Below are positions 1 through 64,000 of a stretch of 64,000 nucleotides of DNA, in pieces. The translations under genes were made by a program, and so were the position numbers. Every line of letters starts with the position of its first letter. Position 1 is the first letter of the stretch. Origin of the DNA: Branchiostoma floridae (Eukaryota > Chordata > Leptocardii > Amphioxiformes > Branchiostomatidae); contig NC_049983.1 of NCBI RefSeq assembly GCF_000003815.2, forward strand, positions 3,604,706 to 3,668,705. Direction: 5' to 3'. The notes under the pieces were generated by a model. The model was not told the origin of the DNA and made no database searches. It worked only from the letters and a program-made list of their open reading frames with translations.

Positions 1-480
1 CAGGAACTCATGTCGGACGAGGAGGATAGCAGTTCGAACGGGATGGCCGTGTGGCTGGTGAAGCCCCCTGTCTTCAGAAGCCAACAGCTTTCCGACCTTT
101 GCAGCGCACTGCAGACCAGGCTGGAGGCTGACCCCAAGTACCTGGCCGCCAACCGCAAACCGAGACTGAGGGTGGAAGGCACACAGAGTGACAGGGACCT
201 CCCTCGAGTCTACGACCCCGACCGGGCCGCTGTGCACTTCACCCCCGGAAGCGCTCCCCGCCCAGCAGTCCGGCCCTGTCTGACAACCATCTCCGCCAAC
301 AACAACAACCGGTCCTCAACCTCCAACCGCACCCCGCCGCCCCGCCGACCGACAGGAAGAAGCTTAGCCTTCCAGAGCGAAGACTCTCCTTCACGGGCTC
401 TTGAAGGATACAATGTAGCTAGCTTTGTTGATGAAGATTTTCTTTCGGACATGGATGACAATTCGTTGACCCCATTGTAG
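1..480 (+). CDS. 3'-terminal exon of an unrecognised protein-coding gene (partial)
   Basis: An open frame runs from the first base of the window to a TAG at 478-480, giving about 159 residues. The window opens with CAG, which could be the splice acceptor itself, so the exon may begin at base 4; the ATG at 10 need not be a start. The sequence begins with an acidic serine patch (MSDEEDSSSNG). A hydrophobic/basic stretch with VKPPVFRSQQLSDLCSAL follows, and then a low-complexity basic, Asn/Pro/Arg-rich region. The tail is acidic (DEDFLSDMDDN). GC content and codon use differ sharply from the AT-rich flank, which supports real coding. I do not recognise the family. The acidic Ser/Asp-Glu patch followed by a Trp/Pro/Arg-rich segment suggests a nuclear or nucleic-acid-associated protein, but that is only inference. 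Confidence 0.6.
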   Translation, partial: QELMSDEEDSSSNGMAVWLVKPPVFRSQQLSDLCSALQTRLEADPKYLAANRKPRLRVEGTQSDRDLPRVYDPDRAAVHFTPGSAPRPAVRPCLTTISANNNNRSSTSNRTPPPRRPTGRSLAFQSEDSPSRALEGYNVASFVDEDFLSDMDDNSLTPL

Positions 481-1045
481 TTTAACGTGGCCAGCATGAC
501 TTGTTTTTTTAGCTTACCCTTTGTATCCTTTTAATTACTTAACAACTTCTACTTATTTCGAAATTTATCTTTCAACATTTGTACAGTAGTAAAGAAAACA
601 TTACTTGTACAGTGCAAAGTTAGTCTGTATGTTAATCGTTTGCCTTGTATATCCATCGTATTCTAGTGTCCTTTCTTGCTATGTGTTACTGTTAGGACGA
701 TAGTTAAACATGTAGGCGCCATTTACGTTTTGCTTGTACGGAAGACTATTTACACTTTGAGTTTATTCCAGGGTAATTCCATTCCCGAGTGTACGCTACG
801 ACATTCAATTGACGATTTCTATGTTAACTTTAGAGCTATCCTCTTTATTGAGTTTAAGCAAGAACGTTACAACATCCTTGGGTTAAGTAAGGGCAAATAT
901 GTTATGTTAAGGTAATCTGTTTTTTTCTTTAGCACATAGTTACAGCCAGTATTGATTTTCCGTTTCAGTGGTACTGTAATTTTCGTGGATTTGTAAATGG
1001 CGATTCTATACGGTACGAATAAAATGTTAAATGTAAGAAGTAAAC
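481..1045 (+). terminator. 3' UTR and polyadenylation signal of the first gene
   Basis: AT-rich sequence with no further coding frame follows the TAG. A canonical AATAAA lies at 1018-1023, so cleavage is expected around 1035-1050. It is the first AATAAA I see after the stop codon. Confidence 0.5.
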
Positions 1046-1080
1046 CACGTCTCTTCATGAATGAAATGTGCTGCTTATTC

Positions 1081-1089
1081 TATCTATCT

Positions 1090-1120
<31 letters not shown>

Positions 1121-1133
1121 TATATATATATAT
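1081..1133. repeat. (TATC)n/(TA)n microsatellite
   Basis: Runs of TCTATA grade into pure TA dinucleotides over about 50 bases. Confidence 0.9.
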
Positions 1134-3249
1134 GCCTCATTAGTAAGATACAGAAGGGTATAAAGTAGAAGCTGGGATTCCAGAGGCAGGGAAGAGCGTA
1201 TGGAGGTGGATATGGAATGCAGTGAGGGGGGGGGGCGAGGGGTGGGGGGCGGTTAGTCAGCGCTGTACCGCGCACGCGCACTACGTACGGCAGGAACCGT
1301 GGGGATAATTGGATAATTAGGTGATAATTACGCTAAATTATGCATATTTTCAGCGCTACACGGAGCGACACACGGTGTGTTTCCTGCCGAGTACATTCAT
1401 TTCAAGGGCATCTGTAAGGGTATTTCATGCCCTTTACACGTCCTGTACACAACATTGGTTCGTTTCCGCGTGTTTCTAGGGCATGTAAAGGACTGGACAC
1501 AGAACGCGGGCAGGACTGAAACGCCTGTTTTTTAAAGGAAATGCAATATTTCCGGGGATGTGTAGGGCAATTTCCGACCTGGAAACAAGGCTTTTCATGT
1601 AGTGAAACAAGAAGATACTCTATGTCATGTCACCTTTTTATCATAATAAACTGTATGCAGGCCACACCAGTTTTTCCCTCTTCACTATTTTTCTGATAAA
1701 CCTCTGGCCTTAATGTTACATCAAAATTATTATCATGTGCTTAAAATTTATTGTCTTCATTTGCATTCAATTTTTTTTTCATGTACAGTCTTAGAAAAGT
1801 TTGTGCTGAAAATTTTGATGTTTTCATATTAACGTTATTCATAATATCAGATGATTTTCACAGTGGAATTATTTCACAGGAAATCTGTTTTTTCCCATTT
1901 ACTCCATTGTTTTTCTGGGACGAATTTGGAAAGTGACCTTATCATATTTCGACATTGTTTGGCTCAATACTGATCAGGAAAGCACCCAACACAATGCCCC
2001 TACATTACGATGCGTCAGTATAGAACAAACTGCAGGAAGTAGAAATTTCAATGTTGCCGCCACAAGTTTGTACCCATCATCCCTTGCGCCTGAAACAAGC
2101 CTCGATTTCGTGGATGCCGGCGTTTCCATGGCCTGGTCGAACTCACGTCGTCCCTTACCAGCGCAAAATTAGAATAGAAGGGTCCTCAGAGGAATTCAAG
2201 AACTCGTTTGCTACAAGGTTCCCCCTTTAAAAAGCTTCAAGTAGTGGTAAATTTGACCAAACAAATTTGATTCAAGGTAAATAATTTATTCTCTGAGGAA
2301 CTATAACATTCGCTTCTGGAGTGGAAATCTTAGACTCCCTGCATGGGAAGTTTGCGACAGGCTTTAAAGTCTGTGCGCGGCGGCCCTATCAGACAATATG
2401 TAAATCGCTGAATGCATCATAACACAAACATAATTGAAAGCTAATTTCTCATTGCTTGTCCAAAAATAAACCGGGTAAAATACAGCTAGCGCTCCCAAAA
2501 AATCGAGCATGTGGTACAAATATATTAATGGCGTTGCACTGAACTAATTGAGGGATTTGCCAAGTGTTTGGGGATCACATGCGGTGCCGAGGTCAACATA
2601 TCTGTTTCCGGGGTCACCATGCTTGCCGAGACCTTTCCGCATTCTTGTGACAAACATGTGGCATTTTGTGCGCTCGTACGTAAAAGCCATTGGTGTGAAA
2701 TGAAGTATTTACTCTCATTACCAAACGAAGAAACAGATCGTCAACGTTGACGTGACTTGGAATGCAACGAGCGGCGTAGACAAACGCTAAGTTACAGCGG
2801 GACGTCAGCCCTGCGTACCAGAGGGAAGCTAAAGTTTGTTGACACAAAATTCTTCCTTCTGTTTTTTCAAAATCGTTCAAACAAGTCAAAGAGAGACAGA
2901 GGTATTTGTATGCCGAAGTTACGTTACCCTATTTAGAATGGAACAATATGGAACGTTATATTTATAACAACATTTTTCTGTTTTTACCGGCTGAGATTCA
3001 TGGTGTAAATTGTGCATGGACGATGTAACGTTAAAGTAAACTCCCAAACGGAAAATCCCCAAACACCACCACTCTCATTTATCATTAATCAAAACGCAAA
3101 AGTTTTCAGACAACTGAAACTGTTACAATACGATGTCGAACTAGTATTTACGCCCGAAGCTGCGGCACGTTCCGTTACAATATAAAATAGAGATCCCCAT
3201 AAAAACGACTAAAGAAACGTTTACAAAATGAGCCTAACCTCTGCTTAGA
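1134..3249. other. Intergenic, no gene seen
   Basis: No open frame with coding character and no recognisable domain. There is a G-rich stretch at 1227-1252. Around 1405-1500 is an imperfect inverted pair (CATGCCCTTTACACGTCC against a copy of its complement, AGGGCATGTAAAGGAC), possibly a decayed small transposon. Otherwise featureless AT-rich DNA. Confidence 0.5.
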
Positions 3250-3250
3250 G

Positions 3251-3300
3251 AGTAGGGAAGTGCGGAAACCTTGGTGTTGGTGCGTGCCGTCACGCCTGTC
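3251..3300. repeat. Dispersed repeat, copy 1 (second copy about 4312-4352)
   Basis: The segment AAGTGCGGAAACCTTGGTGT and the following GCGTGCCGTCACGCC recur about 1.06 kb downstream with few changes. The two copies flank the foldback element between them, so they may be remnants of one mobile element. Confidence 0.5.
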
Positions 3301-3496
3301 ATGCCAGAACGATAGACAGCGCTAATTTCCAAGCCGATCTTATGGTGGCTTCAGATAGTATCACAAGCTTGGGGAAGAAGTTTAGTCAGAAGAGGAGTTT
3401 AATTGGCCACGTACCGCGAAGTTCAAGTTCTGTCTACATTTTATATGCCGATTTCTGTCCGTCTAAAGTGACAAGCGCAAGCGTGGGTAAGATTTA

Positions 3497-3656
3497 GTCT
3501 CCAAGCAGACCCTACGGTGCCTAAAGAGATAGTATCAAAGCTGGCAAATGAGTATAACCGGCCAAAGGGAGTCAAACGGGCACTTGTTGCCTCTATACTA
3601 AGTCCCTTGCCAGCTTTTATTCTATTTCTAAGGCACCGTAGAGTCTGCATGGAGAC
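3497..3656. mobile_element. Foldback (MITE-like) element with about 50-bp inverted arms
   Basis: The arm at 3497-3547 starts GTCTCCAAGCAGACCCTACG. It is the imperfect reverse complement of 3607-3656, which ends with CTGCATGGAGAC. The loop is about 59 bases. Outer sequence is also mirrored or duplicated: GAGGAGTTTAATTGGCCAC near 3393 and GAGGAGTTTCATTGGCCAC near 3690 are direct copies. No coding capacity. A target-site duplication is not evident. Confidence 0.6.
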
Positions 3657-4029
3657 TAGGTAAGATTGGGGACGGAGTTTAGCTGGTAGAGGAGTTTCAT
3701 TGGCCACCGCGAAGAATCCAAGGCAATACGATCGGTAAAGATTCCAAGTTGCAAACAAGTAAACCTGACACAGGAAGTGTTTAGTTAAGCACAGTTTTTA
3801 TTGAGAAATATACATATACATAACAACTAGACAATATAAAGCGTTATTTGTGCACAACTCACCTAGTACCTATTGACCTAGTCGATACGTTGTCTTCGTC
3901 CATTTCAGTGATCTCTGGGCAAAGCCCCCGCTGTGAACTGGCGCGGCTCGCCGCGTTTGTCCCAGATTCTGGTTCGGAAAGGTTGTAAAACCATCATCCC
4001 AGTCAGTTTTCACGTAGGAGTAACCCGTA

Positions 4030-4300
4030 GCAGATAATGAATGAATGACCTTTATTGCCATGATGATGGATGATGATGATGGCCTTTATTGTACATTTGT
4101 GCTCAAACAAGCTAAGTACAGGTCGTAGCGCTAGTGATAAGGTACAATTTTGACAAAAAAAGGTATCTTATCATCTCTACATATGCTAATACATTTAAGT
4201 ATGTACAAGGTCAACTTCTTCTCGCTTCTTTAAACAGTTATAAACATAAGGACAAATGGAATCAATAATATATGGTTCATAATTGACGATAATTTCCTTG
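4030..4300 (-). repeat. 3' end of an interspersed retroelement-like repeat
   Basis: The stretch GAATGACCTTTATTG at about 4043-4057 recurs near 56350. Read on the minus strand it gives CAATAAAGGTCATTC, so it looks like a polyadenylated element tail. The nearby (GATGAT)n run fits a degraded tail. No coding frame. Confidence 0.35.
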
Positions 4301-4599
4301 GCTGTACTGAAGTGCGGACCCCGTGGTGTTGGCGCGTGCCGTCACGCCCCCCTCATTACTGACTGAGCACGCATTGAAAACGGCTCACTTTCACCAAGTA
4401 CTTCACTTCACTTACTGCGCACTAATTCATGGGATCATTGTCTCCGCATCAGAATCATAAACAATCACTCTAGTGCCTAAAGACAACCTAAGCATTGTCA
4501 GTGAATTAAAACTGGATAATGTTTTTACGTGATATTGGCATTTATTTCACCATATTAGCACATTTAACGTCTAGGGGATTGTGATTATGTATTCATAAC

Positions 4600-5756
4600 A
4601 ATAATGGTCCCGATGTCTCAGCGCCCACGTTCCTCAACAGATCGTTGTTGTGCCGAAATTCAGCCGCTCAGTTTCACAAATTCATTGTCAGTTACAAAAG
4701 ATGCATTTTTTTCCTTCAATTTTCAGAACAACGCCCATTCCAGACAAGGAGCTGGTGATTCGACTCTTCATGGCGAGGAGACATGTGACTGCGGAGGCGC
4801 TTGCAACTGTCACGGCTTCCACGTCAAACAAAGAGGAGAACTGTGATCTTCCAGTGGGTCGCATCAAAGATGCCATTTGTTCAAAACGTGCGATCACTGA
4901 CGATGTGCCGTCTTGAGTGCCGTTCAAAAGGAATTGGAACCTTTTGCATGGACCGACACCCCGCGCAGCAAGATTCTCCAACACGTCACCTGCACGCTTG
5001 AATCCTCCCCACTGCGACCGATGCCCCGTTCTCGAGCACTGTCTAAACCGTCCACATTGCAACCTTATATTACGACAAGTACATGTGATTGCGGTTTGAC
5101 TACATTTGTCCACGAACAATACATTCAATGGCTTATTCATATTGCGCTAGGGTACTGCCATATGATATTCACGGTAATTTGTAATACAATGTGTAATCCC
5201 AGATGTCGTGAAGTTGTGATGCCACATATGTTACCAGTAGTCTCTGATTGTTCTTTCTTTCGTGTTCTTGTTTAACCACTGAGTTTATACCGCAAACGTT
5301 TGCGCATCGAATTGTATCGAGCACAAGCTGAACTTGAATCAGTTGATAAGGGCCATGTAGATTTAGAACTTGTAATTAGAGCTATCAGTAACAAACGAAT
5401 AGCTTGAAATACTTTGCTGACAAATGTGCAACAAGGCATTGCTAAAATACAACCGATGATTAGCCATATAATATATACAAGTATAATCAAGCTAAATATA
5501 AACTGTAAAGGGTCCATCCCTCTGTACATTGCACCATTTGTATTGTAACCAGTAGTTTTACGTCTTCAGTTGTATAGTTTTCCCCTTTTCCTTGCCTATC
5601 AATACACCTAATTGCAATGGACTAAGAGTGCGTAATTTGAGTATGTATGTATGTGTGAGTGTGATTGCATGCTCATTATATTTGCATACTTATATTTAAA
5701 ATTTATCGCAGCTACTGGCAGGTCGACCGAGCAAACCTACTGGCGTGCCCCAACCA
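4600..5756. other. Intergenic; short open frames only
   Basis: Several overlapping frames of 60-150 codons are open on both strands, and none shows a domain. A plus-strand stretch at about 5278-5407 looks coding-like (RKRLRIELYRAQAELES, then VDLELVIRAISNKRIA and TGA). It has no start context and no partner exon, so I do not call it a gene. Confidence 0.4.
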
Positions 5757-6005
5757 CAGGGAGGGCGATCGCCCCCAAGTACTGACAGGGCGATCGCCCC
5801 AAACTACTAGCAGGGAGATCGCCCCCAAGTACCGTCAGGGCGATCGCCCCGAGCTACCGTCAGGGCGATCGCCCCTAACTACTAGCAGGGCGATCGCCCC
5901 CAACTACCAGCAGGGCGATCGCCCCCAACTACAGGCAGGGCGACCGCCCAAAGCTACCTACAGGGCGATCGCCCCGGACTACAGGCAGGGCGATCGCCCC
6001 CAAGT
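5757..6005. repeat. 25-bp minisatellite with a 12-bp palindrome in each unit
   Basis: About ten head-to-tail units of 25 bp. Each unit is CAGGGCGATCGCCCC plus a variable 10-mer such as CAACTACCAG. The core GGGCGATCGCCC is a perfect 12-bp palindrome centred on CGATCG. The palindrome is kept in nearly every unit while the 10-mer varies, and one unit carries GAGATC and another GCGACC. A stray half-unit (GGGGCAATCGCCCCC) lies at about 6060. Because 25 is not a multiple of 3, a frame reading through the array shows a 25-residue peptide super-period; I regard that as a by-product. Confidence 0.92.
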
Positions 6006-6782
6006 ATCCTTCACTTTTGTGAAATCAAGACGATACGACTGGACAATTCAGACTTTGAACGGGGCAATCGCCCCCACAAGTCATTATTCCCAGGACTTGA
6101 GTGTCTTGAAAAGTTGCATTCTAATCCAATATGGCTTGATTTTCATAAAATTTCGCACTGCGTTTTCTGATTTTCACGTCGAAAAAAAGGGACTAAAATG
6201 GATTTTCCTTTATTATTTTGGATTCTGTTGTACCCAATTTCGCACCTTGGTGGAAGTCGACGTGTTTTAATAAATGACACAGCGTCGTTGGAATGTAAAG
6301 AGATTTAAGCCCAGGACCTCTGATTTCTGGCCCTAGTTCACATCACCACAGAAGAGACAATAGATGAGTCTTCAACTAGATTACATCGGACTACCTACGC
6401 TTTCTGAAGACAACAACAACAACAACAAGCAACTAGGGATAATACTTTTCCAAAGAGTTCAAATTCCTCACCCCACTTTTTTTAACGAGTTTGCTCAGTG
6501 TAAGGCCATTGGCCACTTCTAGGCACTGAACTACGCTTCAAAACTATGTTTCTGACTTAGGGACACAGACAGCATCTCTTCTCCCTGAGTAAGAAACATC
6601 GAGCTTAATTCAGCAAATTCGACTAACTGGCCCAATATGTCACGAGGTTACCAGGGGCTACGAGGCTGCTCGGGAAATTTCCTATCCCAGTTTGACCGAC
6701 ATCTATCCCTCATATCTCCCGATAGTTATGTGTCACTCTGTTGAGATGAAGCTTGTGTTAAGGCATTAATACTGTAATATCG
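6006..6782. other. 3' flank of the WxxW gene
   Basis: No gene seen. A TTTATT at about 6209 (AATAAA on the minus strand) is a possible polyadenylation signal for the gene whose stop codon is at 6783-6785. The segment at about 6550-6700, with CAGCATCTCTTCTCCCT and GGCTGCTCGGGAAAT, is a dispersed repeat. A second copy lies at about 34494-34640. Confidence 0.4.
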
Positions 6783-6937
6783 TTACTCACGAGGGCAGCA
6801 GAAGCGGACTTCATACTCCAGACACGTGTTGTCGTCCTGGTCGACCTTCCTGCAGGCGAACCCGCTTGTCGTGTCGTACTTGTAGAGGACTTCTCCTGCA
6901 AGCGACGCCTCCACCTGGGTAGAGGGGTAGGATACTA
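6783..6937 (-). other. Second half of second WxxW domain and stop codon (exon 6)
   Basis: Encodes VEASLAGEVLYKYDTTSGFA, then CRKVDQDDN and YEVRFCCPRE-stop. The region from VEASL onward is certain from alignment with exon 4. The upstream border at 6937 was chosen because it is the acceptor that keeps phase with exon 5. Confidence 0.7.
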
Positions 6938-9900
6938 CTGTTATAAAGGGGAATTATTTCACACAACCAGTCTGTAATCACTTTGCTCTCAGGTACTTTC
7001 CTAAAAGCTTTTGACTGGAGTTTTCGCCCCTGCAGGTAGGTGGCGCTTTTGCGACGAGAACGCAATCCCAAATGTAGATACGTTTGTGTCCCCCCTCGTA
7101 CCGGTTCAACACTGAGGTTGACTTTTTATTAACTCCTGACCACCTCCTTAATCCACTAGATCTTCCTGTTGTCTTCCCTTCCCTGTCTATGAACTTGACC
7201 CTTATATTTGATTCAGAGATTAAAGAACACATAATGTCAAGTACGGGAGAGTTCGGTACCTGTGTATTGATGACGCGCGTGCACAGCTGTAGGGCTAAAG
7301 CAGATCCTGCCCGGGTTCTCCTTCCGGAGCGACCCTAGGGTTTCCCAGTCGCCGGTGACAGAGGGGTTATCACGGTCAAACCAGGGCGTCCAGGACCCGG
7401 CAGGGCAGTCTGGAACTGTAAACAAGTCACACCTGAGTCACACATGAGCCAAACATGAGTCATACATGGTTCACACATTAGTGACGCACCGAACAAGGAC
7501 AGTCTGTGACTGTAAACAAGTCACACATGAGTCACGGTCAAACCAGGGCGTCCAGGACCCGGCAGGGCAGTCTGGAACTGTAAACAAGTCACACCTGAGT
7601 CACACATGAGTCAAACATGAGTCATACATGGTTCACACATTAGTGGCGCACCGAACAAGGACAGTCTGTGACTGTAAACAAGTCACACATGAGTCACGAT
7701 CAAACCAGGGCGTCCAGGACCCGGCAGGGCAGTCTGGAACTGTAAACAAGTCACACCTGAGTCACACATGAGTCAAACATGAGTCATGCATGGTTCACAC
7801 ATTAGTGACGCACCGAACAAGGACAGTCTGTGACTGTAAACAAGTCACACATGAGTCACGATCAAACCAGGGCGTCTAGGACCCGACAGGGCAGTCTGGA
7901 ACTGTAAACAAGTCACACCTGAGTCACACATGAGCCAAACATGAGTCATACATGGTTCACACATTAGTGACGCACCGAACAAGGACAGTCTGTGACTGTA
8001 AACAAGTCACACATGAGTCACGATCAAACCAGGGCGTCTAGGACCCGACAGGGCAGTCTGGAACTGTAAACAAGTCACACCTGAGTCACACATGAGTCAA
8101 ACATGAGTCATGCATGGTTCACACATTAGTGACGCACCGAACAAGGACAGTCTGTGACTGTAAATAAGTCACACATAAGTCGCAACCAAACCATGGTGTC
8201 CAGTCTGGAACTGTAAACAAGTCACGCATGAGCCACAGATGATCCACAGATGAGTCACACATGAATCACACATGAGTCACGACTGAGCAAGGGTGTCCAG
8301 GACCTGACAGAACAGTCTGAAACTGTTAACAAGTCACATATGAGTCACAACCAAACCATGGTGTCCAGTCTAGAATCGTTCACAAGTCACACATAAGTCA
8401 CGGTCGAACCAGCGCGTCCAGAGCCCGACAGGACAGTCTGGAACTGAAAACAGATCACACATGTGTCACACATGAGTCACAGATGAGTCAAGTATGAGTC
8501 ACACATGTGCCACACATGAGTAACAGATGAGTCAAGTATGAGTCACACATGAGTCACACATGAGTTAAGCATGAGTCACGACCGAACAAGGACAGTCTGG
8601 GACTGTAAACAAGTCTACCATGAGTTCCGGTCGAACCAGGGTGTCCAGGGCCCGACAGGGCAGTCTGGAACTGTAAACACGTCACACATGAGTCACGCAT
8701 GAGTCACGTCCGAACCAGGGCAGCCTGGTACTGTAAACAAGTCACACGTGTCACACATGAGTCACATATGAGTCACACATGACTTACGGTTGAACCAGGG
8801 CGTCCGGAGCCCGACAGAACAGAGTCTGAATCTGAAAGCAAATCACAAACGAGTCACGGGCCTGGCACGGCAGTCTGGAACTGTACTAGGGACTGTCTTG
8901 AACTAGGGCATATGTGTGTGCACGGGAAACGGAAAGTACATACCGGTTTCAGGGCAGCAGAAGCGGACTTCATAGTCCAGACACTCGTTGTCGGGCTGGT
9001 CGTCCTTCCTGCACACGAAGCCGGTGGTGGCGTCACAGAAGGCGAAGTTTTCCCCCGTGGCCAGCGCGTCCTGCCCTGTACCGACGACGCGCGCCTCGAT
9101 AGCGGTGGGCGCCTTACAGATCATGCCCGGGTTCTCCTCCTGTAGGTTGGACAACGTTTCCCAGTCGCCGGTGACGGAGGGGTTGTCTCGGTCAAACCAG
9201 TTTGTCCAGCTGGTGCACCGAACTGTGGTCAGGAAACAAATCTTACTTAATGCAGGGTGATAGTTACTCGGTCAGACATTTTAGACTACATCCACCCACT
9301 TTAGTCAATGACTAAAAAGGAATCTGAATTTGCCTGGATTTTAAACCAATCTTGGAATTAATAACTTAATTATTCTAAAATGGTTCAATAGAAATCAAGA
9401 CAAGGTAGTATCCTAATAATTGCATTGTATTCCGGACAATCAATGCAGAACATAATGTACAGACTGTTAAGAAAACCTGTTTAAAAGAAGACATAGAATT
9501 ATTGTACGTGCTACTGACACGACGACAGTATGTTCTAATGTCAATGCATCAGCCGCCACGCCACGTCGAGAGTTCGAGGCTTTTTTATTTTCCTTCCGCG
9601 AGAGAAAGTAGTCCGTTCTATGACTTCGGGCGTCAACACCCCCTACAAGAAAGCTTATCGCAGGAGTACATAACCTTTTATATTATTAATTCTAAGTTAT
9701 TTACAATATTTTAGACTCATTTGTTATGTCTACGGATTTTTGAACCGATAGTTTATCGTTTTCTCGTCAAAAATACGGCCCGAAATCTCGTCATTTTCGT
9801 GTTATTTCCCCTCATATTTTTCACATGTTGTAGATTTCAAACCAACAGGAATTTGGGACCACAAGAAAGAGCAAACATTGTAGTTTCTGTCGGTATAAGA

Positions 9901-12900
9901 CTCATCATAGAGTTTGAGGGCGTAATGCAAATGCCGCCAATCCGCGCGAAACCATGTCATAATTTTGACTCCAGAATAGAACGCGCCCGATTTGACTTTT
10001 TCAGTAATTATCGACTCTGGACAGGTCTTCGTCCCATAGATATCAAATCTTTGACCGGAACCAAGTTAACAGTGGTCCCCCGTATATAAATTCCAACTTT
10101 CAAGTTGATATGCCAATCCGAGATGATATAAATCTAACTTCAAAAGTTCTAACTGACTGCCGTAGCGAACCGCGCGCCGTTTTGGGATAGTTCTACGTTC
10201 CATGACACCCGGGTGTTGGGACTACTTACAAGAAAGCCTGCTGCTTGAGTTTACAACTATGTATATTCAACATTTCATCGCATATACAACTTTAAAGCTT
10301 CTCACTTCACTCCTTTGGATTTTTCGCAGGTTTGTCTACCTGTATCCATTTGATTTTGTAACCTGAAATCAGTTGATTTTAGTGCAATTTCCAACGCTTT
10401 TTTTTTACCTCGTGACAGATTTGAAAACTAACGGAAACTTTAGTGCAAAGAATAGTCCGAATTCTCTTCTTTCAGTAGGTATATGACATACTATCCATTT
10501 CGCGGTAGTAATGGGCTTTTTTCCCAACCGCGCGAGGGCATCTCATCAAAGGCATACAAAAAAGAATGCTTCCTCCCTTGCGTCAACGCCCGTTCTACGG
10601 AGCCCGCGCCAGACACGCACTGCCGTATTTGCGTCCTAATTGTCGTAAGAACAACGAGCATTTGCTAATTCAGTCCGTATCAACACTGTTTTATTCTATG
10701 TGCGTCCTCTGACAATACCGGAAATGTCCATCGGTACCGCAACTTGTGTTAAAAAGCCAGCTGTACTCGAATCAGGTACACCAGCAACTTGCAGCATTTG
10801 CGCGTAAAGCAGTCGATAAGGTGACCCCGATAGACATGGACTTTCAAACCTTTCCAAATTTCAAACCAACAGGATCTTCACATGACTTGTAGTCGAAGAT
10901 TCGACAAAGCTAATTCACTAGTCATTAAAGATAGAATCGAGGTCGTAAAGGCCACAATGTGAAATTCGTCGACATTTTTGCCCCGTACGGCACCGCCATT
11001 TTGCTAATCTTACTATGTAACAAATATGACCATGACCATGAAATTAACTTAAATTGCCGTAACATCCCACAAAAACGGTTTATACAGAGAGCACATGGTG
11101 TTACCTTCTTGTACATATAACGCAATCTTTGTAAAATGGCCACCAACTAGATTTAAAAGAGCTGTTAAAGGCGGGTGAAATTTCATCCAACTGTCACGGA
11201 ACACTTCGAACTGCAAATAAAAACGGTTCGATTCGTGTTCGATTCACTACGTGGCTTGGCGGCTGGCATAGCTTTGCTAAGTGATAGAAACAAGGGGATA
11301 TACAGGTGAAATACGATTGCTATTGATGAAAATTTCTATTACAAAAAAATTTTTTACAAAATCTTCAGTCGTTGCTTTGCGATGACTCAATGCAAACTTT
11401 TAGGAAAACAACGACTTGATAACATGTAAAGGTTTCTAAAACAATCAAATCAAGTTAAAGGGGTCACTCTTTACGCAATTAAGATGAAGGAGATGTACAG
11501 AAGAAAACATCAATAAAGTAGCCGGCCTTACCCGGAGGTTTAATCGGGACGCACACGGCATTACACCCACCGCAGTAGTTGGACCTGTAACAGCAGGGAT
11601 GGCAAAATGACGAGTCAAACCACAAAAAAAAAAAACAGGGTTAACCAAAATCTGAGCATTTCAACTTTCAGGTTACTAGGTTTTCATACTTACATACATT
11701 CATGCAAATCTTTAAAACTGCATTAAGGGTGGATGAACAGAAACAACAAGAGAAGGAGCCGCACTTACACACACTGTGTTCTCGCCGGGCACAGAACGGT
11801 ACTGCAGGGGTCTACTGTGCAGTGCACAAGGGGCTGGCCATCAGGGCACTCCGTCATAGCAATGTCTAATCAGAGAAAGAGGTGAAGTATTCACAGGTCG
11901 GGTGGTTTTAGTTTTCTATCAGGCTACACTGACTTAATTTTATGGAAGACTTTCCCTGGAGACGCTAAAACTAATGCATGAGGGCCAAAAAACAAGCACA
12001 AAAATAAAAAAAAATGTCACCATACTAAACATCCAGTCCATTCTTTTCCAGGCTCGATTTGTCTTACATGTGTGTTCACCTTTTATCTCTGATATAAGAC
12101 CGCACAAGACAATCGTCGCCATTTCAACGATGTTTTATTGCCATTTGAATTGGGACAAGAGCACCGTGGCCCGACTAATTCCCTGACTATGTGCCCCCTC
12201 AACTTGGGGAGCAGATCCTCTGGCATGCATAAAGTTCTAATTGACCAGGGACTCTGTTGGGTCACAAGTGGCCACAATGTTTTTTTTAGAACAGTCAAAA
12301 ATCTATCCGTGCGCGTTTGTCGTCTATAGGAGTAAGTCAACGTGGCCTCAGCTGGAATAAAACTGGCAGCCGAAAGAAGCGGATTTACAGTAAACATCAT
12401 CCGGTTGTGTTGGCGGCGGAATTTAATAAAAACAAAAACAGTTGCAAAAACATGGTCGCCGCCGCTATTAAGTTGAGGATACCGACTGACTTTTTGGGCC
12501 CTGAAATACTCTCAGAACTGGCGAAAGAAAAATGCTTGGCATACTTTGTGGAAGGCTACATTCACTGGGTACAGTCGTTTGAGGAGGGGGCGTATATAGT
12601 TGCGGTAAGGTCGATATATCCAAAATTGAGGACAAGATCAGCTCTCAGTTTGAAAACCTTCCACTAACAGAACAAAACTACACCTCCTTTGTTCGTTTTG
12701 CAAATGAATTCGGAAAAGATTTCTTACCGCCCAAAACTACTAACCAACAAGCAACAAGAGACATCGAGCGGGTGGTTAAAGCACGAAGAGCGACCCTCAG
12801 GGCCTCAACCCGCAACACCCAACATGCTCAGGTTAATTTGAGAAGGATTTATGATCAGTACGAAGAAAGGCGCATCAATTTTGCACCCTGCGTCTGTTTG

Positions 12901-15380
12901 AACACCCAGCCAACTCCTCTGACATGAGAAATGCCTGGAATCTTGTCCAGTCTCTAGCCGGCAAGAAATCACAGAATGCTGTACATATTGAAGGAGAAAA
13001 CCATCTCAAAATTTGGGAAAACACTTAAGAACCTTTTGTTGTTTACTCAACAGGATCCGACCTGTCGTGGACAAAGTATTGCGGTCAAATCAGAATGACT
13101 TTCGTCAAGGACGTTCGACCTCAGCTCACCTCCTTGCACTTCGGCGTATTGTAGAAGAACTGAGGAACTTTGACAAGGAAGCTGTATTTGTGTTTATCGA
13201 TTTTCGTAAGGCTTTCGATTCTATTGATCGCAACAAATTGTTCTTAATTTTAGATGCTTATGGTATTCCACCAGATGTTGTCATCGCAGTTAAAGCCATG
13301 TATGTAGACACTTCTGTTGTAGTAGTTACCCCTGATGGAGAGACGGATCCATTCAGTATCGATACTAGTGTTTTACAGGGGGCCCCTTGCTCCATATCTC
13401 TTTATCATATGCTTAGATTATGCAATGCGGACATCCATCACAGACACAGACGGTCTCACCCTGCACCGTCGCCGTAGTCGTCGCTACTCGGCGGAGACCC
13501 TTCCTGACCTTGATTTTGCGGATGACATTGCTGTCAATCAAATTTTCACAAGACCTTCTTTACAGAGTCGAAGCGGCATGTCAAACTATTGGACTGTACC
13601 TCAATGCATCAATAACTAAATTCACTCATTTAAATCCCACATCTACAGAGCAGCTCTATGCCTCTGATGGGTCCGTAATCGAAAAGGTTTCTGACTTTAA
13701 ATATCTGGGGGGTTACACTGATGTTAAACATGACATAGAGGTTAAAATTGGTTAAGCATGGAGTGTCATACATGCTCTCCAAACAATTTGGAAATCTCAC
13801 AACAGAAAAGAAACAAAAACTAGAGTCTTCCAATCTTAATTATTATTAAAAATCAATTATCTCAATTTTACTTTATGGCTGTGATTCTTGGACAATGAAT
13901 ACTTCTCAGACTAGGAAACTAGATGGTTCCTTCACCAGGATGCTACGTGTTGTATATAACAAACCTTGGTTGGAACACACAACAGACAAAGAACTGTATG
14001 GGATTCTTCTATCTATTTCAACTGAAGTCAGGCAACGCCGGTTAAGCCTTGCTGGACATGCTATTCGACATGCGAACCAGCCGGTAAACTGCTTTTTTGG
14101 CCCCCAGAAGCAAACAGGAGAAGAGGCCGTCCATACCTCACGCTAAAAAACTTTATTGAAACATAGACTGGACTATACGATAAGGACCTCATTGAACTGA
14201 TGAAAGATAGAGCACACTGGAAGCAGAACTTTGTCAATGCTTCAACTCGATAATGACTCGAGTATGAATATGCATGTATGTATATGTATTTATTTATGTT
14301 AATCTTAGTATAAGAAACTGTTTCTAGGTATGTATTTGCAAGAAATTTAGTCTTGAAGACAGAATGGTATTGCGAGCACAAAAAAAAAAACTTAATCTTC
14401 ATGCAGGAAAGCCATATTTGTTGTACTACATATAAGAAATTCACTCTTGGAGACAGAAAAGAATTCCTCAATAACTTCAATCTTCATGCAAGAGAGTCGT
14501 TTCTGGTGTAAGAAATTCTGTCTTAGAGACAGAAAAGTATTCCTGCAACAAGAAGCTCAATGATCAGGAATTAAAAATTCTTGATGTAAGAAATCCCTTC
14601 TTCAGCATGCATGTGTTAGAAATAGATTCTGGCCACAAGAAAACTATTCTAAAAGTTTTGGTTCATCAGCGATAAGAAAACATTCTTAGCAAAAGAAAAA
14701 TATGGGTTTCCTCAAAACAGAAATTCTTGTATACAGAATAATATTCTTGCTAAAAAGGTCAGTTTTCTTTGTAAGATAAGATAAGAAATCTTATTTTTGT
14801 AGTGTTCTACAAAGTCCACCAGTGCAGAGTCCCGTCTCTTCTACTGCTTTACATTTACATTCTGCCCAGGAACAAATTAATGCTATGTAGCGCCTACCTT
14901 TCCCAAAACAACTATATTCAGCCGGTGTAATCTTCAAAAAAGGCATAGCATTTTTCCTTTGGCCATTCTTGTCCCACTATGGCTGTTTTGGACCGAGTGA
15001 TTGAAAAAGACCAGGGGATTCTATTTGTTCGATATGGCGTTCGTCTGGAAGGGTCCATTGCAAAGCGGAGCCCGGCCTGTCAGCTTTCGGGAATGAAAAG
15101 TATGATATAAAAGACACCAAACTACACAAAACGTAAAGAGAATAGTCGTGGGCATTATTTGCGCATATTTTGCGCTTACATGACTAAGTTTCGTTTCCAC
15201 AAACAACCCAGTCAGGCCCCTGTTTGGAAATTTGCCGTTACCCCAGGTATCTAAACTTGGTTCTGCTCTGTCGAATTATGGTCGAGACGTACCTTTATTT
15301 TGGGTTGGTTGGAACTGGGCGGCGGACCCGTGAATAGCGGCGAGCACCACGGCGGCCGTCAGCAGCAGTCTCCCCAGCAT
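6783..15380 (-). CDS. Secreted protein with Cys-rich module and two WxxW domains (6 exons, 275 aa)
   Basis: Exons, read on the minus strand: 15380-15293, 11865-11769, 11584-11532, 9222-8944, 7415-7260, 6937-6783. They join in frame with GT-AG borders to 828 nt, ending CCPRE-stop. Exon 1 encodes a signal peptide (MLGRLLLTAAVVLAAIHGSA). Exons 2-3 form a Cys-rich module (CPDGQPLVHCTVDPC, then NYCGGCNAVCV) of a kind common in secreted invertebrate proteins. Exon 4 is one complete WxxW domain in a symmetrical phase 1-1 exon (SWTNWFDRDNPSVTGDWET to YEVRFCCP). Exons 5-6 are a second WxxW domain split by an intron. WxxW domains occur in gel-forming mucins and cartilage intermediate layer proteins, so an extracellular matrix or mucus role is likely. 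The exon 6 acceptor (ATAACAG at about 6938) is the least certain border. The stop overlaps a donor-like CGTGAGTAA, so a further exon is possible. Confidence 0.8.
7260..7415 (-). other. First half of second WxxW domain (exon 5)
   Basis: Acceptor TTTACAG, donor CAG/GTACCG. Encodes PDCPAGSWTPWFDRDNPSVT through HARHQYT. The first 47 nt and the acceptor are the seed of the 162-bp tandem array that fills the preceding intron. Confidence 0.8.
7369..8880. repeat. 162-bp tandem array seeded from an exon boundary, rich in TGAGTCA
   Basis: Five near-identical 162-bp units begin at 7369, 7531, 7693, 7855 and 8017. More diverged copies continue to about 8880. The first 47 nt of the first unit are inside exon 5 of the WxxW gene, so every unit repeats the exon 5 acceptor (TTTACAG/TTCCAG on the minus strand) plus the start of its coding part. 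The rest of the unit consists of shorter sub-repeats built on ACATGAGTCAC. By eye there are about 30 copies of TGAGTCA, the consensus for AP-1-type bZIP factors. Confidence 0.93.
8944..9222 (-). other. Complete WxxW domain exon (exon 4)
   Basis: Phase 1-1 exon of 279 nt with acceptor CCACAG and donor GTATGT. It carries the whole domain: the WTNW signature, DRDNPSVTGDWETL, GENFAFCD, GFVCRK and a C-terminal CLDYEVRFCCP. A symmetrical exon holding a whole domain can be duplicated or shuffled without breaking the frame. This explains how the neighbouring second domain could arise. Confidence 0.85.
9223..11531. other. Intron 3 of the WxxW gene with degenerate long repeats
   Basis: No coding exon seen. 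Between about 9540 and 10960 related segments recur at irregular 0.4-0.6-kb spacing. Examples are GATTTCAAACCAACAGGAA (about 9831), GATTTGAAAACTAACGGAA (about 10420) and AATTTCAAACCAACAGGAT (about 10857). Each is preceded by a CGCG-containing segment. It looks like an old tandem array or nested copies of one element. Confidence 0.4.
12610..14255 (+). pseudogene. Degenerate LINE (non-LTR retrotransposon) reverse transcriptase
   Basis: Broken reverse transcriptase on the plus strand, antisense inside intron 1 of the WxxW gene. Recognisable in order: a pre-RT segment (about 12700-12900); QNDFRQGRST and AVFVFIDFRKAFDSIDR (RT motif A region, about 13090-13230); VLQGAP (motif B region, about 13370); a frameshift near 13385; LDFADDIA with the FADD catalytic motif (about 13510); VSDFKYLGGYTD (about 13690); and the C-terminal RKLDGSFTRMLRVVYNKPW with RRLSLAGHAIRH (about 13910-14065). 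At least one frameshift and several stops break the frame, so it is dead. The clade is uncertain. Confidence 0.85.
14280..14790. repeat. Decayed tandem repeat downstream of the LINE
   Basis: The motif AAGAAATTCTGTCTTAGAGAC and variants (AGAAATTTAGTCTTGAAGAC, AGAAATTCACTCTTGGAGAC) recur with uneven spacing of about 60-110 bases. It may be the LINE's 3' UTR or a separate minisatellite. No coding. Confidence 0.45.
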
Positions 15381-15404
15381 GTTTGTCGTGTCGGAGTCTG
15401 TTGA

Positions 15405-15605
15405 AAAAGCGGTGCGACAAAAAAAAAATTATCGCAAAGCCCCTGTATGCATGTGATCTACCTAACCGTTTACAGTATCTATTACTGATGCCTGTCATGT
15501 CTTTTGAAACTCCGGTGCGACGAAAAAATTTAGGACAGCCCCGTATGCATGTGATCTACCTGACCTGACGAGTACAATATCTATCACTGACGCCTATCAG
15601 CTATA
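15405..15605. repeat. Tandem duplication of about 103 bp just upstream of the WxxW gene start
   Basis: Two copies, starting at GGTGCGAC near 15411 and again near 15514. Both contain GTATGCATGTGATCTACCT. They lie directly 5' of the initiator ATG (15380-15378, minus strand), so they fall in the 5' UTR or proximal promoter. Confidence 0.65.
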
Positions 15606-18600
15606 GAAAAAATCCCTGATACAATGTACAAAGAGAAGGTGAATTTTTTTCGGAAAACATGATGTTGCCACGGACTTCAAACCAATGTAATTCACGAGGG
15701 CAGCAGCGACGAGAACAAATTAATGTAGCATGGTATTTGTAAAATAAGGATATATCTATCTAATATCTATTCCACAGGTATTATCATTGTTTGTATGTAG
15801 AAACATGTTTAACTGTATACGGCACTGGGAAACGTCGGCAGGCAGAACATCACAAAATTGACTGAACTTAGTTCGAACTCTAAAGTGCTCCTCGTCAGGC
15901 TCCGAAACTAAACAAGATTCTAGCCAAATAGAAATTGACAACGTTAACATTACTTACCGACAGATGCACGCCGGCAGTGGCAGGGAGCGCAGTTCACGGC
16001 AAACCACGGGCTTCTCTTCGAACCACGGTTCGCTCTAGATCTGTCTCCTCTCCGAAGTGCGGCCTGTCCTAGACGAGAGACCCCGGTGAAGTGTGCGGGC
16101 GGGTCCGGTAAGAGCCGTGATGTGGCGGGATTCTGGACTCTTCTCATTGGTCCACGACAGCACCAACGTCACTTATCAGTCGTCACTATCAGGTGACATC
16201 ATTCCATCAGACGTGGGGAACTTGTCTTGTACCGAGTTGTTTTTCTCTTCATATCAATCCGTACTGTTGTCAGTAAATAGTAATGTGCGCATCGCATGCA
16301 CGCATCACGGCGGCAAACCCTTTATATCGGTCTCGAAAGCAATCATCTGCTGACCTATATTATTGCCTCTGACCCCCTCTATTATCTTTTAATAAAAGGC
16401 TGTTTGATTCCCCGATGCGATCGTTTTAGAAAATAAGCAAAGCCAAGATATCATCTCACATCCTTCTTTTCTTGTTGCCACTTTCGGCTTTTTGTAAANN
16501 NNNNNNNNNNNNNNNNNNNNNNNNNNNNNNNNNNNNNNNNNNNNNNNNNNNNNNNNNNNNNNNNNNNNNNNNNNNNNNNNNNNNNNNNNNNNNNNNNNTT
16601 TGTCTGTCTTTTGACAGGTGTAGTCGCACCTGCATTGTTACACATATAGAGTTGAAACACGAGGCATTACTACGAGGCACCCCCCCCCCCCACATAAGAT
16701 AAATGAACGATATCGGTACTTCCAATAAAAACATTGATATTCATAGTGCATCCGTCAGTGTTACATGATGGTTGCCGCCGCCATGTTGTTTTGACCCGGT
16801 TGTTCGAGTTGCTAGGGCGTTGCTATGGAAGGACGTGTCCATGAATCGATATGCTACCGGTTCGCCATCGCAACGTACGATTGATTTTTGTCATATTCAC
16901 ATTCAATAACATTTCTAAAGCACCTATGTTGGCAAACTTGTTTTTTTTTTATCATTCCCTAATCTTAGTAAATACAAAACATATCTGGTAATAGTTTTGG
17001 ATCTTCCGCCATCAACCCACATATATATATATATATTTACTTTTATAAAGCCTTGTTAAGTTAATTTGACATGCTTTCCTAGGGAGAGCCGTAACTTTGA
17101 CATCGATCTGGTCACAACAGTACCGACTTGAAATGCAAGGTGTCGCTGCTTTACTTTAAGGCTTTGCTTTTCACCCTTTCGACGCGAACTCGTCCTAGGG
17201 ACATACGTACAGCCATGACCCGGATGTTGTATTTTTTAAGGCGTTTATGTAGGGTGGCGGTTGTTCGGCACTCTAATAGTATTTTAACTTTGGCAGGACG
17301 GTACTTAATCGTAACGTTTTCCTTTGCCGTTCCGTACGCACAAACGGCAGTGGAAACTTGCGAACCCCAATCGCGACCTAACGTTGTTACTCTATTCAAA
17401 CTCAGACAAGGTACAAGTATTCACTTATCCTTGAATGCTGTACGTATCCTGAAAGATTCAGCAAGAAGGCGTAACGCAGATTTTAAGTCCTGAAAAATTC
17501 CCCAGCCTGGCCTCTATTTATGCCGAGGGACCGCTGTTTGGACCCGGATGTTTGCCTTTGTTTGTTTTATGGGGTTGCCATGACACTGCTCTGGACATCA
17601 CATATATCACTGTAGTACCAACTTAAGATACATGGTGTCGCTTCTATTATCTTTGGCAAGATAGCCTCCCCCCCTCCCCCCTTTGACGCATACTTCTTAA
17701 ATAGTGGCAATGCAAAGACTCGGATATTAAATGTGCTATGTGGGAGGGGGACGTCGATATGTACACTTCAATTGTATTTTACATCTCTAAGCTTAACTTT
17801 CACGATAAGCGATTTACAGGGCGACGTTTTCGACTACGCTTTTTACCCTCCTCCTCTGGGGGCGAACTCCTGATCGAATACTGCAGTACCCGGATGTTCT
17901 ACTTGTTTCGGCGTTGCTAAGGGATTGGGGGGAGGAGAGAGATTTAAATTGTTAATGTATCACATTATTGACCTTTCACTCTTTACTTTGCGAGATCAGA
18001 GGTTAACTGTGCCATTATTTTGACATTATAAGATCGTCAGACGCAGTTTTTGGCTCTTATTCAAAATCTGCGGATGCTACAAATACAGTAGATATTATAG
18101 TAGATATTCAGCAAAGACCTAGAAGGCCTATTGTTACTTAAGTTAAGCTGATATGTAAGGGTAGAAAACAAAACTTCACTGTACTGAAATTCCCAAGGGA
18201 GACATGAATGAACCCCTGGTATAGATGTTACTCGTAGCCACTGAAGGCAGACTGTTATGAAAACACAATGATGTATTTAAATCGATAACCCGTTGGTTTG
18301 TAAGTTTTTTTGTAAATTTTTGAAATGCCCCATGTTTCAGAATGTCCAATATTTTTCCACTGCTGTAACCCATAGTGGTCAAGATAGTGGGTAAGATAAA
18401 GACGATTATGAAAACGTCGGTCTTCCTCAACCGAAGGCCCGTGTCTACCAGAATCGATCCAGAGCGTCGATAGCCCATGGCAATGAAGATAGTGGAAAAG
18501 ATTCAGGCCGAGACAGACAAATGGTACCAGGTACCGCAGCAAAGCCTACGTCAGACACGTGTATCGGCCAGGTCTATCAGAACATCCCTCATGGAAAACA

Positions 18601-19859
18601 AGACCATGTCTACACATCACTAAAGATGGACTAGCATTCAAGCAACAGACAGACTGTAAAGCAGCCGTTATGTCCGGGTTTACGATTGAAATATGACAAA
18701 ACGCATTAAATTGCAACATTATAAAGTATCATTATGAAAGTGGTGTATACTCTGTGTACATAATGTAAGCTACAGGTAAAACGTGATATTCATAATAACC
18801 ATATTACTCCAATTCAAGACTTTCTATTGATTGACGAAATTTGTGTTTAGTACAGTGTTGATTTATACCAGTGTATAGGGCCTACAAGGATACGATGCAA
18901 TATGGTTTTCGTGAAAATATGATAAGTACCACAGAGAAAATGTAAAGTTGATAACTAAGCCTAGGTGAGCGTAAATATTACTTCAAGGTAAGAGATGAGA
19001 GGAAATATTACTTTTCTTTGTTGATATACTAGTATGTGATGAATTTACAATATAACGTTACCCTTTTCCTTGTATTTGGTGTTTCATTCAATGACTTGGT
19101 GTATTGCATAATGATACAATCACACTGTTATACACAAATTCAAATGCGTATACTGTATGTTATTTCATTCAATGACTATTTTAATTTTTATCTATGTGTA
19201 TGTATATTGTATAACGACTATGTGTATTGTATAACTATAAAATCATACTGTTATTTGCAAATAAATATATTCGATTGGCATTGTTTGAGGGGTTTTGATG
19301 GTCCAGACTTCAGTTCATATCGTTTAAATGGCTGAAAAGTGTGTGGAATGTTGTTTGTGAAACTTGATTTTGGGCCCGAGTTTTACTTTCGGGTTTAAGC
19401 CTATTTAAATAATCGTATATTCTGGGCCAAATTTGGTAAATCATTGAAGCAAATTCCACAATTTACTCAAATTGCCAAGGAACTTTATCCCATACATGGA
19501 TCTGGCTTATTGTATCATCCACTATATGGCAAACCATTTACGACGATAGTCTATCAATCCTGTCTGAAGATAAACGTCCATGATCATTTAGCACCTAAAG
19601 AACCTGTGTTGGGAAAAACGGGTAAGGGAAGTTGCTAATAATTATGAGGTCCAGGGTAGAGGTCAACAGTAAGTGCAGTACAAATTCCATTTTAGAAAAA
19701 AAAAACTTTCAGTTGTCATGTTTTCTAAATTCTTGTTTTGCGGTCTGGAAGATGAATAAGTCATATTTAGTCATTTTCCACCCACCCACCTTGAATATGT
19801 TAAGCTTAAAGGGCGTCGTCCATATGAAGCTGAACGATTCAAGAACAGTTAGTCTGTCT
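15606..19859. other. Intergenic, with an assembly gap; no gene seen
   Basis: AT-rich, with no frame of coding character on either strand. Around 17080-17940 similar segments occur three times, recognisable by CCCGGATGTT followed by TTTAAGGCG or similar. They look like old duplications. A (TA)n run lies at about 17023-17036. Much of 18-19.8 kb is simple AT-rich DNA. Confidence 0.4.
16499..16598. other. Assembly gap (100 N)
   Basis: Exactly 100 Ns, the conventional placeholder for a gap of unknown size. Distances across it should not be trusted. Confidence 0.99.
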
Positions 19860-20095
19860 GTATCTGTATCTATTTAGCCAGAATAATGGCCCTTCAGTGT
19901 AACACACCAGCTTCTCAGGTATGCTGCAAGCTGGTTATATTACACTGAACGACCCGTGACACCTAGCTTTTGCACATCTATCTACAAATGCTCTTTAAAC
20001 CTCACCAACGAAGATACCCCTAGTGTGATTTGTAAGTCGCAACAAAGCTACTAGGTTGAACACTCTCAAGTCAAACTTTATCCCAATTGTCAAAA
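19855..20095 (-). mobile_element. LINE 3' end fragment
   Basis: Read on the minus strand, this matches the element tail at 60630-60840. Shared blocks include GTGTAATATAACCAGC, GAAGCTGGTGTGTTAC and GGCTAAATA. It ends in an ATACAG-type microsatellite (CTGTCTGTATCTGTATC on the plus strand), typical of CR1/L2-like LINE tails. It lies just outside the inverted duplication. Confidence 0.65.
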
Positions 20096-21359
20096 CATAT
20101 AAGGGAAATACGCTGGCTTTTGACAGCTTGTTCTCCCATCCATAAGAAATAAGTTTTATCGTGAGCTATTTCAATTAGCCGTTGATCGTAACAGGTCCAC
20201 ATCAATTGAATGTTAATTAAGTGTTGTTTGTAATTATTCGTGTTTGTAATTATTCGTGAAGCACCAAACCCGCTAGACTCACGTAGTATGTACGGAATTA
20301 TAATTGCCCCTAAAAACGCGGGTAAATAATGACCTCTCTTAAAGTTTGATTTCGCAAAGGAATGACCATTTTCAAAACTTTTTAATGATTATTTCACTTT
20401 ATTTGTTTCAAGATAGGTCCAAAAACGCCAGCCGTAATCTTTCGGATAGTCACTTGGCATGTTAAAAAGCACCACAGGTTACTGAGGACCTGTAGCGATT
20501 CATATCCTTTTTGCAGTTATTGCTCTTTCGTCTGCAGTTACCTCTTAAACTCCTAGGGGGCAATTCTGATCCATGCAGACTACCACAATAATATAAAATG
20601 GTGTTTCCGAAGTATTTATACGGATTTCAAGGAGTGCATTCTGTTTTAACGGAATACATGCGGTTTTTACAGGACCAGTAAAAATCTAATAAAGCAACAA
20701 ATTCGATGGATTCCATCCGAGGTCAACGCCATGTTGCCTGTAGAAATACATTTAGGGATGTTTCAATATAATCAGTAAATTTTTGTTTTGTTAAACTGTC
20801 AACAGATTCAAGTAGTCAATGAGAGTTTAATTTTTTAACGTTTGTACAACTTAAGAAATTGTGTGACAAACGCTGGAAGATCATTGATACATATATCTGC
20901 ATACTAGTAGAAGTCATCGAAGGGAAACGCGTGTAACAAAAACATACAGGGTGTATTCCTTGCTAGGTGTGCTTTATTAATTTTTTTTGTTGCTGTAGAA
21001 TGCATTATTTATTTCATCAAGGTTCTAGTTTCGTTATTTATAAGCAATCGAAAATGTTCACACAGTCTTTAAATAACATTGTAGAATAAATGGCAATGAT
21101 GCCGAGTCTTCGCACATGGGTGTAACAAAGCAACATTAATTAACACAAAAGTTCTAAAACTTGGATTCGGATATATATATATATATATATATGTCACATC
21201 TATTGTTAATTGCATTACATTATATTTAAAAACTTACTACATGTCTAAAGTATTCAGTTTCTGGCACAGATAAGGCTGTCCTGTTTTCCGTCTTCTTATC
21301 AGACAAAACATATCAGACTTTTATTTATGATCATGACAATAATTATTCCACCTCCATTT

Positions 21360-22660
21360 TTCTTCTAAACCCCCAAGTACAAGTTGTACAAGGCATCTCG
21401 GTGGTTAAGCCTGGGCTGTTACCTCAAGCTACGCAACTCTCGCTCGCTTTCTACCATGCATCTTCTGCCACGCATTCTCAATTCATCAGAGTCGTTTGTT
21501 CTTATGCATTACACACGTACAGTGAATCTACCTGCATGTACTGTCGTCAGCATACTGAAGCAGAATCAGATCCTTGGGTCATCTATAATATGCTTGACTT
21601 GTTATTAACGTAAATAATGCTGTGGTCCCAGACAACATCCCTGTGGCACCCCGCATTGTAACGCTCGATTACGGCTGTATGCTCTTTTTGTGGAAACCTG
21701 CCAATTGCAATTTGATAGATACGTTATGACTTGATCAAGGCAGCACTGCCACTGAGAATTAATACATTTTAAAGTTGCACACTGTAGACGAACAATAATT
21801 CAAAAATTGTTCATGCTGTCTAGAACCCATCCATCATCTTCAGGGGGGCTGATTCTGTATGTTCGCGGCACGTGTGTTGTGCATCAGATTGCAATTGGTT
21901 TCCCCCTTCTTGGACACAGGCAGGACTTACAGTGTGTTTTCTTACAAGAAGGGATTTGATTTCCATTTTTTTCAGGTTCCCACTGCATGCTTGAAATATG
22001 TCGCTGCAGAACGGAGTCTTAGCAATGTTCACTTTGTTCATTTGCTTCCGGTATACAGCCCATTCTGATACCAGTCCAGTTGTTTTGGCGTCCCTGTTGG
22101 CATCATTTCTTAACTCCATCGTGATCAGTTCCTTGATGTCAGACAAAGGTGCACTTGACCTATCAGTGACGTTCCTTATTTTCAAATGTCTGTCACATGT
22201 GTTATGTAGAATGTCGACGTCAGAATACATCTCAAACGCCTGGTCGACATCTTCAAAGTTACACATCCGGTGTTATGGTGCCTCTTTCATTTTAGAGAGG
22301 GATGTTTCCTTCTTCTGAGCACTGTTGAATGTTCTTGGCCCTACTGTTTGGACATTTGCATTGGGTGTAAACATCGCTGCGTCGTGTTTGGAGACGCTAA
22401 CTGCTGTTATTGTTGTCTTGCTACATAAATATACATTTGTCCGGTTGTTTTGTAAATGCTCGATCGATACACGACGCCACAACTGATAGTACTTGGCTCA
22501 CAGCTCTCGTTGACTCACAGTTTCCGTTGGTCAACTAACTGTTATACACCGTAGCTTTGTGTCTTCTCATGTAGTATATTTGATACATCTGATGTTTTTA
22601 TCCAGTCTACAGATGTAGATTTACCTTTGCTTGGATTTTGCTTTTTTTCCAACATAATCT
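21360..22660 (-). pseudogene. Degenerate LINE in left arm (endonuclease tail and RT remnants)
   Basis: Read on the minus strand: an endonuclease-like start corresponding to the GDLNVDW segment of the right-arm copy; a linker region (about 22266-21820: FEDVDQAFEMYSDVD, then a WAVYRKQMN segment typical of the LINE inter-domain linker); a GVPQGCCLGP stretch (RT motif B) near 21640; and a YADDST catalytic motif near 21560. Stops and shifts break it throughout. It is the mirror of the copy at 43240-44640. Confidence 0.75.
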
Positions 22661-23180
22661 AAGTTTATATATCAATTAGGTCTTAACAATAGGTCTTCTA
22701 TTAAACAGAAACTACAAAAAACTGACATGTGGCATATTAAATTAAATCCAAAGTGCATCGATAGAATCTGATGCTAGTGTAATATATTCCTTAACATGAT
22801 ACAACAATGTTAATGAAAATGTTAAACGCAAAACCCACCACCCCTTCTATTCTAATCATTTCTAAATAGACTGTAGCCTTCTACATGCAACTGTCAGTCC
22901 GATATGGAATCATCAGGCTAGGATACAACCATTATATGTACAGTGTTCTGATTCAGCTTGGTCTAAGTCTTTTACATATTAACGCAACTGAGGCGGGTTA
23001 AGCTTAGGTCCATTAGGTACGTTTAGGTTATGCATGGTCCGTTCATTAAATAGCGATGTGTAGATGTACAGCTAAATTCAAATGAATATATTACTTCATC
23101 TTCTCTATAATCGTACACACATGAATTTCATCACACACAGAGCTATTAGATAATCTGATTAACGGACATGTTGAATTAAC

Positions 23181-24045
23181 TTAACCCTATCCAGACTGGG
23201 GGGGGGGGGGGGCTAAAAGTGCCCGCGGCAACTTTGACCCCCTATAGCTCCCAAACGGCTTGTGCTAGAACAACCAAACTTGGTGAGTTTTCCTAAAATA
23301 TTGTTGGCAACAATTTGAGAAAAAATGGGTAAGTTTATGATTTTTCGTGTTGCCATGGCAACGGGTTAGTGAAAGGCAAATTTTACAAAAATCACTAATT
23401 TTGGTTTAAACAATGGGATTTTAAGATTTTCTTGCTAAACTAAACATCATTTCATATATCATTAATATCTAAGAGTTCTTAGTTGAACATTTATAATCAA
23501 ATATTCATAAATTATGCCAATGAGATGACGTAATTGGTCAAAATCCAAGATGGCCGACAATATCATGATGAAAAGTATAACAAGCTTATTTTCACTCAAA
23601 TTTCATCACTGCTTGGTATTTTTTTTAACAGAAATCATTCATTTGAACGTTTTTAATCCATTTCCAAGGGGTTTTAGCGTTATATGTTAAAAAAAATGTA
23701 TCTTGAAAATTTAAGGTTGATAATCCATGATGGCGGATAGCTAAACTACAGATGACGTCATTCTATGACGTCATTTTGACGTCGTTGCGTCGACTTTTGA
23801 CAACAGAAGTCTTATAACACTTAAATATTAATAAGAAACCTTTATTGGTAACTTTTTGAATGAGATGTTTAGGTATTATGGGAATTCCCCGTTTTAGCCA
23901 AAAATATCAATTATTGACGTCATAATTACGTCATATTACGTCATAATGATATAAAAATTGCAGGAATTATAAAACTCGATGAGCACAACCTTCCCTTAAA
24001 ATTTGGTGATCGTACGGTAAGTCGTTTTGAAAATACGAAGGGGGG
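23181..24045 (+). mobile_element. piggyBac-like MITE, copy 1 (3' end lost)
   Basis: Starts TTAACCCTATCCAGACTGGG, followed by a long G run. The body is shared with the copies at 51321, 53885 and 60929, including TTGCCATGGCAACGGG and several TGACGTCA motifs. The right end stops in GAAGGGGGG without the inverted terminus. The matching place in the right arm (about 42655-42720) has no element, so this is an insertion that post-dates the inverted duplication and later lost its 3' end. Confidence 0.85.
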
Positions 24046-26538
24046 GATTCTACTACCAACTCACTCAGCCTATTAAGTACACTCGCTCAGAAGGTAATGT
24101 TTTCGGTAGCATTTGTGTATATGTATGTGTGCGTGTATGTATGTATGGATGAACAGCAAAACGATATATTGAGTTCTGCACATGATATGATTGTGATTTT
24201 ACTGGTAGATATTCAATTTACAAAAGGGAGTAAGTATTGTAGGTTTTGAACCCTATCGGTTTACTTCTGGTACTGCAGGAGCAGGTTTAAATTAGTTTTT
24301 GACTTTCAAAGAGAAAAACTCAATAAGGTGCTGACGGATCTTCGTGACATTTGTTATGTAGATGGCTTCTATCATGTTTGATATGGTTGGTACATGATGG
24401 CAAATGATAAGTGGTAATCATGCAAATCAGAATCTAACTTACATAGTTAATAAGGAAATTGTATAAACCAGGTTAGGACCAACTGAACGTCAAATCTATG
24501 TGACAGAGAAATAGAAGTACATTTGTAGATAAGAAATATGCAAATGGAGACCAAATTTCCATAATGTATGAGTTATTCAATGTGGTAAATGACGAGAAAT
24601 CCAATGGATAAGGATGTGAAGGTTACCGGCATTGAGTATGCATTATGAATGAGGGCCTCATTTGCATATAAGAAATTTAAATGCTTAAAAGCATTTTTCT
24701 TAATTTTAAATAAGATTTTCAACTTCTGCTGTTTGGTACAGGAGACTGTCAACTTACTAATATCATTTATACAAAGGAGGGGCTTATTTGCACAAACATA
24801 TCTCAATGAAAATGGCACAATACATCATTCGTAAAGGTTAGAATCATTTGGTGAAGGTAGGAGGTCATGGAACTCTAGTTGACTTTTTAGTTAACTTTGA
24901 TCAATTTACATATGATAACTAGATTTAAAAAAATCAGAATGCATAAATTCTTTTGCCTCTGATTCATTAGCACACATCAAGATACTCTTTAAAATATCCA
25001 ACACGCAATTCAGTCTATAGTTGCGATATGAGAGGATAGTATATACACATTTTTTCAGCTGAAAGAAGCATTTTCAAACTTTCGTAATTACCAAATGATA
25101 AAAGAAGAAAAATAGTTTCCATATTTTTAGAATGCTGTTCCATCCCTGGTGAATCACTGCTTCAAGGAAAATCGAGCTATTTTTTTCACTGTATTCGTTT
25201 GAGCTTTAGCGTATCTTGAATACATCTGGATGATATTTAGTACGTGAGTGGGTTGATTTTTGGCTATGTGGCTTGCCTTGAGACTGCAGCAGAACACCCT
25301 TTTTAATATCTTTTTTCCAGGACTTTCTATTATCTTGATTTTTTTCTAAACAAACTTTGATGTAAGGAAACGTCATCTAGGCTAAATGTATAGATTATGT
25401 CAGTGTGGTGGTAATTTGCATTCGATGGAATACAAATATAATATAGACCTTTTCTAACGGGAATTTGTTTTATGAAATTCTTGATTTTGATGATGATGAA
25501 GATATGAATTTGGCACAGAGAGTCATCATTCAAAATCATTACACCAAAATGAGACAAGATGAAACAAGAAGTTTACAAAACCCAAATCTTTCATGGGGTT
25601 TAAGATGTTTCTAATAATAAATGCGTGTTTGGCAGACTTACCTGATGAAAAGAATTAGAATAAAGTACCAAGCATACACAAGTAAAAATCTGTTGCATTC
25701 TTTTTACTTTTGACATTGTAAAGGTTTTCTAGTCAATGAATCAGCCTTTGGAAGTACTGAGAGACCGTGGAGTGAATTATTTTTGGTTGGTGTTGTTAGG
25801 TTAATTTTTGAAGACTTGGGGATAGTGGTAAGATACTTTCTTTTGATTTATGAAAAAGTAACAGAGTTTGTTTCATCATTTTTTGGATATTTGTGTAGAA
25901 TTTGTGAAAAGACGTACTCCAAAAGCAGGTACTCAAGCAGGTGTGTATGATTTTTGAAACGGCCAAACGTTTCAGATAGAATTATCTATCTTTAAGTCGT
26001 TACATATTTGTAGTTGTCCAAGATCGGACTTACATGACCACTTGCTGCACATGTAACCGTTAGTCTAGACATCATAATTGAACATAGTGACAATTGAATA
26101 TAGTGACAATAAAAACAGGACACTGCCGTCTGCTTATTAAACATGGGTAGGTAACAGCAGTTAGTAGGCTTTTGTGGACGAATGGCTACTACTTTTGGTT
26201 AGTATTGACACTATAGTTTGGTAAATCACAATTTACGTGAAGTGTTTTATTTGTAGCGTAGAATTTGATCATTTTTCACAGGCACCCACACTGTTGTGGA
26301 ATCAAAGCTTTTAGTGCAATAAAATATATCTGCATTTGTAAAGCATGTATTTCTGTTCTATTAAAATGGTTTATGTTAAAGAGAAACATAATTGGTTTCA
26401 GCACTTTTTTAGTACAAAAGAATAGGTTAAATATTGAAGAAAGCAAAAATTTTTCTTTTCCGTAAATCTGCAATTTCATTGTAATGTTGGCGGTTAGAGG
26501 TTTTAAGTTATACATATCGGGGGGGGGGGGGGTATTTG
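24046..26538. other. 3' flank of the left LRR gene
   Basis: Noncoding and AT-rich; mirrored by about 40450-42650. It contains part of a dispersed repeat (about 24240-24340) related to 42300-42460 and 50430-50540. A TTTATT at about 26247 (AATAAA on the minus strand) could serve as polyadenylation signal for the left LRR gene. A run of 14 G lies at about 26520-26533 directly downstream of the stop codon. Confidence 0.4.
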
Positions 26539-29500
26539 CTATGATGTGTTACGGATTCCCTCCCCTGATATCTCCCATGGCCAGTAGGTGTTAGGCAGTG
26601 TGACTAGAGGAATGGTAGCACGCCTTGGTGTGTTACGGACTTCCTCCCCTGATATCTCCCATGGCCAGTAGGTGTTAGGCAGTGTGACTGGGGGAAGGGA
26701 TGCACGCCTTGGTGTGTTACGGACTTCCTCCCCTGATATCTCCCATGGCCAGTAGGTGTTAGGCAGTGTGACTGGGGGAAGGGATGCACGCCTTGGTGTG
26801 TTACGGACTTCCTCACCTGATATCTCCCATGGCCAGTAGGTGTTAGGCAGTGTGACTGGGGGAAGGGATGCACGCCTTGGTGTGTTACGGACTTCCTCCC
26901 CTGATATCTCCCATGGCCAGTAGGTGTTAGGCAGTGTGACTAGGGGAAGGGGTGTACGCCTTGGTGTGTTACGGACTTCCTCCCCTAATATCTCCTCTGA
27001 CCAGTAGGTGTTAGGCAGTGTGACTGGGGGAAGGGATGCACGCCTTGGTGTGTTACGGACTTCCTCCCCTGATATCTCCCATGGCCAGTAGGTGTTAGGC
27101 AGTGTGACTAGGGGAAGGGGTGTACGCCTTGGTGTGTTACAGACTTCCTCCCCTGATATTTCCCATGGCGAGTAGGTGTTAGGCAGTGTGACTGGGGGAA
27201 GGGATGTACGCCTTGGTGTGTTACGGACTTCCTCCCCTGATATCTCCCATGGCGAGTAGGTGTTAGGCAGTGTGACTGGGGGAAGGGATGCACGCCTTGG
27301 TGTGTTACGGACTTCCTCCCCTAATATCTCCTCTGGACAGTAAGTGTTAGGCAGTGTGACTGGGGGAATGGAGGCACGCCTTGGTGTGTTACGGACTTCC
27401 TCCCCTGATATCTCCCATGGCCAGTAGGTGTTAGGCAGTGTGACTAGGGGAAGGGGTGTACGCCTTGGTGTGTTACGGACTTCCTCCCCTGATATCTCCC
27501 ATGGCCAGTAGGTGTTAGGCAGTGTGACCAGAGGAAGCGAGGGACGTCGTGGTGTGCTATGGGTTTCCTCCCGTAGGATACCCATAGTACAATAGGCATC
27601 AGGCGATGCGAGGATAGCGATATGAGCTTCGGTGACGTGTCGACCCATTGACAGAACTGCATCTGTGACGTTGACGTAGGTCCTTAAACCTTGGTCAGAA
27701 GGCTGGGAAACCAAAGCAGTCCTCAACTGTCTACGGGCCCTTATACCCTGGACTTCGGAGGCGTTTCTGTAAAAGTTGTTAATCTGGGCCTTGGTCTCTT
27801 CAGACGATCCATATGTGGCGACGGGTCTTATATACGGGTGTCTGCTTGAAGTTGTAGTGTTATTCTGGGCTGTCCGTCTATTCTGCAGCCGCCCCCTATT
27901 GCCAAGGACATGAAGCGAAAACTCGGCAAAATCATCATAGAAAGGCATGGGTCCGCTCTCCTCATCATCTGGGATCTCACTGTAGGTATGTCGTGAGGAA
28001 GGCAGAGGGCGCTGTGGAGAGGCTTCTTGATCTAGGAACTCCCTGTGTGTGTGCGGGAGAACAGGCAGGGGGCGCTGTGCGGCTGCTATGTGATCGGGGA
28101 TCTCACTGTAGGCGGGCTCGAAGGACAGCACAGCCGGCAATGACCTACAGGATGTCGCATTGTCTGCGGAGCCCCAGCGTGTGAATGTTACAGTAGGAAG
28201 AGAAGATGACCGTACTACTCCGGAAATTGCGTGTTCTGGAATCTCCCAGTATGTATTTGGGAGACCAGGCAAAGGCCTGTTTGCAGCCGCTATGTCATCT
28301 GGGATCTCACAGTAAGTAGGCTGGACGGAATGCAGGACAGCGGGCAATGACCTACAGGACGCTACGTCATCCGACATCACCTCTCTCGAACATGTAGGGA
28401 GGGAAGCTGACCTGATCAAACCGGGAAATGCAACCGCAGCTGGATCTGTTAAAATGTGTACATTGTTGCTGGCCCCCACATCATCAGCGTTAAAATATGC
28501 TGAGCGCAGCTTTAATACCAAAACCACAAAGGACAACAGTACCAAAAAGGACACTACTGAGACAACTACTGGTATGAGACCATGATCTGTTGCTGACGGC
28601 ACCTCTGGTCTAGGTGTGATGCTTAATTGCGGTGTTGAGGTATCTGCCCAGTGTGTCAGGCTGCTGGAGTTTTCAGTGTCTCCTCTGTAAGTGTTTTCTG
28701 TGGTGTGTGTATGACACTGAGCCTGGGAAGCGGTGAAGAACAACTCCGCGTGTTTATCTTGGGCGAGGAGAATGCAGGTGATGTTTTTTGGATTGTCATG
28801 GGTAGTGTTGTTTTGGCTACATCCTGGCTCTGTGGTTGTGTGTGTGTTTGTGCTACGTGCTTGGAAAAACGACAATGCAACACCTTCAAAGGTTGTATTC
28901 CTTGTGGTCATGGAAACCAGTCGGAAGACTGAGTTTCCCACGAGGCCTACCGTAATGCCCCCATCGTATTCCCAAACCTGCCTGCACTGCTCAAGCGTGT
29001 TTGGAACAGGCTTGTCTCCCAAAGAGTCATCAGTAGCTAAGACAACTACAGGGGCCTGGATGGGAATCACATTCAGTGAACGACCCGGAGGCAAAGTGCC
29101 ACAAGACATGCCAGGGTTGACACGTATCAGCTTGACGTTGCGAGGCACACTGTCCGATGAGTCAAACATCCACCCAAACGAGAGTTTATTAGCATTATGC
29201 CTGACACAGAAGATGAATTTTGACACCTCAACAACCAATGTTACTGCCCTGCTGATTTGATTTCCTAACCGGTGCAGGCTCCACATCATTGCATGTGGCT
29301 TTGCATCATAGACAGATGCCAACACTTCACTGCTGATATGGAGCCTTAACAGCGAAATCTGTCCCCGAAAAACCGATTCATCCAAACATGACAGAGCATT
29401 GCCACTCAGGTCTAACCTCCCCAGTTGTATGTGTCGAAATGACTCAGGAGAAATGCTATTAATTGCATTTGAGCTTAGGTTCATGATCAAGCTACCTTTC

Positions 29501-30060
29501 AGTCCAAAGAGCCAAGCAGAGTCAACAACCTGTAACAGATTGTTATCCAGATCCAACGAGTGTAGGCAGGTCAGGTGTACGAAACTCCCTGGCTCTATAT
29601 CCTTGATTTTGTTTAGACTCTCCAACCCAGTGAACCAGGTCTGTTTTACATTTGTAAACCTATTCGAATCTAGGGACAGTTTTTCGAGACCTGAAACCCC
29701 AGAGAATGTATCGTTCTCCATGTCTGTAATTCTTGCATCTATTAAGGCCAAAGTGTCGATAACAGTATGGTCGAGCATTGTCAAGGTCTTTGCCGATAGG
29801 ATGTTGAATGGGTGTCCTCTAATGGCAACGTTTTTAACCCCAGCAAAGAAAGAAAAAGGACTTCTAGTGAAAACAGCCTCATTCAGGACCTTACATATGC
29901 GACATGCTGACAGACCAGGCATCCAAGTGTTCAAACCTACCTTACGTCTGCCAGACATACATTCTTGCCATCCGGCTTTCCTACACTGATTGACATGCGG
30001 GCTACTTGTAACTGCACAGGCTAAGAGAAGCAACAACGACATGACAGCTTTCTCCTTCAT
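26539..30060 (-). CDS. LRR single-pass transmembrane receptor with repeat-rich signalling tail (left copy, 1173 aa)
   Basis: Single-exon frame. Signal peptide at residues 1-20 (MKEKAVMSLLLLLACAVTSS); Cys-rich N-terminal cap; about six leucine-rich repeats at residues 90-240 (for example LHSLDLDNNLLQVV and LGRLDLSGNALSCL); a further ectodomain with N-glycosylation sequons; a transmembrane helix at about 491-515 (GLIPVVVSVVSFLVLLSFVV), then basic residues. The cytoplasmic tail is about 655 residues. It has PTYCEIPDD, NTYWEIPE, PAYSEIPDH and HTYSEIPDD (YxEI motifs at about 580-695), RPLPGLP and RPLPVLP (class I SH3 ligands), then twelve 28-residue units from about 843 to the end. Compared with the right copy it lacks 7 residues inside one LRR (SLNKIKDI against SLLALVLSNNNIKDI). 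The start is supported by ATG at the position homologous to GTG in the other copy. The ligand is unknown; the extracellular-LRR receptor class is clear, the pathway is inferred. Confidence 0.85.
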   Translation of the reverse strand: MKEKAVMSLLLLLACAVTSSPHVNQCRKAGWQECMSGRRKVGLNTWMPGLSACRICKVLNEAVFTRSPFSFFAGVKNVAIRGHPFNILSAKTLTMLDHTVIDTLALIDARITDMENDTFSGVSGLEKLSLDSNRFTNVKQTWFTGLESLNKIKDIEPGSFVHLTCLHSLDLDNNLLQVVDSAWLFGLKGSLIMNLSSNAINSISPESFRHIQLGRLDLSGNALSCLDESVFRGQISLLRLHISSEVLASVYDAKPHAMMWSLHRLGNQISRAVTLVVEVSKFIFCVRHNANKLSFGWMFDSSDSVPRNVKLIRVNPGMSCGTLPPGRSLNVIPIQAPVVVLATDDSLGDKPVPNTLEQCRQVWEYDGGITVGLVGNSVFRLVSMTTRNTTFEGVALSFFQARSTNTHTTTEPGCSQNNTTHDNPKNITCILLAQDKHAELFFTASQAQCHTHTTENTYRGDTENSSSLTHWADTSTPQLSITPRPEVPSATDHGLIPVVVSVVSFLVLLSFVVLVLKLRSAYFNADDVGASNNVHILTDPAAVAFPGLIRSASLPTCSREVMSDDVASCRSLPAVLHSVQPTYCEIPDDIAAANRPLPGLPNTYWEIPEHAISGVVRSSSLPTVTFTRWGSADNATSCRSLPAVLSFEPAYSEIPDHIAAAQRPLPVLPHTHREFLDQEASPQRPLPSSRHTYSEIPDDEESGPMPFYDDFAEFSLHVLGNRGRLQNRRTAQNNTTTSSRHPYIRPVATYGSSEETKAQINNFYRNASEVQGIRARRQLRTALVSQPSDQGLRTYVNVTDAVLSMGRHVTEAHIAILASPDAYCTMGILREETHSTPRRPSLPLVTLPNTYWPWEISGEEVRNTPRRTPLPLVTLPNTYWPWEISGEEVRNTPRRASIPPVTLPNTYCPEEILGEEVRNTPRRASLPPVTLPNTYSPWEISGEEVRNTPRRTSLPPVTLPNTYSPWEISGEEVCNTPRRTPLPLVTLPNTYWPWEISGEEVRNTPRRASLPPVTLPNTYWSEEILGEEVRNTPRRTPLPLVTLPNTYWPWEISGEEVRNTPRRASLPPVTLPNTYWPWEISGEEVRNTPRRASLPPVTLPNTYWPWEISGEEVRNTPRRASLPPVTLPNTYWPWEISGEEVRNTPRRATIPLVTLPNTYWPWEISGEGIRNTS
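26545..27545 (-). repeat. 84-bp coding tandem array, left receptor (12 units of 28 aa)
   Basis: Each unit reads approximately SGEEVRNTPRRASLP, then PVTLPNTYWPWEI. Variants at the serine position are RRTPLP (three units), RRTSLP (two), RRASIP and RRATIP. Tyrosine-region variants are NTYCPEEIL, NTYSPWEIS and NTYWSEEIL. The unit length is a multiple of 3, so gain or loss of units keeps the frame. Confidence 0.95.
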
Positions 30061-30288
30061 GCCACCACTTGTCTAGAAGTATCTTATCCTTTCATACAAA
30101 TAACGACTAGTCTGGTTGCCGAACTGTTTCCAGGACTTACTCAAGCCAGCTACTTGGCTCCAGGGCCAACATGCCACCCGAGGAAATTCTAAATCAGAGC
30201 CCGCTGAGTTTACCCGATATGGACATTATTGAGATCGAGGGTCTGACATTCAGGCTAAGTAATGATCCGTCACTTACCTGCAGTTGAC

Positions 30289-30342
30289 GTCTGTGTACGT
30301 GTTCCGCACGTCTTTAAACATCAGAAACGAGCTGTGAAGAAA
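30289..30342 (-). promoter_or_regulatory. Candidate 5' exon of left LRR gene
   Basis: On the minus strand an acceptor-like CTTCACAG is followed by about 53 bases ending CAACTGCAG and a donor GTAAGTG. The same block with the same borders is present in the right arm (36474-36526). The next acceptor candidate is CTGGAAACAG/TTCGGC just upstream of the receptor ATG. In the left copy the frame through the junction is stopped before the ATG, so this would be a 5' UTR exon. Confidence 0.45.
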
Positions 30343-30499
30343 GAAAGAGATCTCAATCTGATTTAGCTCATCGAAAATGTATTTTACACTGGTCATAACA
30401 GAGACGATTTAGACTCTAGATACAGTAGTTGTCGGCTCATTGTACAGGGGAAATCCCTCCTGGATGTCTTGGCGATCAAAATCAAATTTAGGCTCTGGC

Positions 30500-30660
30500 T
30501 AAACGCTGTAACGTTTTCCAGCAGAGTGCCAAGCGGGTGAGCGATACAGTCGGGATTTGAACTTACAGCTTCGTGCTCCAGACTCCAGACGAAGGGCCGT
30601 TAACCACAGGACTCTGCACGCTGCTGTCGGTCGACTGAGAGCTCCTTTTCTTAGTTGTAA
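30500..30660 (-). repeat. tRNA-derived SINE-like element, left arm
   Basis: On the minus strand a Pol III-like box B (AAGTTCAAATCCC) lies about 45 bases downstream of a box A-like GTGGTTAACGGCC. It continues into a tail containing TTGGCACTCTGCTGGAAAACG. Mirrored at 36180-36330. It does not fold as an intact tRNA. Confidence 0.55.
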
Positions 30661-32791
30661 CAATAATTCTTCGTATATGCACGTAACAAGCTCTACACAA
30701 CACAACCGACTGTGGCGGCGTCTATGCGTACACTGCGATCATTTACCAGACTAATAATTTGGCAGTGTCATGTCCGTACCCTTAGAGCACTGGATCATGG
30801 AAATGAAGTTTCTAGTACCCGGGGGTTGTTATTGTATAAGAGCTGCGCATAAACGTGCTTCCTTATCTTCAGACTAATCTCATGAAGTACCAATGACTAC
30901 TCAAGTAAAAATAAGGTATTTGCACTGTATAGTTCACAAGAAGCGACTGTGTGGTTTGTTTGTTTCAGAGTCGGAACATATCATTATCACGAGACAGCAT
31001 GTGTAAATTTCTGAAATGTAGCTTTTTCGTTCACAGTCCGAAGCGGGTTGTAATTGTCATTAACTGCAAAATGTTTATGTTCTTCATTTCTTAGTAATTA
31101 TTTTTGTCTAAGAGATTTGATGCTTCAGAAATATTTCAACGTAATTTCAACCTTTAAATATTTGTCCAGTTGCGTAAACCTTTGCAAATATTCATGATTG
31201 AGCATATGACATTTTCAATTTTTTCTTCCATTATTTGTCACCTTTGGGTTGTTATGGTATAAGATCTGCGGCTTAACGTGCCTCTTTATCTTCAGACTAC
31301 TCTCATGAAGTAATATTGATAATTATTATTATTATTAATTTATTATAATTAATAATGATAGAGTCCATTCCAAGACACCATGCGGATGTTTGTGGCCATT
31401 GTTTAGAATTGATTTTAAAGTTTTGTAATTATATGTCTAGGACATTTGATACTTCAGAAATATTTGTAACACTGTTTCAACTTTATAAATATTTCCCTGG
31501 TCCTGTAAAACTTTGGAAATACTCATCGTGTGGAATTGGATACTTCTAATGGTTTCTAAATAATGATAACAGTATTCTACCATTATTTACCATTTTCTAC
31601 CATTTTTTGTAAATGGTTCAGTGGGCTGGGAAGATAGCAATTCACACATTCTTGCAAATTATGGTTGGGTGCCATGCAACAATGGCCCACCACAAAGGAT
31701 TCACCAGTGCCCAGCAGTGTAATCTAAAAATATACAGATACAACAATAGGGCTTACTTTTATGGGGGCAATAAACTAATTTAACCATTTGGCCAGGTTTA
31801 CCATTTTTCGTAAATATATGTAAATGTGAAATAATCACAGAGAGGTTTCACAATGATTCTAAATAAAGATATTTTGTACAGTTACTTTCAAAATGTTTCT
31901 AAAATATTCAAAGGAATTCAAATATATGAGTACTTTCTCAGTCAATCTTTTTGGAAATAATATAATTATTGTGGCTCAGATATTCTTTTGTTCAAAATAA
32001 TTCAGACTAATTATAAATATCGGTTAAAAACCCTCATGGTGTGTTGGAATGGACTCTAGTAATTCATTAGTAATTTATTATCATTTATATATTTACTAAT
32101 CAAGTAAATATAAGGTCTTTGCACTGTATACTTTACAAAAAGCAAAATGGCTGATTTCTTTGTTTGTCTTAGAGCCAGGACATGTCATTTTCATGTCTAT
32201 ATTTCTGAAATGTTGCGTAAATTCTTGTAATTGAATGAGATACAGGTTTTTCGTTCAAAGGCAACGAGAGGGTTGTCATTGTCATTACCTGCAAATGTTT
32301 TCTATTCCTTACTTTTCTTAGTTGTAATTATTTCGTCTAAGAGATTTGTTGCTTTGGAAATATTTTAACATTATTTCAACCTTCTGAATATTTCTCTAGT
32401 TGTGTAAACCTTTACAAATAGTTATGATGTAGCATATCATATTATTAATAGTTTCTTTCATAACCAAATTTACTATTAAGAAATGAGGCAAATAATTGTA
32501 CATATTTCCAAAATTGAAAGAATCGCATCGATGATTGAAAATCATTCTAATAATATTTTCGTAAAATTTAAAAGAAAATCAAATTTTCAATTTCAATCAA
32601 GCTAAAAAAATGTGACAATACATATCAAATTTTAGGTTATTACAACTTATTCTAAAGCCCTCTCAGTTATTTAATGAGTCTCGTAGCCATCGAATCCTTG
32701 GGAAAGGCACTTAACTCGAGTTTCCTCACTTCACTCAGGTAAACATGAGCACCTAGCTTCGGCTAGGGTTGTCCCTCGGATAGGACGTTAA
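30661..32791. other. Noncoding inner part of left arm
   Basis: No gene seen. AT-rich, with internally similar stretches: TATAAGATCTGCGGCTTAACG at 31258 resembles TATAAGAGCTGCGCATAAACG at 30835, so the arm itself contains an older direct duplication. Mirrored by about 34744-36180. Confidence 0.45.
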
Positions 32792-34743
32792 AAGAACTGT
32801 TAAGCGTTACTTTCACCACTTGTAATTTGGCATCGCTACTGTCACTGTTCTTGTACTCTGTGGAAGGTGGTTTATTCTTGTCGGTAAATTCAGTAGCAAA
32901 CGTTGCCTTTGGAGTCCGATCGCAACATCTATATCAGGCACGTATAAGTCCAGGAATCGCCTTTTTTGCCTTGCAGTTGTTGTTTTCTTTACTTTCATAA
33001 GGGTTCATTGCTGTCATTTGTAGCGTATCTCGCGTAACGATATGTTTCACAATAATGACTGTATAAACGTTTACGTTACCAATAAATTAAGGTGCACTCT
33101 TACCACAGTTGTGTCAAACTTACGTCACTGCGGGGCTCGTTAACTGCGTCACCGTTTTGTTGTTTTCTCCATTTTTTTATAATTTAGATATTGCGTAATA
33201 CGCAAATGTATGACTTAGAAGACGAAAAAATACACAAAAAGTACAAAAATTATTTTTCTTGGACATGTTTTGAGTATCTTACGAACCCCGTAGTGACACA
33301 AGCATGACGCAAGTGCAGTGAGAGTGCCCCTTTACAAGTATATTATGCTTTCTACGTTATCCAGTAAACCCGGTAAACAAAAATTTCCCAATCTAAAGTT
33401 GCCTTTAGGTATTTACTCAATTAGCTAGATAATAAGCTAAAAACTGTAACTCTTAAACTTTACTTTCAAATCTAACTTTTTATCTAACTGTAAATCAATT
33501 CCAATTACAAGTCATACTTTGTGACCTAATTATGGTTTATGTCGGTTGTGATGTTTTCTGTGGTGTATGACTCGGTGTTTATATCGCATACAGGACACAT
33601 CCCATCGACCTATACCAAAAACTTACTTAAAAGCTAACATACTAATAACTGCCAAATTCAAAACACAATCCTGTACGCATCAACAACAAAATCAGCGTCT
33701 TAATCGAACGACACCAATGAAAACAACCACACAGCTTCACAATGGATACCTGAGACGCATACCATTGTACAAAGTGGGGCAGTGACAGCTGTGGACAGCT
33801 GACAACACGACATGCACATGACCCCATATCTGCTTGGAGATAAGTAATTAGCAAACCCCATGGCCTATAGGCTAGCTGTTCCACAACGCCAGGGAAATAG
33901 GGGTGATTTTTCAAATTATTACGTCGATAATGAAAACAGTTACCGTGAAAAAAACCCAAGGATCAAACACGTTCTAACCATTAACTGCATATGACTTTCA
34001 ACCGCGCAAAATGTTAACAGTATGCTATGTCAAACCAACCTCAATACTAGAAACGCAAAGCCGGAACGAGATGGCATATTCCGACGAGGACAACATCTGC
34101 TTGACGATATCCAACTACCACAAGGCTTAATGCGCGATCATAAGGAAGACCTGGACCACTATACCGGACGGCGTAGGGGTGAAAACTGAAATTATTTCAT
34201 CCATAATAAAAACAGCTACCGCGAAAAAAGTGCATCATTTCGCAATGGAGTACAGACGACATGCCAAACCACATACAATTGCGGCAAACGAAACATAGAG
34301 ATAGAGATGCGAACACTCAACGCTAAACCGTTCACAAGACTCTGTCGCTGGAGGTTACCCTCCAGTCGCAGATTAATAAACTATATGGTAAGAATTTTTT
34401 TTACTTAATGGTCACCACGTAAAAAGGCCTAAAGGTCATTTCAAAGTGTGACCTGAAGGCCACTCAAATATTATGGGTTATATTGTAACTGTAACAGCAT
34501 CTCTTCTCCCTAGGTCAGAAACATCATGATTGAGACCAGCTCAATTTCTCATTATGAGTGAGGACTTACTGACCCAACAGGCGAAACAGGGGTTACGAAG
34601 GCTGCTCGGGAAATTCCCTATCCCATTTAAGCCGGAATGGTTTGATCTTCTCACACCGGAAATGTCCCCTACTCTTTTCGCTAAGTGTGGCTGGTTCTTT
34701 TACGTGTCCCGGGTGTGGCTCTCCCAGAACACAGGACCTCAAT
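32792..34743. other. Spacer between the two arms (palindrome loop)
   Basis: About 1.95 kb not repeated between arms. No convincing gene. It contains an internal duplication (ATTACGTCGATAATGAAAACAG at about 33918 against ATTTCATCCATAATAAAAACAG at about 34194) and a copy of the dispersed repeat also at 6550. Its right edge, about 34690-34743, holds the rest of the SINE whose 3' part forms the inner edge of both arms (GTGGCTCTCCCAGAACACAGG). Confidence 0.6.
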
Positions 34744-36179
34744 TTAACGTCCTATCCGAGGGACTACCCTAGCCGAAGCTAGGTGCTCATTTTCACCTGA
34801 GTGAAGTGAGGAAACTCGAGTTAAGTGCCTTTCCCAAGGATTCGATGGCTACGAGACTCATTAAATAACTGAGAGGGCTTTAGAATAAGTTGTAATAACC
34901 TAAAATTTGATATGTAAAGTCATATGTTTTAGCTTGATTAAAAACGAAAATTTGATTTTCTTTTAAATTTTACGAAAATATTATTAGAATGATTTTCAAT
35001 CATCGATGCGATTCTTTCAATTTTGGAAATATGTACAATTATTTGCCTCATTTCTTAATAGCAAATTTGGTTATGAAAGAAACTATTAATAATATGATAT
35101 GCTACATCATAAATATTTGTAAAGGTTTACACAACTAGAGAGATATTCAGAAGGTTGAAATAATGTTAAAATATTTCCAAAGCAACAAATCTCTTAGACG
35201 AAATAATTACAACTAAGAAAAGTAAGGAATAGGAAACATTTGCAGGTAATGACAATGACAACCCTCTCGTTGAAACCTGTATCTCATTCAATTACAAGAA
35301 TTTACGCAACATTTCAGAAATATAGACATGAAAATGACATATCCTGGCTCTAAAACAAACAAAGAAATCAGCCATTTTGCTTTTTGTAAAGTATACAGTG
35401 CAAAGACCTTATATTTACTTGATTAGTAGATATATAAATGATAATAAATTACTAATGAATTATTATCATTATTAATTATAATAAATCAATAATAATGCTA
35501 ATTATCAATAACACTTCATGAGAGTACTCTGAAGATAAAGAAGCACGTTAAGCCGCAGATCTTATACCATAACAACCCAAAGGTGAAAAATAATGGAAGA
35601 AAAAATTGAAAATGTCATATGCTCAATCATGAATATTTGCAAAGGTTTACGCAACTGGACAAATATTTAAAGGTTAAAAAATTACGTTGAAATATTTCTG
35701 AAGCATCAAATCTCTTAGACAAAAATAATTACTAAGAAATGAACATAAAACATTTTGCAGTTAATGACAATTACAACCCGCTTCGGACTGTGAACGAAAA
35801 AGCTACATTTCAGAAATTTACACATGCTGTCTCGTGATAATGATATGTTCCGACTCTGAAACAAACAAACCACACAGTCGCTTCTTGTGAACTATACAGT
35901 GCAAATACCTTATTTTTACTTGAGTAGTCATTGGTACTTCTTGAGATTAGTCTGAAGATAAGGAAGCACGTTTAGGCGCAGCTCTTATACAATAACAACC
36001 CCCGGGTACTAGAAACTTCATTTCCATGATCCAGTGCTCTAAGGGTACGGACATGACACTGCCAAATTATTAGTCTGGTAAATGATCGCAGTGTACGCAT
36101 AGACGCCGCCACAGTCGGTTGTGTTGTGTAGAGCTTGTTACGTGCATATACGAAGAATTATTGTTACAACTAAGAAAAG

Positions 36180-36330
36180 GAGCTCTCAGCCGACCGACAG
36201 CAGCGTACGGAGTCCTGTGGTTAACGGCCCTTCGTCCGGAGTAAGAAGCTGTAAGTTCGAATCCCGGCTGTATCGCTCACGCGCTTGGCACTCTGCTGGA
36301 AAACGTTACAGCGTTTAGCCAGAGCCTAAA
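36180..36330 (+). repeat. tRNA-derived SINE-like element, right arm
   Basis: Box A-like GTGGTTAACGGCC at about 36217 and box B AAGTTCGAATCCC at about 36253, then TTGGCACTCTGCTGGAAAACG. Mirror of 30500-30660, upstream of the right LRR gene. Confidence 0.55.
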
Positions 36331-36473
36331 TTTGATTTTGGTCGCCAAGACATCCAGGAGGGATTTCCCCTGCACAATAAGCCTGCAACTACTGTATCTA
36401 GAGTCTAAATCTTCTCTGTTAATACATTTTCGATGAGCTAAATCAGATTGAGATCTCTTTCTTTCTTCACAGC

Positions 36474-36526
36474 TCGTTTCTGATGTTTAAAGACGTGCGG
36501 AACACGTACACAGACGTCAACTGCAG
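36474..36526 (+). promoter_or_regulatory. Candidate 5' exon of right LRR gene
   Basis: Acceptor-like CTTCACAG, then an exon-like block ending GTCAACTGCAG, then donor GTAAGTG. It is conserved with its borders in the left arm. If spliced to the acceptor at about 36682 (CCTGGAAATAG), the frame of this copy stays open into the receptor, unlike the left copy. Confidence 0.45.
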
Positions 36527-36774
36527 GTAAGTGACGAATCATTACTTAGCCTGAATGCCAGACCCTCGATCTCAATAATATCTATCGGGTAACTCAGCGG
36601 GGTCTGATTCAGAATTTCCTCGGGTAGCATGTTGGCCCTGGAGCCAAGTAGTTTGCTTGTGTAAGTCCTGGAAATAGTTCGGCAACCAGACTTGTCGTTA
36701 TTCGAATGAAAGGATTAAATAGAGTACGACTGAACAGAATGTATGCCAGAGGTGGTGTGAGGGAGAATGCTGCC

Positions 36775-39700
36775 ATGTTGATGTTGCTTCTCTTAGCTAC
36801 GGCCTGTGCAGCTACAAGTAGCCCGCATTTTCATCCGTGTAGCAAGGCCGAATGGCAAGAATGTATGTCTGGCAAAAGTAAGGCAGGTTTCAACACTCGG
36901 ACGCCTAGTCTATCCACATGCCTCATATGTGAGGTCCCGAATGAGGCTGTTACCACAGGAAGTCCATTTTCTTTCTTTGCTAGGGTCCAACATATTGCCA
37001 TTAGGGGATACCCATTCCACATCCTGTCGGCAAAGAGCTTGACGATGCTACACCATTCTGTGGTCAACACTTTGGTTTTGATAGATACAAGTATTACTGA
37101 CATAGAGAACGATACATTCTCTGGGGTTTCCGATCTCTACAAACTGTTCCTAGATTCGAACAGGTTAACACGTGTGAAGCAGACCTGGTTCACTGGGTTG
37201 GAGAGTCTTTTGGCTCTGGTCTTGTCCAACAACAACATCAAAGATATAGAGCCAGGAAGCTTCGAACACCTGTCCAGCCTACATATGTTGGATCTAGATA
37301 ACAATCTGTTACAGGTTGTGGACTCTGCCTGGCTTTTTGGACTGGAAGGCAGCTTGATCATGAACCTAAGTTCAAATGCAATAAATAGCATTTCTACTGA
37401 GTCATTTCAACACCTACAATTTTGGACCTTAGACCTGAGTGGCAATGCTCTGTCATGTTTGGATGAATCAGTGTTTCTGGGACAGACATCGTTGTCAAGG
37501 CTCCATATCAGTAGTGGTATGTTGGCATCTGTCCATGATGCAGAGCCACATGGAATGATGTGGAGCCTACACCGGTTACGCCATCTAGGCAGGAGGGCAG
37601 TAACATTGGTTGTTGAGGTGCCACAATTCATCTTCTGTGTCAGACACAATGCTAATGAATTCTCATTTGGATGGGTGTTTGACTCATCGGACAGTGTGCC
37701 TCGCAACGTCGATTTGGGAAGTGTCAACCCTGGCAAGTCTTGTGGCGCTTTGCCTCTGGGTCATTCTCTTAGCACGATCTTCATCCAGACTCCTGCAGTT
37801 GTCTTAGTTGCTGACGGCTCTCTGGGAGACAAACCGGTCCCCAATACGCTTGAGCAATGCAGACGAGTTTGGGAATACGATGGGGGCATATCACTGAGCC
37901 TTGAGGGACACTCAATCTTCCGATTAGTTTCTATGGCCAAAGGGAATACAAGCTTTGAAGGTGTTGCGATGTCGTTTTTCCAGGCACATGTCCCAAACAC
38001 ACGCACAACCACAGAGTCTGGATGCAACCCAAACAACAACACCCATGGCAATGCAAAAAGCATCACCTGCATTCTCCTCACCAAAGATGAACATGCCGAC
38101 TTATTCTTTAGCGTTCACCAGAGTCAACGTCAGACACACACTACAGCAAAGACTTACAAAAGAGATACTGAAAACTCCAGCAGCCTGACAAACTACACTG
38201 AATATATGAAACATGACTACACATCTACAGAAAGGGGAAACACCTTTACACCGCAATTACATACCACACCTAGAGCAGAAGTACCACCACCCCCAGACCA
38301 TGGTCTCATATCAGTTGTTGTCTCGGCAGTGTCCATTCTGGTCCTGTTGTCCTTTGTATTGTTGGCATTAAAGCTGCGCTCAGCACATTTTAACGCCGAT
38401 GATGTAAGAGCCAGCGACAATGAAGACATTTTCACAATTCCAGCTCCGGTTGCCTTTCCTGGTTTGATCAGGTCAGCTTCTGTCCCTACATGTTCGAGAG
38501 AGGTGATGTCGGATGACGTAGCCTCCTGTAGGTCATTGCCCGCTGTCCTGCATTCCGTCCAGCCTACTTACTGCGAGATCTCAGATGACGTAGCGATTGC
38601 TCAGAGGCCTTTGCCTGGTCTCCCTAACACATACTGGGAGATTCCAGATGACGCAGATTCTGGCGTAGTACGGTCAGCTTCTCTACCTGCAGTAACGTGC
38701 ACACGTGGGAGCGCCGAAGACGATGCATCATCCTGTAGGTCATTGCCGGCAGTGCTGTCCTTCGAGCCCGCCTACAGTGAGATCCTAGATCACATAGCAG
38801 CCGCACAGCGCCCCTTGCCTGTTCTCCCGCGCACATACAGGGAGTTCCTAGATCAAGAAGTCACTTCAAAGCGCCCCCTGCCTTCCTCACGACATAACTA
38901 CAGTCAGATTCCAGATGATGAGGAGAGCGGACCCATACTTTTCTATGATGATGTTGCCGAGTTTTCGTGTCGTGTCCTTGGCAATAGGGGGCGGCTGCAG
39001 AATCGACGGGCAGCCCGTAATAACACTACAACTACAAGGAGACACACGGTTATAAGACCCGTCGCCACATATGGAACGTCTGAAGGGACCAAGGCCCAGA
39101 TTAACAACGTTTATAGAAACGCCTCCGAAGTCAAGGGTATAAGGGCCCGTAGACAGTTGAGGACAGCTTTGGTTTCCCAGCCTTCTGACCAAGGTTTGAG
39201 GACCTACGTCAACGTCACAGATGCAGTTCTGTCAAAGGGTCGACACGTCACTGATGCTGACATCGCCTTCCTCGCATCGCCTGATGCCTATTGTACTATG
39301 GGGATCCTACGCGAGGAAACCCATAGCACACCGCGACGTCCCTCTCTCCCCCTAGTCACACTTCCTAACACCTACTGGCCATGGGAGATATTAGGGGAGA
39401 ACACTTCTGGCACACCAAGGTGTGCCTCCCTTCCCCTAGCCACACCGCCTAACACCTACTGGCCATGGGAGATTCCAATAGAGGAAACCTGCAACACATC
39501 AAGGCGTGCCTCCCTTCCCCTAGTCACACTGCCTAACACCTACTGGCCATGGGAGATACCATGTAAGGAAACCCATAACACACCAAGGCGTGCCTCCCTT
39601 CCCCTAGTCACACTGCCTAACACCTACTGGCCATGGGAGATTCCAATAGAGGAAACCTGCAACACATCAAGGCGTGCCTCCCTTCCCCTAGTCACACTGC

Positions 39701-40383
39701 CTAACACCTACTGGCCATGGGAGATTCCAATAGAGGAAACCTACAACACATCAAGGCGTGCCTCCCTTCCCCTAGTCACACTGCCTAACACCTACTGGCC
39801 ATGGGAGATACCATGTAAGGAAACCCATAACACACCAAGGCGTGCCTCCCTTCCCCTAGTCACACCGCCTAACACCTACTGGCCGTGGGCGATATCAGGG
39901 GAGGGGGACCCTTACACTCCACGGCGTGCCTCCCTTCCCCTAGCCACACTGCCTAACACCTACTGGCCATGGGAGATACCATGTAAGGGAACCCATAACA
40001 CATCAAGGCGTGGCTTCCTTCCCCTAGCCACACTGCCTAACACCTACTGGCCATGGGAGATACCATGTAAGGGAACCCATAACACATCAAGGCGTGGCTC
40101 CCTTCCCCTAGTCACACTGCCTAACACCTACTGGCCATGGGAGATACCATGTAAGGGAGCCCATAACACACCAAGGCGTGCCTCCCTTCCCCTAGTCACA
40201 CTGCCTAACACCTACTGGCCATGGGAGATACCATGTAAGGGAGCCCATAACACACCAAGGCGTGCCTCGCTTCTCCTAGTCACACCGCCTAACACCTACT
40301 GGCCGTGGGCGATATCAGGGGAGGGGGACCCTTACACTCCACGGCGTGCATCCCTTCCCCTAGTCACACTGCCTAACACCTAA
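36775..40383 (+). CDS. LRR single-pass transmembrane receptor with repeat-rich signalling tail (right copy, about 1202 aa)
   Basis: Paralogue of the gene at 26539-30060, divergent from it. I start at the ATG at 36775, which gives a clean signal peptide (MLMLLLLATACAATSS). The frame also opens at an ATG at 36706, but the position homologous to the left gene's ATG is GTG here. LRRs at residues 88-245 include LALVLSNNNIKDI, which is shortened in the left copy. Transmembrane helix at about 510-535 (SVVVSAVSILVLLSFVLLAL region). The tail has PTYCEIS, NTYWEIPDD, PAYSEIL, RTYREFL and HNYSQIPDD (about 597-708), RPLPGLP and RPLPVLP, then 28-residue units to the end. The stop is TAA where all other units have TAC (Tyr). 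The same frame continues for a further unit-like stretch after it, so the end is a recent truncation. Likely plasma-membrane signalling receptor; ligand unknown. Confidence 0.85.
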   Translation: MLMLLLLATACAATSSPHFHPCSKAEWQECMSGKSKAGFNTRTPSLSTCLICEVPNEAVTTGSPFSFFARVQHIAIRGYPFHILSAKSLTMLHHSVVNTLVLIDTSITDIENDTFSGVSDLYKLFLDSNRLTRVKQTWFTGLESLLALVLSNNNIKDIEPGSFEHLSSLHMLDLDNNLLQVVDSAWLFGLEGSLIMNLSSNAINSISTESFQHLQFWTLDLSGNALSCLDESVFLGQTSLSRLHISSGMLASVHDAEPHGMMWSLHRLRHLGRRAVTLVVEVPQFIFCVRHNANEFSFGWVFDSSDSVPRNVDLGSVNPGKSCGALPLGHSLSTIFIQTPAVVLVADGSLGDKPVPNTLEQCRRVWEYDGGISLSLEGHSIFRLVSMAKGNTSFEGVAMSFFQAHVPNTRTTTESGCNPNNNTHGNAKSITCILLTKDEHADLFFSVHQSQRQTHTTAKTYKRDTENSSSLTNYTEYMKHDYTSTERGNTFTPQLHTTPRAEVPPPPDHGLISVVVSAVSILVLLSFVLLALKLRSAHFNADDVRASDNEDIFTIPAPVAFPGLIRSASVPTCSREVMSDDVASCRSLPAVLHSVQPTYCEISDDVAIAQRPLPGLPNTYWEIPDDADSGVVRSASLPAVTCTRGSAEDDASSCRSLPAVLSFEPAYSEILDHIAAAQRPLPVLPRTYREFLDQEVTSKRPLPSSRHNYSQIPDDEESGPILFYDDVAEFSCRVLGNRGRLQNRRAARNNTTTTRRHTVIRPVATYGTSEGTKAQINNVYRNASEVKGIRARRQLRTALVSQPSDQGLRTYVNVTDAVLSKGRHVTDADIAFLASPDAYCTMGILREETHSTPRRPSLPLVTLPNTYWPWEILGENTSGTPRCASLPLATPPNTYWPWEIPIEETCNTSRRASLPLVTLPNTYWPWEIPCKETHNTPRRASLPLVTLPNTYWPWEIPIEETCNTSRRASLPLVTLPNTYWPWEIPIEETYNTSRRASLPLVTLPNTYWPWEIPCKETHNTPRRASLPLVTPPNTYWPWAISGEGDPYTPRRASLPLATLPNTYWPWEIPCKGTHNTSRRGFLPLATLPNTYWPWEIPCKGTHNTSRRGSLPLVTLPNTYWPWEIPCKGAHNTPRRASLPLVTLPNTYWPWEIPCKGAHNTPRRASLLLVTPPNTYWPWAISGEGDPYTPRRASLPLVTLPNT

Positions 40384-40440
40384 TGGCCAGGGGAGATGCC
40401 AGGAGAGGGAACCCCTAACACACCATATCCAATAACTCTC
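39325..40440 (+). repeat. 84-bp coding tandem array, right receptor (13 units)
   Basis: Units read RRASLPLVTLPNTYWPWEI followed by a variable linker: PIEETCNTS, PCKETHNTP, PCKGTHNTS, PCKGAHNTP or SGEGDPYTP. The linkers differ as a group from the SGEEVRNTP linker of the left gene. Serine-motif variants are RCASLP, RRGFLP and RRASLL. The last unit is cut by the TAA at 40381-40383 and continues untranslated. Confidence 0.95.
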
Positions 40441-40514
40441 AGTCAATATGTATGACTTAAAACCTCTAACCGCCAACATTACAATTTCAGGATTCAGAAA
40501 TGACAATTTTCAAA

Positions 40515-40520
40515 AATAAA
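40515..40520 (+). terminator. Polyadenylation signal of right LRR gene
   Basis: AATAAA 132 bases after the TAA, the first in the 3' flank. Confidence 0.5.
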
Positions 40521-43239
40521 TACCTTCGTTGGGCAGTGTTGTTGATGGGAAAATATTTGCCTCTCCAATTTTCTTTTTCAAGATGCATTGTATTGGACGT
40601 TTAAATTTACAGGACAGTCAAAAATATTCAACGTATCTGAGGAAACCCGGTCTTTTGTTACTGATGGTTCAGATTGCAAATTTACATGAATGTTCATTTA
40701 AAAAATGCTAAAATCACACTTTTCGTGCAGTGCCAATAGAAAGCAAACGTAGTGGCCATTTTGTCAACAGGAGGCTGAGAGATGATGTTGCTTTCTCTTG
40801 TTTAATACACAGACGGTATTGTCCTTTTTTGAATAAAACTCTATTTAATTACGATTCTTGATTAACAGTTACATGTGCAGCAAGTGTTCATGCACAATTA
40901 CAAGCCAGATCTTGAACATGCTAATTACAAATACGCCACGAAAGATGGAGGATGCGATCTAAAACGTTTGCCCGTCTCCAAAATTACTGCTTTTGGCGTA
41001 CGTCTTCTTGCAAATTTCTATACAAATATGTAAAAAAAAGGAGTCAAAGCGTTTCTGACTTGAAGAGTTGTGGTGTCTCTAGAAACCAACCAGACGAAAT
41101 AAAATACTCTACGCCATGGTCTCTCAATCCTTCCAAAGGCCGAGCGATTGACCAGAAAGCCTTTGCAATGCCATCTACGTCAAAAGTAACATTATTGCAC
41201 AAAATTTTCTTTTACTTTTGTATGCCGGGTACTTTATCATATTCTTTATGCATTTATTACTAGATCTCAAACCTCGTGAAAGATTGGGGTTTTTAAAACT
41301 TCTTGTTTCATCTTGTCTTATTTTGCATAATTGGTATTGAATGATGACCTTCTGTGCGGAATTCATATCTTCATTATCATCATCAAAATCATGAATTATG
41401 AAAAAAATCCGTTAAAAATTACCTATATTTGCATTTAATCGTGTGCAAAATATAATTATAATATATAAATATAATAAAGGTATACAGCTCGATTTTTCCA
41501 TGTGGTGATAATTCACCGGGGCTGAAAAAGCATTCTAATAAGAAAAATTGTAACTATTTTTTCTTCTTTTATCATTTGGTAATTAAGAAAGTTTGAGTAT
41601 GATTCATTCAGCTGTAAAATTCTGTATATAGATACGCTCCCATGTTGCAACAAAAGGCTGAATGGCATGTTAGTTGCTTTATAGTATTTTTTGTGTTAAT
41701 GAATCTGATGCAATTGAATTTATGCAGTTACCTTTTTTAATCTAGTTGCCATATGTAAATTGATTGCCATATGTAAATTGAAACTAACTGAAATGACAAG
41801 GGATCCACGCCTTCATACCATCACCACCTATACAAATTATGCACTGTGTGTTTTTGTCATTAATTACATGTTTGTGCAAATGTGGCCATCTTTTTGTTAA
41901 CAATATTAGTGAATTGAGTCTCCTCCACCAAACACTAGAACTTGGCAATCTTATCTTAATTTGATAGCACTTTTTATCATTTATGCAAAAGAGTTTATAA
42001 TTTTCATAATTCATATTCAATGCCATGATGTTTGTCATTTGCCACGATTGAACAATACCTCATTCAGTATGCAAATTTGTCATCATTAGCATATTTCCTA
42101 TCCACCAATGGACTTCTCTTTCTCTGTCACAAAGGCCTGAGGTTCAATTGGTCTTATTCTGGTTTATACAATTTCCTTAACTATATAAGTTAGATTCTGA
42201 TTGGAATGATTACCACTTATTTTTTACTACCATTAACCACCATATTAAACGCAAATCATCTACATAACAAATAGTACGAAGATCTGTCGGCTCAATATTG
42301 AGTTTTTTTCTTTCAAAATCTGAAACTAAATTGGCTCCTGCGGTACCAAAAAGCCGCCAGAGGGCCAAACCTACACCACTTACTCTCTTATGAAAAAAGT
42401 ATTTACAATTGAAATCACAACCATATCTTGTACAGAACTGTGGATATCCACCGCAGTACCGCAATAAGCTGCTATTTGGCCCAACATCTAAACATTTCAG
42501 GGTCTTAAGACCTACTCACGTACCAAATACAATCGATATAGGCTGTCCATCTACAAATATGCATACATATATACATGCATATACATATACAAATGTACAT
42601 GCACACAAACGCAACCGAAAACATTACCTTCTGAACAAGTGTATTTAGGCTGAGTGAGTTGGTTGTGGAATCATTTTGATCAATAATATGATATGTAAAT
42701 CAAGTTAATCCAACATATGTCCGTTAATCAGATTAACGTGTGTGTGGTAAAATTCATGTGTGTATGATTATAGGGCAAATGAAGTGATGTGTACATGAAT
42801 CCAGCAGTACATTTGCACATTACATGCAATAATGAAGGAACCACAATCTAAACTTAGTGATACCTAACGAACCTTTAACTAGCCCGCCTCAATTACGTAA
42901 CAATGTATATTACTTAGCCCAATAAATGAACCAGAACACTGTACATATAATGGATGTATCAGAAATGCATGCCGGTGATTCCATATCGGACAGACATTGC
43001 ATGTAGAAAGCTAGAGTCTACTTATAAAGGATAGGAATTGAAGGGGAGGTGGTGTAGTATTGGTGGTATAAAATTTCTAGTAACAGTGTTATTTCACGTT
43101 AGTGAAGATCTTACCTTGCCCTCTATAGAGGGCAATTTGGATTGAAGTTCATATGCCACATGTCAGATGTCGGTAGTTTTTTTTTTTTATAGAACACCTA
43201 ATTTTAAAAACGAATGCGAATATAACTTTGATTATATTG
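40521..43239. other. 3' flank of right LRR gene
   Basis: Noncoding mirror of about 22660-26500. It contains a dispersed repeat (about 42300-42460, with GGGCCAAACCTACACCACTT) related to 50430-50540, and a (CATA)n-rich stretch at about 42560-42600. No gene seen. Confidence 0.45.
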
Positions 43240-44640
43240 AAAAAAGATGAAAGTCGGAACAAAGGTAAATCTACATACTAGGAGACTTAAATGTGGACTG
43301 GAAGAGAACACCAGATGTATCAAATACACTACATGATAGGATACAAAGCTGCGGTGTATAACAGTTAGTTGACCAACTAGAACTGTGAACCAACGAGAGC
43401 TGTAAACCGAGAACTATCAGTTGTGGCATCTTACATTGATCTAGTATTCACCTAGGCAAGACAACAATACGTACAGTTAGCGTCTCAAAACACGACGATG
43501 TTTATACCAAAGGCAATGGTCCAAGCAGCAGGGCAAAGAAAAGTGCTCAAAAGAAAATGAAATATTTTCACGACGGGAGCATCGCTTTCTGAAATGAAAG
43601 AGGCACCATGGCTGTTGCTGTGTAACTTTTAAGTTGTTTACCAGGCGACTGAGATGTTAACTGACGTCAGCATTATACATGTGCCCCACGTGACAGAAAT
43701 GTTAGAGCAAGCTCACTCTTGACCTACTTACTGCCATCAAGTAGCCGATGGAGATGAGAAATGAGGCCAAAAGAGGAACGCCCAAACAACTGGACTGGTA
43801 CCAGAAAGAGCTGTGTACTGCAACCAAATGAACCAAATGAAAATCAGTAACTCGCAAAGGCTCCGGTCTACAGAGACATGTTGTTGTTGTTGTTGTTGTT
43901 GTTATTGAAGCATACAATGGAAACCCGAAAGAGACATGGAATACAATCAAATTCCTCCTTGGAAGAAAGCACACTCAAGGAACGGGTACCGGATCTCATG
44001 ATGGGCAAAAGACCAGATTCTTGACTTACAAAGTCTTTTGCAACAGGAACAATTCCAGCAAGACAGCTAGCTGTAAGGCATTGCCGGACAAAACTATCAC
44101 CCAGTGTGCGTCTCCGGAAATGGAGACGCACAGGGTGGGAAATTATAGCAACGGGCAGATGTTGTTTGGAACCACAATTTTACATTATTTTCATCAATGA
44201 CATGTCCAGCACTCTGGAGAAGGGGATCTGAATCTTATTCTGTATGCTGACGACAGTACAGTACTTTTAGGTGTACTCACTTCACAGGTCATAAGAATAA
44301 AGCCTCAGGGTGGATTTGAAATGCGTAGCAGAAACCTGAGGAATACTTCTTCGATGTGAAGATACTAGGCAAAGAGCGAGCGAGAGTTGCTTTTTAACAA
44401 AACTTCCCTACACCTGAAAAAAAAAACTTGATGAGACTGAGAATCCTCACGAGGATAGACAAAGACTAAAAGATACAAGAGAGAGCTCCGGAAATATCAG
44501 GACAGGCAAGCGGGTAAATGGCGCAGGGCACGGATAAAAGGAACTCAACAGTCACCGATTGAGGTCGAGGATACGGATTCGAATCATCAAAGATTATAAC
44601 ATATTGACCGTTACGGCAAAGGAAAAAACTTTGATTGACG
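43240..44640 (+). pseudogene. Degenerate LINE in right arm
   Basis: Plus-strand mirror of the left-arm LINE. GDLNVDWKRTPDVS (endonuclease motif) lies at about 43283. VSVSKHDD is at about 43480; LDWYQKELC and GNPKETWNTIKFLLGRKHT follow at about 43790-43970. ILYADDSTVLLGV (RT catalytic YADD) is at about 44237. There is a (TTG)n run at 43880-43904, with stops throughout. It is dead, and forms the outer part of the duplicated segment. Confidence 0.75.
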
Positions 44641-45940
44641 TACCGGGAGGTAAGGGGTTAAGAAGAAAACTGAATGCGGAGTAATAAGTGTCATGAATAA
44701 AGGCCAGTTTGTTAAGTCTTCTCTGTTCAGCAAGCGGAAAACAAGACAAGATTATCTATTGCAATACTTCAAGCATGTAGTCATATTCCAGATATATGTA
44801 ATGCAATGTAATTTACAATAGATGTAACAGCGGATATATATACCGAATTCAAGTTTCCAAACTTTTGTGTTAGTTTGATTTTGTTTTGCCACGTCTATGT
44901 GGATAGACTGAGTACTACTGTCGTTCACCCGCAATACTATTAATAAGCTATTATATTAATGTTTGTAATGGCTTATTAATACCGAAGCTAGAGTTATAGA
45001 CGTGTACTTTTTGTGTTTTACCGTTATGATTTTAGCGATGAAACAAAAAAAGTTAAATTTTCATGATTTCTTTAGGTTCAATTTTTCATACTGTACCTTT
45101 ATGAAAGCGGTCATCCACTCTACAGCAAAAACAATGAATAAAGCACCATTAGTGAGGGGAACACTTTGTGTGTGCTTTTGTTTTACACTAATTTTCTGAA
45201 CGATGCCTTATGATATTATTCAGAAATTATTTGGCGACTATTGACCTAAAGAACTTGCTATAAGTCTACCAGTCAGGACGTTTGTAAGGCATAATACTAC
45301 AGGTAAAACTTTAAACAGTACAGCAAAGCTATATACAACGGTCGTTACCTTACGTTTCTAATGAGTCGTATATCCCTTGAAACTTGTGATGAATTTCATC
45401 AGATTGACTTCACGTAATCAAACAAAAAGACACGAGCTGTCATTTATGCCTAGATCTCTGTTGTACAATACGAAATAATCTACTTCATGTGCTCTACTGC
45501 GTGAAACTGGCTCCTATACAACTGTAGCTTTTAACTACCTGTAATCTCGTATCTGTTCTGTAACTTTTTAATATAATTTTATCATTTGTATTTCATCTTG
45601 TGTATTTATCAGTAGGTGATTGCTTTTACCTGTACTGTAATACAATTTAAACCCTTGCGTGAACCTCGCAATATAGCCTATCAGGCTGCGATATCGATGA
45701 GTTTCGTTTGAAATAAACCTTGAAAACTTGAATCAAATTCATTGTTTTCTTAGATCTGGCCATGGATAGTACTGGACTTGTAAAAGCTCCGTGTATTCCG
45801 TTAGATCAGAATGTATTCCTTGAAGTTAGTTTTATTTAATACTTCGGAAACACCCTTTAAAGCATTGAGGTCGTCTGTGTGAATCAAAATTGGCCCCTAG
45901 GAGTTCAAGAGATAACTGCAGACGTAATAGCAATTTTAAT

Positions 45941-45972
45941 TGCAGCATGTGTGTTAAAACACACATGCTGCA
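45941..45972. repeat. Perfect 15-bp hairpin with 2-nt loop
   Basis: TGCAGCATGTGTGTT, then AA, then its exact reverse complement. It lies in the outermost block of the right arm. The left arm has no such hairpin at the matching place (only AACTGCAAAAAGG), so it was inserted or arose here. Confidence 0.85.
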
Positions 45973-46424
45973 AACATTTTTTTTAAAGATCGGACCTCAA
46001 TTTCTTAAGAGCTGCCCATTTTTATGAAGGCCCTTTTTTTCCAAGTCTTACGTATGGAGTTCAATGGGATGATTGACAAAGATCAAAGCCCATTTTTTAC
46101 CAAAAGCAAGTGGGAAATAAAGTTACTAAGGCTACACGTTGTCAAACAAGTATCCAGAAACACATTGCAAAGGTAATTTTCAAGCTCAACCAAATATCTC
46201 TTTAGAGCTGCCAAGTTAACGTTTGTTCAATTGTTGTACGCATTATAATGTGTTACACCTGGCTTTAATTTAATTGGAGGGTACTTGGGGGGTCAATGCT
46301 TTATAATGCAACTGCTCCCTTGTCCAGGTTCAATGTCAAGTGGTCGATAGAATTACATTTTTTTTGGATTCAGAAAAATATTCCTACCAGAACTGGAACA
46401 CTCTCCTCTGGAGTTCAGTATGGC

Positions 46425-46740
46425 TTTAAAAGATCGACACAATATGGCAGCGTAGTATTTCTAAAACGTGACGTTCGACACCTAAAATGAAGTCGTCTGC
46501 ATTTCTGAGGTCCCTGCCATGTGCTTCAGAGCGCCTTGGTGGTAGCCAGTTGAATACCTTAGAATGAACAAGGGATCTGGCAAACTTTAGACAGTGAACT
46601 TCACGCCTTACATGTAGAGGTTCTAGATCACACATCTGTAGCGCTGAACTGTAGGCACTGTATGAACGACAAAGAATTACAAGCTTCCTCCATCTTACAA
46701 GCTGAATTCGTATGACTTTCGTCAGCACATTCTGATAACC
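46425..46740 (-). pseudogene. LINE ORF2 C-terminal fragment
   Basis: On the minus strand: SAYSSALQMCDLEPLHVRRE, then CLKFARSL, NWLPPRRSEAHGRDLRNADD. This is the pattern of the C-terminal part of LINE ORF2 proteins (aligned YxxALxxLxLxxLxxRRExxC...KFA...P...HgRxLRN). About 100 residues are open, and no catalytic part is nearby. Confidence 0.65.
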
Positions 46741-48955
46741 AGAGAAAACCTATTCCTAAACGAAGTAAAATACCAGCTCTTTAAAGGCGCCCGTTTACAT
46801 ATTCTTCTGATCCATTGCTTAAAGAAAAAAGAAACATACGAATCTAACGGAATTCAAACGAATTTCTGCTTAATATATACAATTTTAAGTAAAAAGAAAA
46901 TTAAAGTCCTTACATTTCGTATGCTCCTCAGTAGTATATATTTTCAACATTACAACATTAGGTCCTCAATGTTGACTGACTGCATCAACTTCAAGTTCGG
47001 TTTATTTTGTTTCATTTATAATTGTAAAACAAGTTGTAAGTATAACAACGGTCATTGTGGCATGCGAACAATCGGCACATATCATTGATGCCTCCTAGCG
47101 ATTGTTACCGTATTTGCAGCTATTCTTTATTGTTCTGCAATAATGTCTTGAACTCCAAGGAGGCATTTTTTAACCATACAGGGAACACGATGGTCTGAAA
47201 TAGCTAGGGGTGTCTACATATTCATTAGAATTTACGGAATACATAAGGGATTTACGGAATATATACAGTTCTTGGAATTCTTAAGGGTTTTACAAAACAT
47301 ATACAATTCTTACTACACTGTCTAAGGTTATACAGTGTATAAATTCGGTATATTTCAGTAGTTTGTAAGTAGTAAATCGAATCGATTTCGTAAATTCGTA
47401 TGAAAACCTTTGAAAGTGATCAAGGTGTCAGCACAGTTTAGCTAGGTAGCTTCATTAAAACATTTAGTACTTGGTGTTGACTAATTTGTTTGGATAAACA
47501 ATAATAGCGTTTCTGTTTCACATTTGTATTGTGTTTCATTTTCTTTTTTTCATTTATTTTTACAGCAGTCAAGCTTGGAAACTCAAATTGTAAGCTTCAC
47601 AACAGTCATTGGGGCATGGTGAAATGCTTTGCAACCATATTACGTCAAAAAATGGCGCCCAGTTCAAATACGAACAAAACATGCGAATAGATCACAAACA
47701 GTGACGTTACGGCAGGTACAGGTAGTGGTGGTGACATTTTATCGCCCAGCCACACAGGAAAGAAGTTCGAAAGGTATGGAGAACAAGAATCGACCTCGGC
47801 CATCAAGAAAAGGGCCGGACGAACAAAAACTGGATCTCGTCTATGAGAAACCGTTAACGTTACTAACTTCAGGGTTAGATATATCACAATGTCTATATAA
47901 TAATAACATTAATGACCCGCTTTCCGTCAATGTATACTATTCGGAGTACATATTGAAGGTTTGTTTAGTCTAAGACATAGTATTTTTACTACAAAATAAT
48001 CGCTGAACTTAAATGTTACTCCAACTAACAAAAAACAGAACTGAAGTACACAAGATTTAATCCTAGTACATGAAAAATAGATATCGGGCTTGAGTGACGA
48101 AAGTTGATAGTTGAACTAAAAATGTATAACTTAGTAACATGTTAGTAACATGTAGTCAAGAGCAGAACTGAAGGAGCAAGATAGAGTCATAGTACAAAAC
48201 ATAAAAGCGTGGTGTTTCATGAGAGCAGTACAATGAGGAGAGGAAGGGGAAGGGTACGGCCAACATAAATAGTATTTGTTTACATTTAAAGGCCTTATCC
48301 TCTGACCAATTATCTTTCAAATTGCAAATGCTAAGAAAAAGCAAACTTCTCACCCGAAAATTTGATCTTCCTAAGTAAACCAGCCTGGTTACAAAATAGA
48401 TGTTTTCCTTGTAATTCATATGACAGTAGTAATTGGCACATGCGATCTCTGTACACTAGAACGGAAAAAATCCAACCCTTTTTTACATACCACTATTTTC
48501 ACTGGCGCAAACGAACCCAAAATGCACACAATTTAGACCACATCACCGTTGAAACGAACGAAATAGGACAGCCCAGCTTTTCATTACCCAAAAAGTACAA
48601 TCGCTATGGTTTAAAATAACCCACAAACATATTTCAAAACATATAACGCATCCAATAAACTCCATCTGTAAGGGCAGATATTCAAATAAGCAATATGCAA
48701 ATATCATGTAGCTAAAAAGACATTTTGTGGAAAACAGAAACTCCAAATTTTAAATCTAGGATTTCATAATATATATGAAGGGTTCGATTAACATAACTTC
48801 TTTATCTTTTCTGATCTTAATCTCTACGTACATGTAGAACCGCTGGTTCTGACAGATCGCACTCTCTACACTGAAATGTAGAGAGTTGAATACATCAATT
48901 TTAATTAGATGTAGAAAACGTTATTCGTATTATTAGTACATGTTCACTATGCACT
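46741..48955. other. Intergenic, no gene seen
   Basis: A plus-strand frame at 47629-47973 (114 codons) is open but has no homologous feel, no splice partner and ordinary AT-rich context. Nothing else stands out. Confidence 0.4.
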
Positions 48956-49887
48956 CGTTCTCATTGAAATGTCGAAAATGGCATTTTTTTGGTCGAAAAA
49001 TAAATCGGCTTTATTTTCAGTGAAAACTACCTGGTTGTTTAGGAAAATTCCTCTTTTAACCATAGCCAAAAAATGGCAACTTATTATTTTCGGTCCCATT
49101 GGTAATACATTACAGGACATGTAACAAACGTTACCGGTAACGTTTGTTACAACAGTAGACTTTACACTGTTTTCTTCTAAAGGACTCACCTTATTGACTA
49201 CATCATTTAGGTATAAGTAGATGTCCCAAGGGACATTTGAAAAGTGGGCAGCTTTTTAGCTTTTTTTACACCAGGTCAAATAGAAAGCCTAGACAGCATC
49301 GAACAATGGTAACGTTTGTTACAGTCATTTCTGTACAACATTTTGTTAAGCAATGTGGGATACAATTAACAGTCAACAGCCCTTTCTTGTTTCTTTAGGA
49401 AGCCAGAGAAACTGTACAGCGTCACAAAAACGGTCATTTCTAGTCTTATACGTGGATAATAAAACCGTGGCAACCATCGTACTCGTGGTGGTAACGTTTG
49501 TTACCGAATCTGGCGACAGGCATAAACCTCCTCAAAGAGCCTCCAAGATCAGTAACAGGAGCGATCTGACATGATCGGACAGAGGGCCTAGGCAGCTGGT
49601 TTCACCTACCGAACAATTATTCTGGGAACTGAATTGTTACATTTTTGGCTACTATTTGAATTCTTCGTTTCTTCTCAGGCGACAGCCATTTTTTTTAGGG
49701 TGTGAAATCCGACCCGTGGCTATAATAACCTTCTAAGCCATCAATCAATACGAATGTTGTGGTGCATCTTTTCTAAAACATTACAGGGGTTGTGGAAAAT
49801 GAAGGAATTAGTGATGTTGTCTATAATTTGCTCCATATCAAGGCGTAAAGTCAGGTGACAGCATTTCGACATTTAAATGAGAACAAG
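48956..49887. mobile_element. MITE family 2, copy 1, at the RTK 3' end
   Basis: Terminal inverted repeats CTCGTTCTCATTGAAATGTC at the left and its near-complement at the right end (CGACATTTAAATGAGAACAAG). Same element, inverted, at 56647-57569. Contains a perfect 32-bp palindrome at 49120-49151 made of two head-to-head copies of GGTAACGTTTGTTACA, plus further copies of GGTAACGTTTGTTAC at 49308 and 49490. No coding capacity. No clear target-site duplication. Confidence 0.85.
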
Positions 49888-49951
49888 CCTATGGTGAAAT
49901 GCTAGACGTAATCATGTGTAACGTGTACTTAGAGGGATCATGTATGTGTTA

Positions 49952-50035
49952 CTACATCATAAAATCACCATCATCATCGTCATCACCAGACTCCACCACC
50001 TCGTACTCATAATCATCGTCAACGTTAATGTAATT
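49952..50035 (-). other. C-terminal tail exon of the RTK
   Basis: Acceptor TTTTTCAG. Encodes [15 protein letters not shown] followed by an Asp-rich end, stop TAG. YINV fits the YxN pattern of GRB2 SH2 ligands. The tail is only 27 residues after the kinase exon. Confidence 0.85.
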
Positions 50036-53000
50036 CTGAAAAACAAAACACACATCAACGTTAATTTTGATGGAATATTGATATATATCCAGCAAAGATG
50101 GTCCGCCGGAGATCAGAAAATCATAATAATGATTCAGTTACGTTGTTACGTCAACAATTTTGTCCAAAAAAAAACACACATACACTAACAATAAACTAAT
50201 ACATTACACAGGTGTAATATTTCTGAACAGTATCTTTTAGATGTTCTACCTGCCATAGATTACATATGTCACATTCATGAAAGTGCAATTACGAAAGGCA
50301 CTGCAATTAGAGATTTTCCTCATTAGCTATGCAAATTAAGCTATGATTTGCCTATTTCATTTCGATTCCTACATCTCTGTCTAGGCTGCATGCATGCCGA
50401 ATATCATGGAAATTCATCTTTCCCTTAAATGAGTTTGATAAAAATGCTCCTGCAGTTCCAGAGCAAGCTGCTGGGGGCCAAAACCTACCCTATTTTTCTT
50501 ACATGAAACGCTATCTGCTACTGAAATTCAAGATCAGACAACGTCCAAGGCTTAAGACACGAAAAAAGTTTTCTTGCAGTACCAAGTTCACACATCAGGA
50601 GCCAAAATCAAACTTGACCTTCCTTATGCTGACCACAACATGCCGAAACACCCACACACCCTGACAGAGAGGCCAAAAACTATACCTCGATATTTCAAAG
50701 ATCTTGATTATCTAGTGCAATGCTGTATTAAATACCTGAGCTGTTTTTATCAAGGAAAAAGTTTATCTTTGAATGAGAATAGAAAGTTTGCATGAAACTT
50801 TGACGCCTTTACATTGGTAACAACGGCGAGAATGCACCACAAGGTGCATCGAATAGGCTATTTGATGTACTAGTACATTGTTGATATGAAATTTCTTAAG
50901 CACATCTTTAGAGACTTGAGTAGAAAACTTCAGCGACTTCGTATTACTAAGATCGGGCTATACTCACCGTCATGTCTCTCATCATGTTTGTGAGCACTTG
51001 CACCAGGTCCGAGAAAGTCGGTCGGTCCGTCGGAAGGCGTTCCCAGCACCTCATCATCACGTGGTACCTGGTGGAGGAAACAGCCGCGTTCTGATTTAGA
51101 TTTTACCGCGTAACTAGCCGTCGCGACGTCCATGATGACGTTACATGTATTTCAATTCCAACTGCCCCCCCCCCCCCTCCATCTGACGCATATATTTTTG
51201 GGACTTATCTAGCCGTACGGGGTGCAAACGCCATTCTGTTTTGCTCATGAACGTCGGTGTGATTTTTTCTGTGATTGATAAACTCATACTTCTTCAATAT
51301 TTGAATATCATGTTTAACACTTAACCCTATCCAGACGGGGGGGGGGTGCTAAAAGTGCCTGCGCCAACTTTGACGTCGTATAACTACCGAACGACGTGTG
51401 CTAGGACTACGAAACTTGGTGACTTTTCCTGAAATATTGTTAGCAACAATTCTCTGAAAAAAAATTTAGTTTGTGATTTTTCATGTTGCCATGGCAACGG
51501 GTTTCTGACAGGCATATTTTACCAAATATACTAATTTCAGTTTGAATTATGGGATTTCATAGTTTTATTTCTAAACCAAAACTTGTTTATCTATATCATT
51601 AAGATCCTGTGTAATTCTAAGTTACATTTCTAATCAATTATTTATAATCTATGCTAAATTGATGACGTCATGGGTCAAAATCCAAGACGGTGGACAATGC
51701 CATTTTCAACGATAAATACATGTTATTTTTACTCAAATTCTGTCAAAATCTTTTATTTTCTTACAAAACACAATCATTTGAACCTTTCTAGTCCAGTTCC
51801 ATTGGGTTTTGGGGTTATATGTGGAAAAAATCGTATTTTAGAAAATTCAAGCTTGTCGATCCAAGATGGCGGACAAATGGTGTCATTTTCTGTCGTCATA
51901 TTGGCGTCAGTGTCGTCGTCATTGGCACCAAAAGACTTGGCAGAATTAGACAACAATGCGATAACCTTTATAGTCATCGTTTTCTTTAATACCTTTAAGT
52001 ATAGCGGAAATTTCATATGTAGACGATTTAGCCAAAATATGACATTATGACGTCATAATTACGTCATATTACGTCATAACGACACCAAACTTACAGAAAA
52101 TATAAAACTTTACTAGTAAATTATCCCCTCTAAATTTGGTGATCGTGACCAAGCCGTTTTGAAATTACGAAGGGGGGGTCAAAAGAGCCCCCCCCCAGGT
52201 CCCAGGTAGCCAAAAAAAGCCCGGTCCGGATAGGGTTAAAGACTGCATTCATTTCCAAAATATCGATGTCTATGTTTTTGACGCAAAGATAACTTAATTA
52301 ATGTAATAGACAATGCGCCATTTGCTGTGGTCCTTTTGGGAACGTAATCCCGCCGGAACACATACAAGCTTTATTTAGATTTAACTACGACAGCAATGGG
52401 CCAGCACCTCGTGGTGCGAGGAAGGAATTTTTTTTTCTCATAATGAAAAATGGCACACATAAATATACGCCTGGGAACTCCGCACAGTCAGATAGTAGCT
52501 AAATGCTTGAATCTTCATGTGGAACAAACATAAAATAATAAAAGATTGCTATAAAGTGGACTGAAATAAACGCACAGCGCATCCTCACAGTTCCTGGGTT
52601 TGGGTAGCCTGTATCCTTCATGTAGCCTTCTTATCAAGAGTCTCGACTTCATCCCACTGTAGGGTGTACCTCCTAAACACACGGCGTAATGTTATCCGGT
52701 ATGTAGGGTTGTTGTACAGTAATAAGAAATAATAAAGACTGTGCCAACATCTCTGTTAAGTAGACGTCTATGTGTTTTTTCACGTACATGTACACCCCCC
52801 ATCTTTCTTATTTGAACAACACTGCGCTTACGATCATGGTAGGATGTAAAATTTTTTTTTGTTTTCAGTGTCTTAGATAGGATTGTACTAACGTTACTTA
52901 CCAAGGGTCACGATCTCCCAAATAAGGATACCAAAGGACCACCTGCGAGTGAAAACGTATTCTTATTACTCTGACGAACTTGCGTAATGATAGAAGTTTT

Positions 53001-55222
53001 CAAAATCCCAATATAGTATAAAATTTCGTAAACATACACGTCACTTTTTGTGGTGTACATCTTCGTGCTCAGTGCCTCTATAGCGGTACATCGGAATGGG
53101 ATGGCTTTCTGTAGTTGAAATTGTTGAGCAGATGAGTAGATATTAATGCATAGCAACAAGACGAATATCTGATGTCGTTATGCATATGCATACGTGTGTT
53201 TATATCACCATGATATTCGGATAGCAAGTAGTTGTAAATTGACCTTAAGCCAATAGCTTTGAAAATGAACCTACTCTTGACTTCTGCTCATAGATGCCCT
53301 CCCCACGTGACAGTCCAAAATCGGCTACCTTTGCGAGGAGGCTGTCTGTAAGGAGAACATTCCTGGCCGCCAGGTCACGGTGGATCACCTGTCGAGAAGT
53401 AAGATACCATTTCACCTTCAAAATGCTTTTAACCTCTATTGTGTTGTGAACACAGATGGATATATGGCTAGTAATGGTAGTTAACCTTTGTTTGATATGT
53501 TATTTAGGTAAGCCTCCTAATATGTTCGTGTTAAAAGTGAAGGGTCTAGTGGCCAAATAGACCCGCCAGTGTTGAGTTACCTGGATGTAACATTTATCTG
53601 CTGTTGCTATTGAATACTTTAATCTGGGGGTTTGTCGTCGTCTTTGACTCAAATCTTTTAGACTGTGTTCTGAACTGAACGCTGGAGTCTTTCAATTTGT
53701 GACAATTTTGACAGCACCTCCGATGTTGCATTCCGGGTGATTCCGAATTCCTTTATGATTAATAATCAATTTTAACCAAATAGGTCACACAGCGAACAAA
53801 ACTTCTACTAGCGTTCGATACAAAATCCACCGATATTATATGCCCTTTAAGGTAGACTTGACTCTTTAATCATGGTGACATTGTTTAACCCTATCCATAC
53901 TGGGGAGGGAGGGGGTAAAAGTGCCTGCCCCAAATTTGACGTCGTATAACTCCCAAAGGGCTTGTGCTAGGACAACCAAACTTGGTGACTTTTCCTAAAA
54001 TATTATTGTCAACAATTTACAGGAAAATTATATTAAGTTTATAATTTTTCGTGTTGCCATGGAATGGGGTTTCTGAAAAGCATATTTAACAAAATTCACC
54101 AATTTTGGTTTAAACAATGGTATTTTAACTAAGATTGTCTTGCTAAACTACACTTGTATTCATAAATCTATGATATCTAACATATCTTAATGTGATATTA
54201 TAATTAGATACTCATAATTCATGCTAACGTGATGGCGTAATTGGTCAAAATCCAACATGGCCGAAAATATTATGATGAAAAGTATAATCAGCTTATTTTC
54301 GTTTATTGTTAACGTTTTATGTGGCAAATGTACGTATTGTGGGAATTCCCCGTTTTGGCCCAAAAAAGCAATTAATGACTTCATTATAATCTAATATAAC
54401 GTAATAATGATATCGAAATTTCAGGAATTATAAAACTTCACTAGCGTATCATCCCCGGCAAATTTGGTTATTGTATGGTATGCCGTTTCAAAATTACGAA
54501 GGGGGCCGAATGAGTACACACACCCCCACCCCCACGCCCAGTCTGGATAGGGTTAAGATGCTAGAGATGTTTTAAAAAATCTATTCCAATGCAGAGACAA
54601 AAGAGTTGATAGTTGGAAACCGTACTCTTGCTTTTGCGCTTACCTTATTGTAACATGCAATTAAGGATTTACACATGTTAGTTTTTATTGCTCATTAAGT
54701 ATGAAATGACAATTTATTTTGCATTTGTATTTTGTATCTTGTCGGTGACCGTACGGAAGTCGCTGCACTTTTATTTTGCGTCGATAAGGTTTGTTTAAAG
54801 GTAACTTACGTTCTTCCCGGCTAAGTGCTCCATGCCACTGGCAACATCACATGCGATACGCAGGAGCATGACGGGTGACAGGGTGGAAGCGGTTTTCACT
54901 TCAGGCCGCATGTTAGCGTAGGGCCTCTCCGTCATGTGCACACGTGACTTTCTCAGGTACTTTAAAAGATCTCCGTTCGCAGCTAGTTCAAGAGCCATGT
55001 ACTGTTGACCTGAATTGTCCAAAATGCAGTCAATTGTTCTGCAATAAACTTTGGCTTTACTTGATTACAACGCTTTTCAGCAATTATCTAATGTATTCAA
55101 AATATAATTTAAATGGTGTTACCATGTTATCATCATAACAATGCAATAACGTCAAGCTAGGACAAAGTGGATCTGCACTCAAGTTTTACAACGTATATAT
55201 AACCAGCGTATATATAACCAAC

Positions 55223-55289
<67 letters not shown>

Positions 55290-58200
55290 TATGGTCACTG
55301 GTTCAACCTTCATGACCACTTAGACTTTATAGTGAGGGCAACTATTCTACTTTGGCCAAACTTTTTTCATTCGCACGCTGGCATCAGTTTGGGGTTCGCA
55401 TGTCATTGGATAATCAAATCAAAACGGCCTTAGCAGTGCTTAACACCACTAAACAAAACAACAACAACAGAAAAACAAATGATAATTATGGATGTGCTAC
55501 TAAAATGTAAGACTTAGTAGTATGCATAAGAATAAAGGTGTGCTTGGTAGAAGTATTGTTAACGCGTTATTGCTTACAGATTCAAGAAAGAATCCAACAA
55601 AGTGCTCCTTACCACAAAAGCTCCACACAACAAGATAATGGTTTTTCTTGGAAACAATTAATAGCTAGCTGTCATGAACGGAAAATCCACGTCATTGAAA
55701 CCTCCAACCTTTGTGATTGCAGGTTCCAAGCAGGTTTACGATGTTAGGATGGTAGCCAACGTGCCGCATGATGTCTACTTCTTGCTGAAACTCTTGATGG
55801 CTTTCCTGATCAGCCCCACCTGAAAAAAAAACGACATTATCAACACAACGTACAGAGGCTCATTCTATATCTATGCCAATTTAATACGCCAAAAATTTCT
55901 TTATACTTTCATAAAACTCTCAGCTTTGGGGTTTTCTTATACCGCAATGAGTGGCAGCACCTAACGAGGAGGTAAAATGTCACGCACTGATCGAAATTTC
56001 ACCATGTGTGACGATAAGAAAGAAAGGAAAGAAAGAAGGAAGATCTTAGCAATGATATGACTTATTTTAAGGTAATTGTTATAAGCACTTACTTTTGAGC
56101 ACTTTGATAGCCGATTGGACCATATCGCCACCCAGCTTTACCGTTCCCTTGCGAACTTCCCCAAAGTTGCCTGACCCAAGGAGCTGGGAACTCAAGGAGA
56201 TGTCATTCCAAGACAGCTCACGTTCACTATTTCCCATAATCCTCAGCGGGATGTGGTAAGGAGGTTCGCTGACGTCCGCTGCTGGTTGATGCTGGGAAGA
56301 AATTGAAGGAGTCATCTTCTTCATAGCCTCGTTAATTGTTCACTGAATGAGTGAATGACCTTTATTGTACATTATCATATAGCCAATCAGAAGGCCCCGT
56401 TCCATGTTGGTTGTTACGCCGTAACACATAGATTCAGGCCAGGCAGGTGTGTATTGCTCCTCTGACTGTTCGGAATGAATCGACACCGAATTTTGACCAA
56501 TCAAAAGTAGCGATACACACAAGAAAGTAAGGTATGTGCAGGTATTGGCCAATAAAAAGGAGCGAAACATATGCCAGAGCAGAGAGAATAAGTAAAGACT
56601 GCAAAGGGGAATGGCTCTTTCGAACATTGAATGCAAATGCATATGGCTCGTTCTCATTTTAATGTCGAAATGCTGTCGCCTGACTTTACGGCTTGATATG
56701 GAGCAAATTATAGACAATATCACTGGTTCCTTCATTTTCCCTATCCCCTGTAATGTTTTACAAAAGATGCACAACAACATTCGTATTGGTTGATGGCTTA
56801 GACGGTTATTATAGCCACGAGTCGGATTTCACACCCTAAAAAATGGCTGTCGCCTGAGAAGAAACGAAGAATTCAAATATTAGCCAAAAATGTAACAATT
56901 CAGTTCCTAGAATGATTGTTCGGTAGGTGAAACCAGCTACCCAGGCCCTCTGCACGATCACGTCAGATCGCTCCTGTCACTGATCTTGGAGGCTGTGTGA
57001 GGTGGTTTATGCCTGTTGCCAGATTCTGTAACAAACGTTACCACCACGAATACGATGGTTGCCACGGTTTTATTATCCACGTATAAGACTGGAAATGACC
57101 ATTTTTGTGACGCTGTACAGTTTTTCTGGCTTCCTAAAGAAACAGGAAAGGGTTGCTGACTGTTATTTGTATCCCACCTTGCTTAACAAAATGTTGTACG
57201 GAAATGACTGTGACAAACGTTACCATTGTTCCATGCTGTCTAAGCTTTCTATTTGACCTGGTGTAAAAAAGCTGCCCACTTTTCAAATGTTCCTTGGGAC
57301 ATCCACTTATACCTAAATGATGTAGCCAATAAGGTAAGTCCTTTAGAAGAAAACAGGGTTAAGTTTACTGTTGTAACAAACGTTACCGGTAACGTTTGTT
57401 ACATGTCCTGTAGTGTATTACCAATGTGACCGAAAATAATAAGTTGCCATTTTTTGGCTATGGTTAAAAGAGGAATTTTCCTAAAGAACCAGGCATTTTT
57501 CACTGAAAATAAAGCCGATTTATTTTTCGACCAAAAAAATGCCATTTTCGACATTTCAATGAGAACGAGTGATCTATGTAGGAACAGATTCTGTTTCTTA
57601 CAAAATGTTTGTCTAATTTCTTATACGAGACTTGTCTAAACGCATCACAAACAGATACGTATATCCGTTTCATTAAGCACGAAATCTTCTTTGATACAGT
57701 TAGAAAGCACGATTTTTTTCCATCTGATACAATTTACAGTGTAAGATAAAATGGCGTTCATCGTCTACTTGATGTAAGTCACAGTATTGACAAATTCTAT
57801 GCTGCAGAGGAGTGTGGATGCGTCCTCCCGTTCTGATTGTTCTGAATTTCGATGTAATTTGTGAAAACATTGTAATTGTAAGAAGGGAGGTAATGTTGTT
57901 AATTAGACCATATAGTTCATTCCTGTAAGCATACGCATTTTTACTGTTTATCATGACCTATCAAAACATGCGACGCCAATGATCCTTACCAAATCGTTCC
58001 GGTGTTCATCTTGTCGCCTTGCCTGGGGTGTAGGTGCCGCCTGCCTTGCCTTGTTCCTCCTGGATTGGGTATGCAATTGATATAAGGTAATAAAAAAGTT
58101 TCCTGTGGCCTTATTAGTTCAATGAGTCATATGATAATTTCATTGTTTGTGTAGACTGCCTCACCTTCTCTCTCTCAAAATAATTCGATAGAAACGAGTG

Positions 58201-61200
58201 CGGCCACAAAGTTGCCTAAAAATTCAATAAATCGATGAATACATCTGGTGTAGTTGTAGATTATCATGAACCCTAAAGCAAGGAAAGTGCAGCCCAAAGC
58301 TTTACCCTTTTGTTTCTTACCTCCAAATGAATACTCCCAAACCTGCGAGAAGCAACAAAGAGAGCAACACAGCAACAACTCCTCCTACTATGGCTGGTAT
58401 CGAGCTGGATGACGATGGACATTTTTGGTCTGAAAATAGCAATAAATCCCCCAAATAGATAAAGGGATGCAATATATAATCAATATGTTTGTGCATGCCA
58501 AAATCTAGATGAAGTCCTCTGCACAGATGTTAAATTTCACTTCATTTGCTTTTACGATTTGAATACAGTAGCCCAAGATATATTTGAATTTGGTGAGATG
58601 CAAATGAAAGATGAAAATGATAAGACAGATAGAATTAGTTTTAGGCCTTTATCAAGAAAAAAAATCCTCACTCTATCTTTATAGCAAATTTCAGGTCACA
58701 CCCGCCCTAAAAATGAGCTCGAGGTCTATCGATGGCAGAAGAAAGATGACAAACGCGATCAAAAGCAATGCATTCCCTCCCATACCAAAGGTATGAAGTG
58801 AAATCTAATAATGACTGAAAAATTATAAGAAAGAAAACAACAAATATACTGATGAAAATCCTGGCTTCCGAGTCGTTTGCACATGTGCAGTTGAATCCTC
58901 CGATGACGTTGTAACATCGGCCCGGGTCGCACGGGTTGTTTGCACAGTTGTCAATCACGTTACGGCAGAGGTAACCGTGGTACCCCACCTTACAGGTACA
59001 CTCGTACGACCCCACCAGGTTTCTACACGTCCCGGTAACGCAGTTTTGCGTAAGGCTGTAAAAGAGACGTACATGTATTTTGAACTGCCTAAGTGTCCGA
59101 CCTTGCTTCTGAAGGCAGGAACACTGGACTGTTGTTAGTCAGGCCTGTGTGTCACTGGTTATAGTTGTTAAAAATCCAAACAATTTTGCCATTTTATCTA
59201 CTGCCATCAAAGATGCCAGACAATTTGTCTGGGGCATTTTTCGTGCGTGCATAAACTTTTAATAGATTCGTCTTTTTCTGATATGCACTGTTTTCAGACT
59301 AAATCAAACACAACATTAAAGACAAGATTAATAAACCTATCACTTTGTTTTACCTGCACTCGTCTATGTCATCTTCACAGCTCACACCCGAGGAGCCTCG
59401 AGGACAGGTGCAGTTCCTACCGGAGATGCTAGGGGTCGCCGAGGTTCCCTCAATGCAGGTGCCACCAAGATGACATGGGAAGCTGTAGCAGTTTCGCTCA
59501 GTGTCACAATTCTTTCCTAAAGAAAGTAGAATGCAATTGTAAGGTTAAACAATAAAGAGACATATCTCAGAAACTCAGGACACTTTTTTACATTGAATTT
59601 CACTTTCTTACGCACTTAGGTAAGTGTCCTGTGTGTCATGAGCGACATTCCATATCATGGGCCTCGTCATCTTTTATCAGCATTTGGGGAAGATTTTGCA
59701 GTTAAGAAATGTATATACAGTATAACGTTATCGACATTTCATCACTCTTGGCGCAGTTTTGTACCCTTCTCAGCACCGTCATACCTTGTGCATGTTCCCC
59801 AGTCTGATGATCCACTGGGTTAAATGCATTAAGTAACATAGTTTCCTCGGATATCGTCAGACAGGGTTCGCGACAAGGCCTGGACACGGCTGCAAAATTG
59901 TTTCCTGTTAAGTTTTTATTTCTAGGAATATCTATGTTGCCTCAAAATCTAGGGGCTCTTTTTCTTTCATGTAAGGACCCTATCTGCTAAAGTCTCAACA
60001 TGGCCTGGGCGTAAAGTTTTTTGCGTTCTGCTATAAATGTTGAAAATACAATCCTCTGACCTTTTTTAAAGGTAGACGGAGTACAGAGGACGTATGCAGG
60101 TGATAAGAAAGGCTTTCTTATAGCGAACCCTCAGTGTCTGCACATTCAGAAGTTCCTAGCTCTATTTTCATGTATTTCGCGATTTCCTTTTTAAGTAAGA
60201 TATGTATTCCGCATGAAATGACTAGTTTTCAGGAATTTCTGTCCTACAGCTGGAAAATAAAAGAAAAGATTACAAAATGTTGAATGAATAACGTGAGTAC
60301 AAAATAATTTCTATCACGTACCTATAAAAATACGTCATAGGACTTTTCAGAACCAAGCTGCCAGAATCTGTACAAACAGCTACAGCAGGGAGGCTAGTGT
60401 TACCAAAATGAAATCATGGATGTCACTTGAAAACAGAAGGAAAATACCCAAACTTTGCATGATGTGCAAATGACCAGTAAACCGGTGGACGTACCGACTG
60501 ATAAGTATCTAATATCAGCTAAAAAAAAAGAAGAACGAGGAATAGTCATGCCTTCAACTATCAGAGTTACCAACCTAGGATTGATGTGTTCAAAAATCCT
60601 TCTTTTTTTCCATCCAGAACTGTTGTAGAGCGGAATTTGTTATCACCAAGCACAGTTGGGGCATCTTCTCTGGATAGTTTTAAAGAAGACTTGCAGACAG
60701 ATGTGCATAAGTTAGGTGTGACGGGTCGTTTAGTGTAATATAACCAGCTGCTGTCGCGCCGCGTGCCTGCGAAGCTGGTGTGTTACGCCGACGGGCGGTT
60801 ATACCGGCTAAATAAACTTAGATACAAATGCAGATTCAGTAATGTTGTATTACTTGGCCCGACTCTTGTCTGTATCAAACAGCGACCCTGCCATCTGTCC
60901 TTCTACCTACGGTAGCGCTGGTCAGCCGTTAACCCTATGCAGACTGGGCTTTTTGGCTCATTCGACCCCCCTTCGTATTTTCAAAACGGCTTACTGTACG
61001 ATCACCAAATTTGCAGGGTGGTTTGTACTCATCAAGTTTTACAATTCCTGAAATTTGTATATCATTATGACGTAATATGACGTAATTATAACGTCATTAA
61101 TTGATATTTTTGGCTAAAACGGAGAATTCCCATAATACCTAGATATCTCACTCAAAAAGTTACCAATAATGGTTTCTTATTAATATTTAAGTGTTATTAG

Positions 61201-63639
61201 ACTTCTGTTGACAAATGCCGACGCAACGACGTCAAAATGACGTCATAGAATGACGTCATCTGTAGTTTAGCTATCCGCCATCTTGGATTATCAACCTTAA
61301 ATTTTTCAAGATACATTTTTTTCAATATATAATGATAAAAGCCCATGGAAATGGATTAAAACGTTCACATGAATGTTTTCTGTAAGAAAATACCACGTAG
61401 TGATGAAATCTGAGTGAAAATAAGCTTGTTATACTTTAAATCATGATATTGTAGGCCATCTTGGATTTTGACCAATTACGTCATCTCATTAGCATAATTT
61501 ATGAATATTTAATTATAAATGTTCAACTAAGATGTGTCAGATATTAAAGATATATGAAAAGTAGTTTAGTTTAGAAAGAAAATCTGAAAATCCCATTGTT
61601 TAAACCAAAATTAGTGATTTTTGTAAAATTTGCCTTTCAGAAACCCGTTGCCATGGCAACACGAAAAATCATAAACTTACCCAATTTTTTTTAAATTGTC
61701 GCCAACAATATTTTAGGATAACTCACAAAGTTTGCTTGTTCTAGCACAAGCCGTTTGGGAGATATAGGAGGTGAAAGTTGGCGCAGGCACTTTTACCCCC
61801 CCCCCCTCCCCCCAGTCTGGATAGGGTTAACAACCAATCAAGTCTCCGCAAACGACGAAGAGACAACGTGATTGGTTGAAAGCTTTCCACCCAACAAACA
61901 GTGGAGTATCTGATTGGCTGGCGGCTGTTCAGGCTGAGCTGAGGCAATGATTAGGATGGATCGTAGACCAGTTTATTGCGGGCCGTTTCTCTTAATATAC
62001 AAACACGACAGGCCTTGGCATAAGAGGAAGGATTGTGTGGGATATAATATAAGTGAGACTAACCCTTGTATTGCTCAGGACACTGGCATCTGTAGGCATT
62101 CTCCATGTTAATACAGGTCCCTCCGTTTTGACACGGGTTTGATTGACACTCGTCGATGTCGATACAGACGAGCGGGTCGGCCCCGGGTGTCTGTTCGTTC
62201 CACCCCGGTTTGCACTCACACACGCCCAGGTTACACACCTGTCCCACACCGGTACACTCCTTAGACAGGCAGGTGTCGAGCTCGTGGCACTGGTCAAAGG
62301 TGGTGTCCCTGTGGCATATGCGTCAGACACAGGCGTTTTATCTTTCGAGCTGTACTCTAGATAAAGAGCTTGTCATTCACTACTGAACAATGTAAACATT
62401 CAGCACAATATCAACATACTGCTTCTATTTGTGTCAAACAGTGTATACAGGCTATATAAAGCAAAGTAGTAACATAATACTATTATTACTGTCAGTCAGT
62501 GTACTATACAGACTATACATAGTACAGTATAGTAACATAAACGATTTAAAAAACGACGATTAATCCCAACTGAGCACAGCACTAATATACAGTACACAAA
62601 ATCACTTTTCAAGGGATTGTTATAATACTATATGCTATCTTTTGACATTAATTTCTCTCATTTTGAGTTCATTATTCAACATATCATATTGAAGACTTAA
62701 ATGCGCTTCTTTTATTGAATGGCAAAACAATGATCGCCTTTAGGAGTCGGTTCATGCTCTCACCTGCTCTCAATGGTCGCAGTCTTAAAGTCGATCTGAT
62801 GGGCGGTTTCTTCAACACTGCTGTAGGAGACAAAACGGAATTCTTCTAGGCAGCCTCTCAGAGACTCTGTTACTTCTATGTACTGTTTGGCGTCGGTTGT
62901 CAGGTCGTCGGCGGGGTTCTTAAAGCCGCCGACATATAAGGAGTTCACGCTGAGTGAATGAGCCGCATCCGCTCCCTGTCCTGTGCAGTACCAAACGACA
63001 GAAACCATGATGGCATCTCTCTGTTAGTTCACGACATTAGCATAGCTAGCGATATATCTTGCATTGTTCAAGGGCAACTTTTACCACTTAAATTCTCGTA
63101 TGAATCCTGGGTTTAAATTACCTTCATAACGCTAGTGCTAGTTATAGGACGTAGTCTGCAAATAGTATCGAGATCTTCTGTAATCCCACAAGACACAAAA
63201 AAATAGATATGAAATATAATCATTATTGTTAGAACATAGTTGTGTTGTGTGAGATTTCACCTTGGAAAGTGACCAGGCCGATGATGTTGCCTGCGCGGTC
63301 CTTCATGGTGGCGGTGTTGGCGTCACGTTCGATGAACAGCTCCTGCTCCTGTCCGTCGTTAAATGAATTGGTAGACACGTAGCTTTGATCCGCGCCGCTT
63401 CCCTGAAGTAGTAAAGAGGACATTCAGAATGATATGCTTAATGCTGTAGGAGATGTCGCGACAAGTTTATGCAAGTTGCAAGATTCAGATTGCTAATATA
63501 ATTAATGTTATAGTACAGAGCATATGTACTATCATAAACACATACCTTAGTGTTAAGTCTCAATACAGCTTTTCCATCCTTGAGATAAACCACTAACCAG
63601 GCGGGGCCTCCAAAGTACAAGAGAAGACCGTTCTTGGCC
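49952..63639 (-). CDS. Receptor tyrosine kinase with LamG and EGF ectodomain (17 exons, 5' incomplete)
   Basis: Exons on the minus strand: 63639-63546, 63402-63261, 62980-62764, 62308-62064, 59516-59354, 59055-58850, 58429-58321, 58059-57990, 56291-56093, 55819-55709, 55009-54810, 53388-53275, 53108-53038, 52942-52902, 52672-52576, 51067-50968, 50035-49952. Every junction is GT-AG and keeps phase, giving 2263 nt = one base plus 753 codons and TAG. Order of domains: laminin G, about five EGF-like units, transmembrane helix, juxtamembrane, complete tyrosine kinase, short acidic tail. Kinase motifs: [52 protein letters not shown] and [10 protein letters not shown] recall the TIE family, whose ectodomain is different. 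It should signal from the plasma membrane through autophosphorylation. The first codons lie beyond 64000. Confidence 0.92.
50290..50810. repeat. Dispersed repeat in the last RTK intron
   Basis: GCTCCTGCAGTTCCAGAGCA and CTGGGGGCCAAAACCTAC at about 50445-50490 match 42330-42380 (right arm) and, more weakly, 24270-24330 (left arm). An open frame here (50574-50795) has no domain; I treat it as part of the repeat. Confidence 0.45.
51321..52239 (+). mobile_element. piggyBac-like MITE, copy 2, in RTK intron
   Basis: Full-length, 919 bp, bounded by TTAA. Left end TTAACCCTATCCAGACGGGG; right end GGTCCGGATAGGGTTAA. Internal landmarks: TTGCCATGGCAACGGG and clusters of TTACGTCA/GACGTCA. TTAA target sites with CCC...GGG ends are the signature of piggyBac-type elements. 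No transposase frame, so non-autonomous. Confidence 0.88.
53885..54556 (+). mobile_element. piggyBac-like MITE, copy 3 (internally deleted), in RTK intron
   Basis: 672 bp. Left end TTAACCCTATCCATACTGGG; right end CAGTCTGGATAGGGTTAA. It lacks the central CRE-like block present in the longer copies. Confidence 0.88.
55222..55291. repeat. (TA)n microsatellite in RTK intron
   Basis: About 70 bases of alternating TA in the intron between the hinge and helix C exons. Confidence 0.9.
56647..57569. mobile_element. MITE family 2, copy 2, in RTK juxtamembrane intron (inverted)
   Basis: Reverse-complement copy of 48956-49887, 923 bp. Ends are CTCGTTCTCATTTTAATGTC and ATTTCAATGAGAACGAG. The 32-bp palindrome is conserved exactly at 57372-57403, and the AACAAACGTTACC motifs at about 57028 and 57212 are also present. 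Confidence 0.85.
57700..57954 (-). pseudogene. LINE C-terminal zinc-knuckle-like fragment
   Basis: On the minus strand: [20 protein letters not shown] and [15 protein letters not shown]. This is the CxxC...DExHF...C pattern found near the C-terminus of many LINE ORF2 proteins. About 84 residues, isolated inside an RTK intron. Confidence 0.6.
58321..58429 (-). other. Transmembrane exon of the RTK
   Basis: Encodes [16 protein letters not shown] followed by [19 protein letters not shown] and a split Arg codon. This is a single-pass helix of about 24 residues. The next exon begins RRNKARQ, a positively charged stop-transfer sequence, which sets the kinase on the cytoplasmic side. Confidence 0.93.
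59517..60329. other. Intron of the RTK; nothing recognised
   Basis: No exon-like segment with splice borders and an open phase was found on the minus strand here. No clear repeat. Confidence 0.4.
60330..60840 (+). pseudogene. LINE 3' end (ORF2 C-terminus and tail), CR1/L2-like
   Basis: Broken plus-strand remnants: [18 protein letters not shown] (about 60360), [15 protein letters not shown], and the nucleotide block TTGGGGCATCTTCTCTGGA (about 60657; peptide like [13 protein letters not shown]). The tail follows (GTAATATAACCAGC, GCTGGTGTGTTACG, GGCTAAATAAACTTAG). Same tail as at 19855-20095. Antisense within an RTK intron. Confidence 0.7.
60929..61830 (-). mobile_element. piggyBac-like MITE, copy 4, in RTK intron (inverted)
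   Basis: 902 bp bounded by TTAA. Left end TTAACCCTATGCAGACTGGG, right end CCCAGTCTGGATAGGGTTAA preceded by a C run. Orientation is opposite to the other three copies. Contains two TGACGTCA sites close together at about 61239-61258. Confidence 0.88.
61831..62063. other. Intron of the RTK
   Basis: Short stretch with several CCAAT/ATTGG motifs (about 61834-61922). Otherwise nothing seen. Confidence 0.35.
62764..63639 (-). other. Laminin G domain exons of the RTK
   Basis: Three exons. [20 protein letters not shown] with [11 protein letters not shown] is the classic beginning of a LamG sandwich. The middle exon encodes [14 protein letters not shown] and [10 protein letters not shown]. The last has [14 protein letters not shown] and ends with GCLEEFRF, the usual LamG C-terminal Cys region. 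LamG domains bind heparan sulphate, laminin-type ligands or calcium-dependent partners. Additional LamG or EGF units could lie upstream of the window. Confidence 0.85.
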
Positions 63640-64000
63640 CTGGGGATCAGATGTAAAAAAAAAAAAACTTATTTCCTGCGCCAAATACGTGATAACTGTG
63701 TTAGTGAGGTGGTAACGTCACTGCCGTGACATAGGTGTCAATGGTCACGTAATCTCTGTTTCTTCCATCATGCCTTTTTTTATGGCGTGATTGTGTAAGC
63801 ACAGTGTGGAATAAAGCTCCCTTTGGATCGAGTTACATCGTGCCTTTGATTCTCTCAGAAGTAGCTTCCTGATCAGCAATGACGTTGAACAACATAGAAT
63901 ATGTTGGAGAAACACAAGAATGTACATTAGAATTATTTAAAAAAAACAGAATAAATGAAAGGAATAGAGAAACGAGAAGAAAGAAGGGTAGCAAAGAAGC
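63640..64000. other. RTK intron at window edge
   Basis: The LamG exon at 63546-63639 begins in phase 2, so at least one further upstream exon exists. I see no exon-like segment between 63640 and the end of the window. Confidence 0.5.

Follow-up and report, generated by a model that had tools for sequence, protein, structure and literature searches.

A dispersed family of single-exon LRR receptors in Branchiostoma floridae with long, selectively constrained tails that may serve as phospho-docking scaffolds

Described systems with similar features

The amphioxus type I LRR receptor BbLcLRR carries several tail tyrosines, including one of the YSEV type. As reported in PMC8211107, Lck phosphorylates its motifs DDYATV, HDYSEV, and HDYDDP, the receptor binds to SHIP1, and in Jurkat cells it inhibits the activation of NF-kB induced through the TCR; the same source gives the ITIM as (I/V/L/S/T)xYxx(I/V/L). 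Compared by description, BbLcLRR differs from the receptors analyzed here in its length (699 aa) and in having LRR caps and a WSC domain, both predicted by SMART; the available passages of PMC8211107 describe no tandem array.

According to PMC4284388, the LRR receptor GPIb-IX-V combines LRR ectodomains with single transmembrane helices, docks 14-3-3 through phosphoserines (one of them at the PKA site Ser166), and associates with Src-family kinases and PI3K. It differs in its tails, which are described as short and as lying on separate subunits, and in its few 14-3-3 sites; neither a tandem array nor a YxEI cassette is mentioned in the available passages of that source. The Src-binding domain of p130Cas contains the RPLP-type SH3 site RPLPSPP and serial tyrosine sites, but p130Cas is a non-receptor docking protein with YxxP substrate repeats (as described in PMC2956669). 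In addition, the amphioxus FrLRR and VLR-like LRR proteins are lancelet LRR recognition proteins with a proposed immune role; a predicted GPI-anchor site is reported for FrLRR, and the available passages on these proteins mention no comparable tail (PMC10199209, PMC4731796). As for the short motifs, RSxSxP is given as mode I of 14-3-3 binding (PMC5666830), and a Src SH3 ligand peptide is reported to activate Src-family kinases, with pYEEI having high SH2 affinity (PMC4140816).

The first-pass annotation of the locus had stated that no receptor of its architecture was described. None with exactly this architecture was found in the open-licence literature, and a literature search with six tail peptides gave 0 matches, but receptors of this kind do exist (GPIb-IX-V and BbLcLRR).

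Organization of the two genes

The window (the whole analyzed stretch of 64,000 nucleotides of contig NC_049983.1) contains two genes, A and B, in inverted orientation, each consisting of one exon (Table 1). In each product, an LRR ectodomain is followed by a single transmembrane helix; the tail behind it starts with a motif-rich proximal part and ends at the C terminus with an array of 28-residue units. The initial observation of two LRR frames with motif-rich repeat tails was thereby confirmed, and its coordinates were correct. Judged by eye, the N termini of both proteins look like signal peptides. The genes lie in the arms of an inverted duplication, where identity between the arms is approximately 96–99% in the inner part upstream of the gene, 79–93% in coding windows, and 65–71% in the outer flank (BLAST pieces).

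Table 1. Features of the two receptor genes and of the inverted duplication (positions in the window)
Feature	Position	Strand	Basis or remark
Inverted duplication, left arm	21105..32792	-	BLAST pieces
Inverted duplication, right arm	34743..44909	+	
Gene A	26539..30072	-	single open frame, 1177 codons, stop to stop
Gene A, probable start ATG	near 30042 or 30060	-	by eye
Gene A, LRR region (approximate)	29287..29835	-	LRR_8 match
Gene A, transmembrane helix	28513..28578	-	hydropathy; near residue 500-520
Gene A, proximal tail	27559..28506	-	motif scan, shuffles
Gene A, array, 12 complete 28-residue units	26551..27558	-	84-bp period
Gene B	36652..40383	+	single open frame, 1243 codons (1243 aa)
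Gene B, probable start ATG	36775	+	by eye
Gene B, LRR region (approximate)	36982..37551	+	LRR_8 match, predicted structure
Gene B, transmembrane helix	38302..38370	+	hydropathy; residues 552-573
Gene B, proximal tail	38377..39324	+	
B RSASVP, 14-3-3 mode-I string	38470..38487	+	R, S, P in 19/19 family tails
B YCEI	38569..38580	+	
B RPLPGLP, class I SH3 string	38605..38625	+	R, P, P in 19/19
B YWEI	38632..38643	+	
B RSASLP, second 14-3-3 mode-I string	38671..38688	+	R 18/19, S 19/19, P 17/19
B YSEI	38773..38784	+	
B RPLPVLP	38809..38829	+	R 19/19, P 19/19, P 16/19
B YSQI	38899..38910	+	family consensus YSEI
B YVNV, Grb2-type YxN string	39205..39216	+	Y 16/19, N 19/19
Gene B, array, 12 complete 28-residue units	39325..40332	+	
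Gene B, 13th unit	40333..40383	+	cut by TAA where sister units have Tyr codon TAC

The receptor family in the genome

A search of the 513-Mb assembly with the tail gave 131 matches at E up to 0.001, which merged to 96 places after 35 same-gene rows were removed by hand; subsequent clustering at 1.5 kb left these 96 unchanged. Frames of at least 700 aa contain 85 of the 96 places, the frame lengths on C262, C5:4667806, and C12:12155225 being inflated by N runs. Ectodomain matches, from a search that scored 84 of 1600 candidates, had a tail place within 3.5 kb in 84 of 86 cases. Conversely, for 15 of the 96 tail places a scored ectodomain match was missing within 3.5 kb, and six of these places (L029, L031, L033–L036) show LRR-like sequence by eye.

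Among 20 copies that were fetched, 8 keep the LRR, tail, and array in a single frame, 3 carry N runs, and 9 are split by a frameshift or stop (L009, L010, L013, L014, L017, L020, L021, L024, and L028). Eight more divergent members (L029–L036) each retain part of the motif set, and L030 contains a literal YEEI. A and B belong to this family, which is large and dispersed and consists of type I LRR receptors encoded by single exons. No relatives were found among viral contigs.

The ectodomain

The LRR_8 model matches both frames (E 2e-22 for A and 4.4e-27 for B) and was present in all 13 family members examined; the LRR region of A is 7 residues shorter than that of B. With an LRR solenoid, a single transmembrane helix, and a cytosolic tail, A and B have the features of a type I transmembrane LRR receptor. 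The ectodomain model obtained from 13 paralogues had a mean pLDDT of 55 and is confident solely in the LRR part (block-mean pLDDT 70–93 over construct residues ~71–220), whereas the two-sequence fold had a mean pLDDT of 35. The best match of the ectodomain was the Nogo receptor (5o0n, E 2.1e-8).

No TIR domain, which would mark a Toll-like receptor, was detected in frame A or B with an E limit of 1. The same limit yielded no WSC model in the 13 members; in the BbLcLRR family this domain is located between the LRRs and the transmembrane helix. A hypervariable concave LRR face was considered and not borne out (mean entropy 1.17 vs. 0.83, p 0.084); the variable part of the ectodomain is the LRRNT end (omega 0.79).

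Motifs of the proximal tail and selection on them

In A, the proximal tail carries RSASLP, YCEI, RPLPGLP, YWEI, RSSSLP, YSEI, RPLPVLP, YSEI, YVNV, and YCTM. There are thus four YxEI sites in A, and three plus YSQI in B. The YxEI series reported initially is therefore present in both tails, although the exact string NTYWEIPDD occurs in B alone and PTYCEIPDD in A alone; RPLPGLP and RPLPVLP were found in both, as reported. Chance occurrence was assessed with composition-matched shuffles of the proximal tail (2000 each for A and B). YxEI (4 in A and 3 in B, shuffle mean 0.02) and RPLP (3 per tail) were matched by 0/2000 shuffles, and R[SR]xSxP (2 per tail) by 2/2000 and 1/2000. The excess was weaker for [RK]xxPxxP (28/2000 and 27/2000) and YxxI/L/V (83/2000 and 12/2000). 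Linear motifs of this type are short and degenerate.

Selection was analyzed in 19 of 22 tails; L014, L020, and L024, which have no single frame with both tail anchors, were omitted, and L029–L036 are outside this set. In the 26 key columns (RxxSxP, [RK]xxPxxP, YxEI, YVN), omega was 0.115 (dS 0.38, dN 0.044), compared with 0.411 in the 247 other columns (ratio 0.28 [0.10–0.62]); selection has thus preserved Ser, Tyr, Pro, and Arg of the motifs among the paralogues within this genome. A residue-matched control gave a motif identity of 0.957 vs. 0.793 (p 5e-5). A comparison of A with B shows changes at 2 of 54 key residues and at 51 of 259 others (Fisher p 0.0025), the synonymous changes being proportional; the proximal-tail omega of this pair alone is 0.615 [0.38–1.03]. 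Many invariant tail columns also fall outside the listed motifs. Taken together, selection has preserved in the long inner tails an abundance of short docking motifs of the type recognized by signaling proteins, and this suggests a role as signaling scaffold.

As for the individual ligand columns, Arg and Pro of [RK]xxPxxP are kept in 16–19 of the 19 tails, and Tyr and Ile of YxEI in all 19 at three of the four sites and in 18 at the fourth. Glu at +2 is unremarkable (conservation 0.84 vs. 0.82 for other Glu columns), so a pYEEI-like reading depends on Tyr and Ile. The selected RSxSxP/RxxSxP sites are those of a predicted 14-3-3 client, and 14-3-3 genes are present in the same genome.

The aromatic motifs had been likened to half-ITAMs. 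An ITAM comprises two YxxL/I elements spaced 6–8 (to 12) residues, and the YxEI tyrosines are spaced 21, 47, and 42 residues. Their −2 residues are P, N, or H, and no YxEI site fits the ITIM; a scan for the ITIM pattern gave no match in the tail of A and one in B located elsewhere (LFYDDV). Array units contain no Y..[ILV] in A, in B, or in a family sample (0/167). Half-ITAM or ITIM status was therefore not supported, and such tails should not be called ITIM or ITAM by eye.

It is nevertheless conceivable that the family consists of inhibitory ITIM-type receptors in which only the tyrosines count, recruiting SHIP or SHP phosphatases once Lck has phosphorylated them, with the serine array as a spacer. 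BbLcLRR, as an Lck-phosphorylated, SHIP1-binding inhibitory receptor (PMC8211107), provides a precedent; its HDYSEV resembles HTYSEI of the family, and the constancy of Tyr and Ile agrees with this. However, in neither A nor B do the YxEI sites have the canonical −2 residues (though the BbLcLRR authors accept H), and RSxSxP and RRxSxP are under constraint themselves. We consider this explanation unlikely.

The array of 28-residue units

The arrays have a period of 84 bp and 12.2 (A) and 13.2 (B) copies. The 12–13 units described initially correspond to 12 complete units in each array and the cut 13th unit of B, and the RRASLP-type core noted in most of them is found as RRx[ST]xP in 9/12 units of A, 9/12 of B, and the cut unit. 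The mode-1 14-3-3 match proposed for this core is exact (RSxSxP) near the membrane, whereas the array core is RRxSxP. A search with the array gave 190 matches, and the statements below are confined to the receptor family.

The family sample comprised 167 units in 23 frames, pieces of split copies included, each unit being preceded by another at exactly 28 residues; a wider set of 201 also counts some leading elements, which are no genuine units and were excluded. Ser is present in 146/167 units, Ser or Thr in 152/167, R..[ST].P in 137/167, and the full RRx[ST]xP in 102/167; one subgroup has RGESLP in many units. Tyr is found in 165/167 units, a count favored by anchoring on this residue, and W at +3 in 162/167. 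Omega was 0.205 [0.15–0.26] for the RRxSxP keys, 0.183 for LPNTYWPW, and 1.08 [0.91–1.29] for the linker; the linker is therefore neutral, and the RRxSxP keys and LPNTYWPW are constrained. The most conserved part of the array is NTYWPW and not Ser. This block is unexplained by 14-3-3 or SH2 docking.

The NTYWPWEI half of the unit matches RPLPGLPNTYWEI of the proximal tail with 12.6 bits, while the best of 1000 shuffles reached 5.4. The array therefore looks like an amplified proximal module, the direction of amplification being inferred, and independence of the three module types of the first-pass annotation is not supported.

The prominence of NTYWPW, together with the lack of Y..[ILV], would also agree with aromatic and arginine contacts (repeated RR and YWPW) acting as stickers, by which receptor clusters would condense independently of 14-3-3. 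Simple stickers would not need Ser and its +2 Pro, which are kept too, and this makes the idea rather improbable. RRxSxP repeats near the C terminus could alternatively serve trafficking, with dibasic RR retaining the receptor in the ER/Golgi until 14-3-3 bound to phospho-RRxSxP releases it. 14-3-3 can mask RXR-type signals, but this scheme leaves the membrane-near RSxSxP unexplained and seems very improbable.

Units are homogenised within each array. The arrays of A and B alone contain 17 synonymous and 40 nonsynonymous codon variants (2.35 vs. 2.45 expected, p 0.88), with a core deficit at p 0.087 and a linker excess at p 0.034. This homogenisation and overall neutrality, the single-exon dispersed copies, and the nine split copies would fit a gene family that is decaying, perhaps of retroposed origin, and whose tails are tandem repeats evolving neutrally. 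Against this stand the preponderance of long frames (at least three of them inflated by N runs) and the motif omega of 0.115–0.205 vs. 1.08 in the linker, with split copies counted in; we regard this explanation as very unlikely.

Proposed mechanism and significance

We propose, with a probability of roughly one half, that the long tails of the A/B family are multivalent phospho-docking scaffolds on type I LRR receptors. The tails are presumably disordered. As the most likely mechanism, an LRR receptor of immune type would dock Src-family kinases and, in a multivalent manner, 14-3-3. Clustering of the LRR ectodomains would recruit a Src-family kinase, whose SH3 domain would bind RPLPxLP and whose SH2 domain would bind phospho-YxEI made by the same kinase; Grb2-type adaptors may bind at YVN, and inositol or tyrosine phosphatases are possible readers. 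In parallel, a basophilic kinase of the PKA, Akt, or PKC type would phosphorylate the membrane-proximal RSxSxP and the R-R-x-S-x-P of the array, and the phosphorylated sites would bind 14-3-3 dimers, so that unit number would set 14-3-3 valency. Each binding and phosphorylation step is predicted, as are the immune role and the expression.

More tentatively, about a hundred germline LRR receptors of a basal chordate might carry a two-code tail in which a tyrosine/SH3 cassette for Src-family kinases is joined to a serine array, the copy number tuning the valency of 14-3-3 or of an NTYWPW-binding partner. These receptors would then form a class in which one tail integrates tyrosine-kinase and basophilic-kinase signals, with NTYWPW as a novel docking element that evolved through amplification of the proximal module.

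If expressed, these genes would form an extensive family of receptors whose signaling tail is under strong selection, in an animal that serves research on how vertebrate immunity arose. The readers of YxEI, RPLPxLP, RSxSxP, and NTYWPW, and array length as a possible tuner of signaling, thereby become accessible to tests.

Genes A and B and Their Inverted Duplication

The first-pass annotation had proposed two receptor frames, here A and B, and both were confirmed as inverted single-exon frames at the positions listed in the table. Each encodes leucine-rich repeats (LRRs), one transmembrane helix and a tail of approximately 650 residues, with an N-terminus that by eye looks signal-peptide-like. 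The tail consists of a motif-rich proximal part and a C-terminal array of 28-residue units. Literature searches covering open-licence papers yielded no description of this receptor architecture.

Both genes lie within an inverted duplication. According to analysis in 250-base windows, its arms are ~96–99% identical directly upstream of the genes and 79–93% identical in the coding region, and BLAST pieces of the outer flanks show 65–71% identity. Such a gradient would be the pattern expected from gene conversion near the duplication centre. A stretch of ~696 bases is unique to the left arm. In addition, a 54-base stretch upstream of both genes, where the arms are nearly identical, is flanked by what appear by eye to be splice signals (CACAG acceptor, CAG|GTAAGT donor) and is possibly a 5′ non-coding exon.

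Features of the window and their coordinates
Feature	Position	Strand	Details
Gene A	26539-30072	-	
Gene B	36652-40383	+	
Inverted duplication holding A and B	21105-32792 / 34743-44909		
Stretch unique to left arm	31361-32056		
54-base exon-like stretch, upstream of A	30278-30331	-	
54-base exon-like stretch, upstream of B	36473-36526	+	
Impression of a tRNA-derived SINE-like sequence, upstream of both genes	~30560 and ~36262		B-box-like string
Tyrosine-kinase-like exons, with EGF and laminin-G exons upstream	54798-56339 and 58713-63023	-	PK_Tyr_Ser-Thr, E 2.7e-7 and 0.0047
Mucin2_WxxW domain exon	8909-9271	-	E 1.6e-25
Reverse transcriptase fragment, RVT_1	12995-13474	+	E 7.7e-13
DUF4616 match	1-477	+	E 3e-10
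162-bp tandem repeat	7370-8203		5.1 copies, 97%
25-bp tandem repeat with GCGATCGC	5748-6003		
Inverted repeat copies	23181-24045 / 60966-61830		92% identity
Inverted repeat copies	48952-49893 / 56640-57571		93% identity

Elsewhere in the window, the tyrosine-kinase-like exons have EGF exons upstream of them, together with a weak laminin-G exon, and all of these possibly belong to one EGF-bearing receptor kinase gene. Both inverted repeat pairs are perhaps mobile elements.

Family Members in the Genome

The assembly that contains the window (513,431,437 bases) was searched for related genes, with match counts representing lower bounds. The proximal tail of B gave at least 131 matching stretches (E up to 0.001), and merging reduced these to 96 places distributed over 19 contigs. 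Open frames of at least 700 aa contain 85 of these places and frames of at least 850 aa contain 69, with N runs inflating at least three frames. For the ectodomain query, 84 of 1600 candidates were scored. A tail place was found within 3.5 kb of 84 of the 86 ectodomain matches, and a scored ectodomain match within the same distance of 81 of the 96 tail places. Among 20 fetched loci, eight combine LRRs, tail start and array in a single frame (L015, L016, L018, L019, L022, L023, L026, L027), nine are split by a frameshift or stop in the assembly sequence (L009, L010, L013, L014, L017, L020, L021, L024, L028), and three contain N runs (L011, L012, L025); thus, intact genes and apparently broken copies coexist in the assembly. 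L012, located on the small contig C262, matches part of gene A at 98% identity and is possibly an allelic or unplaced copy.

The ectodomain fold was predicted using 13 paralogues. The LRR part (approximately residues 71–220 of the construct) reached block-mean pLDDT values of 70–93, and the rest was poorly predicted (mean pLDDT 55 overall). The best structural matches were the Nogo receptor, SALM2 and Slitrk1; as the alignment covers the LRR part only, their query TM-scores are near 0.3. Pfam analysis of 13 members revealed no domain outside the LRR families at E < 0.066.

Selection on the Proximal Tail

Comparison of codons 42–888 of B with A gave dS 0.246, dN 0.124 and omega 0.506 [0.39–0.64]. 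Omega was 0.456 [0.35–0.62] for the ectodomain and 0.615 [0.38–1.03], not clearly below 1, for the proximal tail alone. Within that tail, changes affected 2 of 54 key motif residues versus 51 of 259 others (Fisher p 0.0025), and the synonymous changes in these two classes (6 and 26.5, respectively) scaled with class size. YxEI, RPLP and R[SR]xSxP are more frequent in the proximal tails than in shuffled sequence; the excess of YxxI/L/V and [RK]xxPxxP is smaller.

Across the family, selection acts on key motif residues. In the alignment of 19 tails, omega was 0.115 for 26 key columns, set on the consensus of that same alignment, versus 0.411 for 247 other columns, with a ratio of 0.28 [0.10–0.62], or 0.33 [0.09–0.83] for the 14 tails without close copies. 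A residue-matched permutation supported the conservation of key columns (p 5e-5). In the first RSASxP, R, S and P occur in 19/19 tails, as do R, P and P in the first RPLPxLP (second copies, 17–19 and 16–19 of 19, respectively). The Tyr and Ile of YxEI are found in 19/19 tails at three sites and 18/19 at the fourth; YVN retains Y in 16/19 and N in 19/19. The Glu at +2 of YxEI showed no extra conservation compared with other Glu columns (0.84 and 0.82; 19 tails). Many further columns are invariant; therefore, the listed motifs are not the whole of the conserved content.

Constraint on the Array and Its Origin

The 24 complete units of A and B retain Tyr in 24/24 and Ser in 19/24. In the 22-residue core, 16 of the distinct codon variants were synonymous and 21 nonsynonymous; the corresponding counts for the linker were 1 and 19 (Fisher p 0.0024 between core and linker). 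Since the core deficit relative to neutral expectation had p 0.087 and variation over the entire unit was consistent with neutrality (p 0.88; linker excess p 0.034), constraint is unproven from these two arrays alone. It is proven by the family sample of 167 units from 23 frames, where omega was 0.205 [0.15–0.26] for the RRxSxP keys, 0.183 [0.14–0.26] for LPNTYWPW and 1.08 [0.91–1.29] for the linker. In the family sample, the anchoring of units favours Tyr conservation.

The unit profile matches RPLPGLPNTYWEI in the proximal tail with 12.6 bits, versus a best of 5.4 among 1000 shuffles. As for the divergent members, L033 and L034 carry RSxSxP and YxEI and L035 RSxSxP only, all without NTYWPW; L031 and L036 contain one or two stretches that resemble a unit, and L029, L030 and L032 have arrays. 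These members are consistent with a history of amplification, in which we infer the order of events.

Possible Signalling Role

Published papers report that an SH3 ligand activates Src kinase and that pYEEI has high affinity (PMC4140816), that 14-3-3 mode I is RSXpSXP (PMC5666830), that GPIb-IX-V docks 14-3-3 (PMC4284388), and that p130Cas carries RPLPSPP (PMC2956669). Beyond the architecture, the family and the selection, which are shown, the A/B family may dock kinases and 14-3-3 proteins and may have an immune role. The 14-3-3 family gave at least 21 matches in the same assembly, with positions 3–222 or more covered in one open stretch at five places (contigs C8, C12, C10, C7). A sixth place is interrupted by one stop, and further multi-piece loci lie on C11 and C17. 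If the 14-3-3 set is indeed expanded, this would be of interest alongside the LRR receptor family.
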